From contig NC_014829.1 in NCBI RefSeq assembly GCF_000177235.2, forward strand, positions 186,001 through 250,000: a DNA stretch of 64,000 nucleotides, in the 5' to 3' direction. Under the pieces are notes generated by a model. It did not search any database, was not told where the DNA came from, and worked only from the letters and a program-made list of their open reading frames with translations. The stretch is from Evansella cellulosilytica DSM 2522 (GTDB taxonomy: Bacteria; Bacillota; Bacilli; Bacillales; Salisediminibacteriaceae). The position numbers and the translations under genes are program-made. Below, one piece after another: positions 1-64,000 of this stretch; within the stretch, counting starts at the first letter, position 1, and every line of letters begins with the position of its first letter.

Positions 1-8
1 CTATTCAT
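1..8 (-). CDS. Start of a leftward gene cut by the window edge
   Basis: Only the start codon (ATG on the minus strand, 6-8) and the next bases are inside the window. A strong ribosome binding site AAAGGAGG lies at 17-24, eight bases from the ATG. The gene is divergent from sigW. Its product cannot be judged from this fragment. Confidence 0.5.
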
Positions 9-143
9 ATATAGAACCTCCTTTGTTGTCATCAGTTCCGCTATTATAGACATTCTACCCCATGTGCGTCGTAATAAAACATCACATTATTTTTGAAAAA
101 ATATGGTATTTTTTTTTGACAATGCTAAAATGAAGATAATGTT

Positions 144-170
144 TGAAACCTTTTATAGGTTGTTTTCGTA
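144..170 (+). promoter_or_regulatory. SigW-type promoter upstream of sigW
   Basis: TGAAAC at 144-149 and CGTA at 167-170 match the ECF SigW -35 and -10 consensus, with a 17-base spacer. The site lies 35 bases before the sigW start, as expected for the autoregulated sigW-rsiW promoter of Bacillus. Confidence 0.8.
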
Positions 171-204
171 TAGGAGATAACCGCAGCAGAGTGGGGGTTT
201 ATAT

Positions 205-768
205 ATGGATGCGGTTGTAAAAAAAATAGTTATAGAAGTAAAGAAAGGTAATCAACAAGCTTTCTCAGAGCTAGTTGAGCTATATAAAGATAAAGTTTAT
301 CAAATTGCATATCGAATGCTAGGGAATGTGCATGAGGCGCAGGATGTTGCTCAAGAAGCGTTTTTACGTGCATATGTGAATATTGAGTCGTATGATACAA
401 ATAGGAAGTTTTCAACTTGGCTTTTTAGGATTGCAACAAACTTAGCTATCGATAGAATTAGAAAGAAGAAACCAGATTTTCATCTCGAAGATAAAGTGGC
501 GGGGACAGAGGATTTAGATTATTATTCTCAATTTGCTACAGAGGATAAATTACCAGAAGAAAAGGTTGTCCAATACGAAACACAAGATTGGGTACAAAAA
601 GAAATTATGGCTTTACCACCGAAGTATCGATCAGCTATCATTTTGAAATATATAGAAGATCTTTCTTTAAAGGAGATTAGTAATATTTTGAACCTACCCG
701 TTGCTACAGTGAAAACGAGGATTCATCGAGGTAGGGAAGCATTAAGGAAACGGCTACGAGAAACTTGA
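205..768 (+). CDS. sigW: ECF RNA polymerase sigma factor SigW
   Basis: Extracytoplasmic-function sigma factor controlling the cell-envelope and antimicrobial-stress regulon. The 187-residue protein has a region 2 at about residues 20-90 (AYRMLGNVHEAQDVAQEAF, then the FSTWLFRIATNLAIDRIRKK recognition segment) and a region 4 helix-turn-helix at about 135-180 (LPPKYRSAIILKYIEDLSLKEIS). The length is that of Bacillus SigW. The ATG follows a GGGGG ribosome binding site. It is followed after 21 bases by the gene for its anti-sigma factor and preceded by a SigW-type promoter, so it is probably autoregulated. The downstream order cdaA-cdaR-glmM-glmS is that of Bacillus subtilis, which makes the assignment secure. 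Confidence 0.95.
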   Translation: MDAVVKKIVIEVKKGNQQAFSELVELYKDKVYQIAYRMLGNVHEAQDVAQEAFLRAYVNIESYDTNRKFSTWLFRIATNLAIDRIRKKKPDFHLEDKVAGTEDLDYYSQFATEDKLPEEKVVQYETQDWVQKEIMALPPKYRSAIILKYIEDLSLKEISNILNLPVATVKTRIHRGREALRKRLRET

Positions 769-789
769 GTCGAGAAAGGAAGATCAATA

Positions 790-1422
790 ATGGCTTGTAA
801 AAAAGATTATGCAGAACAAATACACCATTATTTAGATGAAGAGCTTACACTGTTAGAGAGAAAAAGGTTTGAAAGCCATATACAAAAATGTAGTGCTTGT
901 CATGCTCATGTTAGGGAACTTAGGAAGACGGAGGCAATTGTACAAAGTGCCTCTCATATAAAGGCGCCAGCAAATTTTACTGATAATGTCATGAGTCAGT
1001 TGCCAAAGCAATCGCAGAAAGCACGCTATAAAAACTGGATGAGAAAGCACCCATATATTATTACTGCTGCTACTTTCTTTTTAGTATTTATTGTGAGCTT
1101 AACTTCTATTTGGAATGACGGCGGAAAAGAAATTTCTGTAAAAGGCGATGGTCACTTCATAGTAGATGAGGAGCGAGGTGTCGTTATTATTCCTGAAGGA
1201 GAAACTATTTCTGGAGATATTACTGTCCGTAATGGAAATATAGAAATAAATGGAGAAGTGCTAGGTAATATAACTGTAATTAATGGAGAGCAATATTTAG
1301 CCTCAGCTGGTAGTGTTGCTGGTGAGATACAAGAAATAAATCAAGTGCTAGAGTGGATGTGGTTCCATACAAAGTCCTTTTTCTCTGAAGTACTAAATGT
1401 TATGAATGGTGATAAACAGTAA
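790..1422 (+). CDS. rsiW: Anti-sigma factor RsiW
   Basis: Membrane-anchored anti-sigma factor that sequesters SigW until stress triggers regulated proteolysis. The cytoplasmic N-terminus carries the zinc anti-sigma motif (H-x3-C-x2-C, HIQKCSACH at about residues 36-44). A single transmembrane segment lies at about 87-107 (IITAATFFLVFIVSLTSIW). The outer domain, about 115-190, is rich in short beta-type repeats with I/V-G-x-I-x-V spacing (GDITVRNGNIEINGEVLGNITV), resembling polymer-forming bactofilin-like repeats. B. subtilis RsiW is of similar length; the repeat-rich outer domain is a variant seen in some Bacillaceae. It is co-transcribed with sigW and followed by a terminator. Confidence 0.92.
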   Translation: MACKKDYAEQIHHYLDEELTLLERKRFESHIQKCSACHAHVRELRKTEAIVQSASHIKAPANFTDNVMSQLPKQSQKARYKNWMRKHPYIITAATFFLVFIVSLTSIWNDGGKEISVKGDGHFIVDEERGVVIIPEGETISGDITVRNGNIEINGEVLGNITVINGEQYLASAGSVAGEIQEINQVLEWMWFHTKSFFSEVLNVMNGDKQ

Positions 1423-1442
1423 TGAGATAAAAAATATATTTT

Positions 1443-1478
1443 GACCTTTTTGAGCATCGCTCGAAAAGGTCTTTTCTT
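1443..1478 (+). terminator. Rho-independent terminator after rsiW
   Basis: The stem GACCTTTTTGAGC / GCTCGAAAAGGTC with a three-base loop is followed by TTTTCTT. It separates sigW-rsiW from cdaA. A TATAAT -10 box at 1491-1496 then starts the next transcript. Confidence 0.9.
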
Positions 1479-1565
1479 ATAAAATTATGATATAATGTTA
1501 AAGTTAATGGTAATGAGGGAAGAAATATATTAGATAAGGACCTAAAATTACTTGGGGGAAATGCG

Positions 1566-2396
1566 ATGTTAGGAAGTATTTTTGAAAATATCTCATTATT
1601 AGATTTACTAGTTGTTGTCATTGATATATTATTAGTGGCTTATGTTATATACAAATTAATTAATGTAATACGAGGCACTAGGGCAGTCCAGCTTCTGAAA
1701 GGGATAACTGTAATCTTAGTGGTCTGGTTTTTAAGTAGGCAATTTGGATTTATAACACTTGAGTGGATTATGCAACAAGCTGTCGTCTATGGTCTACTTG
1801 CAATTATTATTATATTCCAGCCTGAGCTTAGACGAGCACTAGAACAAATTGGTAGAGGTCGTTTTTTTTCAAAAGGCTCCACAGCTGAAGAGGAAGATGT
1901 TAAGAAAAATATAGAGCATATTGTGAAAGCTGCAAATTACATGGGGAAGCGTCGAATTGGTGCTTTAATCTCGATCGAAAAGGAAACGGGAATGAACGAC
2001 TATGTTGAGACTGGGATAACGATGAACGCTCACCTCACTTCAGAGCTATTAATCAATGTATTTATTCCAAACACTCCGCTTCACGATGGTGCTGTCATTA
2101 TTAAGAATAATGAAATTATGGCTGCAGGATGCTATTTACCTTTGTCAGAAAATCCTTTTATATCAAAAGAATTAGGAACGCGGCACCGCGCCGCTTTAGG
2201 TGTTAGTGAAGTAACAGATAGTGTTACGTTAGTTGTGTCTGAGGAAACTGGTGGTATTTCTGTTACGAAAAATGGAGAATTACATCGCAACTTAGATGAG
2301 GATGCGTTAAGAACGTTACTCGAAAATGATTTACTAAACGTAGATCAAACGAAGTCTACTTCTCGCTGGCAGTGGGGAGGTAAGAAAAATGGATAA
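1566..2396 (+). CDS. cdaA: Membrane-bound diadenylate cyclase CdaA
   Basis: Makes cyclic di-AMP from two ATP molecules; essential for potassium and cell-wall homeostasis in Firmicutes. Three N-terminal membrane segments fill about residues 10-85. The DAC domain follows with both signature motifs: DGA (NTPLHDGAVII, about residue 173) and RHR (GTRHRAALG, about 206). The length, 276 residues, is typical. The stop codon overlaps the start of cdaR by eight bases, so the two are translationally coupled. A plausible -10 (TATAAT, 1491-1496) lies about 70 bases upstream. This is the conserved c-di-AMP / peptidoglycan precursor module cdaA-cdaR-glmM-glmS. Confidence 0.96.
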   Translation: MLGSIFENISLLDLLVVVIDILLVAYVIYKLINVIRGTRAVQLLKGITVILVVWFLSRQFGFITLEWIMQQAVVYGLLAIIIIFQPELRRALEQIGRGRFFSKGSTAEEEDVKKNIEHIVKAANYMGKRRIGALISIEKETGMNDYVETGITMNAHLTSELLINVFIPNTPLHDGAVIIKNNEIMAAGCYLPLSENPFISKELGTRHRAALGVSEVTDSVTLVVSEETGGISVTKNGELHRNLDEDALRTLLENDLLNVDQTKSTSRWQWGGKKNG

Positions 2397-3708
2397 ATGG
2401 TTTAATAATTCGTGGGTGTTAAAAGGCGTGTCCCTCCTTATAGCCATGATGCTATTTTTAGTTGTAAATATGGATAGGCAACCAACCCAAACAGGTGGAT
2501 TACCTGGAATTACAAATGGGCAGCGTGTAATAGAGGAACTAGACCTAACTGTTTATTATGATGAGGATACGCATGTTGTGACAGAGGCACCAGAACATGT
2601 TCAAGTAACATTAAGAGGTCCACAAAATATTTTAACGCTTTTAGCTCTAGAAAGACAAAGCTACGAAGTATTTGTTGATGTTAGAGGGAAGGAACCTGGA
2701 GTACATTATGAGCGAGTGCAGCATAGAGATTTTCATAAAGATTTAAATGTTTCTATTAATCCTCCCACAGTACGGATTACAATCCAAGAGAAGCAAACCG
2801 TTTCACTTCCAGTTGAAGTTGATATTATCAACGAGGGTGAAGTAGGAGAGGGTTATAGCATAGGTACGCCGACTGTTTCTCCATCTAATGTAGATATTAC
2901 CGCGGCGCAAGGCGTTATTGAGCAAATCGCAAGTGTTCGGGCGGTAGTCGATGTAGCTGGAAGAGATGCGACGTTCCAATCTGCAACGAGTGTTATAGTG
3001 CTAGATCAAAATGGTAATGAAATGAATGTTAATACTGACCCACCTGCTGTTGAGGTAACTGTACCAATAACTGCGCCAAATAAAGAAGTACCTGTGCGAA
3101 TTGAGAGAGAAGGTGAGTTACCGGAAGGAATTGCGGTTGAGTCGATAACAGCAGAGCCAAGCACTATTACCGTATTTGGTCCAGTTTCTATCATAAACGA
3201 CATTTCGTTTATTGATGGTGTAAAAGTTGATCTAAGTAATATCACTGAAAGTACATCTTTTGAAGTTGATGTACAAGCACCAAATGGTGTGGAACGTATT
3301 GCGCCTGAAACGATTACAATAACCATTGAAGTGACGCAAGAAGAAGAGAGAGAGTTTTCTAACTTTGAGATTGATGTAGTAGGGGTTCCCGAAGGTAACA
3401 ATTATGCGTTTATCGAACCAGAAGAAGGCATGCTAGATATCTCCATTTTGGGCAGTAGAAATGTTTTAGACAGAGTGAGTCGAACCGATATACAGTTATA
3501 CGTTGACTTAAACGATTTATCTGATGGAGAGCACGATGTTCCGTTACAGTTCAATGGTCCACAAGGTGTTAGAATTGATCCTAATATCATGAATAGTGTT
3601 CGTCTCGTCATCTATGATGAGGATGAAGAGCCATTCGTCGAGGAACCTGTTCAAGGGGAAAATACGAGTGAAGAAATAGAAGGAGAACAAGAAGAAAACA
3701 CAACATAG
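2389..3708 (+). CDS. cdaR: CdaA regulatory protein CdaR (YbbR repeats)
   Basis: Extracytoplasmic regulator that binds CdaA and tunes c-di-AMP production. One N-terminal membrane anchor lies at about residues 9-26 (VLKGVSLLIAMMLFLVVN). It is followed by four YbbR-type beta domains, recognisable by repeated P-x-x-V-x-V-T endings near residues 70, 150, 230 and 310. The acidic C-terminal tail, about 405-439, is rich in E and Q, as often seen in proteins of salt- or alkali-adapted bacilli. The start overlaps cdaA by eight bases. The 439-residue length fits a four-repeat YbbR protein. Confidence 0.93.
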   Translation: MDKWFNNSWVLKGVSLLIAMMLFLVVNMDRQPTQTGGLPGITNGQRVIEELDLTVYYDEDTHVVTEAPEHVQVTLRGPQNILTLLALERQSYEVFVDVRGKEPGVHYERVQHRDFHKDLNVSINPPTVRITIQEKQTVSLPVEVDIINEGEVGEGYSIGTPTVSPSNVDITAAQGVIEQIASVRAVVDVAGRDATFQSATSVIVLDQNGNEMNVNTDPPAVEVTVPITAPNKEVPVRIEREGELPEGIAVESITAEPSTITVFGPVSIINDISFIDGVKVDLSNITESTSFEVDVQAPNGVERIAPETITITIEVTQEEEREFSNFEIDVVGVPEGNNYAFIEPEEGMLDISILGSRNVLDRVSRTDIQLYVDLNDLSDGEHDVPLQFNGPQGVRIDPNIMNSVRLVIYDEDEEPFVEEPVQGENTSEEIEGEQEENTT

Positions 3709-3773
3709 ATGCATCTATTTACTATTTGAATAGGATTTAAAGGATGAATGAAAAATCTTAAGGAGAGATATAC

Positions 3774-5135
3774 ATGGGAAAGTTTTTCGGAACAGATGGT
3801 GTGAGAGGAGTAGCTAACAAAGAATTGACACCTGAGCTCGCATTTAAACTAGGTCGTTATGGAGGATATGTTTTAACAAAAGAACGTAATAAACCGAAAA
3901 TATTGATTGGAAGAGATACAAGAATTTCCGGTCATATGTTAGAAGGTGCCTTAGTTGCTGGCCTACTCTCCATTGGTGCAGAAGTAATGCGATTAGGAGT
4001 AATTTCAACACCAGGAGTAGCATTTTTAACAAAGGCTTTAAGTGCAGATGCTGGTGTAATGATTTCTGCCTCACATAATCCTGTAGAAGATAACGGTATT
4101 AAATTTTTTGGTTCTGATGGATTTAAGCTCCTTGATAGTCAAGAGGAAGAAATCGAAAAGCTACTACAGACAGAAGACAATTTGGAAGATGATTTACCAA
4201 GACCAGTTGGTGGAGATATTGGCCAAGTAAACGATTATTTTGAAGGTGGCCAAAAGTATTTACAGTTTTTAAAGCAAACAGTACAAGAGGATTTTTCTGG
4301 ATTAAAAATTGCGCTAGATTGCGCCCATGGTTCTGCATCGCCATTAGCAACACACTTATTTGCAGATTTAGAAGCGGAGCAAATTTGTACGATTGGCTCT
4401 TCACCAAATGGCGTTAATATTAATGATCAAGTAGGATCTACACACCCTGAAGCGCTCGTTTCTCTTGTTTTAGAAAAAGGAGCGGACATAGGTCTCGCAT
4501 TTGACGGCGATGCTGACAGATTAATTGCAGTCGATGAAAAAGGAAATGTCATTGATGGCGATCAAATTATGTATATTTGCGCAAAATACTATAAAGAACA
4601 AGGGCGTTTGAGCCATAATACAGTTGTCACAACGGTGATGAGTAATATTGGTTTTTATAAAGCGCTAGAAAATATTGGCGTCCAAACGAAGCAAACAGCT
4701 GTTGGCGATCGTTATGTTATGGAAGAAATGCGTAAAGGTGGATATAACATTGGTGGTGAACAATCTGGCCATATTATTTTCTTAGATTATGCAACGACCG
4801 GAGACGGACTCCTTTCAGCTATACAGTTATGTAGTATATTAAAGGCTTCTGGTAAACCATTGTCTGAATTAGCCAGTGAAATGCCGAAATACCCGCAAAA
4901 GCTTGTAAATGTACGCGTAGCAGATAAGCATGCATTAACAACAAATGAAGTAATAGCGGCTGAAATTGATATCGTAGAAGCAGAAATGAATGGGGAAGGT
5001 CGTATTTTAGTGCGCCCTTCTGGAACGGAACCATTAGTAAGAGTGATGGCAGAAGCCCCAACGGAAGAGTTATGCGATAAATACGTAGATAAAATTGTTG
5101 CTGTTGTTCAAAGAGAGTTAGGGACAGCGGAATAA
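3774..5135 (+). CDS. glmM: Phosphoglucosamine mutase GlmM
   Basis: Interconverts glucosamine-6-phosphate and glucosamine-1-phosphate on the way to UDP-N-acetylglucosamine. The active-site phosphoserine loop ISASHNP lies at about residues 98-104, and the metal-binding loop DGDADR at about 241-246. The C-terminal phosphate-binding loop [12 protein letters not shown] is at about 413. At 453 residues the length is standard. The start follows an AAGGAGAG ribosome binding site, 65 bases after cdaR, and a strong terminator follows. It lies in the c-di-AMP operon, where CdaA, CdaR and GlmM are known to form a complex. Confidence 0.97.
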
Positions 5136-5144
5136 AAAAGATAC

Positions 5145-5190
5145 ATGCATGGATAGCACGGCATTTGCTATCCATGCATATTTTAATTTT
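5145..5190 (+). terminator. Terminator after glmM
   Basis: Perfect 14-bp stem ATGCATGGATAGCA / TGCTATCCATGCAT (5145-5158 and 5166-5179) with a seven-base loop, followed by an interrupted T-run. It separates glmM from the glmS leader. Confidence 0.9.
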
Positions 5191-5291
5191 GTAAACAGCT
5201 TTTATGGGAGAAGCATTAATATTATTGTCGCTTCACTCGTATATTGATATTGGAGGTGATGGGGAAAACGGTAAATAACTGTAAATTGTCA

Positions 5292-5321
5292 TTGACCAAG
5301 TTTCTTTTATTGTAGTATGCT
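5292..5321 (+). promoter_or_regulatory. Probable vegetative promoter of glmS
   Basis: TTGACC at 5292-5297 and TATGCT at 5316-5321 with an 18-base spacer resemble a SigA promoter. It lies about 50 bases before the ribozyme core. Confidence 0.5.
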
Positions 5322-5370
5322 AAATAAGATTCAAGAAGGAAGGAGGATAGTAGCGACAAATTAAAAACTT

Positions 5371-5530
5371 TAAAGCGCCTGGACTATCTGTACGGACGGA
5401 AACACAGATAGTTGACGAGGAGGAGGTTTATCGAAGATTTCGGCGGATGCCTCCCGGTTGAATCATCGCAACCGAAAGCAATTACCTAAAACGAAAAGGT
5501 GACTTTTCGAACAAAAGTAATTGTAATGAT
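5371..5530 (+). promoter_or_regulatory. glmS ribozyme (GlcN6P-sensing self-cleaving leader)
   Basis: The leader carries the conserved glmS ribozyme core: AGCGCC at the cleavage site (cut expected between A5374 and G5375), the GACGAGGAGGAGGTTTATCG block, TTCGGCGGATGCCTCCCGG, and the P3/P4 part with AACCGAAAGC and a GTGACTTTTCG hairpin. In the known mechanism glucosamine-6-phosphate is the cofactor for cleavage, and the cut mRNA is degraded, lowering GlmS. A further hairpin (GGGCAAG / CTTGCCC, about 5576-5600) sits between the ribozyme and the glmS ribosome binding site. Confidence 0.95.
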
Positions 5531-5622
5531 GATAAAAGTTAGCAGCAAAGAAAATAATACAGAATATAAAGAGTGGGGCAAGAAGCCCCGTTTCTTGCCC
5601 TGCTAAGGGAGGAAATAAAAGC

Positions 5623-7425
5623 ATGTGTGGAATTGTAGGTTATGTTGGAACAGAAGATGCAAAAGAGATATTATTACGAGGATTAGAAAAGTTAGAATAT
5701 AGAGGATACGACTCAGCAGGCTTAGCAATTGTGAACGAAGAGGGCGTACACGTTTATAAAGAAAAAGGACGTATAGCAACGCTTCGTGAAGTAGTTGATT
5801 CAAGTGAAGATGGTCAAATCGGAATTGGCCATACTCGCTGGGCAACACACGGTGTTCCTAGTCAATTGAATGCTCACCCTCATCAAAGTGCTAACAGACG
5901 ATATACAATCGTGCACAACGGTGTCATTGAAAACTATGCACAGCTTCAAAAAGAATATCTTCAAGACGTAGCATTAGCGAGTGACACTGACACAGAGATT
6001 ATTGTTCAGCTCGTTGAGCGCTTTGCAAATGAGGGTTTAAATACGGAAGCGGCGTTTCGAAAGACATTAAGCCTTTTAAAGGGGTCTTATGCAACGGCTT
6101 TATTAGACAACGAAGATGCGGAAACGATTTACGTTGGCAAAAATAAAAGTCCATTATTAGTTGGTTTGGCAGATGGTGTCAACGTAGTAGCTAGTGATGC
6201 TATGGCGATGCTTCAAGTAACGAACGAATTTGTTGAGCTAATGGATAAGGAGATTGTTGTCGTCACCCGTGAAAGTGTCACAATTAAAGACCTGGATGGA
6301 ACGGTAACTTCGCGTGACTCTTATATTGCTGAGCTCGATGCGAGTGACATTGAAAAAGGAACGTATCCACATTATATGCTAAAAGAAATTGATGAGCAGC
6401 CATACGTTATACGTAACATCATTTCTAAATATAAAACAGAGGATGAGACGATTAAGCTTGATGAAGATATTCGCCAAGCAATGCTAGGTGCAGATCGTAT
6501 TTATATTATTGCAGCAGGAACTAGTAACCATGCAGGATTAGTTGGTAAACAGCTTATAGAGCGCATTGCTAACAAACCAGTAGAGGTGCACATTGCAAGT
6601 GAGTTTTTATATAACATGCCAATAGTAAGTGAAAAACCACTCTTTATTTTCATTTCGCAAAGTGGGGAAACAGCAGATAGCCGTGGTGTATTAGTGAATG
6701 TGAAAGAAATGGGCCATAAAGCGTTAACGATAACGAACGTACCTGGTTCAACGCTTTCCCGTGAAGCGGATTACACATTACACACGTATGCTGGTCCTGA
6801 AATTGCGGTTGCTTCCACAAAAGCATATACAGCACAAATGGCTGTATTAGCAATCCTTGCTGTAGATACAGCAAGAGCAGCTGGGATCGACATGAATTTC
6901 GATCCACTACAAGAGCTTGCGATCGTAGCAAATGCAATGGAAGTGTTGACAGATCAAAAGGAAAAAATGGAGCAAATTGCCCGTGACTATTTAAGTGTAA
7001 CTCGTAACTGCTTCTTTATCGGGCGTGCTGCCGATTACTTTGTGTGTCTTGAAGGCGCACTAAAGTTAAAGGAAATTTCCTATATTCAAGCGGAAGGCTT
7101 TGCAGGCGGGGAATTGAAGCACGGAACGATTGCTTTAATAGAAGAAGGAACACCAGTAATCGGTTTAGCGACACAGGAGCACGTAAACTTAAGTATACGT
7201 GGAAACATGAAAGAAGTTGTAGCACGTGGAGCTTCACCATGTATGATTAGTATGGAAGGCTTAAACGATGAAGACGATCAATTAGTCATTCCAAAAGTAC
7301 ACGAATACCTCACACCACTAGTGACAGTAATTCCACTACAGCTTCTATCGTACTACGCAGCATTACACCGCGAGTGCGACGTTGATAAGCCACGTAACTT
7401 AGCAAAATCAGTGACAGTGGAATAA
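5623..7425 (+). CDS. glmS: Glutamine-fructose-6-phosphate aminotransferase GlmS
   Basis: First step of hexosamine synthesis: fructose-6-phosphate plus glutamine gives glucosamine-6-phosphate plus glutamate. The N-terminal glutaminase begins MCGIVGYVG with Cys2 as nucleophile (residues 1-220). Two SIS sugar-isomerase domains follow (SQSGETADS at about 347; the [10 protein letters not shown] region at about 464). The C-terminus [13 protein letters not shown] is the conserved GlmS tail. The 600-residue length is standard. The gene end doubles as the binding target of TnsD-type transposition proteins, and a Tn7-like end begins about 33 bases after the stop, so the gene remains intact next to the island. 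Confidence 0.98.
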
Positions 7426-7457
7426 TAGGTGTAACAAACAGGTTATTGTTATCCCCC
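7426..7457 (+). other. attTn7-type insertion point downstream of glmS
   Basis: Between the glmS stop (7423-7425) and the first transposon-like TGT end at 7458 there are 32 bases ending in TATCCCCC. In E. coli, Tn7 inserts about 25 bp after glmS, duplicating five bases. The CCCCC at 7453-7457 may be such a duplication; it recurs before the second copy of the end at 62156-62160. Placement is solid, but the exact duplicated bases are inferred. Confidence 0.7.
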
Positions 7458-7515
7458 TGTCTTATTCTCTTTCCCCACGCTAAAAAGTCGGTACCTACTG
7501 CTAAATAGTTGGTAT
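7458..7515 (+). other. Putative Tn7-like terminal sequence with two TnsB-type sites
   Basis: After TGTCTTATTC come two imperfect repeats, GCTAAAAAGTCGGTAC (7479-7494) and GCTAAATAGTTGGTAT (7500-7515), exactly 21 bp apart. Tn7-family ends begin TGT and carry several roughly 20-bp TnsB binding sites, so this reads as an element end. The same array recurs at 62161-62218. No inverted partner was found inside the window. Confidence 0.6.
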
Positions 7516-7590
7516 TACGGAGGGAAGAGCGGGGGAGGAAGAACAAAGAGACAATCACGTTAATTCAATCGTTAAATTAATACAAACTCA

Positions 7591-7623
7591 GGCTGGATCC
7601 AATACAGGTCCAGTCTTTTTCTT
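7591..7623 (+). terminator. Terminator of the CTGGATC family inside the end module
   Basis: CTGGATCC / GGTCCAG stem with a short AT loop and a T-rich tail. Related hairpins follow cargo genes at 9390, 10189 and 15002, and the copy recurs at about 62294. Confidence 0.7.
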
Positions 7624-8255
7624 TTATCCAGTCTACCTTTAATCCCTTGTCCAATAAGGGTTTCAGCGGTATTTCAACTCATAGAACCGTAGGATATTCA
7701 ATCTCTATTCAGTGTGTTTCCTAACTACAAAGCCAACTTAGATTAGCTGCATTTCCTTTCTTTTCTCCTAATTCTTCTCTCCATTACGGAACATCTTAAT
7801 AACATTGTCCGAATATTCCGTACAACCCAGAACAGAAAAAAGAGGGAAAAATGGCGAAAAACAAGCCTTTTGAGGGAACAACTTATTAGCAGAATAGAAT
7901 GAAGAAAAAAGGCGAGATAAGAGGGGTGGGACTTAGAGTAGCAAGGGTTTGAGGGGAGTGAGGAGGAGAGAGGGGATGGGGAAAGACTTTTTAGCAGGGG
8001 AATATAGTAGAAGGAAGAAAAGGAGAGTACAGAAGAAAGATGAAAGAGAGATTACTTAAAAGATTTGGGTTGATTATTATTTCTAATGATTTGCACACTA
8101 GGGTTGTTATAATAGATGCAGGAAGAACATTGTCACAGGAGGTAAAAGCAAAGGCATTGAAGTGAAAGATGATGAACGGACGAATAAAGAAAAGTTTGGT
8201 GGAAATATTGCTCACTATATTTATTTCTTGGACTATAAAGTAAAGGGGGATCGTA

Positions 8256-9377
8256 ATGGATTATTCTCACATTTATCATTTTATTGCCTCTGAAGGAGGC
8301 GTAACCAACATAGAAAAAAAGTACATATTGTATTATGACGAAACTAATAATCCTCGTACTTTTAGATTGACAGATGATGGGTTTAACGTTAATGAACACG
8401 AATTCTTTATTTTAGGTGGAATTGGCTTTGAACCAGATAAGACTGCTTCTGATGATGATATTGATGAACTATTTTCTGAATTTCAATTACAGGGAAATAC
8501 AAGTGAAGTTAAATTTAAGCACATTCGTCATAATGCACAGGACTTTTTATCTTTGTTATCAAAACCGAGAGTAACTACTCTTATTGAGTGGCTTTACGAA
8601 AAACAGTACCCAATCCATTACTCTTATGTTGATAATTTTTATTACACAATCGTTGATATAGTGGATTCAATGAATGAGTCATGGTTTGGTGGACCAGATT
8701 TAAATAGAGAAGTGAAAAACCGACTTTATTCATTGATTAAAGATAATCATGATTGGTTTGTAAGTTTGCTAATTGAGTTAGACTATCCCAACATTAAGAA
8801 TCACAAAATGTTTGTCGAGAAACTTGTAGATTGGATATGGTCTGTAAACATTGGGGATGATTTTTATCTTGAATATTTACGGCAATCACTAAAAAGTTAC
8901 AGAGATAAGCAACTGGTATTTCTGGAAGATAATGATGATAGGATTGCAATAACTGATTATTCTACTTTTTATGCCAATTTAATAGTTACTTACCCCAATG
9001 CAGACCATATTTTTGATCACGAGCTGTCTGTTGAGGAACTTTTGAACGCCAATCCAATAGAGTTATCAGGACATAAAGGTATAAACTATAAATTTGTAGA
9101 TTCAAAAGATGAACGTTTGGTGCAAGTATCTGATTTGATTGTAGGTGTTTTGCGTTATTGGATGGCTTTTTTAGAATCAGTTGTTAATATACAAAATTTA
9201 AGTGAAATATTGAATGGGCTTTCAGAAATACAAAAAGTCAAAATGAAAAAGTTTCAGGAAGTTTTGCTCCATTCTCTTGATATAAGTACTGGATTTAAGC
9301 ACGGAATTGGTAGCAATGAGTTTGAATTAAAGGTTAGCTTCTTTTTAGAATTTGATTTTACTTTTCAAAGTCAATAG
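8256..9377 (+). CDS. DUF3800-like protein
   Basis: Protein of 373 residues resembling the DUF3800 family, which has a predicted RNase H-like fold and is common in mobile and defence islands. The family-type N-terminal strand ILYYDETNN (about residues 24-32; usual form YxDES/T) and the C-terminal LVQVSDLIVGVLRYW (about 288-302; usual form QxADLxAG) are visible, both contributing acidic residues. The ATG follows AAAGGGGGA. It is the first gene after the end module and stands alone, ended by a CTGGGTCC-type hairpin. A short open stretch just upstream (about 8126-8293, another frame) may be a remnant. The function of the family is not established; an RNase or anti-phage role is inference. Confidence 0.6.
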   Translation: MDYSHIYHFIASEGGVTNIEKKYILYYDETNNPRTFRLTDDGFNVNEHEFFILGGIGFEPDKTASDDDIDELFSEFQLQGNTSEVKFKHIRHNAQDFLSLLSKPRVTTLIEWLYEKQYPIHYSYVDNFYYTIVDIVDSMNESWFGGPDLNREVKNRLYSLIKDNHDWFVSLLIELDYPNIKNHKMFVEKLVDWIWSVNIGDDFYLEYLRQSLKSYRDKQLVFLEDNDDRIAITDYSTFYANLIVTYPNADHIFDHELSVEELLNANPIELSGHKGINYKFVDSKDERLVQVSDLIVGVLRYWMAFLESVVNIQNLSEILNGLSEIQKVKMKKFQEVLLHSLDISTGFKHGIGSNEFELKVSFFLEFDFTFQSQ

Positions 9378-9389
9378 CAGAACTATCTC

Positions 9390-9419
9390 AAACTGGGTCC
9401 AGAACGGATTCAGTTTTTC
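9390..9419 (+). terminator. Terminator after the DUF3800-like gene
   Basis: AACTGGGTCC / GGATTCAGTT (two G-U pairs) followed by TTTTTCT. Same family as the hairpins at 7591, 10189 and 15002. Confidence 0.75.
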
Positions 9420-9485
9420 TAATTCACCCATAGTCTCCTATTCGTTATCTCTTAACTAGTTTCTAGTAGGCAGAAGAAATAGTTT

Positions 9486-9533
9486 ATATGTGACTTGGTA
9501 GGCAACCTTTTAATTCAAATGAATACTTAAAAT
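9486..9533 (+). promoter_or_regulatory. Shared island promoter element, copy 1
   Basis: GTGACTTGGTAGGCAACC runs into a T-stretch ending at 9511, with TAAAAT at 9528-9533. The distance between the CCTTTT block and the -10-like hexamer is 16 bases, the same as in copies 2 (10500) and 3 (41890). The element sits where a -35 box would be. Confidence 0.6.
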
Positions 9534-9570
9534 AGAGTTATAGATAGAAAAAAACTAGGAGGTATTTAAA

Positions 9571-10092
9571 ATGGATAAAAATATCTTTGCAGTAGGACAA
9601 CAAGTACCAGATTTATTGGCGAGTAGGTTTCAACAAGACGGAGCTCAGTTTGCGATTGACTTAAACCGTAATTTCTACTTATGTATCAGCTTTACAAATC
9701 CAACAAAAAAAGAAATAAAAAAGATAAAAAATGACATTATACGTTTTCGTTTTTATGAAAAGAAAGACGTGATATATCCGTTAGTTTGTTTTGGTAAGGA
9801 TTTAAGTTGTGAAATTCCATATAATCCCGTAAATACGTCCTTGGTTACATACGAAGGATTAAGTAATGGGCTTCATATTGTTTTGGCAGATACCCAGACA
9901 AAAATAATCCGTGCTCAAAAAACAATTGGTTTAGGAACAGAGTTTATGTATTATTTAATTCATCACTGGAATAAAGCTATACGGAATAAAGAGTGGGAGC
10001 AGACATTTTTTGAAATGTATCAAAATGCTTTAAAATCTCATGTGCATAAACTATTTTTAAATGCACCTATTAGCTTAGATTGGGATAAATAA
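9571..10092 (+). CDS. Hypothetical protein of the island promoter class
   Basis: A 173-residue protein I do not recognise. The start is well supported by AGGAGG six bases upstream of the ATG. It is mixed alpha/beta by composition, with a basic stretch KKEIKKIKND at about residues 48-57 and no signal peptide or membrane segment. It is preceded by promoter element copy 1, and its neighbour at 10602 has copy 2, so the two are probably expressed under the same conditions. A CTGGATT-type terminator follows. Single-gene transcription unit. Confidence 0.7.
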   Translation: MDKNIFAVGQQVPDLLASRFQQDGAQFAIDLNRNFYLCISFTNPTKKEIKKIKNDIIRFRFYEKKDVIYPLVCFGKDLSCEIPYNPVNTSLVTYEGLSNGLHIVLADTQTKIIRAQKTIGLGTEFMYYLIHHWNKAIRNKEWEQTFFEMYQNALKSHVHKLFLNAPISLDWDK

Positions 10093-10188
10093 AAAAATTG
10101 ATACATTAAAGGAAAGAGCGTAGAAAAAAGAGCTGGTGAACAATGCGTATTCAATCAATAAACAATCGTAAAATCAATCAAGGTTCTG

Positions 10189-10219
10189 GGCTGGATTCAA
10201 ATATGATCCAGTCTTTTTT
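10189..10219 (+). terminator. CTGGATT-family terminator
   Basis: GGCTGGATTC / GATCCAGTC with an AT loop and TTTTTTC tail, about 100 bases after the preceding stop codon. Confidence 0.75.
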
Positions 10220-10499
10220 CTTGTATTCAATATCCCTTCACTCACTTATCCTCCTGTAGTCGCTTATTCTCCATTGTAGTTAAGATGGTGTCTGGGCGGC
10301 AAAGTATGGAGATGAAAAATGAGTGAACGGGTATGTACTTTGCTTCAATTCATTTATGATTGAATCGGCTTTTCGAAGATCAAAATCAATATGGGTTCAA
10401 CTTGATCTTTTATATTATCACCACTAACCTTGTTATATTTTCTGTATCATGATTCATTCATTAAGGGAAAACCCTTAAAGATGAGAAAGAAAAATTTTG

Positions 10500-10547
10500 A
10501 TATGTGACTTGGTAGGCAACCTTTTTAGGCTCTTCTGAAGATAAAAT
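10500..10547 (+). promoter_or_regulatory. Shared island promoter element, copy 2
   Basis: Twenty-six bases (10500-10525) are identical to copy 1 at 9486-9511. TAAAAT at 10542-10547 follows the CCTTTT block after 16 bases. It lies 76 bases before the start of the next gene. Confidence 0.6.
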
Positions 10548-10601
10548 AAGAACATAGAGTTAAACAAATGACTCAATAACCTAACAATGGAGGGAATCAA
10601 T

Positions 10602-11045
10602 ATGAGTTTAAAAAAAGGATACTCATACAACAACAAAATCGAAGGTGGGGTAAAAACGTTAGATGAGCTTATAAATTATGTTCAGTACAGGAAAGAAATA
10701 AATGAATTCAATGGAATATGTTTACTTGATCGAGAAGGGAATCCAATTATCTTATCAATAGTAAAGGGGGTTGGTGAAGACTTAAACAGTCATGTTAAAC
10801 AGACTGGGCGATACTTTTCATATGTAAATTCGATAAGAATAGCTATCCTAACTAATATGGATGAAATGTACTTCTATTCGGATTTTAACAAAACAGGAGT
10901 AATGGATGAAATTCCGTTTTACAAGATTCATCTGGATTCTTTCACAGAACAAGATGCCGATTTTTTGTTGCAATTTAGAAGAACCTATTTTTTGGATCAT
11001 TGTAATGAACTGTACGCCAAATGGAAGGAGCAATACTCCAATTAA
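10602..11045 (+). CDS. Restriction-type N-terminal (HSDR_N_2-like) domain protein, probably catalytically inactive
   Basis: The sequence LLDREGNPIILSIVKGVGED, then GRYFSYVNSIRIAILTNMDE and MYFYSDFNKTGVMDE, matches the layout of the type I/IV restriction N-terminal domain family, where the usual form is D-Y-A-L-L-D ... V-L-I-E-V-K-K ... A-V-L-T-N-G ... FYTDL-x6-MDEKPF. Here the position of the PD motif reads NGI and the ExK position reads IVK, so both catalytic acids appear to be gone while the lysine remains. The 147-residue chain is essentially this domain alone. ATG at 10602 is preferred over 10587 because GGAGGGAA lies just before it. It has promoter element copy 2. Alignment is from memory. 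Confidence 0.5.
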   Translation: MSLKKGYSYNNKIEGGVKTLDELINYVQYRKEINEFNGICLLDREGNPIILSIVKGVGEDLNSHVKQTGRYFSYVNSIRIAILTNMDEMYFYSDFNKTGVMDEIPFYKIHLDSFTEQDADFLLQFRRTYFLDHCNELYAKWKEQYSN

Positions 11046-11092
11046 AAGGATACTTTTCACTATAGTCCATTAGGTTTAAAAATCCAAAAAAA

Positions 11093-11137
11093 CGAAAAGT
11101 CGACCTCTCCTTTACCGGTGTGAAGTCGATTTTTCTG
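11093..11137. terminator. Bidirectional terminator between convergent genes
   Basis: AAAAGTCGAC / GTCGATTTTT stem (one G-U pair) between the rightward gene ending at 11045 and the leftward gene ending at 11197, with T-runs on both strands. Confidence 0.65.
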
Positions 11138-11196
11138 TTTTTTTCCTCTTTCTAGTACAATCTTGTATATATAGTCCTGAGCAATAATTTTTCCGG

Positions 11197-11742
11197 TTAA
11201 GCTACTGAAAATATAGTTGGTTGATCATACTCCTCCAACCAAATATCTATGTCAGCTCCTGAATAATACCCCTTTCGAATAAAGTAACAGACAATTGTAT
11301 CGAAAACACTATTTTCCTCTACTAATGTGTATCCAGCCTTTTGTAATAGCTTTTCTGTACCTTCTAAGTCAAGTTCAAAAGCAATTGCAAAGCAAAGTAA
11401 CTTGGATTTAGTTGGTTTAATAAGATTGTTAACTACTTTATATTTATATGCTCTGTCAATTCCAGCCCTTCGTAATACAAGGGGGTCTTCTTTGTGTTTT
11501 TCTTGATAAAGTGTTTCGATATATTCACCTAATGTTTGAGCACTATATACATTTTTGACCCGTTTGTCTAGTTCAGCTGAGATGTTATTGTTACTAAAAG
11601 CGTTTCCAAAAGAGGGTGAAGGAGCTAGATTGCTTTCAGAGCTCTCGTTTAAATATAAAGATTTTATAACTTTTGCAATCATGTTATTTTCTATAAAGTG
11701 ATTAAGTTCCGTAGTAATTGTAGGATCTAAGTTGTTATTCAT
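11197..11742 (-). CDS. Helix-turn-helix (XRE-like) protein
   Basis: A 181-residue protein with a lambda-repressor-like region at about residues 70-135: VLRRAGIDRAYKYKVVNNLIKPTK, then LCFAIAFELDLEGTEKLLQKAGYTL. This is the arrangement of a common Firmicute family in which such an HTH precedes a short helical tail (here SVFDTIVCYFIRKGYYSGADIDIWL). No effector domain is visible. ATG with GGAGGAG eight bases upstream. It is transcribed leftward, opposite to its neighbours. It may regulate nearby cargo, but no target site was identified. Confidence 0.6.
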   Translation of the reverse strand: MNNNLDPTITTELNHFIENNMIAKVIKSLYLNESSESNLAPSPSFGNAFSNNNISAELDKRVKNVYSAQTLGEYIETLYQEKHKEDPLVLRRAGIDRAYKYKVVNNLIKPTKSKLLCFAIAFELDLEGTEKLLQKAGYTLVEENSVFDTIVCYFIRKGYYSGADIDIWLEEYDQPTIFSVA

Positions 11743-11886
11743 GAATTCTCCTCCTAATAATCAAAATGCTACTTACCAGCAATCTATTTTTACATTTGAC
11801 TATATACAATAGAATCATAGAACGAAACAAAAAGTTTTACAATATTAATAAATTGGAGAAAATAAATTATCGAATGTAAATGCAAC

Positions 11887-12200
11887 TGTCTCCATAAAAA
11901 TTAAGGTTCCTTAGATAAAAATAAGGTTCCAGAGAAAAAAACAACGTTCCAAATCCGAAGGTTTTTCCTGTACTTTTCCGGTTACCCTTCGGAGTTTTTT
12001 ATGTCGATTTAGAATTTTTTTTTAATTGCAATCCAACCTCATTTTCAATCATAACTCAATACTGATCCATTCGCTTTTATCTACTGTGCATCCTCCGAGC
12101 CTTGCTCTGTAAGGGTTCTAGCCCCTCCTGTTCTTATTCAGTTGGTTTCCACACATTTTAGGATCAAATCCTTTTCTATAAAAATATCACTATTAGCTTA
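11887..12200 (+). repeat. Diverged end module B, copy 1 (partial)
   Basis: Starting TGTCTCCATAAAAATTAAGG, this region is about 80 percent alike to 62716-63000. It shows three sites AAGGTTCC, AAGGTTCC and AACGTTCC spaced exactly 20 bp (from about 11903), then a hairpin terminator CCGAAGG / CCTTCGG with T-run (about 11956-12002), a CTCTGTAAGGGTTC block and a TTATTCAGTTGGTTTCC repeat (about 12134). Its right part has decayed: further CTATTCAGT copies occur near 12280 and 12331. No gene is supported between 11743 and 12555. Confidence 0.65.
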
Positions 12201-12555
12201 ATCTAATAGTGGTTAAGTCTTTTTCTTTTTGATCAATGTTACTCCTATCCTTTTACAGTAGGGTTTTCAATTGTTATTCTATCTATTCAGTTTCTATCAT
12301 CACTATTTCAAAATAAATACTACCAATCTCTATTCAGCGTGCCTCCTCATATTAAAGTCAATACGTAATATGTCCAATCTTCCTCTGCATTTCTCCTTTG
12401 TCTTCTATTCAATTGCTCCATTATTCTACCGCAAAACTCTATCAGCACTTAAGAATGCTAGACACAAGGATTTTCCTTTTTACTCTAGCAATTTTTCTAT
12501 TTTGTACTTGAAACTATCATATTTCTATTCTTTTAGCATATGAATCAATTTCATA

Positions 12556-14056
12556 ATTATTGGCCCTTATGGGCCAAGGGTTTCAGAACATGAAAAAAGG
12601 AGTACCTCCCCAAATGTCGAATTTAGTAAGTGACGAACAAACCAATTCGAATGGGAGGAAGCCCCTTATGTCTATTGTACGACAAGAGAGCCTTTTTAGC
12701 ATGCAAATTTTATTTGACTTAGAACCTACCCAACGTTATGATGAGATTTTTTCAGCGATTGATATTCATCCCATCCTCACTATCGTAGTGAAAAGATCTA
12801 ATTTAGGTAGACCTGTAGAATTAAACTATCCTGCAATGATTCAAGCACTCGTGGTGAGGCTTGTTGAGAGAATTCCCGAGATGCAACTCCTAGTTGAACG
12901 TTTAAACACCGACCTTAAGTTTAAGCTGGACTGTGGCTTTTTGATATCTGATCCAGTCCCTTCTGAAGCTTCATTTTCAAGGATGATTACAAAAATTAAA
13001 GATACAGACATTCTTGAAGAGGTAAACTCTCAAATAATAACTGATGCAATCAACGAAGAATATATTACAGATCCTAATATTGCGATTGACTCTGGTCACT
13101 TCGAGGCGAGAGATCAGGCTCCTTCAAAAAAAGAAGAGAAACCAAAGTCTGAGCCAAAGAAACGTGGGCGTAAATCAAAGGCCGAACATGAACAATGGTT
13201 AAAAGAGAAAGAAGCTAAGGAAGCATCCTTGTCTATTTTTGAAAAGAAAATTGAAGATCAACTAGACGTTTCTTACGATGAACTTCATGATCAAATGCCA
13301 CTTCATCCTACATGGGGCGTGAAGAAAAATAGTGAAGGGAAAAATGTGTTTTGGTTTGGTTATAAAGGTCATTTAGCTGTTGATACCAAAACTCAGTTTA
13401 TTCTTCATTCAATGATTTCCTCAGGTAGGCTAAACGATGGTAAAGCTGCTATACCTTTATTAAAAGGAATAGAGAGAAACTTTTCGGAACTTAGGATGAT
13501 CTATGCACTAATGGATGCAGGATATGATTACGATGCAATCTATGAACAAGTCCATCGAATGAAAGGATATTCCATCATTGCTTATAACAAAAAAAATGAA
13601 TCAGAGCCAATTGGGTTTGATGAAAATTTCGCTCCAACGTGTGTAAGGGAACATTCCTATCGATACGATAGCTTTGATAAAAAATACCAAACCTTAAAAT
13701 ACACACGTCCAAAAGAGTGTAGGGATTGTCCTCTAGCTGAAGATACATTATGCCAAAAGGTCTACAAGATAAAAATAGAGTCGGATTTACGCCGGTACAG
13801 TGCACCCGCACGCGGTTCAGTTGCCTGGAAAGATAGATTTAAGGAACGGAGTTCCGTTGAAAGGGTCATTGGATACCTAAAAGAATTCTTTCAGTTGAAC
13901 AATGTAAGATATCGAACAGGAAAACGAGCTAAAGTCCATTTTGATTTGGTTACCATGGTGTACAATGGAATGAAATTAGCTAGCATGAGACTTGCTCAAA
14001 AACAATATTCAATGAATTCAGTAGCAGCTTAATCCTTTTGTAAAAGGACCAATGTT
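12556..14056 (+). mobile_element. Insertion sequence with DDE transposase
   Basis: Boundaries are proposed from imperfect terminal repeats: ATTGGCCCTT near 12556 and, on the opposite strand, ATTGGTCCTT ending near 14056. The transposase fills the interval. Target duplication could not be established. The family is probably in the IS4/IS1182 range, but that is a judgement from protein style only. Confidence 0.5.
12614..14032 (+). CDS. DDE transposase
   Basis: Cut-and-paste transposase of about 472 residues. The N-terminal region (LEPTQRYDEIFSAIDIHP, then NYPAMIQALVVRLVERIPEM) resembles the DUF772-type domain. The catalytic core shows AIDSGHFEARD (first Asp), WFGYKGHLAVD, YALMDAGYDYD (second Asp) and RSSVERVIGYLKEFF (Glu). 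A lysine-rich linker at about residues 175-215 is inserted in the core. The start is uncertain: ATG at 12614 has GGAG 11 bases upstream, and the reading frame stays open back to a TTG at 12560. It looks intact. Confidence 0.8.
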   Translation: MSNLVSDEQTNSNGRKPLMSIVRQESLFSMQILFDLEPTQRYDEIFSAIDIHPILTIVVKRSNLGRPVELNYPAMIQALVVRLVERIPEMQLLVERLNTDLKFKLDCGFLISDPVPSEASFSRMITKIKDTDILEEVNSQIITDAINEEYITDPNIAIDSGHFEARDQAPSKKEEKPKSEPKKRGRKSKAEHEQWLKEKEAKEASLSIFEKKIEDQLDVSYDELHDQMPLHPTWGVKKNSEGKNVFWFGYKGHLAVDTKTQFILHSMISSGRLNDGKAAIPLLKGIERNFSELRMIYALMDAGYDYDAIYEQVHRMKGYSIIAYNKKNESEPIGFDENFAPTCVREHSYRYDSFDKKYQTLKYTRPKECRDCPLAEDTLCQKVYKIKIESDLRRYSAPARGSVAWKDRFKERSSVERVIGYLKEFFQLNNVRYRTGKRAKVHFDLVTMVYNGMKLASMRLAQKQYSMNSVAA

Positions 14057-14069
14057 ATTTTAAAACAGC

Positions 14070-14196
14070 GTTGATTGGAGCTGAAGGTACGAGACGCCTG
14101 CGGGAAAAGCAACAGCTGAAGATCCCGCAGGGTGGGTTTCCCGAGGAAGCTGAAGCGTTGCCCGCGGCAAGCGAGTATCCTTAAGAGGAAATCAAC
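14070..14196. repeat. 127-bp GC-rich hairpin repeat with terminal inverted repeats
   Basis: Bounded by GTTGATT and its inverse AATCAAC, with a strong internal stem CCTGCGGG / CCCGCAGG and a CCCGAGGAAGCTGAAGCG block. Much more GC-rich than its surroundings. I recognise this as a repeat found scattered, often beside insertion sequences, in Bacillaceae genomes; its mode of spread is not clear from here. It directly follows the IS. Confidence 0.65.
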
Positions 14197-14321
14197 ACAA
14201 ATTTAAAGTAACTGATTTAAAAAACGATATAACTATTAATTCTGAAAGTGTTGGCTTTTTTATAAAAGTGAATTATGAAATTGATTCATATCTATTAAAT
14301 ATAAAGAGGGAGGAATACAAA

Positions 14322-14951
14322 ATGATAATTAAGGGATTGTTTAGGGATATTAATGAGTTCATTCAATCATACGATATGCAAGATATGGAAATTAACGATG
14401 CTGGAGGAGAAGAACATGGAGACTTTTTTGTTATTATTGACTTCCAATCACTGGAAGCATTTAAGGCAAACAGGGAAAAGCTGTTTAATTATTTAAGAAA
14501 TGACATAACAGAGCTATATGGAAGTTTTATTGATGGTACATTTTCTGTTGATTTTGCAATGCTTGATGGAAATGTCGTCAACCCAAGTCACATTAGAGAG
14601 GTTATTGAAACACAGATTCCTATTCAAACAAGCCCATGTCATGGTAATAAGCCTATGATTTCAGGAGATATACACATATTTTTTGAAGAAGTATGCAACG
14701 GTACTTTTCAGATAAATGATGATGAATACGGAGAAGGTTACATTAATTTACATATTCAGGTGGATTCCTATGATGACTTTTTATTGCATGAAAATGTATT
14801 TTATACTTTTTTAACCAACTCACTGAATAAATATAACTATAAAATTGCCGAGATCAGCCTATCCGTTGGTGTTTTATTAGTTAAAGGTGAATCTGTAAAC
14901 GAGACATCTTATGCTATGGCAATTAATAAAAACGTCTATGGAATTGAATAG
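14322..14951 (+). CDS. Hypothetical protein
   Basis: Protein of 210 residues (MIIKGLFRDINEFIQSYDM...) that I do not recognise. The start at 14322 is chosen because GAGGGAGG lies just upstream; an in-frame ATG 54 bases earlier lacks a ribosome binding site. It has no membrane segment or signal peptide. The two halves (residues 15-85 and 110-190) have a similar layout of acidic turns and strands (GDFFVIIDFQSLEAF and GYINLHIQVDSYDDFLLHENVF), suggesting an internal duplication. A hairpin of the CTGGATC family follows. Single cargo gene. Confidence 0.6.
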   Translation: MIIKGLFRDINEFIQSYDMQDMEINDAGGEEHGDFFVIIDFQSLEAFKANREKLFNYLRNDITELYGSFIDGTFSVDFAMLDGNVVNPSHIREVIETQIPIQTSPCHGNKPMISGDIHIFFEEVCNGTFQINDDEYGEGYINLHIQVDSYDDFLLHENVFYTFLTNSLNKYNYKIAEISLSVGVLLVKGESVNETSYAMAINKNVYGIE

Positions 14952-15001
14952 ATATATATTCCGTTGGGGGCATCCTTCTTTTGCAGTGATTGGTAATACT
15001 C

Positions 15002-15153
15002 GACTGGATCAAATACTGGTCCAGTCCAATCCTTTTGTCCTAATTTGTTAAATTGCTTGCCCTAATGGTTTCAATCTCCTCCTTCTATTCAGTTATTTTC
15101 CACACTATATTAATCTAACTGGTCTTCAATCTCTATTCAGTGTGTTACCGAAC
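15002..15153 (+). repeat. CTGGATC hairpin plus CTATTCAGT intergenic module
   Basis: The hairpin GACTGGATC / GGTCCAGTC (15002-15026) is followed by two CTATTCAGT-type repeats (about 15096 and 15132; the second reads TCTCTATTCAGTGTGTTACC). The same order occurs in the 555-bp end modules. The remainder of 14952-15282 holds no gene that I can support. Confidence 0.6.
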
Positions 15154-15282
15154 TTTATAAACAATCTCAAGCTACGGACAATTCTTGTCACATCATCTGA
15201 TTTTTTTCTATTACATGCAGCCTATAAAATGTAACGATAGATTATGCTAATAAAAAGGAGAATAATCTCTCCTTCGTGTATT

Positions 15283-15618
15283 CTATTCCGTTTCGTATTC
15301 ACTGTTCATTTCTTCTGCCAGAATTTTCAAGTCCGCAAACCTTTTCTGATCCAAAAGTTCATCATTGTTAGACTTTAGAATTTCGTTAAGGGCTTCTTCT
15401 GGAGAGACAATCAATCCGTAGTCTTTTTCTCCTTGCCACTGTGTACCGTAGATAAGTACATACCTACCGTCTTTTAACTTTGTAATTCCTAAATGCCTTC
15501 CTACCCCACCATTAGTCCGATTCCGACCATCCCAGAAATCCAAATCCTCATTGTATTTAACTCTAGCCACAACCTCTGATTTAAATTCGTCCTCGAATAC
15601 ATTGACTTGATATGCCAT
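15283..15618 (-). CDS. Hypothetical protein
   Basis: A 111-residue leftward protein starting MAYQVNVFEDEF. This ATG has AAGGGATG upstream; an in-frame start 42 bases earlier is less likely. The middle (DFWDGRNRTNGGVGRHLGIT, then GRYVLIYGTQWQG) suggests a small compact beta-rich domain. No known family recognised. It is convergent with the 14322 gene and separated by the repeat module. Confidence 0.6.
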   Translation of the reverse strand: MAYQVNVFEDEFKSEVVARVKYNEDLDFWDGRNRTNGGVGRHLGITKLKDGRYVLIYGTQWQGEKDYGLIVSPEEALNEILKSNNDELLDQKRFADLKILAEEMNSEYETE

Positions 15619-15742
15619 TGTCACATCATCCCTTTCAGTTGTTTTGTACATTTTTATCATATAACAATAAGAATCCTATCAAAACTAAATATGGTTCGAG
15701 GTTGGTTCTAGTAAACTTAAACATAATTATGTTATTAGCAAA

Positions 15743-15889
15743 ATGATAACTAGCGTTTGTTACTGGTGTTGCGGCAGTGTTACTGACAATGAAGGTGTGA
15801 TGTACCTAATTGAAAAAGAGCAAAATGAAGAAGAATGTTTTCCTCTAGTGATTTGTAACAATTGTTATAAGGTGAGTAGGTGTGCATGA
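15743..15889 (+). CDS. Small zinc-ribbon-like protein
   Basis: 48 codons encode a peptide with paired cysteine motifs, CYWCC near residue 6 and CNNC near residue 39, the layout of a minimal zinc ribbon. The ribosome binding site is weak, which lowers confidence. It lies between a divergent hypothetical gene and the ligase gene, on the ligase strand. A short palindrome CTGGTG-CACCAG lies about 40 bases after its stop. Confidence 0.4.
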   Translation: MITSVCYWCCGSVTDNEGVMYLIEKEQNEEECFPLVICNNCYKVSRCA

Positions 15890-16022
15890 GGCATTTAACC
15901 TGCTGGTAACTTTCTTGTGATGAAATACTGGTGTAGCACCAGCTCTTGCTTTACTGGTAACACTCCACTATTTCTATTGATTGTGGAAGATGAGAGAATA
16001 GAGTGGTAGAGAGGTGAGGAAT

Positions 16023-16925
16023 ATGCTGTTTACACCCGTAAAACCCATGCTTCTAACGATGGGGAAAGAACCGACAAATCACCCTGAACATCTTTACGAT
16101 ATAAAGTGGGATGGTTGGCGTATTCTAATTCATAAACAAGGCAATAGAATCGAAGCCTACACTAGACATGGGAACCAGGTAACGAACCAATTTCCAGAGC
16201 TACAGGAAGCTCTCTCTCATATAAACAAACACACCGCTATCCTCGATTGTGAAGGAGTCGTTCTACGAAATGGAAATTCCGTTTTTGAGGATTTTGCTTA
16301 TCGAGGTCGCTTAAAAAGTACAGAAAAGATCAGAAAAGCAATGATCACACATCCCGTTACATTTGTAGCATTTGACATATTAGCAACGGATAAGCCTCTT
16401 CTTAAAGAGACACTGATAAAGAGAAAACAATATTTAAAAGACATTATTACTCCATCCAATGTATTACTTGCAACGCCTTATGTTATTGAAGATGGACAAA
16501 CCCTTCATACATTAACAAAAGAGAAGGGGATGGAAGGGATAGTAGAAAAACCCCTGAATTCGCTGTATCATCTGGATACTAGAAGCCCAAATTGGCTTAA
16601 ACATAAGCATTTTAAACGGTTAGATACTGTTATTATGGGATACAAAGAGAATCCATTTACGATGATTGTAGGCTCTACCTTTTCGAACGGCAAATTAAAG
16701 CCAGTGGCTCAAGTTGAATTTGGATTTAACCCAGAAGATAAACAGGCGTTCCGAGGAATTGCTAACCGCCTCATAACAAAAGAGGAAAATGGAGTTTTTT
16801 GGCTAGAACCGTTATTGTGTTGTTCTACACAGTATTTAGAGAAAACAAGTAAGAATATGTTGCGGATCACCTCATTTAAGGGGTTCTTACCAGAAAAGAA
16901 AGTAGAAGAGTGTGTCTTTACGTAA
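16023..16925 (+). CDS. ATP-dependent DNA ligase (LigD ligase-domain type)
   Basis: Seals nicks or breaks using ATP through a lysine-AMP intermediate. Motif I is KWDGWR at about residues 27-32 with the adenylated lysine first. Motif III-like FVAFDIL lies at about 116, motif IV EGIVEKP at about 170 and motif V-type WLKHKHF at about 190. A C-terminal OB-fold follows (VIMGYKENP...). At 300 residues it corresponds to the free-standing ligase module of LigD, without primase or nuclease parts. No Ku gene is adjacent. ATG at 16023 is preferred over the GTG nine bases earlier, given AGAGGTGAGG upstream. A clear terminator follows. Confidence 0.88.
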   Translation: MLFTPVKPMLLTMGKEPTNHPEHLYDIKWDGWRILIHKQGNRIEAYTRHGNQVTNQFPELQEALSHINKHTAILDCEGVVLRNGNSVFEDFAYRGRLKSTEKIRKAMITHPVTFVAFDILATDKPLLKETLIKRKQYLKDIITPSNVLLATPYVIEDGQTLHTLTKEKGMEGIVEKPLNSLYHLDTRSPNWLKHKHFKRLDTVIMGYKENPFTMIVGSTFSNGKLKPVAQVEFGFNPEDKQAFRGIANRLITKEENGVFWLEPLLCCSTQYLEKTSKNMLRITSFKGFLPEKKVEECVFT

Positions 16926-16928
16926 AAA

Positions 16929-16955
16929 AGAGACTGATGATTTTCAGTCTCTTTT
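16929..16955 (+). terminator. Terminator after the DNA ligase gene
   Basis: AGAGACTGA / TCAGTCTCT stem with a short loop and TTTT tail, eight bases after the stop codon. Confidence 0.9.
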
Positions 16956-18321
16956 CAGTGTCTATTAGATGTCTTTGAAGACCTGAGAGGATGACGTTTA
17001 GGTGAACGCTACTAGGAATAACCCTATCTATTAATAGTTCTTAAAACGTGGATTTTTTTACTTGCTCCATGTTTTAAGAGGAGGTGGATGTAGCTATAAG
17101 GATGAATCCATAGCAACAATAGGGAAAACATCTATTATTATGTAGTAAACCAATGAATAGAAGAGAGTCGAAACAGAGATTACATGAAGTGGCTTGATGT
17201 CTCCTGTAAGCAACTTTTTCCCTGCTGATATTAAGTTGGTACTCAGACTGGATTAAAAGTGGGAGTAGGCAGTAGGCTAACATTAACTCGAAATGGAATC
17301 AGGAACGTCCCCTTGGTATGCTTTCCTGGTTCTTTTTCTTTCCTTCATCAATCCTAAATCCGTCCATTCTTTCCTAACTACTTTCCCTCACATTGCCAAG
17401 CCCTTTTATTCGGCCCGTAAGCCCTTTATATTCCCCACATCATGACATATACCTTCGGTCTATTATACTTGATTAAAAAGTAAGAAAGAACGCACTAATA
17501 AACGTGTATGAGCAGGGAGGTAGAAGGTGAAGTGATCGAGGCAAAGGCAGGGTAAAGAGCAAGAGGAGAAGCCTGAAAAGGGATTTAGAGAGAATATATA
17601 AAGATTGAGTAAAACTGTTAAACGCAGATGTACCTAGGTTCAATAATGATTTTACAAATGCTGATTTCTTCATTATGAGTTCTCCTTCGGGGTTAAAGTT
17701 TGTGGTAAGCGTTAGACGGAATTACTATTGGCGTAATGGTTGCACATCAAAGTGGAAGTCCATTTATCTCTTATATAGTTATAATATTGTGGATCAAGCC
17801 AATCTACAATAGCTTAGGTGTCGTACCCCTGTCGTATACCAGAGCAATAGTTTAGGAGATATGGTTATTGAATACCATGAAGACGAACCAGGCACTCTAA
17901 CTATGCTTGTCAAAGTTGTAAATGCGGAAATTAAAGGCAGAGACTTAATGAAGGTTATCGAGCATAAAATGTAACTAAGTTAGTACGTAGTAGATGTAAG
18001 GGTTAAGGATAAAGAAAGGTCTTTTCAGACTTTTGTTCCAGACCTCTTTCCATTCGATACAAGCCTTTACAGGCTTTCCCTCCTGTTCTCTTCCCCCTGC
18101 CATTTCAAGTTGATCTAGGATGCCTGAAATAGTGCTTAAAAAGGTGATCAGTTTCATATCGCTTTTATACAGTTCGAAAGAACAAAGAATAAAGTGCTGA
18201 GGAAAGATGCTTTTTTCAGTTTCTTTTTTTTGTTTTTTTTTATTTTTATATGTTCATAAAAAAGACACAACTATTTATTCTACCTTATAGTAATATAAAA
18301 AAAGGAGGTGAAAGAAAAAGT
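16956..18321. other. Gene-poor stretch with remnants
   Basis: About 1.4 kb with no complete gene. It holds a terminator-like hairpin GAATCAGGAA / TTCCTGGTTC followed by TTTTTC (17296-17340), an open fragment at 17813-17974 and a hairpin GAAAGGTCT / AGACC at about 18014-18050. Short leftward open frames here lack ribosome binding sites and look non-coding. The region is probably decayed cargo. Confidence 0.6.
17813..17974 (+). pseudogene. C-terminal fragment of an unidentified gene
   Basis: An open stretch of 53 codons without a credible start, ending VVNAEIKGRDLMKVIEHKM and stop. The residue composition looks protein-like, with a plausible beta-then-helix ending, but the upstream part of the frame is closed by a stop at 17810-17812. 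It probably represents the tail of a deleted gene. Confidence 0.35.
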
Positions 18322-18517
18322 CTAATTTATATCAACGATACAATCAATACTAATGTACTCCATTGTTACCTCACTTTTCACATGTAAATGATTGGTCATT
18401 CGATCAACTCTTTTTACAATTCCCTTATAATTTTCATAAAAACCGTTTTTCCAATATCTAAATGTTAATTCTTCTTTTGTGGCGATTGCCTTATTTTTGC
18501 CCGAATTTTTTCTTCAT
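18322..18517 (-). pseudogene. Decayed yolD-like gene
   Basis: On the minus strand an AGGAGG site and ATG (18515-18517) begin MKKKFGQK and then hit a stop. In another frame the remainder reads ELTFRYWKNGFYENYKG, then VKRVDRMTNHLHV and a YISIDCIVDIN end, which is the pattern of YolD family proteins. YolD partners the Y-family polymerase UvrX in Bacillus SOS operons; no polymerase gene remains here. The N-terminal half is missing and a frameshift separates the start from the body. A LexA box sits upstream. Confidence 0.65.
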
Positions 18518-18550
18518 TTGGCTTCCTCCTATATAAAATAACCCAAAATA

Positions 18551-18562
18551 GAACATACGTTC
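18551..18562. promoter_or_regulatory. LexA (SOS) box
   Basis: GAACATACGTTC matches the Gram-positive SOS box GAAC-N4-GTTC exactly. It lies 34 bases upstream of the decayed yolD start and 63 bases before the HEPN gene on the other strand, so it could affect both. Confidence 0.7.
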
Positions 18563-18624
18563 CATTATTCATTATAGTATATCAAATATATTAGTTTTAT
18601 AAAATTAAATGAGGAGAAATGAGA

Positions 18625-19002
18625 ATGGAAAATAATCAAAGTATTAGTAATACTCAAAAAATGTGTGTGGCATATGGTTTATTGTATGAAGTAGAAACGA
18701 CCTTAGTAGAAATAATAGAAAAAACACTGAGGAAAAAGTATGGATTAGAATGGCCAATTGTATTAAAAGTCCGGAGACCTTTGGAAACGTCAAGATACTA
18801 TGAAATTGTTGGATGTTATGTAAAATATGAACCCTTAAAGAGTGTATTCACAAAAGAGGAACAACAATTACTATTTTCGTTAGATGTAACTCGCAATAAA
18901 ATAGCACATATGAAAGTGATAACTGATAGTGAAATGAGTAAATTAGAAGAAGCTCATTTAGTTATTGGATCACGAAAAATTAACACAACAATTGCATATT
19001 GA
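18625..19002 (+). CDS. HEPN-domain protein
   Basis: A 125-residue protein with the HEPN signature R-x4-H as RNKIAHMK at about residues 92-99, preceded by a helix FSLDVTRNKIAH, as in Swt1-like HEPN domains. Members of this superfamily are frequently RNases in toxin and abortive-infection systems. The catalytic Arg and His are present. No fused partner and no obvious antitoxin gene are adjacent. ATG at 18625 is chosen because GAGGAG lies eight bases upstream. The LexA box upstream raises the possibility of damage-inducible expression, which is inference. Confidence 0.55.
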   Translation: MENNQSISNTQKMCVAYGLLYEVETTLVEIIEKTLRKKYGLEWPIVLKVRRPLETSRYYEIVGCYVKYEPLKSVFTKEEQQLLFSLDVTRNKIAHMKVITDSEMSKLEEAHLVIGSRKINTTIAY

Positions 19003-19312
19003 TAGTTATACTATACTATGAAGAAGTATGTTCTCCCTCAACCGTCATATCCTACGCTCAAATCAAATCATTTCCCATTTAAAATCTTATCCCTTTGCAA
19101 TTAATTGTCCGAATCAGTTGTTATCCTCACTGTATAAAATAAACTAGCATTTATTAGCAATGTCTTTTATAAAGTAGATGCTATTTGATCATGAGGAATA
19201 AAACACCGTGTTTAGCTATGAAATTGCTAAATCAGGCTGCAAAAAAATAGTTTATATTATAACAAGATAACAGAATTATAAAAAAATTTAATTTTGCAGG
19301 GAGAGAATATTG

Positions 19313-19606
19313 ATGAGAGAAGAAGAGTTTGAGAGATACCTTGTTAGTGACAGTATGATTGCAAGTAAGGATAAAGCTGTTCGTTCTAGGCTGAGTAAAG
19401 CAAGAAAAATAGAAGTTGAATTTCGTGTTAATCTGGATGAAATAGTAAGAGAAGATGAGCGAATGTATGAAACGTTGAAACGAATAAAGAGGGAATTTAC
19501 TGACTCCAATGGATCAATACAGAATGCCTTACGAAAGTATTATATCTTTGTAAACAAAACTAAATTTCCTTCGTTAAATCAATATGAAAAGATTCATGCT
19601 CGGTGA
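19313..19606 (+). CDS. Hypothetical protein, small helical
   Basis: A 97-residue, mostly helical and highly charged protein starting MREEEFERYLVSD, ending NALRKYYIFVNKTKFPSLNQYE. The end resembles a short segment seen in various restriction- or integrase-associated proteins, but I cannot name a family. The start is supported by GGGAGAG seven bases upstream. A strong bidirectional-looking terminator follows. Nothing else is supported between 19003 and 19312. Confidence 0.6.
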   Translation: MREEEFERYLVSDSMIASKDKAVRSRLSKARKIEVEFRVNLDEIVREDERMYETLKRIKREFTDSNGSIQNALRKYYIFVNKTKFPSLNQYEKIHAR

Positions 19607-19668
19607 AAATATAAGAGGAGTGAATACGGACACAAACATACCACCAGTTCACCAATTCTGAATAACTA

Positions 19669-19713
19669 AAAAGCCCAATTATGCATAAATTACTGCATAT
19701 TTGGGCTTTTTTG
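19669..19713. terminator. Strong terminator
   Basis: AAGCCCAA / TTGGGCTT stem (19671-19678 and 19701-19708) with an inner ATGCA / TGCAT stem, T-run on the right and A-run on the left. Confidence 0.9.
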
Positions 19714-19823
19714 AAATTTAAGGTTATGTCACTAACGCAACCCGTTACTTCAATAAGCAAAACCGTCAAGCTATGATAAAATTATGTTTGCATTAAAATT
19801 TATTTAGTAGGTTGTGAGACACA

Positions 19824-20777
19824 ATGAGCTTATTCGAAAAATTATATACACTTATTATACTTTTAGCAGTTGTAATTGGTATAGGCATAGGACAAATGGA
19901 CCTAATAAGAGTTAATGCAGAAAGTTTTATTGTTCCTTTATTAGTAGCTATGTTATATATTACCTTCTTACAAATTCCTATCGAGGAAATCAAAAAAGCC
20001 TTTAAAAACATCAAATTTACATACACTTCAGTCACCATAAATTTTGTCTGGACACCAATTTTAGCATGGGTGCTAGCAATGATATTTCTAGGAGACAATC
20101 CAGCCTTATATATTGGATTTATTATGCTGATGGTCACACCGTGTACGGATTGGTACTTAATCTTCACAGGTATTGCAAAAGGAAATGTTGCACTATCAAC
20201 GGCTATTTTACCTTTGAATCTAATCTTGCAAGTCATATTGTTGCCTATTTATCTTCTGATTTTTGGAGGAACCACTGGAGTTATTGAACTGGGGTTTCTA
20301 GTAGAAAGTATTTTAATTGTTTTATTCATACCTTTGGTCTTAGCACTTATAACAAAATTACTTTTGAGAAACAAGCAACAATTAAGAGAAAGTTTCATTT
20401 CTAAACTTAGCGTGTACCCAACTATATTCCTAAGCCTTGCAATTATAGCTATGTTCGCTTCCCAAGGACAATTATTGCTTGATAATCTAGATTTAATATG
20501 GCAAATAACACTCCCTCTCCTTTTGTTTTTTGTTATAAATTTTATCTTTAGTCAAAAGGTAGGTCGGGTTATGAAATATTCGTATTCAGACAGAACCAGT
20601 TTAAGTTTGAATACTTTAGCAAGAAACTCACCTATTGCTTTGGCAATAGCTATGACAGCATTTCCAGACCAGCCCCTGATTGCCTTAGTATTAGTTATAG
20701 GTCCATTATTGGAACTACCTGTTTTAGCCGTAATTACTCAACTTTTATTATTTTTTAATAAAAACAAGAGTCAGTAA
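19824..20777 (+). CDS. ACR3 / bile-acid-symporter family transporter, probable arsenite efflux
   Basis: Membrane protein of 317 residues with about ten hydrophobic segments. The motif VTPCTDWYLIFTG at about residues 108-120, with a cysteine in a membrane helix, matches the ACR3-type arsenite efflux branch of the bile acid:sodium symporter superfamily. LARNSPIALAIAMTAFP near residue 260 is the matching second-half motif. Its neighbours are cadmium/zinc resistance genes rather than arsC or arsR, so the ion exported is uncertain. The ribosome binding site is weak (AGTAGGTTGTGAGACACA). Convergent with the next gene through a shared terminator. Confidence 0.75.
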   Translation: MSLFEKLYTLIILLAVVIGIGIGQMDLIRVNAESFIVPLLVAMLYITFLQIPIEEIKKAFKNIKFTYTSVTINFVWTPILAWVLAMIFLGDNPALYIGFIMLMVTPCTDWYLIFTGIAKGNVALSTAILPLNLILQVILLPIYLLIFGGTTGVIELGFLVESILIVLFIPLVLALITKLLLRNKQQLRESFISKLSVYPTIFLSLAIIAMFASQGQLLLDNLDLIWQITLPLLLFFVINFIFSQKVGRVMKYSYSDRTSLSLNTLARNSPIALAIAMTAFPDQPLIALVLVIGPLLELPVLAVITQLLLFFNKNKSQ

Positions 20778-20782
20778 AGATG

Positions 20783-20825
20783 AAAAAAATCTCCCGAAAA
20801 TTATTTTATTTTGGGAGACTTTTTA
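20783..20825. terminator. Bidirectional terminator
   Basis: TCTCCC / GGGAGA stem with an AT-rich loop, A-run left and T-run right, between the convergent transporter and metallochaperone genes. Confidence 0.8.
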
Positions 20826-21273
20826 TATAGCTAGTAACATTCGCTAAACAACAACTACCTTGTGGATTATTCACTTCACATCCACATCGATGTTCCTTTA
20901 TATTTTCACGAATATGTTCAACAGGATTAGGAACATATTCTTCTTCAACAGATTGTTTGATTCTTTCTTTTGTCCAACCAAAGCAATAGCAAATAGGAAC
21001 ATCTGAAGAGCTATTTTTTTGATGTACAGAAACCTTGACTTCTGATGTTAAATATTTTTTTTCATCCGTATCAAAATAAACAACATCACATTTACTTGTA
21101 GAACAAAAATAATGAGTTAAGCCTGCATTTAATGTACTCAAAATCGTTGGTTTTAGCATTGATTTTAACGTAATAACCTTCACTTTTTTTCCTTTTTCTT
21201 TACACGCTGGACACAATTCAGAGCCACTTTTTTCCGAAACTTCCTGTACATTTGTAGAACAGCAATCAGACAT
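20806..21273 (-). CDS. Putative Fe-S cluster-binding metallochaperone (CopZ N-domain type)
   Basis: A 155-residue cysteine-rich protein: MSDCCS at the start, CPACKEKGKKV (zinc ribbon, about residues 21-31), FCSTSKCDVVYF (about 56-67), CYCFGWTKERI (about 95-105) and C-x-C ... NPQGSCCLANV near the end. The last two parts have the layout of a BFD-like [2Fe-2S] domain, as in the N-terminal part of Archaeoglobus CopZ. Such proteins lie beside metal efflux ATPases and presumably hand metal over to them. It lies downstream of cadA on the same strand, separated by 170 bases containing an inverted repeat. Confidence 0.8.
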   Translation of the reverse strand: MSDCCSTNVQEVSEKSGSELCPACKEKGKKVKVITLKSMLKPTILSTLNAGLTHYFCSTSKCDVVYFDTDEKKYLTSEVKVSVHQKNSSSDVPICYCFGWTKERIKQSVEEEYVPNPVEHIRENIKEHRCGCEVNNPQGSCCLANVTSYIKSLPK

Positions 21274-21304
21274 AATTTAGTCCCCCATTTTACATAAATC
21301 ATAA

Positions 21305-21392
21305 CATTTCTTCTTAAAGTCTACTGCTTCGTTAGTCAAAAGGCGTTCCTGCCGCTGTTGCAGAAACGTATCCATGACTTTAAGAAGAATAT
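21305..21392. repeat. Long imperfect inverted repeat with inner hairpin
   Basis: CTTCTTAAAGTC (21310-21321) pairs with GACTTTAAGAAG (21376-21387), extendable by several bases on both sides. An inner stem GTTCCTGC / GCAGAAAC lies at about 21344-21367. It sits between cadA and the metallochaperone gene. It may be an attenuator or processed RNA structure, or the scar of a small element. Confidence 0.5.
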
Positions 21393-21443
21393 GTCAGAAA
21401 TAATTTAAAACTATGAAGTGATTATCTACCTGCTATCATAAAC

Positions 21444-23576
21444 TTATTCTTTTATCCTTAACAAACGTAAACTATTTAACGTAACAAGCAATGTTGCTCC
21501 CATATCAGCAAAAATAGCCAACCATAAAGTCAACCATCCAGGAACCACTAAAAGTAGAGCAATCGCTTTGATAGCTAAAGAGAAGGTTATATTTTGTTTA
21601 ATAATAGTTAATGCTCTACGGCTTAATTTAATCGTATATGGTAGTTTGCTTAAGTCATCTGACATCAAAGCTATATCGGCTGTTTCAAGTGCTGTATCCG
21701 TACCAGCTCCTCCCATAGCTACACCAACAGTAGAAGCAGCTAATGCAGGTGCATCATTTACACCATCACCAACCATAGCAACCTTGTAGTGTTTAGATTT
21801 TAGTTCTTTGATAAAGTTAAGTTTATCTTCTGGAAGTAAATCTGCTTCAATATCTGAAACACCCACTTGTTTTCCAATTGCTTCAGCTGTTCTTTTATTA
21901 TCACCTGTCAACATCACTGTTTTTTCAATGCCAGCTTGATGAAGTTTGCGAATAACTTCTTTCGACGATTCTCTTATTTCATCCGCAACAGCGATTAAAG
22001 AAAGAACTTCTTTGTCTGTACCTAATACCATGACCGTCTTTCCTTGTGTTTGAAAATTTAAAATACTTTCTTTTATTTCTGCTTTTACACCTTTAGGAAG
22101 AACTTCCTCAAATAAATTGGGGCTTCCGACATAGTACATTTGATTGTTAACAATTGCTTTTACACCTTTTCCTGTAATGGACTGGAACTCCTCAATCAAT
22201 ACTTCATTATAGTTCAAACCTTGTTCTTCTGCTTTTCTCATAATAGCTGAAGCAAGAGGATGTTGTGAACCATTTTCAATAGCTGCTGTAATAGTCAATA
22301 ATTCTTCTTCATTATTATTAAAGGTGACAATATCAGTAACCGCAGGCACACCTTTCGTTAAAGTTCCTGTTTTGTCAAATGCTATAACTTTCAGTCCCCC
22401 TGTTTCTTCCAAATGGATACCACCCTTAATTAGTACACCATTTTTAGCTGCATTTCCAATCGCTGTAACGATGGAAACAGGAGTTGAAATGACTAACGCA
22501 CACGGGCAACCTACCACTAATACAGCTAACCCCCTATAAATCCATTCGCTCCAATCGGCTCCCATAAATAATGGAGGAACTATTACTAGCAAAAGAGCAA
22601 AAACGATAATGCCAGGGGTATAATATTTTGCAAAACGGTCAACAAATTGTTGAGAAGGTGCACGTTCAGCTTGAGCTTCTTCAACTAGATGAATAATTTT
22701 AGACAGTGTTGAATCTTCTACTCGTTTTGTTACCTTTACTTCAAGTAAACCTTCTTCATTTAAAGTTCCAGCAAACACTTCATCATCAATAGTCTTTGTT
22801 ACGGGAACACTTTCTCCAGTAATCGCTGCTTGATTTAAAGTTGATGTTCCTTTGATAACGACTCCATCCATCGCTAATTTTTGCCCAGGCTTTACAATCA
22901 TATCATCGCCAACCTGAATGTCATCAACATGAACCATCATTTCTTTATTGCCACGACGAATCAGAGCTTCTTTAGGGGCAATATCCATCAACGATTCAAT
23001 AGATTGGCGAGCTTTGTCCATTGAGTACCGCTCCAGTGCTTCACTAATAGCAAAGAGAATAACAACTACTGCTCCTTCTCCCCATTCACCAATGGCAGCT
23101 GCTCCTAAAATCGCTACTGTCATAAGTGTTGCCATATCAAAATTTAAACGAACTAAATTCTTTAACCCTTTAATAAATAATGAATATCCACCAATTACAA
23201 TAGATGCCGCATACCCAATAATAGGAATAATATGCTCTTCCCCTAATTGTAATCGAAGAAAGAAGCTACTAATCAACAAAAATGTTGCAATGTACACTTT
23301 GAAATTCTCTTTTTGTCTCCAGAAGGCAACCCTTTCAACTCTTTGTTCTTTGTCATCTCGAACTTTTAAATTTTCAAAAGCTCCTGCACTTTCAAGTGAT
23401 TCTATGGTTGTTTTACCAGTAACCGTGATTTTAGAAGCACCAAAATTAACTTTTGCATCCAAAACACCATCCAGGTGTTTTACGTTCGTTTCGAACTTTT
23501 TGGCACAGTCAGCACAGGTAAAACCTTGAACACGGTATGTTTTTGTTTCTAGTTCATTTACTTTTTGTTCAGACAT
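21444..23576 (-). CDS. cadA: Heavy-metal P1B-type ATPase CadA (Cd/Zn/Pb export)
   Basis: Pumps cadmium, zinc or lead ions out of the cell using ATP. The N-terminal heavy-metal domain has [11 protein letters not shown] (C21/C24). Membrane helices follow from about residue 85. The ion-binding motif is GCPCALVIS (CPC, about 355), the phosphorylation site [10 protein letters not shown] (about 398), and TGDNKRT with [11 protein letters not shown] are the ATP-binding and hinge motifs. The CPC plus a single N-terminal domain point to the CadA/ZntA subgroup. The 710-residue length is standard. It overlaps cadC by eight bases, so the two form the usual cadCA operon, repressed by CadC. Confidence 0.95.
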
Positions 23577-23937
23577 TGTTTTTCCCCTCTCTCGAATGAG
23601 TTAATGCAATAATCATTATCTGCTTGATATGTTCATCATCTAACGAATAAAACGCAAGTTTACCCTCTTTTCGAAACTTCACAACCCCTTGTTTATGAAG
23701 CGTTCGCAAGTGGTGTGAAGCATTGGCAACCGTAATTCCAACGATATTTGCAATATCACACACACAAAGTTCTTCATCTTGACATAAAGCATAAGTAATT
23801 TTTGCCCTATTTTCATCGGCAATAGCTTTTAACATGTGGGCAACACTAGAAATATCTACTGTCTGTAAATCATCTTGTATTCGATTAACCTTTTCCTCGT
23901 CATAAATATAGATTTCACAAGTGTCTTTTTTATTCAT
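23569..23937 (-). CDS. cadC: ArsR/SmtB-family metal-responsive repressor CadC
   Basis: Represses the cad operon until Cd, Zn or Pb binds. After the [18 protein letters not shown]-terminus (C7 in the metal site) comes the winged helix with the ELCVCDIA motif holding the two sensor cysteines, and the recognition helix [16 protein letters not shown]. The sequence agrees closely with plasmid-type CadC. ATG at 23937 is preferred (GGAG eight bases upstream, family-like start MNKKDTCE); in-frame starts at 23943 and 23982 are less likely. Two matching operators lie upstream. Confidence 0.93.
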
Positions 23938-23955
23938 TATCATCACTCCATCATC

Positions 23956-23975
23956 ATTCAAATATCTGCTTGAAT
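23956..23975. promoter_or_regulatory. CadC operator, proximal
   Basis: Inverted repeat ATTCAA-N8-TTGAAT, 19 bases upstream of the cadC start. Same architecture as the site at 24001-24020. Confidence 0.7.
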
Positions 23976-24000
23976 ATAGCATAACCCTATTTTAAAAAAT

Positions 24001-24020
24001 ATTCAAGTATTCATTTGAAT
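24001..24020. promoter_or_regulatory. CadC operator, distal
   Basis: Inverted repeat ATTCAA-N8-TTGAAT, centred 45 bp from the proximal site. ArsR-family operators usually contain such imperfect palindromes; two with equal spacing bracket the likely cadC promoter. Confidence 0.65.
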
Positions 24021-24031
24021 GAAATAAAAAA

Positions 24032-24055
24032 AAAGAATTGGATAGCCAATTCTTT
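24032..24055. terminator. Hairpin terminator upstream of the cad operon
   Basis: AAAGAATTGG / CCAATTCTTT with a four-base loop, A-run on the left. It probably ends leftward transcription reaching the cad promoter region from the right. Confidence 0.7.
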
Positions 24056-24723
24056 AAACAAAAATTCTTCAACTCTACTCCCCGTTTGTGCAATATGAAT
24101 CCCGGAAAACATTGTATAATTATAACTTTACATACAAAACATTCCAATACTAATTATACACTATTTACAGCCTTAAATTGCAGTAAATATGATGTCAGTT
24201 TAAAAAGTATTGAAAACTACGACGGTCTTTCAATACACATCCAATAGTGATTCAGTCTGTTTTGTGCAGTAACTTTTCAATCTTTTATCCATAATTGCTC
24301 CAGTTATTACTCATTGTATTAATTCAGATGTTTCTAAATCTCTATGCAGTTTGATACTTAACTGTAACCACCATTCTAAAACTACTATATTTCAATCTAT
24401 TTGATAGGACAGGGTAGAACAAGAATAGGCCGGTATTAACTGATTGGATGGGTACTATTGTCGTCATTTTTGGCAATGGGGGGAGCAGTTTCCTTTTTAA
24501 CTCTCTCTCAAAGAGTATTATCCTTTATGAAAGATATATAGGTATCTTCTTACCTATGAGGTTAGATATAGTACTTTGATTCTTGAAATAGGTCTAAAAT
24601 TACATAAGTAAAGTCTTTTTTAGCCCCTTTTTGAAATATTATATAATATTTTAGTGATTATTTCGAAATTAGTTGACTTTTTTAAAATTAATTCTAAAAT
24701 AGTAATTAGATAGGAGGGGTTTT
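24056..24723. other. Non-coding stretch
   Basis: An open frame at 24038-24247 starts inside the hairpin, lacks a ribosome binding site and looks non-coding. A decayed intergenic repeat (TCTCTATGCAGTTTGATAC, about 24339) is present. The start region of the next gene has AGGAGGGG. Nothing else is supported. Confidence 0.5.
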
Positions 24724-25437
24724 ATGATTAATCTACATAATGACATTGTTAAAGCTATTGTTAATATCCTCGTAATGGACGATCCAGAAGCACGTCTATT
24801 ATACCTACAATCTATTAATAATGTCTCCGGGGAGGGTACCCAAAATAGCAGCCCGAAACAAAAGTGGGATTATAGGTATAACTCTTTAATAGAAATGGCA
24901 AAAAAGTATGAATTAAGGTATTTTAAGTTAGACAGAGGAAAGTTGTGGGAAGCGGTTTTAATAGCAGGACCTCAAAATGAACTATATGTTTTCTTCAGTC
25001 ACAAAAATATGAAGAACGTTATAAAAAAGGGTAAGAATAACCATTATTTAAAATTGCTTAATTTATTCAATCATGAACTTGATGAGTTGAAACCTATTTA
25101 TTCACAAATGACACTTCCTATTTCCTTTGAGGATGATGATGACAGTTCGGAAGACTTAATAGAGCAAGCAAGGGAAATGCTATCTATGATGGAAGAAGAA
25201 CCTTCAAAAGTATATGTATTTGCATTTGATCATTCGTTTGTAACAACTGTAAAAGCATTTGCCTATAATACTAGGCAGGAAGTTGTATGGGAAAGAGACT
25301 TAACTGAACTTATCGAGCCTAATTATAGATTGGTACTGACAGATGATGAAATCTATCCAGATACGAGAATCAGTAATAATACTCCAGAGACCAAAAAGGA
25401 GAAAAAACAAATTGTTAGTTTGAAAAATATAAAGTAA
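24724..25437 (+). CDS. Uncharacterised protein, DUF5986-like
   Basis: A 237-residue soluble protein. The central part, KLWEAVLIAGPQNELYVFFS and HYLKLLNLFNHELDELKP, recalls the DUF5986 family as I remember it, with an acidic linker DDDDSSEDLIEQ at about residues 138-149. The C-terminal third has a beta-rich FAFDHSFVTTVKAFAYN. The start follows AGGAGGGG. It lies 15 bases upstream of the XRE-ImmA/IrrE gene on the same strand, so the two form an operon. A target or partner of the downstream protease-regulator is possible but unproven. Confidence 0.5.
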   Translation: MINLHNDIVKAIVNILVMDDPEARLLYLQSINNVSGEGTQNSSPKQKWDYRYNSLIEMAKKYELRYFKLDRGKLWEAVLIAGPQNELYVFFSHKNMKNVIKKGKNNHYLKLLNLFNHELDELKPIYSQMTLPISFEDDDDSSEDLIEQAREMLSMMEEEPSKVYVFAFDHSFVTTVKAFAYNTRQEVVWERDLTELIEPNYRLVLTDDEIYPDTRISNNTPETKKEKKQIVSLKNIK

Positions 25438-25452
25438 GTGTGGAGATAGATA

Positions 25453-26616
25453 ATGAAGAAGATATTTAATGGAAGCCGACTAAAAGAATCAAGATTGTAC
25501 AATAAACTCACTATAACGGAGCTAGCTGAGAAGTTAAATGTCACCAAACAGATGATATCAAAGTATGAAAGTGGAAAGAGTGAACCTAGTTTTGAAAAGT
25601 CTTTAATTTTAATTGATATTTTAGGGTACCCACGTGAATTTTTCTATACGACAGATAAGTATGTAATTGAAAACGAAGGTACTTTTTTTAGATCTAGGTT
25701 AACAGCAACCCAAAAATCCAAAGAACCTGCCTCCATCGCACTAAAATATTCAGTTGTTGTACGAGACTTTCTGGAACAGTATATAGATTTTCCAGTCTTA
25801 CAAAATAGGGAAATGTATGAGGGGAAGGATAATCCTGAGGAAGTTGCTTTAAGTATCCGAAAATCAATGAATTTAGGGTTGGAGCCTATACATGACATTA
25901 TTGAAGTTGCAGAATTAATGGGATTTACAGTTATAAATATGGATTATCAAGAAGATAAGGTGGATGCTTTTAGTAGTATGAATACTGTTAATGGGAACAG
26001 TTATTTTGTAATTACTACAGGTGATTCTGGATCTTTTTATCGACAGCAGTTTAGTATCGCCCATGAAATAGGTCATTGGGTTCTTCATCAAAGTATAAAT
26101 CCACAAGAGCTAGATAAAGACGAATATAAGACAATGGAAGATGAGGCTAATAAGTTAGCTTCAATATTTCTTTTACCAAAGGAATCCTTCGGAGAAGAAT
26201 TAAAGTCCCAAATAGTAGATGAAATAGACACATACTATAATTTGAAAAGAAAATGGAACGTATCTATGGCAGCTATGATTAAACGAGCTAGGGATTTGAA
26301 TATTATTTCAGTTGACCAAGAAGTAAAATTGTATAAGCAAATGCATTATAGAAAATGGAGAAACCCAGAACCTTTTGATTTAGAAACAAAAGTAACATCT
26401 CCTGTAGCTTTCAAGCAGTCGTTAGAATTATTAATTGATGAAAAGATCCTACAAGGTCATGAAATACCATTGAAAATTGCAGAGGAATATAATTTATATC
26501 TTACTCCTAAAATGTTAGCTATGATTTGTGGAGTTGAACCGGCTTTATTCTTGGATAATAGCCAATCTAAAGTTGTCTTAAAGTTAAAAGATTTTAAGGG
26601 AATGAAGAGTGGTTAA
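25453..26616 (+). CDS. XRE-HTH / ImmA-IrrE family metallo-endopeptidase
   Basis: Two-domain regulator of 387 residues. An XRE helix-turn-helix is at about 8-62 (RLYNKLTITELAEKLNVTKQ, MISKYESGKSEPS). The zinc protease domain (DUF955) has HEIGH at residues 204-208 in QFSIAHEIGHWVLHQ, followed by the third-ligand helix EDEANKLASIFLLP at about 231-244. ImmA cleaves the repressor of a mobile element and IrrE-like proteins control damage responses; fused forms often act as the antitoxin or sensor of a nearby effector. It is co-directional with the gene upstream and the AbiTii gene 149 bases downstream. Confidence 0.85.
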   Translation: MKKIFNGSRLKESRLYNKLTITELAEKLNVTKQMISKYESGKSEPSFEKSLILIDILGYPREFFYTTDKYVIENEGTFFRSRLTATQKSKEPASIALKYSVVVRDFLEQYIDFPVLQNREMYEGKDNPEEVALSIRKSMNLGLEPIHDIIEVAELMGFTVINMDYQEDKVDAFSSMNTVNGNSYFVITTGDSGSFYRQQFSIAHEIGHWVLHQSINPQELDKDEYKTMEDEANKLASIFLLPKESFGEELKSQIVDEIDTYYNLKRKWNVSMAAMIKRARDLNIISVDQEVKLYKQMHYRKWRNPEPFDLETKVTSPVAFKQSLELLIDEKILQGHEIPLKIAEEYNLYLTPKMLAMICGVEPALFLDNSQSKVVLKLKDFKGMKSG

Positions 26617-26765
26617 ACTGAAACGAAGGTTAGTCAATAAAATTAATAATTAGTTTGGCGTTTCTCAGACAATCGTATTTAGGTTCAATATTTATAAATA
26701 CTTTTTTTAGGTAAGGAAGACTGTATAGTTTATTCTACGAAGTGATACAGGAAGGTGCGGTGGGC

Positions 26766-27446
26766 ATGGCACGGAGTCAGTTATTAAAAGATGCTGTTGG
26801 TGGAAAGGAAAGTATTGAAAATATCCTACTAAGGTTAAAGGTTATACTAGCCGATATGGAAAATGAAAACATTATGAACTGGGTAAATGGGGAGTTAGAA
26901 GGGTATAAAGATAAAGATAATCTTCCTCCCTTTAGGATACTAAAAGGACACATAACAGGCACCTACTTGGTGAATTTTCAGTTTCAGTATACTGATGCTC
27001 CAGTACCATTAGAAAATTTGTTATCTAAAGAACAGATAGATGAAATAGAGACAGTGAAAATTTATGATGGGGTTGCAACAATTCAAAATATCCTCCAAGG
27101 TGCAAATGCGGAAAGTTATGGAACTGTTGTACCTACGGCATTTTGCTATGCAATATCAAAAGATGAACTTCAAATTGCCGGCATGAAGGTTAAAATAGCA
27201 TCAAATCAACTTAACGGCATAGTATCACGTGTGAAATCAAAGCTCGTAGAAGTGATCATGGAACTTGAAAAAGAGTTTGAAAATCTAGACGAGTTGGACA
27301 TTAGGGACCAAATTAGGGAAAGTGAATCTGCTAAGCAAGTAATCTACAATATTGAAAGTATTGTATATGATGAATCTATCAGAGTTGGAGACAAAAACAA
27401 AATAAATAAGTCTATAATAGGCCATTTGTTGGGGAAAAGGGGCTAG
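26766..27446 (+). CDS. AbiTii-domain abortive-infection protein
   Basis: The N-terminal part, about residues 1-75 (SQLLKDAVGGKESIENILLR, then NENIMNWVNGELEGYKD), matches the AbiTii domain layout with its WVNGELEGY motif. The middle is helical. The C-terminus ends RVGDKNKINKSIIGHLLG, a short repeat-like motif that recurs in the next, tiny gene. ATG at 26766 with AGGAAGGTG upstream is preferred to the GTG at 26742. At 226 residues it is a typical small Abi-type protein. AbiTii belongs to phage abortive-infection systems; its biochemical action is not established. Confidence 0.7.
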   Translation: MARSQLLKDAVGGKESIENILLRLKVILADMENENIMNWVNGELEGYKDKDNLPPFRILKGHITGTYLVNFQFQYTDAPVPLENLLSKEQIDEIETVKIYDGVATIQNILQGANAESYGTVVPTAFCYAISKDELQIAGMKVKIASNQLNGIVSRVKSKLVEVIMELEKEFENLDELDIRDQIRESESAKQVIYNIESIVYDESIRVGDKNKINKSIIGHLLGKRG

Positions 27447-27449
27447 AAA

Positions 27450-27668
27450 GTGAATATTCGTATCGGGGATAAAAATAAAATAAAAAACTCATCTATTGGT
27501 CATCAATACCGTTCAAGCAATGAGAGTAATGAATCAGAAGGTACGAAAAAATTCCATGAAAAGCATCCAATATTATTTAGTCTCTTTATCTCCATTGTAG
27601 CTGGTGTTATTCTACTTTTTTCGTTTTGGGAAACTTTCATAATATGGATAGAAAGTCTTCTAAAATAG
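27450..27668 (+). CDS. Small single-pass membrane protein sharing a motif with AbiTii neighbour
   Basis: A 72-residue protein starting with GTG three bases after the AbiTii stop, with AGGGG before it, so very probably translationally coupled. Residues 3-16 read IRIGDKNKIKNSSI, nearly the same as the C-terminus of the upstream protein. A serine/glutamate-rich linker follows, then one membrane helix at about 45-63 (FSLFISIVAGVILLFSFW) and a short tail. The shared motif suggests that the two interact or polymerise together, with this partner providing membrane action. Confidence 0.65.
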   Translation: MNIRIGDKNKIKNSSIGHQYRSSNESNESEGTKKFHEKHPILFSLFISIVAGVILLFSFWETFIIWIESLLK

Positions 27669-27782
27669 GTTAGTTTGTTAAAACAGATTCGGGATAGGTT
27701 CAAGTTTTACCCGATAGTTCCGGAATCCCCTGTACAATGAGAGTTTCAGCTTCTGGGTTCCGTGGTTCTTTGGAGGGGGAAG

Positions 27783-28574
27783 ATGATTGATATGTTAACA
27801 GAAGACGAACTAAGATGGATAGAAATGATTTTAGAGGATCATGACCCTTTGGAGATATCACCATCGTATTATCATAAAAGAAAAATTGAGTTGGAGTGGT
27901 TAAATAATAAAGGAAGAGTTAGGAAAGAATTAGATGAACTAAGAAAAAAGTTAAAGGTGACTCCACAACAGTTATTGGAATTAAAAAATGATAGTGCAAG
28001 ACGAGAACAGGAGATTGAAAACTTCCCTGGTATATATATCATACATAATTGTGTAAAGGATATATATTATATCGGGCAATCAAAAAGGGTTCTTGACAGA
28101 GCTTATAAACATTTTGTTACCAACCCAGAAGACATGAAGGGAAGGTATGAACTAAGTGTTAAATGCAACCTTCCGGAGATATATATTGACTTTAATTCAG
28201 GGGATAAATTCATTGTAAGTTTGATACCTTTAGATAATACATCATTTTCATCGTTAAACGAGTTAGAAGGCTATGCTATAGTTGCTTATGATTCAGTAGT
28301 TCCGAATGGTTACAATAGAGTTATAGGTAATATAATGGATAAGCATGTATTCAAAAACGATGATTATGAAAAGGCGGCTAACTTTATCTTTGAAAGAATA
28401 ATTGAAGTAAAAGGGGAAGATTTTTTCTTGACCCTATCAAATGAACGCAAGAGAGTAGTTTACACGCATAAATTATTTGCAGAACTTCGATTACCTAGAA
28501 ATCTCCACTTCTCTAAAGGTTTTCGTATGATGATTAAAGAGTATATTAAAGAAAATAAGAAAAGAAAGAATTAA
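27783..28574 (+). CDS. GIY-YIG nuclease-fold protein
   Basis: A 264-residue protein. N-terminal helical region to about residue 80, then the nuclease core: GIYIIHNCVKDIYYIGQS starting at G83, with a following R and the C-terminal LNELEGYAIVAYDSVVPNGYNR, which supplies the Glu and Asn of the family. All the expected catalytic positions (first Tyr, YIG, Arg, Glu, Asn) can be seen. The remaining 70 residues are helical and basic. ATG at 27783 follows GGAGGGGG. It is the last gene of the rightward cluster 24724-28574 and may be a nuclease effector or a separate cargo gene. Confidence 0.75.
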   Translation: MIDMLTEDELRWIEMILEDHDPLEISPSYYHKRKIELEWLNNKGRVRKELDELRKKLKVTPQQLLELKNDSARREQEIENFPGIYIIHNCVKDIYYIGQSKRVLDRAYKHFVTNPEDMKGRYELSVKCNLPEIYIDFNSGDKFIVSLIPLDNTSFSSLNELEGYAIVAYDSVVPNGYNRVIGNIMDKHVFKNDDYEKAANFIFERIIEVKGEDFFLTLSNERKRVVYTHKLFAELRLPRNLHFSKGFRMMIKEYIKENKKRKN

Positions 28575-28946
28575 TTATTCGGGTTTGTTTGTAATACTAA
28601 TACATGAAGTAATAGGGTTTTGATTTCTATTCAGTTTGTTTGCTAACGGTATACCGACCCATTTATCACGTATTATTAACCTTATCACTTCTATGTATGA
28701 ATCCCTTTCTTAAACCTGTCTGAAGACGTTGAATTATCAATGGTGTTCTATTATAATTCATATAATACTAATAATAATTTGGAATGAATGGTGATTTCGA
28801 TGAAGGAAAAGTATATCAATTTGAAAAACAACCAAATATTTTTAAAAGCTCGCATTCAATAAGGGATGCGGGCTTTTTTATTGCTCCCATTGTTTATAGT
28901 CATTGGTACAAGTGAAACACCAAACTGGGATTAGGAGAGATAACAC
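28575..28946 (+). other. Intergenic repeat remnant and terminator
   Basis: Contains a CTATTCAGTTTGTTTGC copy of the island's intergenic repeat (about 28627) and a terminator AAAAGCTCGCAT / ATGCGGGCTTTTTT (28844-28880). A 20-codon frame at 28800-28862 runs into the terminator stem and is probably not a gene. Confidence 0.6.
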
Positions 28947-29690
28947 GTGGAAGTGTATGGAGGGAGAGCAGGATATAATTCAGTTTGTTTTAAAAGTGAA
29001 AGATACAAGGTAATCTCAAGGTGGGAAAATGGGGGAATTAAGACGAAAACGACTAGGAAGAAAGGGAAGAGGAAGCTATTTTTTGTACTTTCAAAGGTTC
29101 CCTTTGTTCGAGCCTTTTCATTCATATTTGAGCTCCTAATGGAATATTGGGGGTACGTCTTATCTGTATTTATGATTGTCCTTTTGTTGCAAATTAAGCT
29201 ATTTGAGAGCTTTAAATCATATTCAATACCAATTAGCCCCTTAGTTTTGTTACTTGTCCTTTTACTTATATCGGGGCTATTTATAAAGGTTACTCCAATT
29301 GGAAAGTACCATGCCGCTGAACACATGGTGGCTAGGGCATACGAAATAGACGGAGGAGATTTATCAATAGAGAAAGTAAGACAACACTCTAGAATCCATA
29401 AAAATTGTGGAACAAATCTAGTTACATCAATACTGATTTTTTACATTTGCTGCTTTTTTATTATTGGTGATGGAATTTGGGTGCTGCTAGTCTCCTGGGG
29501 TATTGGATATGAGTTATGGAAAAGTGAGCCTAAAGGAATATGGAACATCATGTTAGTGATTGGGGGGATATTACAATACTATCTATTTACATCAAAGCCT
29601 GATGATCGACATTTACTAGTTGCAATTGAGGCAATGAGGGTAATGGAAGAACAAGAATCAAACAGCGGAAAAAATAAAGGGAGGCAATAA
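28947..29690 (+). CDS. DUF1385 (YqhQ-like) membrane protein
   Basis: A 247-residue polytopic protein. It carries the DUF1385 signatures VYGGRAGYNSV near the start, KYHAAEHMVARAYE at about residues 118-131 (conserved HAAEH) and the R-x-H-x-x-CGTNL block (RIHKNCGTNL) at about 147-156. Membrane segments are at about 65-83, 92-112, 158-178 and 195-213. GTG start with AGGAGAG seven bases upstream. Chromosomal YqhQ is somewhat longer; this is probably a second, mobile copy. Function unknown; the conserved His/Glu suggest metal binding. Confidence 0.75.
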   Translation: MEVYGGRAGYNSVCFKSERYKVISRWENGGIKTKTTRKKGKRKLFFVLSKVPFVRAFSFIFELLMEYWGYVLSVFMIVLLLQIKLFESFKSYSIPISPLVLLLVLLLISGLFIKVTPIGKYHAAEHMVARAYEIDGGDLSIEKVRQHSRIHKNCGTNLVTSILIFYICCFFIIGDGIWVLLVSWGIGYELWKSEPKGIWNIMLVIGGILQYYLFTSKPDDRHLLVAIEAMRVMEEQESNSGKNKGRQ

Positions 29691-29692
29691 TT

Positions 29693-29794
29693 ATGGAGCA
29701 AACGGGTATTTTACAGGATTTTGCTCAAGAAATATTTGATAAGTCAAAGTTTCAACGCCCCCAATTACAGTGTCTTGAAACAGTACTTTCTTAG
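29693..29794 (+). pseudogene. Short coupled ORF, probable truncated gene
   Basis: 33 codons, ATG two bases after the DUF1385 stop with GGGAGG upstream. It reads MEQTGILQDFAQEIFDKSKF, then RPQLQCLETVLS and stop. It resembles the opening of some transposase-like proteins, but that is a faint impression. Most likely the 5' end of a deleted gene; no continuation was found in the 160 bases that follow. Confidence 0.35.
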
Positions 29795-29953
29795 ATGAAG
29801 GGGAAGAAATAGACCTTGCAAGATAGATAATGGAGATAAGAAGCAAAAGAACCTAGTCCTGTTATATAGGTGGACAAAATACAAATAGGCAAACAATAAC
29901 AGATTGAACATAACTATAAATAATTTTAAGTTTGATTAAGGAGGAGGTTAATT

Positions 29954-30403
29954 ATGAGAGAGAAAAGGGAAGGTAATCAGCTACCACTATTACATGTTTA
30001 TCCCCATTACGTGCCGTCCGAAGAGGTTGTTTTGGTTGGTAATAGGCTAGCCCTTAATAGACTTAAAAAAGCCATTGAACAGGCTCTGGCGAGGGGAGAA
30101 GCAGAGTCTGAGCAACTATCGACCGCACTCCTCGAACCATATAGTATTAGGGTTATAGTCAATGAGGAAAAATGTGATGATCCTTTTTGGTTAAATCTAA
30201 AGCTACCGTTTGCTGAGTTGGAAGACGCTAATCCAAAGGCATTAGATCAATATGATCTCTTAAGCTATAACATCATAGATTCCGAATCTCTAAAAAGAAT
30301 GGAACCAGAAATCGAGAAGGACAGAACTGAGAGTGAAGAGATGACGGAGTTAGTGATGGAGAATTGCAGAAGAAATAGTAACAAGGATAAAAATACTTTC
30401 TAG
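29954..30403 (+). CDS. Hypothetical protein
   Basis: A 149-residue soluble protein with a strong AGGAGGAGG ribosome binding site. The first half contains VVLVGNRLALNRLKKAIEQALARG, a helix typical of small immunity-type or regulatory proteins, and LEPYSIRVIVNEEKCDD. The C-terminal 30 residues are very acidic, then basic. No known family recognised. It is isolated between a remnant and a repeat. Confidence 0.65.
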   Translation: MREKREGNQLPLLHVYPHYVPSEEVVLVGNRLALNRLKKAIEQALARGEAESEQLSTALLEPYSIRVIVNEEKCDDPFWLNLKLPFAELEDANPKALDQYDLLSYNIIDSESLKRMEPEIEKDRTESEEMTELVMENCRRNSNKDKNTF

Positions 30404-30483
30404 TGATGAAAAACACTGCAAAGAAACTATAGGGGAGATGGGGAAGAGATATAGGATGGCAACGGTAAAAAATGCTTGAGAGC

Positions 30484-30537
30484 TAAAAACAGGATGACCG
30501 AAACATAACCCTATATAATTGGTTTATATTTAGCATT
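30484..30537 (+). repeat. Dispersed 50-bp intergenic repeat, copy 1
   Basis: Starts TAAAAACAGGATGACCGAAA and ends in a TTTAGCATT. It is about 90 percent alike to 32127-32178. Both lie in gene gaps that flank the sigma-like and XRE regulator genes. Confidence 0.7.
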
Positions 30538-30662
30538 GGTTAAATAATGAAAAACCATTCTGTGGACTGTGAAAATATTATAAGGGCATAGGTACAGTGT
30601 ACAGTAGATAACCGTTTAGGAACTTGGTGCCCTAAAAACAGAATGGTATAGAACCATAATAG

Positions 30663-31247
30663 TTAATCCCATTCAATATCACCTTTATTAATAGCAAGTA
30701 ATTTAATCATTTTATCACGATGATCATTCATGTCTAAAGTCCAAACGTTGTATAGCTTGTGTCGGACTGTTTTACGCCTTTCGGTAGTTAGCGTTCCTCT
30801 TTCTTGGTAATAGCTAATATTCTTTTCCCAGGGTCTTGTAATTTGAAGTAGTGCTATTAATTTTTGATCAGACAGATTATATACAATCGTATACATAGAC
30901 TTTTTTTGGGGGCTATCGTCTCCACGTAAATGACGTAACATAACTAAGGATAGACGACGTTCTGCTAAGTTACGTATAGCAGCAACCCGTGAAGAGGATA
31001 TTCCAATGCGTTCTCCAATTTCTTTCAAAGATAACTCACCGTTATTTCTGTATACTAGATCAAGTATGTTTTGTTCTCTATCTATTAAATTATCTTTAAA
31101 AAACAAATAAGCTCGTTTAAATGATCTGTACTGATCTGATTCTGGTGCTTTTAAGAGTTGTATATACTTCTTTCTCTGTCCATAGGGTGCTTTAATGAGG
31201 TCTAAATATAACTCCATATCAACTTTACTGACTTGATTTTCAATCAT
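30663..31247 (-). CDS. Sigma-70 region-4-like HTH protein
   Basis: A 195-residue leftward protein. At about residues 60-105, REQNILDLVYRNNGELSLKE and IGERIGISSSRVAAIRNLAE have the form of a sigma-70 region 4 or similar HTH (L-S-L-x-E-I-G-x-x-x-G-[IV]-S-x-x-R-V). No region 2 is seen, so it is not a complete sigma factor. It may be an anti-sigma-like or activator protein, or bind DNA alone. ATG at 31247 is chosen because AAGGAGG lies six bases upstream. It is flanked by the two copies of the 50-bp repeat, and is a candidate regulator of the island promoter class. Confidence 0.6.
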   Translation of the reverse strand: MIENQVSKVDMELYLDLIKAPYGQRKKYIQLLKAPESDQYRSFKRAYLFFKDNLIDREQNILDLVYRNNGELSLKEIGERIGISSSRVAAIRNLAERRLSLVMLRHLRGDDSPQKKSMYTIVYNLSDQKLIALLQITRPWEKNISYYQERGTLTTERRKTVRHKLYNVWTLDMNDHRDKMIKLLAINKGDIEWD

Positions 31248-31728
31248 GATTTTCCTCCTTGTCATGCCTTCTTTATATTACATGTGCGTACATATCCTCT
31301 TACTATTTCTATTTCTTGTATTAGTATATGTACACTTAGATATGACTTTTCACCTATTCAAGATTAATATTTTTAAGTATTTAGAGTTATTTTAATTCGT
31401 ATTTTTGGAAATTCAAGTCCTGTTTATGGCAAAGTGTTAACAATTCGTCCAAACCCTCATTTTTTTATATCACAATATCATATATAATCGAAACTCATAA
31501 GCTACTAAAAAGTGAAGAACAACACTGGATAGAACCTGAGAGGTCTATTTATTAAATAAAAGACTAACCTTTCTATTGTGTATAACGTTCTGTTTCAATG
31601 TATAAAGTAATAAATCAAGTGTTATTAGTAGAGTAGTAAATGCATCCGTAACTGCATAGCATACAAGGTCAAAAAACAAAACAGGTACTAAGGTATAACC
31701 TAGTATGCTATCAGGGGGCGGAGTAAGA

Positions 31729-32010
31729 ATGGAAAAGGTAAACCAGGAAATAGTAGATATGATAGATCAGAATTTTGGTGAATTGCTAGAGCAACTTAAA
31801 AAAAGTCGAGGTTATTCTCTGTACAAAATCTCGGAAAAAACAAATTTGTCTCCTAGTTTTATACACCGAATAATTAAAGGCTTTCGAGGATGTGAACTTT
31901 CTACAAAGTTAAACATTCTTATTAATGGATTTGAAATGGAGAAAGAAGTTGAGGAGTTTCTAAAGAGGGTAGTAGCGAATAAGGAGGCTTTAAAAAAAAT
32001 TAATGACTGA
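31729..32010 (+). CDS. XRE-family HTH regulator
   Basis: A 93-residue DNA-binding protein with the XRE helix-turn-helix at about residues 17-60 (LLEQLKKSRGYSLYKISEKT, NLSPSFIHRIIKGFRG). It ends in a charged helix. ATG at 31729 is preferred (GGGGGCGGAG upstream). A terminator follows closely. No partner gene on the same transcript. The 480 bases before it (31248-31728) contain only AT-rich promoter-like sequence. Confidence 0.75.
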   Translation: MEKVNQEIVDMIDQNFGELLEQLKKSRGYSLYKISEKTNLSPSFIHRIIKGFRGCELSTKLNILINGFEMEKEVEEFLKRVVANKEALKKIND

Positions 32011-32019
32011 AAATCTCTA

Positions 32020-32050
32020 AAAACTACTGTGATTATCAGTAGTTTTTTGT
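32020..32050 (+). terminator. Terminator after the XRE gene
   Basis: AAAACTACTG / CAGTAGTTTT stem with a seven-base loop and T-run, ten bases after the stop. Confidence 0.9.
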
Positions 32051-32126
32051 CTTTTCTCACTTATCTTTAAGTTCTCCTTATATAAATCTGCCTACTGAAA
32101 TTTCCAAAAACCATAAGAAAGGGTAT

Positions 32127-32178
32127 TAAAAACAGGATGACCGAAACATAACACTATATAGGGTTTAAATTTAGAATT
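32127..32178 (+). repeat. Dispersed 50-bp intergenic repeat, copy 2
   Basis: Matches 30484-30537 at nearly every position through GGATGACCGAAACATAAC and the following CTATATA. The remainder of the 32051-32658 gap has no supported gene. Confidence 0.7.
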
Positions 32179-32658
32179 ACTGGATCCTTCAAAAGGAAAA
32201 ACAAAACCTTTTCCCTGACGGTGACAGAGAGACAAGCCAAGTAAGGAACCCGTTTAATATATCCGTGTTCACTATAAAGCCCAGATAGAGGCCGAATTAA
32301 GTACACAATTTGCTAGGTGAAATTAATACAAGTCGCTGTGTACTTGAAACGGACTGAATATGGTCTCAATGAGATTTTGAGTTTGCAAATGATGGTGTAA
32401 TTGATGGTCGATTTTGTTCGTAGAAAAAATTGTTCCTGTTTTTTTGTGAAAGAGCAAACCACCCTTTTCGTTGTATGAATCAGCAACCAAGTCAAACTTT
32501 ATTTATGTCTGATGTAAGATGGACAAGATTTTTGATATATTAATAAGGACAATACTCAAATTTTCTGTCCATTTCATTTATATTATAAATAGACCAAAAC
32601 AACCAACGATCTTTCTTGCTATGTTTAAAAGAGATAATTGGAAATAGGAGGTTTTAGT

Positions 32659-32853
32659 ATGCTTTGCGATTGTGGAGGAGTATTAGTAGTTATTGCAATA
32701 GAGGACATCCCCAAACACTTATCAAGTAAAGAAAAAATTATGTACAATCGAGTTTGTGATGTTCAGTGTCAAAAGTGTGATAAAATTCAATATTCACAGC
32801 CGTATGATGATGGAAATTTGCTAAATTTAGTAAAAGAAACAAAGAAAATCTAA
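32659..32853 (+). CDS. Small zinc-ribbon protein
   Basis: 64 residues beginning MLCDCGGVLVVIA, with C-x-C near the start and CDVQCQKCDKIQY at about residues 34-46. Four or five cysteines are positioned to bind one zinc ion. Start chosen at 32659 because AGGAGG is eight bases upstream. It has its own terminator. Role unknown; such mini zinc ribbons often accompany nucleic-acid enzymes in mobile elements. Confidence 0.65.
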   Translation: MLCDCGGVLVVIAIEDIPKHLSSKEKIMYNRVCDVQCQKCDKIQYSQPYDDGNLLNLVKETKKI

Positions 32854-32887
32854 TTAAAGGCTCAAAAAAATGTAATTGAACTAAAAT

Positions 32888-32912
32888 ATCACCTTTACGG
32901 GTGATTTTTTTA
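32888..32912 (+). terminator. Terminator after the zinc-ribbon gene
   Basis: ATCACC / GGTGAT stem with a short loop and seven T. Confidence 0.85.
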
Positions 32913-32964
32913 TTTATACGAGGATTAAACTATAGATAAGGAGAAACAAAAAAAAGAGAAGGTG

Positions 32965-33021
32965 ATGTCATATCGAGAAGAACATACTAAAGAAACTACT
33001 AAGGAAGAGTTTACTATATAG
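32965..33021 (+). CDS. Leader peptide upstream of the restriction cluster
   Basis: 18 codons (MSYREEHTKETTKEEFTI, stop) with GAGAAGG before the ATG. The stop lies four bases before the next ATG at 33026, which has no good ribosome binding site of its own, so reinitiation is likely. It may control expression of the regulator and nuclease genes downstream. Confidence 0.4.
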   Translation: MSYREEHTKETTKEEFTI

Positions 33022-33025
33022 GCTA

Positions 33026-33421
33026 ATGGATAAAATAGATGGTTTAATTTCAGAATCTAAGTTGACCCATAGAGAGTTAAGCAACCGGGCTGGGAATAGT
33101 AACAATTGGTTTAATGATGCTTACAACAACAATGAAGATATTAATATTTCTTCTTTTATTATGATTCTCTCAGTTATTTACCAAAAACAGGATTTAAGTG
33201 ACCATAAATTATTGGCTATCTTTGACAATAAAATATTGAGCATCTCCACTTTGATTTCTCGATTGTCAGATGAAGATGAAAACTATATAGATGAATTCAT
33301 CGTTTCAGAAAAACTGCTTTTTCTTGATATTTTGGGTGATTGGGCTTCCATGGCATATAAAAATAAGCTAAGTGAGAAGGAAAGGGAAATTATGGATGAA
33401 GTAAAAATCCTAATTTCTTAA
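33026..33421 (+). CDS. Putative HTH protein next to the restriction enzyme gene
   Basis: A 131-residue protein. The N-terminal part ISESKLTHRELSNRAGNSNN with WFNDAYNNNEDINISSF resembles an XRE-type helix-turn-helix with a weakened third helix. The rest is helical and acidic. Position 19 bases upstream of the restriction endonuclease gene makes a control (C) protein role plausible, as in many type II restriction systems. Recognition as an HTH is by eye only. Confidence 0.5.
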   Translation: MDKIDGLISESKLTHRELSNRAGNSNNWFNDAYNNNEDINISSFIMILSVIYQKQDLSDHKLLAIFDNKILSISTLISRLSDEDENYIDEFIVSEKLLFLDILGDWASMAYKNKLSEKEREIMDEVKILIS

Positions 33422-33440
33422 AAAGTAGGGGGGATAATAG

Positions 33441-35036
33441 GTGCGAAAAGTTTGGTTTATTACTCGACCTGAACGTGATCCAAAATTTCATGTCGATGCA
33501 CTCAGGGCACTTCAAATTGCAACCGATAATTTTACTGTTATTTGGTTGGGGAACAGAGATGCTCATAAGCATTATGAAGCGGTCTTAGGTTCTGAAGAGC
33601 TAAAGAGGGATAATATCAGTAATGATGGATCTGGGGGTAGAACATGGGCAGCTATGTTGCGAACATTTGGCTATGTTTATTTGAATTCAGACGGTTACTT
33701 AGTTCTAACAAAAGTTGGACAAAAGGTTTTGAATTCTGAAAAAGTAAGGGAGAATATTTCAAAGCAGATTCTAACCTTGCAAATTCCAAATGCGTATTTT
33801 TTGGATAGTGGCTTTAGGCCGAAATACGAAGAGGATTTTCAAATAAGGCCAGCAAGATTTCTTGTGCGATTGGTGAATCAATCAATACTTGACTACTATG
33901 TGACTAAGGAAGAAATAACTTTCTTCGCTCTTACAGCAAAACGGGATGACGAGATTTTTAACGTTACAAAAAGAATATTGGACTTCAGGAAGGCTTCTGA
34001 CACTGAAAAAAGTCAAATAAAAAAGTCTGTAGCTACCCATTTTGACCATAGGCAAAGAGCAGACAGTGATGCTCGTGACTTTGCATCCGCACACGGAGAT
34101 GTAGCCCATACTTTTATGATGCTATGCGATTACACAGGATTTGTTGATTATGTCAGAGGGGATGCTTTACGATTACCAACGGATAAGCAAAATACTACTT
34201 CTGAAATGCTGAATTACATGGAGAATAGGTATCCTTTTAACAAAAGGTATTTGATTTCGCTTGAAAGATTCGCTGAAAATGCAGGTTTAGATATAGACAG
34301 TTATAAGGCAAGTGCATTTGGTTCACTACCTCCGGCTACTAATAGAGGAAAAAGTGTAAAAAAAGTCCAGCGTCTTTTAGCAGCATACCCATTAGTTCAA
34401 GGGTTAACTGTAGAACAAATTGTTGAAATTTTAGAACAAGAACTTTCTACAAATGAGGCAAAGAAATTTGCTAATGAGCTACACAATCAAAACTACGAAT
34501 CCTTAAATGATGATTTTGTTGAAGCATATCTTTATGAGGAAAATGATCGTGTCTTCGAGGATAAAACAGGTGAAATTTTAAGGTCCATAGGTTTTAATGT
34601 GGAAATGCGACCGAAGCCATTAGGAAATGATGTTAGGACTGAGATAGAAATTTTAATACATGTTGACGAGGAAACTGTTTGTATTCTAGATGCTAAAAAT
34701 TACAGAGAGAAATTCACACTATCTGCAAATTTAGCGTCACATATGGCTTCGGAGTATATTCCCAATTACCATGGCTATGAAGGTAAATCAGTTGCTTATT
34801 TTGGTTATGTTACCGCAAACAGGTTTGGTGGTGAACGCCATCTCGAAAAAATATGTGAAAAGGCAAAATTGATAAATTCTGAAATTCAAGTGTCTGGTGT
34901 AATCTTATCTGCAAAGGCTTTATTAGGATTTTTAGATTATTGCTTGGAGCATGAATTAACCAAAGAAGAACGAAAAGAAAGATTTATATCTTTGTTTAAC
35001 AACACTGGGTATGAAAATGTAGGAGAAATGTTTTAG
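33441..35036 (+). CDS. AlwI-family type II restriction endonuclease
   Basis: The N-terminus KVWFITRPERDPKFHVDALR, then FTVIWLGNRDAHKHYE, is the typical opening of the AlwI/MlyI/BstNBI family, whose members cut outside short asymmetric sites. The 531-residue length fits. A PD-(D/E)xK-like core is seen near residues 385-420: VFEDKTGEILRSIGF, RTEIEILIHVDEETVCILDAKN (E-x-D/A-K type). Start is GTG with a GGGGGG ribosome binding site. The C5 methyltransferase downstream is its likely protective partner, although a terminator lies between them. The recognition sequence cannot be read from the protein. Confidence 0.85.
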   Translation: MRKVWFITRPERDPKFHVDALRALQIATDNFTVIWLGNRDAHKHYEAVLGSEELKRDNISNDGSGGRTWAAMLRTFGYVYLNSDGYLVLTKVGQKVLNSEKVRENISKQILTLQIPNAYFLDSGFRPKYEEDFQIRPARFLVRLVNQSILDYYVTKEEITFFALTAKRDDEIFNVTKRILDFRKASDTEKSQIKKSVATHFDHRQRADSDARDFASAHGDVAHTFMMLCDYTGFVDYVRGDALRLPTDKQNTTSEMLNYMENRYPFNKRYLISLERFAENAGLDIDSYKASAFGSLPPATNRGKSVKKVQRLLAAYPLVQGLTVEQIVEILEQELSTNEAKKFANELHNQNYESLNDDFVEAYLYEENDRVFEDKTGEILRSIGFNVEMRPKPLGNDVRTEIEILIHVDEETVCILDAKNYREKFTLSANLASHMASEYIPNYHGYEGKSVAYFGYVTANRFGGERHLEKICEKAKLINSEIQVSGVILSAKALLGFLDYCLEHELTKEERKERFISLFNNTGYENVGEMF

Positions 35037-35044
35037 TTTTAATA

Positions 35045-35081
35045 GGTTAGAGTACCTGCTAAGGGATTCTCTAACCTTTTT
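35045..35081 (+). terminator. Terminator after the restriction gene
   Basis: GGTTAGAG / CTCTAACC stem with a T-run, eight bases after the stop codon. Confidence 0.9.
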
Positions 35082-35199
35082 AGTTTGGTTTTATTCATTG
35101 CAAAACTTCCGAGCTGCAAAAGTAATAGAATTAGTGTATAATGAATAGCATAGATGTATGCTAGAACAAGTATTCGTATCGAAGGAGATGTTACTTCTT

Positions 35200-36348
35200 A
35201 TGATTTTTCGTAAGGGAGAGTTATTTAACGGACCGGGAGGACTAGCCCTAGGAGCAAAAAATGCTGGTTTTATTCACCCGGAAACTGGTGAAGAATGGAA
35301 AATTCAGCATGTGTGGTCAAATGATTATGATAGCAACGCATGTAAAACATATGGATATAATATCTGTGGTGATGAAAATGATGAGTCGGTTCATATAGGA
35401 CCAGTTGAGAATCTACCAATAGGCAATAAAGACGTAATAGGAGATATTGATTGCTTTGCATTCGGTTTTCCTTGCAACGATTACTCCCAGGTTGGAGAGA
35501 AAAAGGGCTTAAATGGTACTTTCGGACCCTTGTATTCCTATGGAATTAAGGTATTGAGATTATACCAGCCTAAATTTTTTATAGCTGAAAACGTGGGTGG
35601 ACTCCAGTCTGCTAATGAAGGTCAGGCATTCGTAAAAATTTTATCGGAATTAGAGGAAGTGGGTTACAAATTAACACCACACTTATATAGGTTTGAAGAA
35701 TATGGTGTTCCACAAGCACGGCATAGAATTATTATCGTGGGAATTCGAAATGACTTAGCAAAAGAAGGGATTGAATTTAAAGTTCCTGCACCAACCACTT
35801 TAGCATCAACAGAGTATAAAACTTCTCGACAAGCTATTTTGGAGCCTCCAATTCCTGAAGATGCACCAAATCATGAAATGCCAAGACATACAAAAAAGGT
35901 TCAAGAGATGTTAAGTTATATTCCAGCTGGGGAGAATGCTTGGTATCTTGGTATTCCTGAAGAACTACGCCTGAATGTGAAAGGGGCACGGCTAAGTTCG
36001 ATCTATAAAAGATTAGATCCTAATCGACCTGCCTATACCGTTACAGGAAGCGGTGGTGGTGGTACTCATATGTACCATTGGAGCGAGAATAGAGCCTTAA
36101 CAAACCGTGAAAGAGCTAGACTTCAAACATTTCCTGATGATTTTATGTTTTTTGGGAGTAAGGAAGCTATTAGAAAACAAATCGGAATGGCAGTTCCACC
36201 TGAAGGAGCAAAAATTGTATTTAATGCGGTACTAAAAACTTTTGCTGGAATAGAGTATGATTCAATTCCACCAATTGAAAAATTACAATTAGAAAACCTA
36301 AGAGGTACAAAGAAAGAGTCTGTTAAGGAGTTAGTTACCTCACTATAA
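35200..36348 (+). CDS. DNA (cytosine-5) methyltransferase
   Basis: Transfers a methyl group from S-adenosylmethionine to C5 of cytosine. Motif I is ELFNGPGGLALGAKNAG near the start. Motif IV is GFPCNDYSQVG with the catalytic cysteine (usual form PCQxFS). Motif VI is ENVGG, motif VIII QARHRIIIVG, and motif X QIGMAVPP near residue 325 (usual QIGNAVPP). 382 residues from the start used here. The ATG at 35200 has AAGGAG 12 bases upstream; in-frame starts at 35158 and 35188 exist. A TATAAT at 35139 suggests its own promoter, so methylation can precede restriction. Partner of the AlwI-family nuclease. Confidence 0.88.
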   Translation: MIFRKGELFNGPGGLALGAKNAGFIHPETGEEWKIQHVWSNDYDSNACKTYGYNICGDENDESVHIGPVENLPIGNKDVIGDIDCFAFGFPCNDYSQVGEKKGLNGTFGPLYSYGIKVLRLYQPKFFIAENVGGLQSANEGQAFVKILSELEEVGYKLTPHLYRFEEYGVPQARHRIIIVGIRNDLAKEGIEFKVPAPTTLASTEYKTSRQAILEPPIPEDAPNHEMPRHTKKVQEMLSYIPAGENAWYLGIPEELRLNVKGARLSSIYKRLDPNRPAYTVTGSGGGGTHMYHWSENRALTNRERARLQTFPDDFMFFGSKEAIRKQIGMAVPPEGAKIVFNAVLKTFAGIEYDSIPPIEKLQLENLRGTKKESVKELVTSL

Positions 36349-36380
36349 ACGGGAAAATGATTTAATATTACAAAAAAAAG

Positions 36381-36415
36381 GGATGGTGCTAATTATTGCA
36401 GGCACCATCCTTTGT
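36381..36415. terminator. Bidirectional terminator
   Basis: Perfect GGATGGTGC / GCACCATCC stem, A-run left and TTTGTTG right, between the convergent methyltransferase and parR-like genes. Confidence 0.85.
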
Positions 36416-36422
36416 TGTAGTC

Positions 36423-36707
36423 TTAAAAGAGATTCAATATCAACTCCTTATCCACTTCATCAACAATGTCCTTCATATCCCTACCTCTTGTTTCTTCCAT
36501 GGCTAGTCCACTCTCTTTCAGTCTTTTTTCCACATATTGATAGATTTCCTCAAGGCTTTCTGCTCCCTTATTTTCCATGTCTTTTCTAATCAAATCCCGA
36601 ATGTAGGCACTAACGCTCATACCGCCTCTCATTAATTTTTCCTCCATGAATTGACTTAAGTCCAAATCCTTTGACGGAAAGCTGATGGTATACCTAATGT
36701 TTGGCAT
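36423..36707 (-). CDS. ParR-like plasmid partition DNA-binding protein
   Basis: A 94-residue protein that starts NIRYTISFPSKDLDLSQFME and continues GGMSVSAYIRDLIRKDM, the beta-strand then two-helix layout of ribbon-helix-helix adaptor proteins such as ParR or AlfB/Alp7R. The C-terminal part is acidic and helical, as needed to bind an actin-like filament. It overlaps the 3' end of the ParM-like gene by 14 bases, so the two form one leftward operon. This is the usual order of type II partition cassettes. Confidence 0.7.
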   Translation of the reverse strand: MPNIRYTISFPSKDLDLSQFMEEKLMRGGMSVSAYIRDLIRKDMENKGAESLEEIYQYVEKRLKESGLAMEETRGRDMKDIVDEVDKELILNLF

Positions 36708-37671
36708 ATTTGACCTCTAGAATTTTCAGGAAAGAAAGACAATTGGAGTACTGTGGGTTGTCTAAAATGACCGCATGTGGAAATTCTTGCTTGATATATC
36801 GTTTGAGGATGATTGCCCCTCCACCCACGAAATGGATGTCCGACATGTTGAAGGTATAACCACGTGACCTAGCAAAGCGAATAATTTGCTGAACGTGATC
36901 GTATTTCAACTCTTCAATGAATACCTTACTCTCCTCAAAGACTTCTCCCTTGCTAGCAAAATAACCACTCCGTAAAACCTGTTCTAGGTCATCCGCAGAA
37001 ACAGAAAGTCCGTAGCGTTCATTAATGGCCTTCCCAATTCTCCCCTTTAGAACATTTATGCCTAAGTCTGACACAATCATGGTATTGACTAGGGGTTGAA
37101 TTCCAGAAAACGTACACAAGGTTGTATTGAGTCCTCCTAAATCTACTACAATGGTATTCTTATCCTTGTAAACATCGGGTTTGGAATAGACTTCACCCAT
37201 ACCCTCAAACGCTAATGTCACATCGGATAATTCAAATGAGTGGGTTCTCCCGTTCACTAAAAGATGAATGGAGCCTCTACGGTTCTCCACCATCTGTTTA
37301 AAACTATCCTTTTGCACGGAATCCTTATATGTGGATATTGGAACATTGACCGCCAATCGGATGTCAACATTTGCTGGAGCATTTGCCTTTTGTAACAACT
37401 GGGAAATTGCAGTGTAGATGGAGATTTGGTGGATGGTAGAGTTTTTTGTGAGGGAGTAATCAACAAAGTCTTCACTGACCATATTTCCTATTAGATACTC
37501 ATTGCCAAGATATTCGACTAGAAAAGAGTTTGGCTGAATATCCACTCCTAGTCTAGAAACAGGCATCATCTTAGTGCGAAAGGATACCATGAAGGTTTTC
37601 CCTCTGTATCTAGCAATTCCTTTTGTTTGGTACTTGCCACAGTCAACTGCAATCAATATTTGTTCTTTCAT
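36694..37671 (-). CDS. parM: ParM/Alp-type actin-like segregation ATPase
   Basis: Actin-fold ATPase that would push plasmid copies apart. Phosphate-1 motif ILIAVDCGKYQTKGIARY at the start, phosphate-2 type TIVVDLGGLNTTLCTF at about residues 168-183, connect/adenosine motif IHFVGGGAIILKRYI at about 287-301. The 325-residue length is that of ParM/Alp proteins. ATG at 37671 with AAAAGGA eight bases upstream is preferred. Its upstream gap, where a centromere would lie, is 700 bp long. Such a gene is unexpected in a glmS-inserted element and points to a captured plasmid. Confidence 0.8.
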   Translation of the reverse strand: MKEQILIAVDCGKYQTKGIARYRGKTFMVSFRTKMMPVSRLGVDIQPNSFLVEYLGNEYLIGNMVSEDFVDYSLTKNSTIHQISIYTAISQLLQKANAPANVDIRLAVNVPISTYKDSVQKDSFKQMVENRRGSIHLLVNGRTHSFELSDVTLAFEGMGEVYSKPDVYKDKNTIVVDLGGLNTTLCTFSGIQPLVNTMIVSDLGINVLKGRIGKAINERYGLSVSADDLEQVLRSGYFASKGEVFEESKVFIEELKYDHVQQIIRFARSRGYTFNMSDIHFVGGGAIILKRYIKQEFPHAVILDNPQYSNCLSFLKILEVKYAKH

Positions 37672-38381
37672 GTAAAACACATCCTTTTCATTTAATAGAT
37701 TTAACTATGTATACTATGCAGTTCGCTCATAAATATAAGAAAAATTCATAATAAAATGTTCGAGCGATTATGATATTTTCATATGTTTCATAAATTGCTA
37801 TATTTGAGTATTCAACAAAGGAATAGGTTTAACTCCTCAATTAGCCGTTGTGAATTAATTTGTTTATGTTCGGGGGCATTAGAGAAGCCTGTACAAGAAA
37901 GTACTGTTGTTTTAGGAAATAACAGTAGGGGGAAGGATTGAGAAGGTTGGAGAACTGGCAAACGTTATACAGGTTTGCGTTGATGCAGTGGTCAAGGCTT
38001 TAGGGGTTAGTTAATGGATAAGTATAAGAAAATGTTTAAAGAATCGGTATAGCCGGTTCTTTTTTAATTTACCTCTTAATATTGCTGACCCTAGAAGTTT
38101 TTTGGGTTTTTTTTCTACTGACTTATGAAGATGTTACAAAGCTCAATGACATAACTAACAAACAGTGACAACAAATGAGGTCTATATTTAATAAAATTCC
38201 TCAAAAGTTGTCACTGTTCGTTTTTTTATAAAACCATTTGTTCATTAACAGAAAAAAACAACAAATATTCTAGGGGCTGCGTTGCTCGAACCATGCTCGA
38301 ACATGTCAGTCATATTCTTACGTTATATCTTTTCAAAATAAATCTATCATAAAATACCAAACGAAAAGGGAAGTGATAGAT
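37672..38381. other. Divergent intergenic region, candidate centromere/origin
   Basis: About 700 bp between leftward parM and the rightward replication-like genes. It holds a terminator GAATCGG / CCGGTTC plus T-run (38040-38066) and a large inverted repeat AACAGTGACAAC / GTTGTCACTGTT (38161-38172 and 38207-38218, inner TGAGG / CCTCA) ending in seven T. There are also GCTCGAAC / GTTCGAGC-type words at about 37759, 38283 and 38294. No clear iteron array was seen. Confidence 0.4.
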
Positions 38382-38591
38382 ATGAAAAGCACAAACAAGG
38401 AATATCGAGATAGTTTTTTTGAAAGAAAGGCTTCAGAACTGGATGTGGAATCTCTGAAGGAGGCAAAACAAATCTATGAGGGGCTAAAGCATTACAATAG
38501 AATTATAGAAAGGTATGGGGTGGAAAGAGTTCAACAGTGGACTAACATCTCCAAAGAAGAAAAGAAAAGTTTGATTGGGGGTGAAAGATGA
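38382..38591 (+). CDS. Small hypothetical protein coupled to the helicase
   Basis: A 69-residue charged helical protein (MKSTNKEYRDSFFERKASEL...). ATG at 38382 with GGGAAGTG upstream. Its stop overlaps the start of the helicase gene, so both are translated from one transcript. It may be a loader or regulator of the replication protein; no family recognised. Confidence 0.6.
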   Translation: MKSTNKEYRDSFFERKASELDVESLKEAKQIYEGLKHYNRIIERYGVERVQQWTNISKEEKKSLIGGER

Positions 38592-41500
38592 TGCAAACAA
38601 CTCCCCAAGCATCTAACTCCTTACCAAATCCTCAAACCTCTCAGTATCTTCAAAACAAGCTACTTGTTACCCCCTACATTCAATCCTATGAAACAAAGCC
38701 CACAAAATATGAAGCGGCAAAAATGCAAAACTTCTACAAAACAGTGAACATTGGAAACAAGTCTAGGTACAGTTATATGGGTGAGTATGAATTTGCTCAT
38801 AATGTGTTAGAGACAGGTACACCACATATAGTAGGATCCTGGGTTGATTCACCCAACAAGAGAGATGAGGTTAAGGGTTATCTGACGAATATGTTTGAAT
38901 TCGACTTGGATAACATGAACCACCTATCTTACCAGAGAAAGAAGGAGCTAGAAAAGAAGCTATTTGAAAACTTCTACATGGTTCAACGCTCATTCTCGAG
39001 TAGTGATAATTATAATGATCCTCGCTACCATGTATATGAGAGGGTTATGGAGATTGAAGGCTGTTCTTATGAGCAATGGGCTTATGCTTATAAGCGAAGA
39101 ATGGAGCATTGGGAGCAAGAACTAGGGTTATCGTTTGACCACTCTCAGCACTTGCTGAAGCTAATTTATGCTTCTGGCAAGAAAGTCCATATAAATAGGC
39201 AACAAAAGGCAACAAACCTACAGCCCTATATGGATGAATTCCTCGAGGAGAAGAAGCGATTGAAAGTTAGAAAAGGTAAATCATCTGTAAAAGACAAAGA
39301 AGTCACAAGGAAATTGGCTGACGACCACTTCAACAATCACTATCTGCCAATTGGGGTTAACTTTGATGCGATTGTGAAGGCTCTTGAAGAAATGCCACTT
39401 ATTGATGATTACGATGAATGGTTTAGCTTTCTTCAAACATTTTACAGTATGATGTTTGAGGGATTGATTGATAGAAACCAAGCATACAAACTGTGTGAGA
39501 TCATAGATGATGACAATGGGAGATACCAAGAAGAATTCAAGAAAATTGAGCGTTATGGGTATGTTAATCGCACGATAGGAAGTTTCATCTACGATTTGAA
39601 CAAGTATGGGATTGATACAAATGGTATTTTCCAACTTAGTGAAAAACATGAGTTGAAGATTGATAAGGAGTGGGAAATTGAGGGGTATCTTTCAGACGAT
39701 GTGCAAGTGTGTAAGGAGTTCAAAGAATTGGTTTTGAACAATCCAGGAAAACGTATTTTGTTTATCGGGGATACGGGGATTGGAAAATCAAAATTCACCC
39801 TAGATGTTCTTGATGAATTCAATGAAAGATTGCAGTCCTTCAAAAGAATGTATAGGAGCATTGGTAGTTTGTCATATTCGATTATGGCAATTCCAAGGAG
39901 AAACCTTATCAATAACCTTAAAGAGGACTTTTCCACAAATAAATCGGCAGTCTTAACCGGTTCGGATGAATTGATCAAGGGGCAACGTGAGAGCATCATT
40001 GCTTCCAATGATAAATTTCTGACTACACCAGATCATGCTCATATCATTCTGGACATGAAGTTAACTGAAGGAGAAAGAGTAAGGCGAAGCGACTATGATT
40101 TAGAGACATTGGAGGTTTTAAGGCATCACCGAATCATGGTTCTTGATGAGTGCCATATGTTAGCCAATGACTCAACATTCAAGTCAGAAACCATTGAAAG
40201 ATATTTGGTGGTTGAGGAGGAGCATATGAAAAGTGGAGGTATAGTTCTACACATGACTGCAACGCCAGAGAGTCTAACAACGGAAGGTGTTTATGATCTA
40301 GTCATTAAGGTGACTCAAAAGGATCGGAAAAATCCTTTTCACAAGGCAGGCTTTAAAGTTCTGTCTGGTAAGAACACCAACGAAGTAGATTCAATGATGT
40401 TAAAGTTGATTAGAGAAGCGATCAAAAAAAATCCATCAAGAAAACTCCTTGTTTTCGTTGAAAATAAGTCATTGATTGAGGACTTTAAAAAGGACTTAAT
40501 CGAAAAGGGCATAAAAGCAGTTGGTGTTTATGCAAAAAGGGAAAAAGATAGAAGTGAAGAGGAAAAATCCATTATTGGTCCTGGCATCATCCCTGAAGAT
40601 GTACAAGTTATACTTGGGACAACAGCTATGAGTGCTGGAATCAGTATTGTATCTGGATTTGATAAACAAGCTGAAACATGGGTTTACTGTAGCAGTTCGA
40701 GCATGAATCACGAATTTACACGCCTGGTTCAAATGTCCAATCGCTTTAGAATCAGCAGAGAAATCCCAACTTATGCAGCCTTTAATGTGTTCTTTCAAGA
40801 AAGTTCTTCCGAAAAACAAGACAATGTTTTTCGGTATCATGCCTACGTAGAAGAACAAATAAGAAAAGCAAAAAATTCGAAAATCTACATTGAATTGATA
40901 CGAGGTGGGAGTGTACCAGTTATCGGAAAATTAGACGAGATAGAACGGAATTGTGGATTGTTTGCAGACAAAGAAGGTAGGTTGCAGGTAAATATCCCTG
41001 CAATTGAGTCTGAAGGAATTCTGAAAAAGGTGTACAACAATTACAACAATTACCGTTCTCTCCTGAAAGAACTGGAAGAGAAATTCACCTGTCAAATCAC
41101 TGATTTAGACAGGTCAGTAACAATAAGTAAGAAGGAGTTGTTGAGAAGCAAGAAAACAAAAGGGGATGCAAAAGCAATCATCAAGCAAATCGCTCTTGAG
41201 CAAGGGTATTTCGAACAGCTAAAGGAAGAGTATTTGTCTATTCGAAAAGATGGTGAACTTGAATTCGTTCGCAATACTTTATCAAGTGGAAGTAAAAAGG
41301 ACTTGCAGCACTTTCTCATAACCGAACCTGATATTGAGTTGGTTAGGAAGGTTTTCGAAACGCATCTTAGGAAAAGAAAGTTAGAAAACTATTGCTACAT
41401 CGAAGATTTAAAAGCTATTGAAAAAATCAGAGATATCAGAGGGAGAGAAGAATTAACACTGGAAGTTCAACTGATAGAGATGTTAGACTCAGTCTTTGAA

Positions 41501-41767
41501 AGAAAGAAAAAAGGACTTGAATTTAAGTCCAGTGGAGAAGTGAGTGAGTTTTTGAAAGAGTGCCTTTCCAAGAAACTAAAGGAAAAGAAACTTGAACTGG
41601 ATGCCAGCCGGTTCAACCCTAACACTTTCAAAAAACTTCTCAATATTAGAGTAAGGCCATCGGATGGAAAAAAGTTTTACAGAGTAATAGGTTTAAAAGA
41701 TGAAGCCTATCTCAGTCAAACATATGGGATACAAGTACCTCAGATTTGCTTAAAGGGAGTTGCATAG
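38588..41767 (+). CDS. Large replication-type protein: primase-like N-region plus SF2 helicase
   Basis: A 1059-residue protein. The central helicase has Walker A GDTGIGKSK (about residue 394), DECH (519), the SAT-like HMTATPES (about 556) and a motif VI-like VQMSNRFR (about 718), so it is a superfamily 2 DExH helicase. The first 330 residues carry FEFDLD (about 98) and RSFSSSDNYNDPRYHVY (about 131), which recall the DxD and SxH motifs of archaeo-eukaryotic primase-polymerases; this is tentative. The last 300 residues are coiled and charged. Together with ParM/ParR it looks like the replication protein of a plasmid integrated in the island. It starts within the stop of the preceding small gene. 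Confidence 0.65.
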   Translation: MMQTTPQASNSLPNPQTSQYLQNKLLVTPYIQSYETKPTKYEAAKMQNFYKTVNIGNKSRYSYMGEYEFAHNVLETGTPHIVGSWVDSPNKRDEVKGYLTNMFEFDLDNMNHLSYQRKKELEKKLFENFYMVQRSFSSSDNYNDPRYHVYERVMEIEGCSYEQWAYAYKRRMEHWEQELGLSFDHSQHLLKLIYASGKKVHINRQQKATNLQPYMDEFLEEKKRLKVRKGKSSVKDKEVTRKLADDHFNNHYLPIGVNFDAIVKALEEMPLIDDYDEWFSFLQTFYSMMFEGLIDRNQAYKLCEIIDDDNGRYQEEFKKIERYGYVNRTIGSFIYDLNKYGIDTNGIFQLSEKHELKIDKEWEIEGYLSDDVQVCKEFKELVLNNPGKRILFIGDTGIGKSKFTLDVLDEFNERLQSFKRMYRSIGSLSYSIMAIPRRNLINNLKEDFSTNKSAVLTGSDELIKGQRESIIASNDKFLTTPDHAHIILDMKLTEGERVRRSDYDLETLEVLRHHRIMVLDECHMLANDSTFKSETIERYLVVEEEHMKSGGIVLHMTATPESLTTEGVYDLVIKVTQKDRKNPFHKAGFKVLSGKNTNEVDSMMLKLIREAIKKNPSRKLLVFVENKSLIEDFKKDLIEKGIKAVGVYAKREKDRSEEEKSIIGPGIIPEDVQVILGTTAMSAGISIVSGFDKQAETWVYCSSSSMNHEFTRLVQMSNRFRISREIPTYAAFNVFFQESSSEKQDNVFRYHAYVEEQIRKAKNSKIYIELIRGGSVPVIGKLDEIERNCGLFADKEGRLQVNIPAIESEGILKKVYNNYNNYRSLLKELEEKFTCQITDLDRSVTISKKELLRSKKTKGDAKAIIKQIALEQGYFEQLKEEYLSIRKDGELEFVRNTLSSGSKKDLQHFLITEPDIELVRKVFETHLRKRKLENYCYIEDLKAIEKIRDIRGREELTLEVQLIEMLDSVFERKKKGLEFKSSGEVSEFLKECLSKKLKEKKLELDASRFNPNTFKKLLNIRVRPSDGKKFYRVIGLKDEAYLSQTYGIQVPQICLKGVA

Positions 41768-41889
41768 CAGCTTCCTTTTCTTTTGGTTCAAGATATTCTA
41801 TTCCAGCATGGCACTCATTATTCTATAAGTATTCTCTAGTAAATTAGTTTCAAAAGTCATCAGAAAAAGTTTTTTTCAATTAAATTCAG

Positions 41890-41935
41890 GTGTGACTTGG
41901 CAGGCAACCTTTTTATTCCAATGACTATATACAAT
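41890..41935 (+). promoter_or_regulatory. Shared island promoter element, copy 3
   Basis: GTGTGACTTGGCAGGCAACC plus T-run, one base different from copies 1 and 2, with TACAAT at 41930-41935 again 16 bases after CCTTTT. It lies 62 bases before the next start codon, 31 kb from the other copies. Confidence 0.6.
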
Positions 41936-41975
41936 AGAAATATAGAAAGTTAACAAAAAAGGAGATGTTGGAAAG

Positions 41976-42458
41976 ATGATGACTTTAAAAGAAAGATTCA
42001 AGGAAATGAAAGAAAAAAAGCAGATAGTATGGAATGGTAAAAGTGGACAGGAAATAGTGGAGAAAGCGATTGGAATTGTTGGTTTTGAGCCGATTGCCAA
42101 AATAGCGAAAGGGGATGATTGGGTTTTTGAAAGTGTTGAATACTATATCGGGAAGAACAGGAAATACCAGATGGGTCATCTTGTTTATGAAAGACAAGAA
42201 TATCGTTGTGAAGGAATCGATGGTGATATTGAGGTGAGAAAGCAAATATTTGTCTGTCCAGATGGTAGTATTTTAGTTTGCTTTGTCACACGGGAGGAAA
42301 ATAATTGTGGGAGTTGTGAGATGATCCATTGTAACTTGAACCGTATCATTTCAAATAACCAAGAACTAACGCAAGAAGAAAAAGAAGATATACTTACATA
42401 TCTTGCGATTGAGATAAATCAGTTTCTCGTATCTAGAGGAGAAACAATAAGGAATTAG
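41976..42458 (+). CDS. Hypothetical protein of the island promoter class
   Basis: A 160-residue protein, unrecognised. A helical, basic N-terminus (KERFKEMKEKKQIVWNGKSG) is followed by a beta-rich middle with a C-G-S-C-E-M-I-H-C cluster at about residues 113-121 that might bind metal. GGAGATG upstream of the start. It shares the unusual promoter with the genes at 9571 and 10602, suggesting co-expression, but no sequence likeness to them was noticed. Confidence 0.6.
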   Translation: MMTLKERFKEMKEKKQIVWNGKSGQEIVEKAIGIVGFEPIAKIAKGDDWVFESVEYYIGKNRKYQMGHLVYERQEYRCEGIDGDIEVRKQIFVCPDGSILVCFVTREENNCGSCEMIHCNLNRIISNNQELTQEEKEDILTYLAIEINQFLVSRGETIRN

Positions 42459-42580
42459 GGTCCAGCCTGGAAACACCATCATTAAAACAAGCAGCTGGAT
42501 AAGAGATAGAGTCAGTAGCAAAAAACATTAGGAAACAAAGTCCAAGTTTCAAACGAAAAAACATTCAAGGAGTGACGATT

Positions 42581-43123
42581 ATGCAATCTACAAGAGTAAT
42601 GGCAGCCGAACTATTAAGAGAGAAAATTGAACTAGCCAAAACGACTTTGAAATTTGTGGAAATAGTAGAGTCTGGATCTGGAGAGGGCTTTGAACCAGAA
42701 TATAACAAATCACGGCATCCTTTTCATAACGAGGATGGGACTCCATTGCTTGGAATAAGGGTCTATAAGGAACCGATTACTTATGAGGAACTAAACGTAG
42801 GTAAAGGTTCAATTGTAGCTTTGACCGAAATTTACCTTACAGACAGAGGTGATCTGGTTCGATTCTGCACATTTGAAGAAACGTTCTACAGTTCCAAAAA
42901 TGAAAAACCTAGAATTCAGATGAAAAGTTTCATTTCTGGAGACCAGTTAATTGCTGATGATGAATTACACTTCATCCTTTTCCATACTACCTGGCTCATA
43001 AGCCATCATTATGTTATTCAAGGAAATCACGAAAAAGCGGCTATAGCAATCGAAGAGAATAGAAGAATATATGACATTGTTTATGAGTGGTTGGAAAGAA
43101 CCGTCAGAGATAAAAAAGACTAA
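42581..43123 (+). CDS. Hypothetical protein
   Basis: A 180-residue soluble protein starting MQSTRVMAAELLREKIELAK. ATG at 42581 is preferred because AAGGAG is eight bases upstream. It has a conserved-looking middle RHPFHNEDGTPLLGIRVYKE and a C-terminal helical part with WLISHHYVIQG. It follows the 41976 gene by 122 bases and is ended by its own terminator. The two proteins have similar layouts (N-terminal helix, beta middle, helical end), so distant relationship is possible. No family recognised. Confidence 0.6.
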   Translation: MQSTRVMAAELLREKIELAKTTLKFVEIVESGSGEGFEPEYNKSRHPFHNEDGTPLLGIRVYKEPITYEELNVGKGSIVALTEIYLTDRGDLVRFCTFEETFYSSKNEKPRIQMKSFISGDQLIADDELHFILFHTTWLISHHYVIQGNHEKAAIAIEENRRIYDIVYEWLERTVRDKKD

Positions 43124-43135
43124 ATCAACAGTAGG

Positions 43136-43175
43136 AAAAGAAGTTTTTATTTTGCACCATTATAAAACTTCTTTT
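43136..43175. terminator. Terminator
   Basis: AAAAGAAGTTTT / AAAACTTCTTTT stem with a loop of about 16 bases, 12 bases after the stop. Confidence 0.8.
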
Positions 43176-43223
43176 CTGTCTACTTAACACAGAAGTATAA
43201 AATATATGGGGAGATGGTCCAGG

Positions 43224-44306
43224 ATGACGAACAACATAGTCAATCAGATTCAGCGTGAGTACAGAAGAAATCGGGAACTATCAAATTACAGCATCTTCGA
43301 TATAGAAGCTAGTCTTAAGAATCTTGCAGAGAAAGGAATTATATGGGTTCTGAAAGACTTAAGGGATATTTGTGAAGCAGAAGAAATATTGATAGAAAAA
43401 TACCTTCATGATTACAGAGCCAATCAGATTTACGACAACCTCGAAGAATTCCTCAATATTCAATCCTCCAAGAATCTTACCGAAGCAATTTCAAGTAAAC
43501 CCTCACAATCAACAAAACCCTCAAAAGAAAAGCAAACTAAGAAACGACAGCATCTTGAAGTAAGGGATGTAACTCATTTCATTGGTTATAAAAAGGCTAT
43601 GGAGCTAGAAAAAAAAGTAATTGAACTATGTCAGAACTTTCCTTCATACGAAGTTGACTACATTGTAAACCAGATAGAAAGAAGTGCTAGTTCAATTAAA
43701 GAAAGGATTGAAATGGGTGAACAAATATATGTAGGAGAAAAGTTTAACCAATACAGCATCGCTATAGGATCAGCAAAAGAAACCACAGCATGGCTCCAAA
43801 TATCAATGGGGCAGGAGTATATAACACGGGATCAATTTGATGAGTTGGATAACTTAACAACACAAGTGGTACGGATTCTAACAAAGAGCCTATCCAACAT
43901 TAAAGAGAAAGAGGGAAAAGGTATGGATTTGCCATGTCCCTATACACCTGATGTAAAGAATTTTGGTGCCTATAATAATGCCTTGCTGCTGGTTGAAAAG
44001 ATTTATGAGATTACAAATAGAAAAGAATTTTGGAAAGAAAAAATCATTGTAAAGAAACTAAGGAGACGTGCAACATCATGTGCTGCAAACATTGCAGAAG
44101 CACACCAACTATACATCCTAAAAAAGTTCCGTTTCTTCAATGATTCACTAAAGGCATTGGATGGTCTTGATAGTTTGTTGGAAACATGCTTATTCAAAGG
44201 GATTATTTCGGAGAAGGAATTAAAAGAGATCGGTGTGCTGAGGATCTCTATACGGAATATACTTTCGACAAAAATGTCAAACTTGAGTAAAGAAAAAGCA
44301 GGCTGA
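43224..44306 (+). CDS. Tandem four-helix-bundle (S23 / IVP / Avd-like) protein
   Basis: A 360-residue helical protein. Two copies of the 23S-rRNA-intervening-sequence / Avd-type bundle can be recognised: residues about 120-220 (YKKAMELEKKVIELCQNFPS, IERSASSIKERIEMGEQI, SIAIGSAKETTAWLQI) and about 238-350 (LLLVEKIYEITNRKEFWKEK, LRRRATSCAANIAEAHQL, DSLKALDGLDSLLETCLF). The pattern R-x-A-x-S-x-x-x-N-I-A-E is the hallmark. An N-terminal helical region of 115 residues is extra. Single bundles serve as Avd accessory proteins of diversity-generating retroelements; no reverse transcriptase or template repeat was found here. ATG at 43224 with GGGGAG upstream. Confidence 0.65.
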   Translation: MTNNIVNQIQREYRRNRELSNYSIFDIEASLKNLAEKGIIWVLKDLRDICEAEEILIEKYLHDYRANQIYDNLEEFLNIQSSKNLTEAISSKPSQSTKPSKEKQTKKRQHLEVRDVTHFIGYKKAMELEKKVIELCQNFPSYEVDYIVNQIERSASSIKERIEMGEQIYVGEKFNQYSIAIGSAKETTAWLQISMGQEYITRDQFDELDNLTTQVVRILTKSLSNIKEKEGKGMDLPCPYTPDVKNFGAYNNALLLVEKIYEITNRKEFWKEKIIVKKLRRRATSCAANIAEAHQLYILKKFRFFNDSLKALDGLDSLLETCLFKGIISEKELKEIGVLRISIRNILSTKMSNLSKEKAG

Positions 44307-44413
44307 ACAGAAAAAGGATTTAGAGGGGTCAACGGATCAATTCTCTTTTTTCTTGAAAGCAAACTATCTTCTGTAACTAACTGGGATTAATTCGATAACT
44401 CCCGATTTAAATA

Positions 44414-44456
44414 AAGTCCAAGTGTGCATAAAATAATGCACACTTGGACTTCTTTC
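44414..44456. terminator. Strong hairpin terminator
   Basis: Perfect 16-bp stem AAGTCCAAGTGTGCAT / ATGCACACTTGGACTT with a short AT loop. The rest of 44307-44646 has no supported gene. Confidence 0.85.
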
Positions 44457-44646
44457 AAGTGTACATTTTATTTTAATGGAAAATTATTGACAACGGACGG
44501 TAAATCTCTTAGTGCTAATTGGTAAAAAAGATGCCAATAATGGCAATGTTTTGTGTCCGTATTCATACCGATTAAACTTCCCTTTTAATTTGCCAACACA
44601 TTTGTTAAATGTATTGTAAGAAATGTATCAATAATTAATAACAATC

Positions 44647-45321
44647 TCATTTTCTTTCAATAAATCTTAAAAACTCTAATCCAAAAGCTGTTATTTCAAG
44701 TATTTCATAAGGTCTTGTACTGAATCTGTTAATACTGTCATCGAGAAGAAGAGACTTCGAGACCAAATCTTGAACATAAAACATATATATATTCTTATCG
44801 AGATTATAATATTGTGGTGTCCTAAAATCAGAGGTTTTCAACTCATGGTTGGCATCAAGTAGATTTCTATTCATTAAATCATCTTCGTTTTTAATTATCC
44901 CTTCATGGACCTTCCTGTAGACACTTAATATTTCAATTTGTTTCTCGCTTATTTTTGAAACAATATCTAAGAATGTTTCTGTATAATCTGTTTCATACGG
45001 GGCTATCATTTGGTTTACTAGAACTGATTTAAACCGATCAATCTTATCTTTTTGGTTATTCTGGCTAACTCTATTTATTATTGACTCAAACAAATCCCCA
45101 AACTGTTCGCTCCTTACATATTTCATGTCAATATTTCTTTCGTTGACATGTGAGTCCAGATATTTTTTTAGATCCTCAATAAAAGTGTTAATTCTTTGCT
45201 GTTTAAGTCTCCCACGGTAATCAAAAAATACTTCATTCAATAGGGTGCCAACAAAAGGAACTGCTCCCAAAGCTGACTTTGATAATGATACACCTGTATT
45301 TATTAATATTTCTTTTTCCAT
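44647..45321 (-). CDS. Hypothetical protein with hydrophobic N-terminal segment
   Basis: A 224-residue leftward protein. A moderately hydrophobic, glycine/alanine-containing segment at about residues 8-28 (GVSLSKSALGAVPFVGTLLN) precedes a helical body ending in ITAFGLEFLRFI. The opening could insert into a membrane, as in some abortive-infection proteins, but there is no family match I can name. ATG at 45321 is preferred, with GGGGGG upstream. It is divergent from the DarT-like gene, 410 bases away, and might be unrelated. Confidence 0.6.
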   Translation of the reverse strand: MEKEILINTGVSLSKSALGAVPFVGTLLNEVFFDYRGRLKQQRINTFIEDLKKYLDSHVNERNIDMKYVRSEQFGDLFESIINRVSQNNQKDKIDRFKSVLVNQMIAPYETDYTETFLDIVSKISEKQIEILSVYRKVHEGIIKNEDDLMNRNLLDANHELKTSDFRTPQYYNLDKNIYMFYVQDLVSKSLLLDDSINRFSTRPYEILEITAFGLEFLRFIERK

Positions 45322-45733
45322 CAAGAATCCCCCCACTTTTATATTTAAACTTAGTCATGTAGAAGTTCCAAAACGTCCATGAATGAGTGCAACAACTTAT
45401 AAATTCTGTTAATCTTGAAGCATTAATGTATTTTATTTTTATATCATAGCCTTTTCTGGGGTGATTTACTATACCAGATATATGTCAATGTAATTAGCTC
45501 AATATTTTAAGATTGCCCCATTTGTCCTCGGAGTATTTTATGTATTTCAAAGTAAAAAAGTTTCATACCTAGAATTGTTAATTTCGAAATGTTTAATTTT
45601 TCAATTAAAGTAAGAAATATCTAGAACAATCTTTAAGTATGTTTACATACAAAACGAAAATTGAGATGGAAATTAGTAATGTAGGCCATGCACTTTTGTG
45701 ACTTTAAGAAACGATTTAGGAGATGATGTAACC

Positions 45734-46366
45734 ATGTTTAGAGAAGATATTAAAAGAGCTGCAGAAGATAATGGAATACGATTCTTATTGCATTTTACTA
45801 GAGCAGAGAATCTTAATAGTATTTTCCGATATGGAATTTTATCAGTTTCAAAGCAAAAAAGTCTAAGTCTTGAAGTGTCGAGGAATGATCCAAATAGGTA
45901 TGACGAATTTTTAAATGCAACAAGTGTGTCTATTCATTTACCAAATAATATTCTACTGTACAAATATAAAAATAAGTTTAATTGTGAATGGGTTGTATTG
46001 GGCATAAAACCAGATATCATTTGGGAAAAAAGATGTGGATTTTGTAATGAAAATGCTGCAAGTTCTAATGTCTCTAAGATACCATTAAACAAAAGAATGA
46101 GTGTCGAATCTCTAAATGGGTTGTTTAATAACATAAGTGGAAAACCATCAAGAAGTAAATTAAACATTGATAAATCCTTAACAACGAGCCCTCAAGCTGA
46201 AGTCTTAGTTTTTGAAGATATAGAACCTTCCTATATTTGGGGCGTTGCATTTGAAAGCAATTATGCTAAAAATAAATATAAAGAAAATATTCCTAGTTCA
46301 ATAAAAATAGAAATAGTTCCCGAATTATTCCGTTTTGCCATAAGGCCTGATTACTTGCACTGGTAA
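45734..46366 (+). CDS. DarT-like ADP-ribosyltransferase
   Basis: DarT toxins attach ADP-ribose to thymidine in single-stranded DNA and block replication. Here RFLLHFTRAENLNSIFRYGI matches the family opening (xHFTxxxNLxSIxxxGIL). LNATSVSIHLPNN, CEWVVLGIKPDIIW, NENAASS and SPQAEVLVFEDIEP follow, the last holding the catalytic glutamate. About 210 residues, as usual. ATG at 45734 with TTAGGAG 11 bases upstream. The cognate antitoxin DarG (macrodomain) is absent from both sides, which is odd for a toxin. The 410-bp gap upstream contains only AT-rich sequence. Confidence 0.7.
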   Translation: MFREDIKRAAEDNGIRFLLHFTRAENLNSIFRYGILSVSKQKSLSLEVSRNDPNRYDEFLNATSVSIHLPNNILLYKYKNKFNCEWVVLGIKPDIIWEKRCGFCNENAASSNVSKIPLNKRMSVESLNGLFNNISGKPSRSKLNIDKSLTTSPQAEVLVFEDIEPSYIWGVAFESNYAKNKYKENIPSSIKIEIVPELFRFAIRPDYLHW

Positions 46367-46462
46367 AATTGGGTGTTATCTATAATATAAAACTATAATG
46401 AAAATTTATCTAACCTCTGACACTCAAATAGGAATTTGGGAAGATAATTTATAATCACTTAC

Positions 46463-46485
46463 TTTACACAACCCTGTTGTGTAAA
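46463..46485. promoter_or_regulatory. Perfect palindrome, candidate operator
   Basis: TTTACACAAC-CCT-GTTGTGTAAA, ten-base arms, 178 bases before the AbiH start. It has no T-run, so it is more likely a protein-binding site than a terminator. Confidence 0.4.
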
Positions 46486-46662
46486 CAAAGGAATGCGGTT
46501 AAATCAACATTGCTATTTCTATTTATTACAACAATTTTTTGAATGTTCTTCAATCCTTCTATTATACTTATTATGTAATATTCATTGATTTACTTTACTT
46601 TTTCTTTTTGGTGTTATTAGATATGTGATATTTAGCCTTTGAGAAAGGAATGATATAGTATA

Positions 46663-47604
46663 GTGGCTAATCTTTTTGTAATTGGGAATGGATTTGATTT
46701 GGACCATGGGTTAGAAACATCATACAATCATTTTAGAGAGTATCTCCTCTTAAACTATCCAGAAATAAAAATGGATGAGTTGATAGTACCTGATGAAATT
46801 CATTTACCTGATGGTGGCATTGAATATGATGATGCAGAAGTATTGTCCATGCTTTTTTATTTAATAAATACTGCTGAGCAAAATGAAGAAAAGTGGAGTG
46901 ACATAGAAACTGCACTAGGGTATTTAGATTTTAGTGAAGCGTTTGATTGGTTCGATGATATATTGGATAAAGATGGGGATATTGATATGTGGAAAACCGT
47001 ATATCGAAATGAAGATCTATCTTCTCAATTAGTCATTCCAACTACAAAGATACAAAACTTCTTTTGGGAATGGGTAAATTCAATAAGTCTTCACTCAGCA
47101 AGCCCGAAAAGCGACTTTATTAAGCTATTAAAGGATAAAGAGCAGTTTTTATCATTCAATTATACTGAAACACTAGAGATAGTTTATAATATTTCTCCGG
47201 AAAATATCTGTCATATACATGGAAAGCAGACTGAAGAGATTTACTTTGGCCACGGGAGCAAGGAAGACTATTATGAGAGATATATGCAAAGTCATATCGG
47301 TTCTCAGGACGGTTTAAGTAATATTGATGAACAGTTGAGAAAGAAGACAGAAAAGGCTCTTGAAGAAAACTTGGACTTTTTTGAAAGTTTAAGAGATGCA
47401 AATATAACAAATATATATTCGTATGGTTTTTCATTTAATGAAGTGGATGCTATCTATTTTGTGGAAATATGTAAACGCATTAACACTAAGAAAGTCACTT
47501 GGTCCTTTAATGACTATGACAAAGCTAATATAGAGAAGTACATGGAATTTTTGAGAAGCTGTGGATTTAAAGGTGATTTTAAGACATTTCATATAAGAGA
47601 ATAA
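46663..47604 (+). CDS. AbiH-family abortive infection protein
   Basis: The N-terminus LFVIGNGFDLDHGLETSYNH with F-x-x-Y-L is the AbiH signature, a nucleotide-binding-like glycine loop. Downstream, FLSFNYTETLEIVYNI and CHIHGKQTEEIYFGHG are further conserved blocks, and SYGFSFNEVDAIYF follows near residue 246. The 313-residue length is within the family range. Start is GTG at 46663; the ribosome binding site AAGGAA is rather distant. AbiH gives phage resistance in lactococci by an unknown mechanism. A terminator follows. Confidence 0.85.
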   Translation: MANLFVIGNGFDLDHGLETSYNHFREYLLLNYPEIKMDELIVPDEIHLPDGGIEYDDAEVLSMLFYLINTAEQNEEKWSDIETALGYLDFSEAFDWFDDILDKDGDIDMWKTVYRNEDLSSQLVIPTTKIQNFFWEWVNSISLHSASPKSDFIKLLKDKEQFLSFNYTETLEIVYNISPENICHIHGKQTEEIYFGHGSKEDYYERYMQSHIGSQDGLSNIDEQLRKKTEKALEENLDFFESLRDANITNIYSYGFSFNEVDAIYFVEICKRINTKKVTWSFNDYDKANIEKYMEFLRSCGFKGDFKTFHIRE

Positions 47605-47617
47605 CTAATGCCTTCAA

Positions 47618-47653
47618 CCATAGAAGTCCCTCCAAGATTTCTATGTTTTTTTA
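47618..47653 (+). terminator. Terminator after AbiH
   Basis: CATAGAA / TTCTATG stem followed by seven T. It isolates the transposition cluster from upstream cargo. Confidence 0.8.
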
Positions 47654-47704
47654 TTACAGTAAATTAAAAAAATAATAAAGTATCCATTTATTGCCCCTAG
47701 GCTC

Positions 47705-47734
47705 TTGAGCTTTCCTCATCAATAGATTTAAAAT
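47705..47734 (+). promoter_or_regulatory. Probable promoter of the recombinase-tns cluster
   Basis: TTGAGC at 47705-47710 and TAAAAT at 47729-47734 with an 18-base spacer, 33 bases upstream of the recombinase start region. Confidence 0.45.
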
Positions 47735-47766
47735 GGTTTTGTAAAGACATTTAGGGGGTGAAACTA

Positions 47767-48336
47767 TTGAAAGTTGTCCAGCCTATTAGGGATTTAAAGC
47801 AGCTTGAAGCGGTAAAAGCATATTTACGAGGGAAGAATAAAAGAGACTTTTTACTCTTTATGGTGGGAATCTCATCTGCTTTAAGGATTAGTGATATTTT
47901 GAAATTGCGAGTTAACCATGTATGGGATGGAAAGAAACCACTGGGGTTTATAGAAATGAATGAGAAGAAAACTGGTAAATATAAAAGGTTTCCGATTACA
48001 CCGAACCTAACAAAGGCTATCAAGGAATACATGAAGGAATTTCCTGAAAAGCAAAGGGAAGATTACCTGTTTACAAGTAGGAAAGGAATCAATCAACCGA
48101 TTTCTAGACAATATGCAGCATCAATGCTAAATGAAGCATGTGATATGGTCGGAATAAAAGAACGATTTGGGACGCACGGACTTCGGAAAACTTGGGCTCT
48201 ATTCGCATTTAAAAAAGGTATATCACTTGATTACATATGTATGGCCCTAAACCACAATTCTATTGCTGAAACTAAAAGATATATTGGGTTGTTGCAGGAA
48301 GATCTCGATAATTTATACCTTCAGGTGAACCTATGA
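47767..48336 (+). CDS. Compact tyrosine recombinase / integrase
   Basis: A 189-residue site-specific recombinase consisting almost only of the catalytic domain. The catalytic residues are all visible: R40 in SSALRISDILKL, a lysine in EKKTGK (about 67-71), H137 and R140 in THGLRKTW, H163 in LNHNSI and Y172 in ETKRYIG. The N-terminal core-binding domain is nearly absent. The start is probably TTG at 47767 (TTAGGGGG upstream) rather than GTG at 47758. It lies 129 bases upstream of the AraC-type gene that leads into tnsA, all on one strand. A resolvase or inversion role for the Tn7-like element is plausible; its site is not identified. Confidence 0.85.
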   Translation: MKVVQPIRDLKQLEAVKAYLRGKNKRDFLLFMVGISSALRISDILKLRVNHVWDGKKPLGFIEMNEKKTGKYKRFPITPNLTKAIKEYMKEFPEKQREDYLFTSRKGINQPISRQYAASMLNEACDMVGIKERFGTHGLRKTWALFAFKKGISLDYICMALNHNSIAETKRYIGLLQEDLDNLYLQVNL

Positions 48337-48465
48337 ATCAATTAAATAAGTTTTTTGAGATAAAAGCATTTGTTGCTGACTTTGTTACATGGATAAAAAA
48401 AACAATCCATTTTGACAATAGTCAATCCACAAGTGTTTTTTATTTTTAAGGAGGACAACGAAAAT

Positions 48466-49479
48466 ATGAATGCTATTTCATTAGTCTTGGATTACATTGA
48501 AGAACATTATCATGATGAAATCAATGAAAAAACGGTTGAGTATGTAACAGGCTGCACTTTTGAAGAATTTGCGAAGAAGTTTAAGGAAAAGACGGGGGTA
48601 ACGTTTTCTACATACTTAGTACGAAGGCAACTAACCAGAATAAATGATGAACTCTGCAACATTACCTGTGAAAAGGATTTGAACTGTTCACCATTCCAAA
48701 GTTGGGAAGAACTTTCAACCCTTTTTAAATCAGAATTTAAGATCCCTATTGATACAGCCACTAAGAATGAACACTTCATTCTTCAAGAAAAAATAGGGTC
48801 TAAGGAATGGAATATGTGTGACTTAGTTATAAGAGATTTGCTTAATAGATTTGAGTGTCCTAGTAAGGCTCTAAGGTACTTATTGTCACTTCAGCCCTAT
48901 TATTTTGAAGTGGATTCGGAAGTCATACAACCTTCAAGGAGTAATCTAATATCCAGTATTGTTAAGAAAGTACACGGAGAACTATCTCTAAGTGAGTTTA
49001 GAAAGATTGTTACCATACTGGAAAATTACTATATGCTGGAGAGTGATTACTATTCCAAACACTCAATTGATGTATCTAAAAGGTATATCTTGGTTTTTCG
49101 TGGATTAATAAATAAATTGGTATGGGAGTATGGAGCAGGATTTGATTATGAAGTGAATGAGTTGAAAACTCTGTGGTCAGTTTCACATGATAAAGAGCTT
49201 ATTTCACATAAGTGGCATTCTAATTTGTCGCAAAGTGTCATGGAGGCAATAAAACAGCAAGATTTAGGCAACATCTCTTTCGCCAATATAGATGAACTTT
49301 TTGGTTGGGTTGATGTTTATTTTAGCAAACAAAAAAAGAGAATAAACAACCAGAATTTTAATAAATTTACACGATACAAGTTGATTGAGGAAGGATGTAA
49401 AAATTTAGAAGAGGAAGATTTAACTACAATGATAAATACTCTTCTTGTCCAAGGGTTACTCTTTTTACAATTACGATGA
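48466..49479 (+). CDS. AraC-type HTH protein leading the tns operon
   Basis: A 337-residue protein. The first 65 residues (ISLVLDYIEEHYHDEINEKT, EYVTGCTFEEFAKKFKEKTG, VTFSTYLVRRQLTRINDEL) have the form of an AraC/XylS double helix-turn-helix, unusually placed at the N-terminus. The remainder is helical, of unknown family. ATG at 48466 has AAGGAGG ten bases upstream. It ends 36 bases before tnsA. It may regulate transposition or act as a further target-recognition subunit. It does not look like TnsE. Confidence 0.55.
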   Translation: MNAISLVLDYIEEHYHDEINEKTVEYVTGCTFEEFAKKFKEKTGVTFSTYLVRRQLTRINDELCNITCEKDLNCSPFQSWEELSTLFKSEFKIPIDTATKNEHFILQEKIGSKEWNMCDLVIRDLLNRFECPSKALRYLLSLQPYYFEVDSEVIQPSRSNLISSIVKKVHGELSLSEFRKIVTILENYYMLESDYYSKHSIDVSKRYILVFRGLINKLVWEYGAGFDYEVNELKTLWSVSHDKELISHKWHSNLSQSVMEAIKQQDLGNISFANIDELFGWVDVYFSKQKKRINNQNFNKFTRYKLIEEGCKNLEEEDLTTMINTLLVQGLLFLQLR

Positions 49480-49515
49480 CAAGTATTTTGATAACAAAGA
49501 GGAGAAACGACAATC

Positions 49516-50361
49516 ATGATTAGAGAATGGAACGAAACAACTATCAATAGGTTTCTGAAAGAAAAACGAGGACAAGGAATGGGTAAAGACTATAAGCCAT
49601 GGCTACAGGTTCAAGATATAGCCTCTAAGGGCAGATCCACTCGCATTTTTGGTCATACCACACAAAGGGTGCATCATCTGTTGAGTGATTTGCAGTTATA
49701 TTACTTCTATTTTTTAGAGTTTGATAATGATGTTGCTGACATAAGAGAGCAGTATCCTTTACTAGATTTCCATGACATGAATATTCAAGTGGACGAAGAG
49801 CTAACAAAGAAACTGTTTGATAAGAAGACTCAAGTACCACATATCTTTACGGTTTCTTTTTTGGTTACAAGAAAGGGAGAAAATGGTGAACCTTATTATC
49901 AAGCAAGAATCATCAAGCAATCGCATGAGTTGGAAAAAAGTGCAACCTTGCAACGAATTGAACTGCAAAGAAGGTATTTTGAGAAGAAAGGGATTGATTT
50001 TGGGATAGTTACAGAAAAAGAAATTAATAAACAATTGGCACGAAATATTGGTTGGGTATTGAATTCCTATGACATTCAAGATTACCCCATACTTACTTCC
50101 AATTTAGTGCACTTAAAACGGGATATGGTTCAGTGTCTATCCAATAAATATGATACGTTTCAAGGGGTTTTCTCCCGATTGGAAAGGGGATATAGCTTAG
50201 ATGAAGGTTTGGGACTAATTTTGTTTAAACATTTAATAGCCAATAAAGAAATAAGCATGGATTTAACCAAAAAAATCTATTTGACTTCTAGTATCGAAAA
50301 CTATCAGGTTGAAGTTGTGGGTAAAAATGGTGGTGATAATAGATATGCAGTTGGTCATTAA
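49516..50361 (+). CDS. tnsA: Tn7-like TnsA, catalytic acids substituted
   Basis: TnsA makes the 5'-strand cuts at Tn7 ends. The protein aligns well with E. coli TnsA: RGQGMGKDYKPWLQVQDI, RVHHLLSDLQL, DIREQYPL and RRYFEKKGI are shared blocks. But the residue corresponding to catalytic E63 (LLSDLEL in E. coli) is Q60 (LLSDLQL), and D114 (STDFLVD) is S114 (TVSFLVT). K132 is kept as K134 (IIKQS), while the Q130 position is Ile. So the nuclease centre looks lost while the fold is kept. At 281 residues it is full length and in frame, so it is probably still used structurally. It overlaps tnsB by 17 bases. The comparison uses the E. coli sequence from memory. Confidence 0.88.
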   Translation: MIREWNETTINRFLKEKRGQGMGKDYKPWLQVQDIASKGRSTRIFGHTTQRVHHLLSDLQLYYFYFLEFDNDVADIREQYPLLDFHDMNIQVDEELTKKLFDKKTQVPHIFTVSFLVTRKGENGEPYYQARIIKQSHELEKSATLQRIELQRRYFEKKGIDFGIVTEKEINKQLARNIGWVLNSYDIQDYPILTSNLVHLKRDMVQCLSNKYDTFQGVFSRLERGYSLDEGLGLILFKHLIANKEISMDLTKKIYLTSSIENYQVEVVGKNGGDNRYAVGH

Positions 50362-52471
50362 TGATTTATTACAAAGCACGGAAAATCCCGACCACATTCA
50401 AAGGATAGTTTGGGTAGACAATAAGAATCAACTTTGTTTTTTGGTCAATATCCGTAAATTATCATTTCCATACAGTGAGGGAATACACAATATAGAAGCA
50501 TCCTTTAATAGAGGTGAGATTATCAAGGTTAAAACAGATCCTTGGGCTATCAGTGTAGATGAAGAGGATTTATCAGAATCGGAAATTGAAATACGTGATA
50601 AAGCGTGGAGGCTAATAAATCAAATCTGTTTAACTCCAGAAATCTTTGATCCGAAGCAACGATCAGCACTCATAAAAATAGCTAGTAAGGATTTTGCCCT
50701 TAGTACAAAGACAGTTCGAAAATACTTAATACGGTATTGGACAAGAGGGATGATAAAGAATGCTCTATTACCCGACTTTAATAATTGCGGTAAACAGTAT
50801 GGGATGGATCGTAAATATAACAAAAAGGCGGGAAGGAAATTCGCTTACTCTTCTTCTATTCAGAGAGGAGCAATTACTGATGAATGGAAGGAAATCATTA
50901 GAATAAGCCTAGAAAAATACTACTTTATTCGTTCAAAGCCATCATTGAAATATGCTTATCAACAAATGGTAAAAGAGTATTTCTCCAAAGAGGATGAAAA
51001 ATCGGGCTATAAAGTATTGGATGTAGAAAAGCCGATTATTTCATATGACCAATTTTACTATTGGTATCGCAAGTGGTACAAGCCGGAAGATGCGATTCAT
51101 AAAAGAGAAGGACGAAGAGAATTTTTACAAAATTATCGAGCTATAACTGGTTCAGCCACAGAAGATTCTATGGGGATAGGCACATATGCCATTGATGCAA
51201 CGATTGGTGATATATATTTAGTTTCCTCGCTAGATAGAAACATTGTTATTGGTCGAAGTATTGTATATCTTTGTGTGGATATTTTTTCCCGTACCATAGT
51301 AGGGTTAGGTGTTGGTATTGAGAATATGTCCGGGCAGTCATTGAGGGTTGCATTGGCTAATACCTTTGAAAATAAAAAAGACTTTTGCAAACGAACACTT
51401 GATATGGAGATCGGAAATGATGATTGGCCAATACACTATGTTCCTCACACTTTATTGGCAGATAGGGGAAGTGAATTAATCTCGAATGAATTAACTCAAA
51501 TAGTAGAAAATCTAAATATTAAAATACAAAACACTGGTTCATATAGACCTGAATTAAAATCGGTTTGCGAAAAATACTTTCATATCGTTCAGCAACACAT
51601 AAGCCCGTTCCTACCAGGATCCATACAGAAAGATTATATGAAACGAGGTGGCCAAGATTACAGAAAAAAGGCAGTTCTTAACCTCAGCGAATACACTCAG
51701 ATTTTGGTTCGCTGCGTTCTCTATTACAACAATCATAACTTTCTTTCGGACTATCCTTTAACACAAAATATGATAGATGAAAAGATTCGGCCTATCCCGA
51801 TTGAGATTTTCAAATGGGGGTTACACAAAGGAAATGGCCAGCTAAGAACAATGTTATTAGATGCAATTCGAAGTAATATTTATCCAAAATCCCAAGCAAC
51901 AGTAACTCCCAAGGGCATTCATTTTGGCAATCTTTATTACACATGCTCTAAAGCTGTAAAAGAGAGGTGGTTTTCTAATGCTCGAATTCAGGGGAATTGG
52001 AAAATGGAAGTATATTATAATCCTCAAAGTGTAGCAACTATTTACATTCGGATAGATAGGCAAAACTATGAAGTCTGTTCTTTAATCGAGCAATATGAAA
52101 TGTATAGAGATGCCAAGGAGGAAGAACTTGTTAGCTTAAAGGAGAACCTGCGGTTACAAAAGGCGGAATATGTAGAAGCTCAAATGAATGGAGCTATGCA
52201 GTTAGCTCAGGATATTGAATCAATTGTTAAACAGGCGAAGGAGAAAACCAAAGACCAATCTCTTAATGGTGAGGTTCCTAAAGATATAAAGAATATTAGA
52301 GAAAATCGAGAAAAGGAGAGAGAAGTATTGAAAAGGGAACAACAAGCCGTAATAGATCAACAAAACATTGGAAAGCAATTGAACAAAGTAAATCATGATC
52401 TTGAATCGGTAAACGTGCTAGATATTTTCCGTAAAAAACAAAAGGAAGTGCTTCGTGATGAAGATAAATGA
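50345..52471 (+). CDS. tnsB: Tn7-like transposase TnsB (DDE)
   Basis: Retroviral-integrase-type transposase that binds the element ends, cuts the 3' strands and joins them to the target. The catalytic triad is intact: D284 in YAIDATIGDIYLV, D373 in LLADRGSELIS, and E409 in the S-V-C-E-K-Y-F segment, giving the usual D-35-E spacing. N-terminal HTH region about residues 80-130 (DFALSTKTVRKYLIRYWTRG). The C-terminal 100 residues form a charged coiled coil (EEELVSLKENLRLQKAEYVE), expected to contact TnsC. ATG at 50345 inside tnsA is chosen (GGTGG upstream). 708 residues, as for TnsB. The end overlaps tnsC by 14 bases. Confidence 0.93.
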   Translation: MQLVINDLLQSTENPDHIQRIVWVDNKNQLCFLVNIRKLSFPYSEGIHNIEASFNRGEIIKVKTDPWAISVDEEDLSESEIEIRDKAWRLINQICLTPEIFDPKQRSALIKIASKDFALSTKTVRKYLIRYWTRGMIKNALLPDFNNCGKQYGMDRKYNKKAGRKFAYSSSIQRGAITDEWKEIIRISLEKYYFIRSKPSLKYAYQQMVKEYFSKEDEKSGYKVLDVEKPIISYDQFYYWYRKWYKPEDAIHKREGRREFLQNYRAITGSATEDSMGIGTYAIDATIGDIYLVSSLDRNIVIGRSIVYLCVDIFSRTIVGLGVGIENMSGQSLRVALANTFENKKDFCKRTLDMEIGNDDWPIHYVPHTLLADRGSELISNELTQIVENLNIKIQNTGSYRPELKSVCEKYFHIVQQHISPFLPGSIQKDYMKRGGQDYRKKAVLNLSEYTQILVRCVLYYNNHNFLSDYPLTQNMIDEKIRPIPIEIFKWGLHKGNGQLRTMLLDAIRSNIYPKSQATVTPKGIHFGNLYYTCSKAVKERWFSNARIQGNWKMEVYYNPQSVATIYIRIDRQNYEVCSLIEQYEMYRDAKEEELVSLKENLRLQKAEYVEAQMNGAMQLAQDIESIVKQAKEKTKDQSLNGEVPKDIKNIRENREKEREVLKREQQAVIDQQNIGKQLNKVNHDLESVNVLDIFRKKQKEVLRDEDK

Positions 52472-54068
52472 ATTAGTTAATGGAACCAAAGCTCAAGTTG
52501 CAGAGTATAGGGAACAGGAAATATTGGAGTATCAAGGCAATCCTCTTATTGAGGCATTGCCTCCAATTTATTCTCAGGAGGAAGTTATTGATCGTTTAAG
52601 CATGTATCCTCCTTATAATGTGGAAGAAAGATATATGAATGACCATCAGAGAGTTCATCTGATCTCAAGATTGTTACAATATTTTCAAGCCATACCGATT
52701 CATCTGAAAATTGAGTCATCAATTTCAAGGTTAATTAGAACAGGTTATACTTATCGAAATCCTGTAAGCTCTACTTATGCACAGAGTTTTGTGGATAATT
52801 GGAACAATATACAGAATAAATCATTCGATAAGTCTATTATCCAGACAGGACAAACATTGAGTATTTTGGGGGTCTCTGGTGTAGGAAAAACACGAACATT
52901 ACAGCGAATATTACAAACTATTCCACAGGTGATTTCTCATGTTTCGTATAAAGGGAAAGCCTTAAATCATTATCAAATAACCTATTTGAAAATTGAGACT
53001 CCTTTTGATGGTTCCGTAAAAACCATTATTTACGATTTTATGTATCAGGTAGATCTACTCCTTGGCTCCAACTATTTCAATAGATATGTGAACAGTCATT
53101 TGTCAACAAGCCAACTAATGCCTATCATGGCTCAGATAGCTAAAAGTATAAACCTTGGAATGTTGTTTTTGGATGAGTTACAACATTTGAAGGGTATCAA
53201 AAGTTCTAGGTCATCACAGATACTAAACTTTTTTACTGCCTTAATCAATACGATAAATATCCCTCTTATTATGGTCGGAACCCCAAAAGCAATGGATGTC
53301 TTGCAATCACAGTTTAGACAAGCGAGAAGAAGCACTAATATGGGAAACATCATGTGGGATCGTTTTGAAAAGAATGACATATGGGATCTATTTGTTAGTG
53401 GTATGTGGAAATATCAGTGGATAAAAGAGGACGTGCTTTTTACAGAAGAAATTTCTTCAACCCTATATGATGAGTCCCAAGGGATAGCAGACATCGCAAT
53501 TAAGCTCTATATGATGGTGCAGTTACGTGCGATTAGTAGCTGTAAGGAAAGGATAACCACTGCGTTAATTAAACAAGTGGCTCAAGAAGAGTTAAAAATG
53601 GTTCAGCCTATGTTAAATATGTTAAAAAGCAAAGATTATAGCAAACTAGCAAAATACGATGACTTGATGCTACCAAAAATTGAGGATTTTATGGAACAAG
53701 AACGGATTACTGTTGATCAAAAACAGGTAATGAACTCACTCCAAGAGGGAGCCAAACGGAAAAATGAGCAACTACAATTAATTGATGACGCTACATTCCG
53801 TTTAGGGATGCTAGGTTTTAATAATGACGTTGCCGTTAAGGCAGTACAAAAGGCTATTTCTGAGAACAATCAATTAGAAGAGGTATCACAAATCGTAAAA
53901 GATGCTTTTCTTTTATTAAACAATAATGACAAAAGTACGGAAAAAGTAATAAGTAATGACCTAAGAACCATTATAAAAAAAGGGAAAGAACAACAAGTAA
54001 CTGCGTATCAAGCATTACTAGATGCTGGAGTAATTAAGCAAGATTACCCTGAGCGTGTTGTGTCATGA
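52458..54068 (+). CDS. tnsC: Tn7-like AAA+ regulator TnsC
   Basis: ATPase that links target recognition to the transposase. Walker A GVSGVGKTR begins at G138; Walker B LFLDELQHL has D239/E240. A sensor-type MVGTPKAM follows at about 276. An N-terminal 120-residue arm and a C-terminal 150-residue extension correspond to the TnsD- and TnsA/TnsB-interacting parts of E. coli TnsC. 536 residues. ATG at 52458 lies inside the end of tnsB, with AAGGAAG upstream. Its stop overlaps the tnsD start (ATGA). The presence of TnsC with a TnsD shows that this is the Tn7 branch and not an IS. Confidence 0.93.
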   Translation: MKINELVNGTKAQVAEYREQEILEYQGNPLIEALPPIYSQEEVIDRLSMYPPYNVEERYMNDHQRVHLISRLLQYFQAIPIHLKIESSISRLIRTGYTYRNPVSSTYAQSFVDNWNNIQNKSFDKSIIQTGQTLSILGVSGVGKTRTLQRILQTIPQVISHVSYKGKALNHYQITYLKIETPFDGSVKTIIYDFMYQVDLLLGSNYFNRYVNSHLSTSQLMPIMAQIAKSINLGMLFLDELQHLKGIKSSRSSQILNFFTALINTINIPLIMVGTPKAMDVLQSQFRQARRSTNMGNIMWDRFEKNDIWDLFVSGMWKYQWIKEDVLFTEEISSTLYDESQGIADIAIKLYMMVQLRAISSCKERITTALIKQVAQEELKMVQPMLNMLKSKDYSKLAKYDDLMLPKIEDFMEQERITVDQKQVMNSLQEGAKRKNEQLQLIDDATFRLGMLGFNNDVAVKAVQKAISENNQLEEVSQIVKDAFLLLNNNDKSTEKVISNDLRTIIKKGKEQQVTAYQALLDAGVIKQDYPERVVS

Positions 54069-55894
54069 TTATACAATTTCCAACACCCTATCCAGATGAG
54101 CTTTTGTTTAGTGTGATTGCTAGGTATCACATCCGATCGGGCAATGTTTTTTGGAAACACACATTGGAAGATTTATTTGGCAAGAGGACTATAAGTGCCA
54201 CGGTATTGTTACCTTCGGGAATCGGTTCTCTTGTTCAGCGGTTACCTAAAAACACGACATTAAATGAACAGATATTGATAGAGAAGCATACAATGTATCC
54301 TTTTTATACAGTGTTCATACCAACAGAAAAGGCTCAATCAATTTATGAATCAATGATAAGTAATGACGGAAAAAAGATATATATGCAATCCGGTATTATG
54401 GCAAGTTCGATACCACAAAATAAGTATTTAAAGTATTGTTCAGCTTGTGCCAGGGAAGATATTGCTACTTTTGGAGAAATGTATTGGCATCGAACTCATC
54501 AGTTACCTGGTAATCTCATTTGTACTAAGCATGAGTTGTGTTTAGAGGATAGCGATGTATTGATAACTCATTCTAATAAACATGCTTTTATCTTACCAAC
54601 CACTAGCAACTGTGATTTGAACAGAAAGAGTATGATTACTGAGACCAGCTTAATACAACTAAAAAATATTGTTTTACAAGCAGAGGATTTGCTGAATAGA
54701 AAGTATCAAAATCAAACATTTTCTCATTTTACACAGTTTTATCGCTATCATTTAATTGAAAAAGGTTATGCTAGTTTAAAAGGACAGGTAAAGCAAAAAG
54801 CGTTATATGATGCCTTTTATAACCTTTATTCTGAAGAGTTATTGAATACCCTTTGTATAGAGCCTAGGGCGACACAATGGATAGCCAATTTTTCAAGGAA
54901 ACATCGAAAATCGTTCCATCCATACTATCATTTGTTGATGCTCAACTTTTTTGATTTAAAAGTGAATGCAGCATTCGAGGAAACTTCTTTTGAAAATACC
55001 CCATTTGGTCATCCTAATTGGCCTTGTTTAAATGCTACATGTCCAGATTATAAGAAAAACGCCATTCCAGAGATAACGATTAGAAGATGTGAAAAAACGA
55101 AGAAGCTAATTGGACGATTTACTTGTCACACCTGTGACTTTTCTTATACAAGGAAGGGAATGGACCCCAACAAAGATGATTGTTACAAGTTTAGTCGAAT
55201 TATGGATTTTGGTTTCCTTTGGAAGAGGGAGCTGCAATTATTGTTAAATAAGGGATTAAGTTATCGGGAAGTTGCTAGGATACTTGGTGTTGATACCAAT
55301 ACAGTAATTAAATATGAAAAGAAAAATATTGAAAATAAACAAAAGGCGAAAGTTCGGATTGATAGTGATTTGGTAAAGGAACACCGTTATGAATGGATTC
55401 ATCTTCAAAGGGATTTTCCTGGCCTTTCAAAAACAGAATTGAGGAAGAAAAGGCCCGAAGTGTATGCTTATTTGTATCGTCATGATAGAGATTGGTTAAA
55501 GGTAAATTCACCGAAGAGGAAGAAGGTGGACCCAACAAATAACCGAGTCAATTGGCTAGAAAGGGATAAAGAAATATTAGAGAAGGTTCAGAAGGTTGTA
55601 AGTGAGTTAAGAGGCATTGATAAGAAGCCAGTAAGAATCACGGTTAAGATACTTGGAGATGGCATTGGTGAAAGAGCCTTATTGGAAAGACATTTGGATA
55701 AGTTGCCGGAAACGAGGGTGTTCATTGAAAAAGTTTCTGAATCAGAACAGGATTTTCGTTTAAGAAGGGTGAAGTATGTAATAAATGAAATGATGGAGAA
55801 GGGAGAAGAGATTAAAGAATGGAAGGTTCTGAGAAAAGCTGCTATTAAAAAGGAGTTTTATAAGGAATTTGTTGATTTCTTAAAACGGGAGTGA
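54065..55894 (+). CDS. tnsD: TnsD/TniQ-family target selector
   Basis: Sequence-specific DNA-binding protein expected to recognise the 3' end of glmS. The N-terminal TniQ domain carries a zinc site C125/C128/C153/H156 (YCSACARED ... LICTKHE). A second cysteine cluster is at about 315-365 (CLNATCPDY ... FTCHTCDFSY). A C-terminal helix-turn-helix follows (LSYREVARILGVDTNTVIKY, about 398-417) and then a long basic helical region. At 609 residues it is longer than E. coli TnsD (508). The location of the island right behind glmS fits this specificity, although not proven for this copy. It overlaps both neighbours. Confidence 0.9.
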   Translation: MIIQFPTPYPDELLFSVIARYHIRSGNVFWKHTLEDLFGKRTISATVLLPSGIGSLVQRLPKNTTLNEQILIEKHTMYPFYTVFIPTEKAQSIYESMISNDGKKIYMQSGIMASSIPQNKYLKYCSACAREDIATFGEMYWHRTHQLPGNLICTKHELCLEDSDVLITHSNKHAFILPTTSNCDLNRKSMITETSLIQLKNIVLQAEDLLNRKYQNQTFSHFTQFYRYHLIEKGYASLKGQVKQKALYDAFYNLYSEELLNTLCIEPRATQWIANFSRKHRKSFHPYYHLLMLNFFDLKVNAAFEETSFENTPFGHPNWPCLNATCPDYKKNAIPEITIRRCEKTKKLIGRFTCHTCDFSYTRKGMDPNKDDCYKFSRIMDFGFLWKRELQLLLNKGLSYREVARILGVDTNTVIKYEKKNIENKQKAKVRIDSDLVKEHRYEWIHLQRDFPGLSKTELRKKRPEVYAYLYRHDRDWLKVNSPKRKKVDPTNNRVNWLERDKEILEKVQKVVSELRGIDKKPVRITVKILGDGIGERALLERHLDKLPETRVFIEKVSESEQDFRLRRVKYVINEMMEKGEEIKEWKVLRKAAIKKEFYKEFVDFLKRE

Positions 55895-55899
55895 TACTT

Positions 55900-56517
55900 A
55901 TGTTCCGCAATGCACTTGAAGAGGTAGACAGTTTTATTAAATCAAATGTTTTTACGCTCTCTGGTAACGATTTATATAATTTGAAGAAAGATTTTTACGA
56001 TAAAAGTGTTGAGTTTATGGGGCATAGCAACAACTTAACAGGAATTACAGAACTGGTCGTTAATATGTATCTCAATCACTGGGTCGAGGCTCAAAGTCTT
56101 CCTTATACATTGAAAAGAAACTATAAAGTTAAGGGTGTAAATGGGAAAGAAAATGAATTAGATATTGCTTTTCTTGATAAATCTTTAGAAATTCAATACG
56201 GAATCTCCGTGAAGCGTGAGATTGGTTCTACTCGCTGGGAAACACATGAAAAATCAAGCACCTCCTATAAAGAGTTGACAAAGAAATACAGCGTTAGAAA
56301 TAACCTACTTCAAGATTACTGGAGATTAGATAATATTAAACGAGGTATTAGCCGAGCTTTACCTACTGTTACCATCATTTTTGAAGGTGTGAAGGTGGGA
56401 GAAGAAACGATGATAAAGAAATTAACTGAAGATACCCCTTCTTTTCAGTATTTGGTCTTATATCAACATCAAGAGGCAATATTCTATGATTTGAAAAAGA
56501 AACTTTGCATTTTGTAG
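55900..56517 (+). CDS. Fifth tns-operon gene: predicted PD-(D/E)xK nuclease-like protein
   Basis: A 205-residue protein in the place where E. coli Tn7 has tnsE, but not resembling it. It shows a possible restriction-endonuclease core: a helix with E51 (GITELVVNMYLNHW), then ELDIAF with D88, and after 14 residues GISVK with S103 and K105. The order and spacing are close to those of TnsA (E63, D114, QVK). A conserved-looking K-K-x-S-V-R-N-N segment follows. ATG at 55900 has GGGAG eight bases upstream; a GTG at 55891 overlaps the tnsD stop. Coupling to tnsD makes a function in transposition likely. The nuclease assignment is inference. Confidence 0.55.
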   Translation: MFRNALEEVDSFIKSNVFTLSGNDLYNLKKDFYDKSVEFMGHSNNLTGITELVVNMYLNHWVEAQSLPYTLKRNYKVKGVNGKENELDIAFLDKSLEIQYGISVKREIGSTRWETHEKSSTSYKELTKKYSVRNNLLQDYWRLDNIKRGISRALPTVTIIFEGVKVGEETMIKKLTEDTPSFQYLVLYQHQEAIFYDLKKKLCIL

Positions 56518-56619
56518 TAATGGTATTAAGTGAGTGGATACTTTAATAGCTGAAGGGATTGGCTTCTATAATCATTATTAGTAAACACAATAAAAGTAAG
56601 GTTAGCGGGTGGTTGAATC

Positions 56620-56949
56620 TTGCAAAAACTAAAAGCCGAAGTTGTAATAACAATTCCAGAGGATATGGTACTTATTACAAGAGTTGAATATGAAATGTTA
56701 AAGCAAAAAGAATTATCGGGTTTGTATTGGAACATGAAAGATCTTGAAAAACGTATCAATAAAAAGTCAGAATGGATCAAAGAAAATATTCTATATCCTG
56801 GAAGGTTCAGAAAGATACTTGACATTAATAAAGGAGGATTTGTTTATTATCCCGAAACAAAAGGTCAACACTGGTCTTTTCAGGCTACTAAAATGGCTGA
56901 ATTTCTGGATAATAACTTTGGAAATATATTTAGCGGGAAAATACAATAA
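56620..56949 (+). CDS. DUF771 family protein
   Basis: A 109-residue protein matching the DUF771 pattern: LYWNMKDLEKRINKKSEWIK, then ILYPGRFRKILDINKGGFVY, YPETKGQHWSFQATKMAEFL. The family occurs in phages and integrative elements and looks like a winged-helix or excisionase-type DNA-binding protein. TTG start with GGGTGG seven bases upstream. It lies 102 bases after the tns operon on the same strand and might be an excisionase partner for the tyrosine recombinase, but that is speculation. Confidence 0.75.
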   Translation: MQKLKAEVVITIPEDMVLITRVEYEMLKQKELSGLYWNMKDLEKRINKKSEWIKENILYPGRFRKILDINKGGFVYYPETKGQHWSFQATKMAEFLDNNFGNIFSGKIQ

Positions 56950-57048
56950 TGCGATTATTTTAATAATTGGGTTTTGACTTACTTTTGTTAATGTATATTC
57001 AATCGGTTTTTATTCAAAATGGTATGTATTAAAAATAAGGAGTAAAAA

Positions 57049-57543
57049 ATGAATCTATATGAATTATTTCAAATGTGGATAAATCATCCGAAAAAAGGAA
57101 GTGGTAGAAGAAATTTAGACAATACAGATGAATGTTGGAAAAAGGTATTACAAGACATTCGTAATTGGGAGAGCAGTGAAGATAAAAATGATAATGATTT
57201 TGCAAAATATCTACTTTATACAGGAAAAATAAGAAGAGTTCATTTAGACCTGAATGAAGTGAATTATAATAATCATTATGTTTCATGGACGTCAACTGAA
57301 AATCTAGAAGATTTATATTGGTTCAATTCGTCATGTGATCATACAATAATTACAGCAGAAGCAACAAAAGATAATCCAGGAATTAGTATTAAGGGATTTA
57401 TAGAAGCTATGAAAAGTGATAATAAAAATTTTGAATTAAACTCACCGGCAATCAGAGCGGAACAAGAAGTGATTTTTCCATTACAAGAAAAATCAATAAT
57501 AAGCATTGAAAGAATATTAAAATTAAATAGAAATGAAAAATGA
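57049..57543 (+). CDS. Hypothetical protein, possible ADP-ribosyltransferase fold
   Basis: A 164-residue protein with AAGGAG before its ATG. Three short segments are reminiscent of R-S-E type ADP-ribosyltransferases: GKIRRVHLD (Arg strand, about residue 61), VSWTSTENLEDLYW (S-T-S-like, about 75-88) and RAEQEVIFPLQ (E-x-E-like, about 138-148). The spacing is compatible, but no family match is certain. A single gene, no clear terminator after it; 57544-57872 contains a 9-base inverted repeat ACTTAGTT / AACTAAGT (about 57631-57654) and a 29-codon frame that I do not support. Confidence 0.5.
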   Translation: MNLYELFQMWINHPKKGSGRRNLDNTDECWKKVLQDIRNWESSEDKNDNDFAKYLLYTGKIRRVHLDLNEVNYNNHYVSWTSTENLEDLYWFNSSCDHTIITAEATKDNPGISIKGFIEAMKSDNKNFELNSPAIRAEQEVIFPLQEKSIISIERILKLNRNEK

Positions 57544-57872
57544 TATTGAATCCTATGAGCAGAAGGATTTTTGATGTGAATAATAGTTCTAGTAACCACT
57601 TATTTTCCTGTAACTCCCTTCAGGACGAAACTTAGTTTCTCCCTTGGAACTAAGTTGGTTTCCAAATGGAAAAGAAATTTTATGTTAATGCAGAAAAAAA
57701 TACAAAAACTTAATAACTATCAAAAAACCGCAGTATATCAAATTCATTTAATAAACAATTCATTTTATTAGTGTTGATGGAGTCTGTTTAGAATCAAATC
57801 CTTTATTTATAAGGGATTCGAAAAAATAAATAAATGATAAGATAAAGAAAATGGAAGTGGGAGGAAAATGTC

Positions 57873-58607
57873 ATGAAATTTGAACGTTTAGACACAGTGG
57901 ATAGAATCCTACTGACGTCAGAGGATTCGAAACGTTTAGATGATTGGTGGCTCAATATTCACGAGGGAGCTTTTAATGAATTTCGCCCAGTTTTGGAAGA
58001 GGGCGTGATTATACAAGAACTTGATCCGCACTTGAAATTCGACAAGGACTTTGTAAAGGCACACGGTTTAACCACTTCATTAGCTTTACTGTATTTCAAA
58101 CAATTAGATGATGTGCGGGTCTATTATGAAATTTACCGGACGATTGGTGAGAACCAGGTGGAACATATTTTGGAAGGCACCAAGAATTATGTTGAGTTAA
58201 AAAGTGACCTTACGATAAACAAAAATAATCATATCGGTCTAAAAATAGAACATGCTGTCCACTATCTGGACGCTGTTACTTCAAGCCATATCGCTTTGAT
58301 GAATTACATGGAACTGTATAGGGATGAGCGGGAGCGAGTATCATTTCAGAAATTGCGAAAAACTAAAACTAAAAAAACTAAAAAAGGAAAGAAAAAGAAC
58401 ACTCGGCCAATAAATATGGTGGTTTATAATATAAAAATTCCAGATGTACATATTACTGAAGAAGAAAGACAAGCATATAAGAAAATGAAAGAAGCATGGA
58501 AGGTCAGAGGACACTGGAGAACCTTGCCATCAGGGAAAAAGACATGGATAAAGCCTCATATAAAGGGAAATAAAGAAAAGCTGGAACCAAATATCTATCA
58601 CTTTTAG
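57873..58607 (+). CDS. Hypothetical protein with phage-type C-terminal tail
   Basis: A 244-residue protein. The N-terminal 155 residues are helical and contain repeated aromatic segments (RLDDWWLNIHEGAFNEFRPV). A very basic stretch KTKTKKTKKGKKKN lies at about 164-177. The end reads WKVRGHWRTLPSGKKTWIKP, a motif often seen at the C-terminus of uncharacterised phage and plasmid proteins (R-G-H-W-R ... G-K-x-x-W-x-x-P-H). GGGAGG upstream of the start. Function unknown. Confidence 0.65.
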   Translation: MKFERLDTVDRILLTSEDSKRLDDWWLNIHEGAFNEFRPVLEEGVIIQELDPHLKFDKDFVKAHGLTTSLALLYFKQLDDVRVYYEIYRTIGENQVEHILEGTKNYVELKSDLTINKNNHIGLKIEHAVHYLDAVTSSHIALMNYMELYRDERERVSFQKLRKTKTKKTKKGKKKNTRPINMVVYNIKIPDVHITEEERQAYKKMKEAWKVRGHWRTLPSGKKTWIKPHIKGNKEKLEPNIYHF

Positions 58608-58776
58608 TTTGTAGGTTGAAAATTAGGGGGACATTCTTCATTGAAAAAAGGTAGAAAAGTGAGTTCCTATATAACTTGTTAGCATATATTTTCCTTTTTT
58701 AATAGAGCAATAGAAAAGCAGGGATTAAGAATCATAGATACTAAAATAATAGAATTCTACAATAATTAGATAAAAG

Positions 58777-58806
58777 AGTATCCCATAAATACAGGGATGC
58801 TTTTTT
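58777..58806 (+). terminator. Terminator
   Basis: AGTATCCC / GGGATGCT stem (one G-U pair) with a nine-base loop and six T. It ends transcription from the left before the RloC-like gene. Confidence 0.8.
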
Positions 58807-58950
58807 GTGTGCAACTAAATATCACAAAAAAGCAAAAAAAGTAGTTGGAATATTTAATATTTTGTTTAAACTTGTCAATCTTTTCCTGTAAAATAGATGT
58901 TGACACTAGGCAAATTATATTGATAGTGGGAAAAGTTGGGAGGGAGTAAT

Positions 58951-61215
58951 TTGATAGAAAAGATCAGGATTAAGGAAGTAGCATCTTATGATTCAACGGG
59001 TATTGAAGTTAATTTGAGTAAGATCAACTACATTTACGGAAGTAATGGTACGGGGAAAACTACTATTTCTGAATTGCTTCGTAATAGGGATAATCAAAAG
59101 TTCTCTTCTTGTAATATTGAATGGAAGCAAGGCAGCCCTGACTTTGATTTGTTTGTTTATAATAGGTATTTTGTTCAAGAGAATTTCAGCATCCATAACG
59201 ATATAAAAGGTATCTTTACTCTCGGAAAAGAATCTACTGATATATTAGCCTTAATTAATGGAAAATTGAAAGAAGCGGAGAAACATCAGGACAGAATTGG
59301 AAATTTAGAAAATAATATAAGGCAAAAAAAAGAGCAGATACAAATCTTAAAAACAAATTTTACGAATCATTGTTGGGAATTAAAACAAAAGTATGATGAA
59401 AACTTCAAAGAGGCATTTACTGGTTTTCGCAATAAAAGAGAGAACTTTATGGAAAGGTGTTTGGATGAAGCCGTAAATAACAACAGTGAACTATATACAT
59501 ATGAGGAATTAAATAGTAGAGTGGAATCCGTCTTTAAAAACTCACGAGTAAAAATCAGACCAATTCCAGAGATTCAATATGATAGTTCTGTAGAAGAGCA
59601 ATCAATATTTCAATCAAAAATAATAGGTAAAAATGATATAGATATTGCTAGATTAATATCTGAATTAAATTTAAGTGACTGGGTGCAACAAGGTCACAGA
59701 CACATGGAGGGTACAGATGGTATTTGTCCATTTTGTCAACAGGAGTTACCGAGAAGTTTTAAGGGGAAGTTGGATGAGTATTTTGATGAAACATACACTG
59801 AACAAATACAAAACCTTAATTCATCCATAGAAAAATATGAAAGAGATACAATTGGCTTTTTCGAACAGTACAATTTTCTTATAACTGAGGACATACCTTA
59901 TATTAATAAAGAGAAAATATCATCCCTATTTGAAATAATGAATTCTACTTTCAAGGAAAATATGCAGCTGCTCGAAAGGAAGAGAAATGAACCAAGTAGG
60001 AGTATTGAGTTAAGTTCAATTACAAACTACCTTGAGCAAATAAAATCAGAGGTTGTACAGGCGAATGTGCAAATTTCAGAGTTTAATAGGGTAATTGACA
60101 ATATCAAAGAAGAAAAGGAAAGGTTAATAAAAGATATATGGCGTTTTATCGTTGAAGAGAATAAGGGTAATTATGACAATTACATGAGTAATTTTCGAAG
60201 AGAGAATGGAGCTTTAGTTGGAATGGAGAACGGCAAGGTCCAACAAGTAGGATTTAAAAGGAAACTGGAAGAAGAGGCCATTGAACTTCAAAATCAGTTA
60301 ACAAGTGTTTTACCTTCTATTCAAGAAATTAATACGCTTCTTAAATCATTTGGGTTCACAAATTTTCAGTTAGCAGAATCTGATGAACAGGGTAATTACA
60401 AGATTGTAAGGGAAAATGGTGAAGATGCAAACGAAACGTTAAGTGAAGGAGAGAAGACCTTTATTACCTTCCTGTATTTCTATCAGCTTATTAATGGAAG
60501 TAATGATCAGGACAAGGTAAATACAGCAAGGATAGTTGCGATTGATGACCCGATTTCTAGCTTAGACAGTAATATACTATTTATGGTCAGCAACCTAATA
60601 AATAATTTAAAGAAAAAGGTAAGAAGTAATGACACGAACTTTAAGCAATTGATTATTTTGACTCATAATGTATATTTTCATAAGGAAATTTCATTTAATA
60701 AAGAGCACGGTAGTAAAAAGCTAAATGATGAAACCTTTTTGATTTTAAGAAAGACAGACAATGCATCTCAAATAACTAAGTATGAAGAAAATCCTATTAA
60801 AAATTCATATGAGCTTCTTTGGAATGAATTAAATGAAAATCCAAATTCAATAACAACACCAAACATCATGAGAAGAATCTTGGAAAACTACTTTAAATTT
60901 TTCGGTAACGTTGATGTCCATAAAATAATCGAAGAATTTCCTGATGAAGATAAGGTTGTTTGTAATTCTTTACTATCCTGGGCCAACGATGGATCGCATC
61001 ATGTGAACGATGATTTATATGTAGATAGTAACCAAGAACAGAATAAAATCTATTTTAAAGTATTTAGAAAGATCTTTATTAATTCTAATCATGAGTCTCA
61101 TTTCAACATGATGATGGGGAACTTTGATAGTGAAGTGGAGCAGAACGATGCAAACGATGAGGCTAGCAAAGAAATTCAAGAGGTATTAGCCCAGGTTGCA
61201 GCTAGTCAGGAATAG
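58951..61215 (+). CDS. RloC-like ATPase / anticodon nuclease
   Basis: A 755-residue protein of the SMC/Rad50-like AAA_13 type. Walker A GSNGTGKT at 30-37; coiled coils on both sides of a zinc-hook-like CPFC (C259/C262); signature LSEGEKTF; Walker B VAIDDPISSLD with D532/D533. The C-terminal part has R-R-I-L-E-N-Y-F (R641, E645) and NDGSHH (H683), the Arg-Glu-His arrangement of RloC/PrrC-type tRNA anticodon nucleases. RloC joins DNA-damage sensing to tRNA cleavage. The start is TTG at 58951 with GGAGGGAG; a TTG 15 bases earlier is possible. It is followed by the PLD gene after 58 bases. Confidence 0.75.
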   Translation: MIEKIRIKEVASYDSTGIEVNLSKINYIYGSNGTGKTTISELLRNRDNQKFSSCNIEWKQGSPDFDLFVYNRYFVQENFSIHNDIKGIFTLGKESTDILALINGKLKEAEKHQDRIGNLENNIRQKKEQIQILKTNFTNHCWELKQKYDENFKEAFTGFRNKRENFMERCLDEAVNNNSELYTYEELNSRVESVFKNSRVKIRPIPEIQYDSSVEEQSIFQSKIIGKNDIDIARLISELNLSDWVQQGHRHMEGTDGICPFCQQELPRSFKGKLDEYFDETYTEQIQNLNSSIEKYERDTIGFFEQYNFLITEDIPYINKEKISSLFEIMNSTFKENMQLLERKRNEPSRSIELSSITNYLEQIKSEVVQANVQISEFNRVIDNIKEEKERLIKDIWRFIVEENKGNYDNYMSNFRRENGALVGMENGKVQQVGFKRKLEEEAIELQNQLTSVLPSIQEINTLLKSFGFTNFQLAESDEQGNYKIVRENGEDANETLSEGEKTFITFLYFYQLINGSNDQDKVNTARIVAIDDPISSLDSNILFMVSNLINNLKKKVRSNDTNFKQLIILTHNVYFHKEISFNKEHGSKKLNDETFLILRKTDNASQITKYEENPIKNSYELLWNELNENPNSITTPNIMRRILENYFKFFGNVDVHKIIEEFPDEDKVVCNSLLSWANDGSHHVNDDLYVDSNQEQNKIYFKVFRKIFINSNHESHFNMMMGNFDSEVEQNDANDEASKEIQEVLAQVAASQE

Positions 61216-61273
61216 AGAAGTTGATAGACTAACTGATAGATCTAATATATAAACCATTGGGAGGGGGTGAAAA

Positions 61274-62017
61274 ATGAACGAAAAGCAATTTTTGAAAACA
61301 ATGATAGAAACCGTAAAGTATGATGATTACGACTATAAAGACGAGCTGCTTGGTATCTTGAGAAACTCTATCATCACCTATCGAAAAACAAACCAATTCA
61401 CTAAGAAGTCCTGGCAAAGCTGGGAGTATATTGATTTAAGAGTACCTGTACCAATGTTAAAAGTGGCAAGAGGATTAAAAAATGATTTTGAAAAGTTGGC
61501 CGCACTAATTTATATTGAGACACCTGAATATGACTTCGGTGGTTTAAACATCAAGCCCAAGCCTGTAGAACTTGAGAGTGATGAAGATATTGAACATGAT
61601 GTGGTCTTTGATGAAATAAAAGAAACAATCGTCCAAGGTATTCGAAATGCGAAATATGCAATTTGGGTGTCTGTAGCTTGGTTTACCGATAATGAGATAT
61701 TTGAAGAGTTGATGTTAAGGAAAAGGGTAGGGGTAAACATTCGAATCATTACTTCAAATGAAGAATCAAATAGATATTTGATGGATAAGTTGGAAAGGAA
61801 TTTTGAAGTGGTGAAAGTTCCACTTAAAGGGACGTATTTATCGAATAGACTTCATGATAAATTTTGTGTTATCGACTTTGAGTATGTCATGCATGGCTCT
61901 TATAACTGGAGTAAAAATGCTAGAGGGAACGATGAGGCGTTAGCAACTGCCATTGATAGAGACTTTGTAAGAAAATTTGCAGATGAATTTATGAGGTTGT
62001 ACGTTGAAAATCACTGA
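61274..62017 (+). CDS. Phospholipase D-superfamily nuclease-like protein
   Basis: A 247-residue protein with a single HKD-type motif, H194-D-K196 in LHDKFCVID, followed by GSYNWSKNARGNDEAL, the usual second half of PLD-family nucleases (Nuc/Nuc-like). A single motif implies that it works as a dimer. The N-terminal 115 residues are a separate helical region. Membrane segments and signal peptide are absent, so it acts in the cytoplasm. GGAGGGGG upstream. It is close behind the RloC-like gene and probably co-transcribed; a two-gene defence unit is plausible. Confidence 0.8.
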   Translation: MNEKQFLKTMIETVKYDDYDYKDELLGILRNSIITYRKTNQFTKKSWQSWEYIDLRVPVPMLKVARGLKNDFEKLAALIYIETPEYDFGGLNIKPKPVELESDEDIEHDVVFDEIKETIVQGIRNAKYAIWVSVAWFTDNEIFEELMLRKRVGVNIRIITSNEESNRYLMDKLERNFEVVKVPLKGTYLSNRLHDKFCVIDFEYVMHGSYNWSKNARGNDEALATAIDRDFVRKFADEFMRLYVENH

Positions 62018-62152
62018 TATATTACAATCTGATATGTTTACTGAGGAAATTTAGGATAAACAAGTAATATAGTAGGAATCTAAAGAGAGATGTTGTTTTA
62101 TAGTAATAAGAATTTATTTCTTACTTCCTATTACTTATTCTTCCCTCTATTA

Positions 62153-62707
62153 TATCCCCCTGTCTTATTCTCTTTCCCCACGCTAAAAAGTCGGTACCTA
62201 CTGCTAAATAGTTGGTATTACGGAGGGAAGAGCGGGGGAGGAAGAACAAAGAGACAATCACGTTAATTCAATCGTTAAATTAATACAAACTCAGGCTGGA
62301 TCCAATACAGGTCCAGTCTTTTTCTTTTATCCAGTCTACCTTTAATCCCTTGTCCAATAAGGGTTTCAGCGGTATTTCAACTCATAGAACCGTAGGATAT
62401 TCAATCTCTATTCAGTGTGTTTCCTAACTACAAAGCCAACTTAGATTAGCTGCATTTCCTTTCTTTTCTCCTAATTCTTCTCTCCATTACGGAACATCTT
62501 AATAACATTGTCCGAATATTCCGTACAACCCAGAACAGAAAAAAGAGGGAAAAATGGCGAAAAACAAGCCTTTTGAGGGAACAACTTATTAGCAGAATAG
62601 AATGAAGAAAAAAGGCGAGATAAGAGGGGTGGGACTTAGAGTAGCAAGGGTTTGAGGGGAGTGAGGAGGAGAGAGGGGATGGGGAAAGACTTTTTAGCAG
62701 GGGAATA
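62153..62707 (+). repeat. 555-bp direct repeat, copy 2 (transposon end module)
   Basis: Apparently identical to 7450-8004, in the same orientation, 54703 bp away. It includes the TGT end at 62161, the two TnsB-like sites (about 62182 and 62203), the CTGGATCC terminator and the CTATTCAGTGTGTTTCC repeat. The sequence just before (62018-62152) holds no gene and no obvious mirror-image end. Confidence 0.9.
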
Positions 62708-62708
62708 A

Positions 62709-63265
62709 TTGTTGTGTCTCCATATAAAATTAAGGTTCTTTAGAAAATAATAAGGTTCCAGAGAAAAAAATAACGTTCCAAATCCGAAGGTTTTTCCGGT
62801 ACTTTTCCGGCTAACCTTCGGATTTTTTATTGCCAATTTCTCTGGGTTTTCAATCGCAATCCGACTTAATTTTCAATCAAAAATCAAACCTGATCCAACC
62901 GTTTTTTTCTAAACGGGTATCTTTCAAACCTTGCTCTGTAAGGGTTCAAGCAAATTCATTTCTTATTCAGTTGGTTTCCTCACGTAATAGAATCTGTGTT
63001 TTTTCTTGGCTGATTCAGGCAGATAACAATGCTGCTTTACGTCCATTCCTTCTCTATTCTGGAACATAATTATTTTCTCAAAATCAGTGTAAAATCATTA
63101 CACAAACTGGTAAAAATGGCCAAAAAGCTGGAACGTAATTTTTTTATGAAGGAAATGGAGGGGAGAGGGAAAAGTGGTCGTGAGCCCTAGGGAGAGAAGG
63201 GTTTGAGGGGGATGAGGGAGGGAGGTAGCGGTGGAAAGGAATTATTTTCTGGGGACATAGTAGAT
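62709..63265 (+). repeat. Diverged end module B, copy 2 (complete)
   Basis: Directly abuts the 555-bp copy. Its first 290 bases match 11881-12170 (three sites AAGGTTCT, AAGGTTCC, AACGTTCC at 20-bp steps from about 62733; CCGAAGG / CCTTCGG terminator; TTATTCAGTTGGTTTCC at about 62965). Its tail (AGGGTTTGAGGGG ... TTTTCTGGGGACATAGTAG) parallels the tail of the 555-bp module. Total length about 557 bp, nearly the same as module A. 63266-63677 has no supported gene. Confidence 0.65.
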
Positions 63266-63680
63266 GCCATATGTTTTACAAAAAAGTGTATTGATATTTA
63301 CCAGTCAATTAGTCTATCTTTCTTTGCTTCAGATATTAACCAATCCTTTGTTTATTACCGATAAAGATTCAATCTTTTCTTCATCCATCATTTATGTGCA
63401 ATTCATTGTTCTTCCTCACCATATTGAATCAACGGATTTACAAACTCAAACCAGTATGGTTCCACACTTTACTAAGACAGTTGGTATCCAAATAAAAAAG
63501 GAAGGATGAAGGGTAGCCGGAAAACCATATGTGCTTCAATGGTTTCTATATTATTATTCAATAGGATGTTCAATCCAATTCAATGATAAAAAGATGATTA
63601 GAGGAACAATTGATTATTGATTATTCTAAGGAAATGGAATATAATGGCGTAATATTTATTTTTAAGTTGGGAGGATAATG

Positions 63681-64000
63681 ATGAAGCAGGAAGATGCTGT
63701 TAAGGCCATTTCGCAAAGTTTAATGAAGGATGAACTTGTAAAGGCAATCTTTTTAAAAGGTTCTATGGGTAGAGGTGAATATGATGAATATTCGGATGTA
63801 GACCTTTACTGTTTCGTCGACGAAGAAGATGAAGATTTGTTTTTAACACATCGATTAAAGCATTTAGAGACTTATAGAAAGATATTGTTTTATGAAGATT
63901 TCTTTATCATTGCACCTCAAATGATAGCAGTCTTTGACAATCTCCTTCATGTAGATTTATTTACTGTTACTGAAAAGAGTTTCAAAGAAAAAGATTATTT
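63681..64000 (+). CDS. Nucleotidyltransferase-domain protein (cut by window end)
   Basis: The first 106 codons are inside the window. GSMGRGEYDEYSDVDLYCF at about residues 29-47 is the polymerase-beta-type nucleotidyltransferase motif (GSxxRGxxxxxSDxDL) with both aspartates. The family includes antibiotic adenylyltransferases and MNT-type antitoxins; the substrate cannot be told. GGGAGG upstream. Whether it is cargo or chromosome is undecided. Confidence 0.75.
   Translation, partial: MKQEDAVKAISQSLMKDELVKAIFLKGSMGRGEYDEYSDVDLYCFVDEEDEDLFLTHRLKHLETYRKILFYEDFFIIAPQMIAVFDNLLHVDLFTVTEKSFKEKDY

Follow-up and report, generated by a model that had tools for sequence, protein, structure and literature searches.

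A clade of Tn7-like elements in Bacillales and Clostridia has lost the catalytic acids of TnsA, one of the two DNA-cutting enzymes of the family, while keeping the gene under strong purifying selection, and the DNA around these genes suggests that the elements insert as whole circles left between two identical copies of a tiny transposon. As far as we could find, this way of moving has not been described before for the Tn7 family. It is inferred from sequence and was not assayed. The element that led us to this group lies in a 64,000-nucleotide stretch of the Evansella cellulosilytica DSM 2522 chromosome (NC_014829.1, positions 186,001 to 250,000; henceforth the window, in whose coordinates all positions are given). 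There, two identical 555-bp mini-elements enclose 54.1 kb carrying tnsABCD, a recombinase and the cargo, downstream of glmS.

A TnsA clade without the Tn7 active site

The ORF at 49516..50361 (+) (281 aa) is a full-length TnsA, with Pfam TnsA N- and C-domains and a phmmer match to the solved TnsA 1F1Z (E 2e-40) in which the substitutions are visible. An AlphaFold2 model (pLDDT 89.5) keeps the TnsA fold and matches 1T0F/1F1Z at E 1e-20. The columns E63, D114, Q130 and K132 of Tn7 TnsA read Q60, S114, I132 and K134 in window numbering, confirming the sequence-only reading, which had reported the replacement of the two acids and of Q130 in a gene embedded in an overlapping, otherwise intact operon. 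The isoleucine at Q130 is, however, less telling than that reading held, given that this column is T or S in most intact Firmicute TnsAs too. The gene overlaps tnsB (50309..52471, +), a DDE transposase that keeps D..D..E, and the overlaps continue between tnsB and tnsC (52455..54068, +), an AAA+ ATPase, and between tnsC and tnsD (54065..55894, +), the target selector for glmS (PF15978, E 5e-135, and PF06527). A second TnsA of the same genome, 40% identical, is intact at E63, D114 and K132.

The loss is not a property of this one element. Of 397 genomes of the order, 76 have TnsA, and the full-length proteins fall into two groups, 45 with E63 and D114 (henceforth intact) and 17 in which D114 is S, T or N and E63 is often Q (henceforth dead). 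The addition of named species and of a phylum sample gave 62 dead and 79 intact sequences, after one long-branched, broken sequence (L091) had been set aside. D114 is kept in 0 of the 62 and in 79 of the 79. With the catalytic columns left out of the tree, the dead sequences are one side of a single branch (SH-aLRT 97.9), i.e. D114 was lost once, while E63 changed about six times. K132 is kept in 62 of 62, and the conserved columns that relaxed in the dead group are mainly 63, 82, 93, 94 and 114, and partly 112, 149 and 160. Among close members dN/dS is 0.075–0.165, so the loss is old and specific and the protein is still needed.

Mini-elements enclosing the tns operon

The anatomy of the element, which lies outside the coordinates of the sequence-only reading, is in our view the larger point. 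In the window, glmS (5623..7425, +; 600 aa, Pfam SIS and GATase), whose 3′ end is the Tn7 target attTn7, is followed 24 nt after its stop by a 555-bp sequence (7450..8004) that recurs with 100% identity and in direct orientation at 62153..62707. Both copies together are bounded on the outside by the 5-bp target-site duplication ATTGT (7445..7449 and 62708..62712). Each copy (henceforth X) contains no gene and has inverted ends (TATCCCCCTG...CAGGGGAATA). A weight-matrix scan identified two TnsB-type 17-bp repeats pointing in from each end, at 7479 and 7500 (7479..7516, +) and at 7874 and 7979 (7874..7995, −) in the first copy, and at 62182 and 62203 (62182..62219, +) and at 62577 and 62682 (62577..62698, −) in the second. 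Within the element such repeats occur only in the two X copies, with 0.4 expected per 103 kb. X therefore looks like a complete mini-transposon without genes, and the tns operon lies outside it, in the 54,148-bp segment between the copies (henceforth E, 8005..62152). We read E as the body of the donor circle. Its cargo is rich in defence genes (26742–47604 and 58936–62017), among them AbiTii, a type II restriction enzyme with C5 methylase, a DarT-like gene, AbiH, a PADLOC candidate ATPase (PDC-S06) and a ResIII helicase. It also carries a ParM/Alp-like plasmid segregation actin (36694–37680, −), a hint that E is or was a circle that segregates, although no replication gene was recognised in the segment.

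Near-identical direct repeats of 342 bp or more enclose the tns operon in 10 of 11 dead-TnsA loci and in 0 of 8 intact ones (Fisher p 1e-4). Besides the window, the same anatomy is seen in the genomes G063 (567 bp), G250 (475 bp), G099 (masked stretch inside), G791 (342 bp), G670 (352 bp), G452 (an array, 1179 bp), G788 (about 4.2 kb, masked stretch inside), G481 (1440 bp, running about 1 kb beyond X) and G029 (474 bp). X is mostly 0.34–1.2 kb, with 98.6–100% identity between the copies of one element. In the eleventh, G261, an X-like end pair lies next to glmS but no second copy was found, and the draft contigs G161, G005 and G150 could not be judged, since long repeats break such assemblies. 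In eight of the nine glmS-linked cases X starts 24–26 nt after the glmS stop (235 nt in G250), and E is 30–63 kb in the eight loci tabulated. Exact outer target duplications were found in five (ATTGT in the window, GTTTT in G250, AAAAT in G788, CCCAT in G452 and GCAAT in G029), whereas they are inexact in G791 and absent in G063 and G099. The triplet on the E side of the glmS-proximal X is TAG in 8 of 8 loci (the window, G063, G250, G099, G791, G788, G452 and G029) and also in G261, and the other inner flank is roughly its inverse (CTA/TTA; 8005–8020 and 62137–62152 in the window).

By contrast, none of the eight intact elements is enclosed by direct repeats of 300 bp or more at 95% identity; a 4.8-kb repeat around the intact element of G181 starts in 16S ribosomal RNA sequence and was not counted. 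Six intact elements at glmS could be delimited, and the six are ordinary Tn7-like elements, with the right end about 25 nt past the glmS stop, tnsA inside, and the left end, with the same exact 5-bp duplication, 13.8–20.3 kb away.

X-like sequences also occur on their own. Directly next to the window element, at 62713–63258, lies a second, gene-less pair of Tn7-like ends (TGT...ACA, with its own inverted repeats) followed by TAGTAG, like the E side of X, which is probably an older solo mini-element at attTn7, and a related piece (81% identical) lies inside the element at 11887–12165. In locus L079 (about 2260–2820; G128:C1:2773587-2774111) a solo X-like mini-element sits at the 5′ part of a broken, intact-type tnsA. 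Finally, in L186 (about 2560–4900, window-scale 65560–67900) one forward and one reverse TnsB-type repeat of the same kind as in X lie about 2.3 kb apart with small ORFs between, perhaps a further non-autonomous transposon with cargo.

Recombinases beside tnsA

In the order sample, 15 of 17 dead loci carry a site-specific recombinase directly upstream of tnsA on the same strand, against 0 of 45 intact loci (p 1.5e-12). In the window this is a short tyrosine recombinase (47758..48336, +; PF00589, E 4e-24) with R, K, HxxR, H and Y residues and an 84% identical relative in the same place in locus L032. The ORF between it and tnsA (48412..49479, +) has a shorter relative in L032 and is otherwise not conserved there. 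Elsewhere we found XerC-like tyrosine recombinases, small serine resolvases and one larger serine recombinase, i.e. at least three unrelated kinds. Given that the dead group is one clade, these are not 15 independent events, but the kind of recombinase was swapped repeatedly inside it (the closely related dead TnsAs of L012 and L013 have a tyrosine and a serine recombinase, respectively), which points to a need for the activity and shows that recombinase modules are exchanged. The association is not universal. In Clostridia several dead loci have a tyrosine recombinase 2–10 kb upstream, mostly in the opposite direction, G452 has a serine resolvase just after tnsD, QNSK Bacillus lineages have one 26–30 kb downstream, and Thermoanaerobacterium-type loci have none near, nor does G481 near tnsA.

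Upstream of the short tyrosine recombinases of several relatives, about 149 bp before the conserved start of the protein, lies the core TTTACACAA-CCCTG-TTGTGTAAA with inverted arms, at which similarity between elements stops. L093 (Cytobacillus gottheilii) has no mismatch to L032 in the 200 bp left of the spacer and differs from it by about 14% to the right, whereas to the right it is almost identical to L092 and to the left unrelated, indicating a natural crossover within the spacer. This break is thus a recombination joint and not the right end of the transposon, as the element starts at glmS, 40 kb away. Upstream regions of the serine resolvases also carry inverted motifs, but no clear version of the core seen in the relatives was recognised in the window copy, and no convincing short-spacer inverted repeat was found in X.

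Mode of transposition and comparison with known systems

The explanation that we favour, with moderate confidence, is that TnsA has become a non-cutting subunit and that the piece recognised by TnsB is not the large element but X. On a circular donor (E plus one X), TnsB would nick and join only the 3′ strands at the ends of X into the site picked by TnsD, 25 bp past glmS. With no TnsA cut the donor would stay attached (Shapiro intermediate), and replication across X would complete a cointegrate, so that the whole circle ends up in the chromosome between two identical X copies and a 5-bp target duplication. An active-site mutation of TnsA in a CRISPR-guided Tn7-like system gives over 95% cointegrates, defined as the donor backbone between two copies of the mini-transposon (PMC8188705), and X-E-X at attTn7 has the structure of that product. 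With an active TnsA only the gene-less X would be cut out, so that loss of TnsA catalysis would be what lets such a system carry its own genes. We therefore take dead TnsA and X-E-X as linked, although sequence alone cannot tell the order in which they arose. TnsA is presumably kept because it still binds partners and DNA. No transposition product or circle has been observed, and no plasmid record among those listed carries a close relative of this TnsA, none carries X, so the circle is unproven, and no close relative was found in phages. The recombinase core lies in E and not in X, and so cannot resolve an X-E-X cointegrate directly; the enzyme may act on circle dimers, on two co-resident elements or on a cointegrate of the whole X-E-X, and also swaps cargo between elements. 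Excision would be by recombination between the X copies, leaving a solo X, but in this we have little confidence.

The natural switch to cointegrate-forming transposition, one of the two alternatives offered by the sequence-only reading, is thus well supported by inference. The other, that the cut was passed to another protein, is not supported and seems very unlikely, since the candidate, a 208-aa ORF overlapping tnsD (55891..56517, +) with, by eye, a PD-(D/E)XK-like look (ELDIAF...ISVKRE), has no detectable homologue in any of the 20 related loci compared and no family match that supports a nuclease, and we take it as cargo. More plausible, though still unlikely, is that X-E-X is a stable composite moving by its outermost ends, replicative transposition of the whole 55 kb giving a classical cointegrate with two copies of E that the recombinase resolves at its core beside tnsA, as in Tn3 or Tn5053. 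This would give the recombinase an obvious job and fits the outer target duplications equally well, but it does not explain why the X copies are identical or nearly so within each element while X differs strongly between elements, which favours duplication at each insertion, and some lineages lack a recombinase near tnsA.

Homologous recombination of a circle carrying E and X into a solo X already sitting at attTn7 would yield the same final structure, and X-like sequences do exist in genomes without a TnsA match. Yet this needs a matching resident X each time and leaves unexplained why the anatomy goes with dead and not with intact TnsA, and we consider it improbable. It is also very unlikely that other acidic residues have rebuilt the TnsA active site. 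K132 is invariant, E63 is kept in 19 of 62, and columns 73, 87 and 138 are more often acidic in the dead clade, so a moved active site is not formally excluded, but the loss of D114 is complete, intact relatives never vary at E63 or D114, none of the three columns is invariant, and the column-73 residue (window D70) sits, in the model, ten residues past Q60, just after the end of the same helix. Simple decay of the gene can practically be set aside, given a full-length gene overlapping in its operon, the low dN/dS, the kept fold and one ancient loss retained through deep divergence across Bacilli and Clostridia.

A wider reading, which we hold to be only somewhat more likely than not, is that dead-TnsA systems are a distinct class of mobile element with a circle life cycle, in which a roughly 0.5-kb mini-transposon serves only as the landing gear, site-specific replicative transposition at attTn7 brings in a whole circle with its own genes, and recombination between the two mini-transposons lets it out again, leaving solo mini-elements behind. 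In this view loss of a nuclease, rather than gain of an integrase, turned a transposon into an integrative element. Whether Tn7-family elements cut and paste or copy was thought to turn on having or lacking TnsA. Benler et al. (PMC8649781) link loss of the tnsA gene with resolvases and say that the presence of tnsA homologues does not support such a role elsewhere. Neither Faure et al. (PMC10293859) nor a 2024 review (PMC11406308) mentioned natural catalytically dead TnsA in the passages searched, nor did further searches, which did not reach most subscription papers, so that novelty is likely but not proven. An old, widespread lineage in which TnsA is present but dead makes surveys that count TnsA by presence unreliable. 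It also gives a natural system for asking what TnsA does besides cutting, and would offer site-specific insertion of whole circles at a safe site.

Like Tn7 and ordinary Tn7-like transposons at glmS, the window element has a TnsABCD operon, an insertion about 25 bp past glmS, a 5-bp duplication and arrays of TnsB-type repeats at both ends, but the TnsA catalytic acids are absent, both kinds of end lie within each X, the tns genes lie outside the end pair, between two copies of a mini-element, and the segments are large. With Tn5053-like and type V-K CAST elements, which have no TnsA, are replicative and carry a resolvase or none (PMC8649781, PMC8188705), it shares a TnsB without, by inference here, a working 5′-strand nuclease, hence cointegrates, and a recombinase, often present there; here, however, TnsA is present and conserved but catalytically dead, the target is attTn7 through TnsD, and the end pair is a mini-element. 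Unlike in a composite transposon made of two IS, the flanking copies do not encode a transposase. The proposed mechanism would resemble that of IS26/IS6 translocatable units and pseudo-compound transposons, in which a circle with one copy of a small element appears to insert by cointegrate formation and to end between two direct copies, except that here the mini-element carries no transposase and the machinery is Tn7-like, lies in the circle and is site-specific. Lastly, in laboratory TnsA active-site mutants (D90A in V. cholerae Tn6677, D114 type in Tn7) a single active-site loss gives mostly cointegrates (over 95% for D90A, PMC8188705), whereas the loss described here is natural, fixed, ancient and coupled to a different element anatomy.
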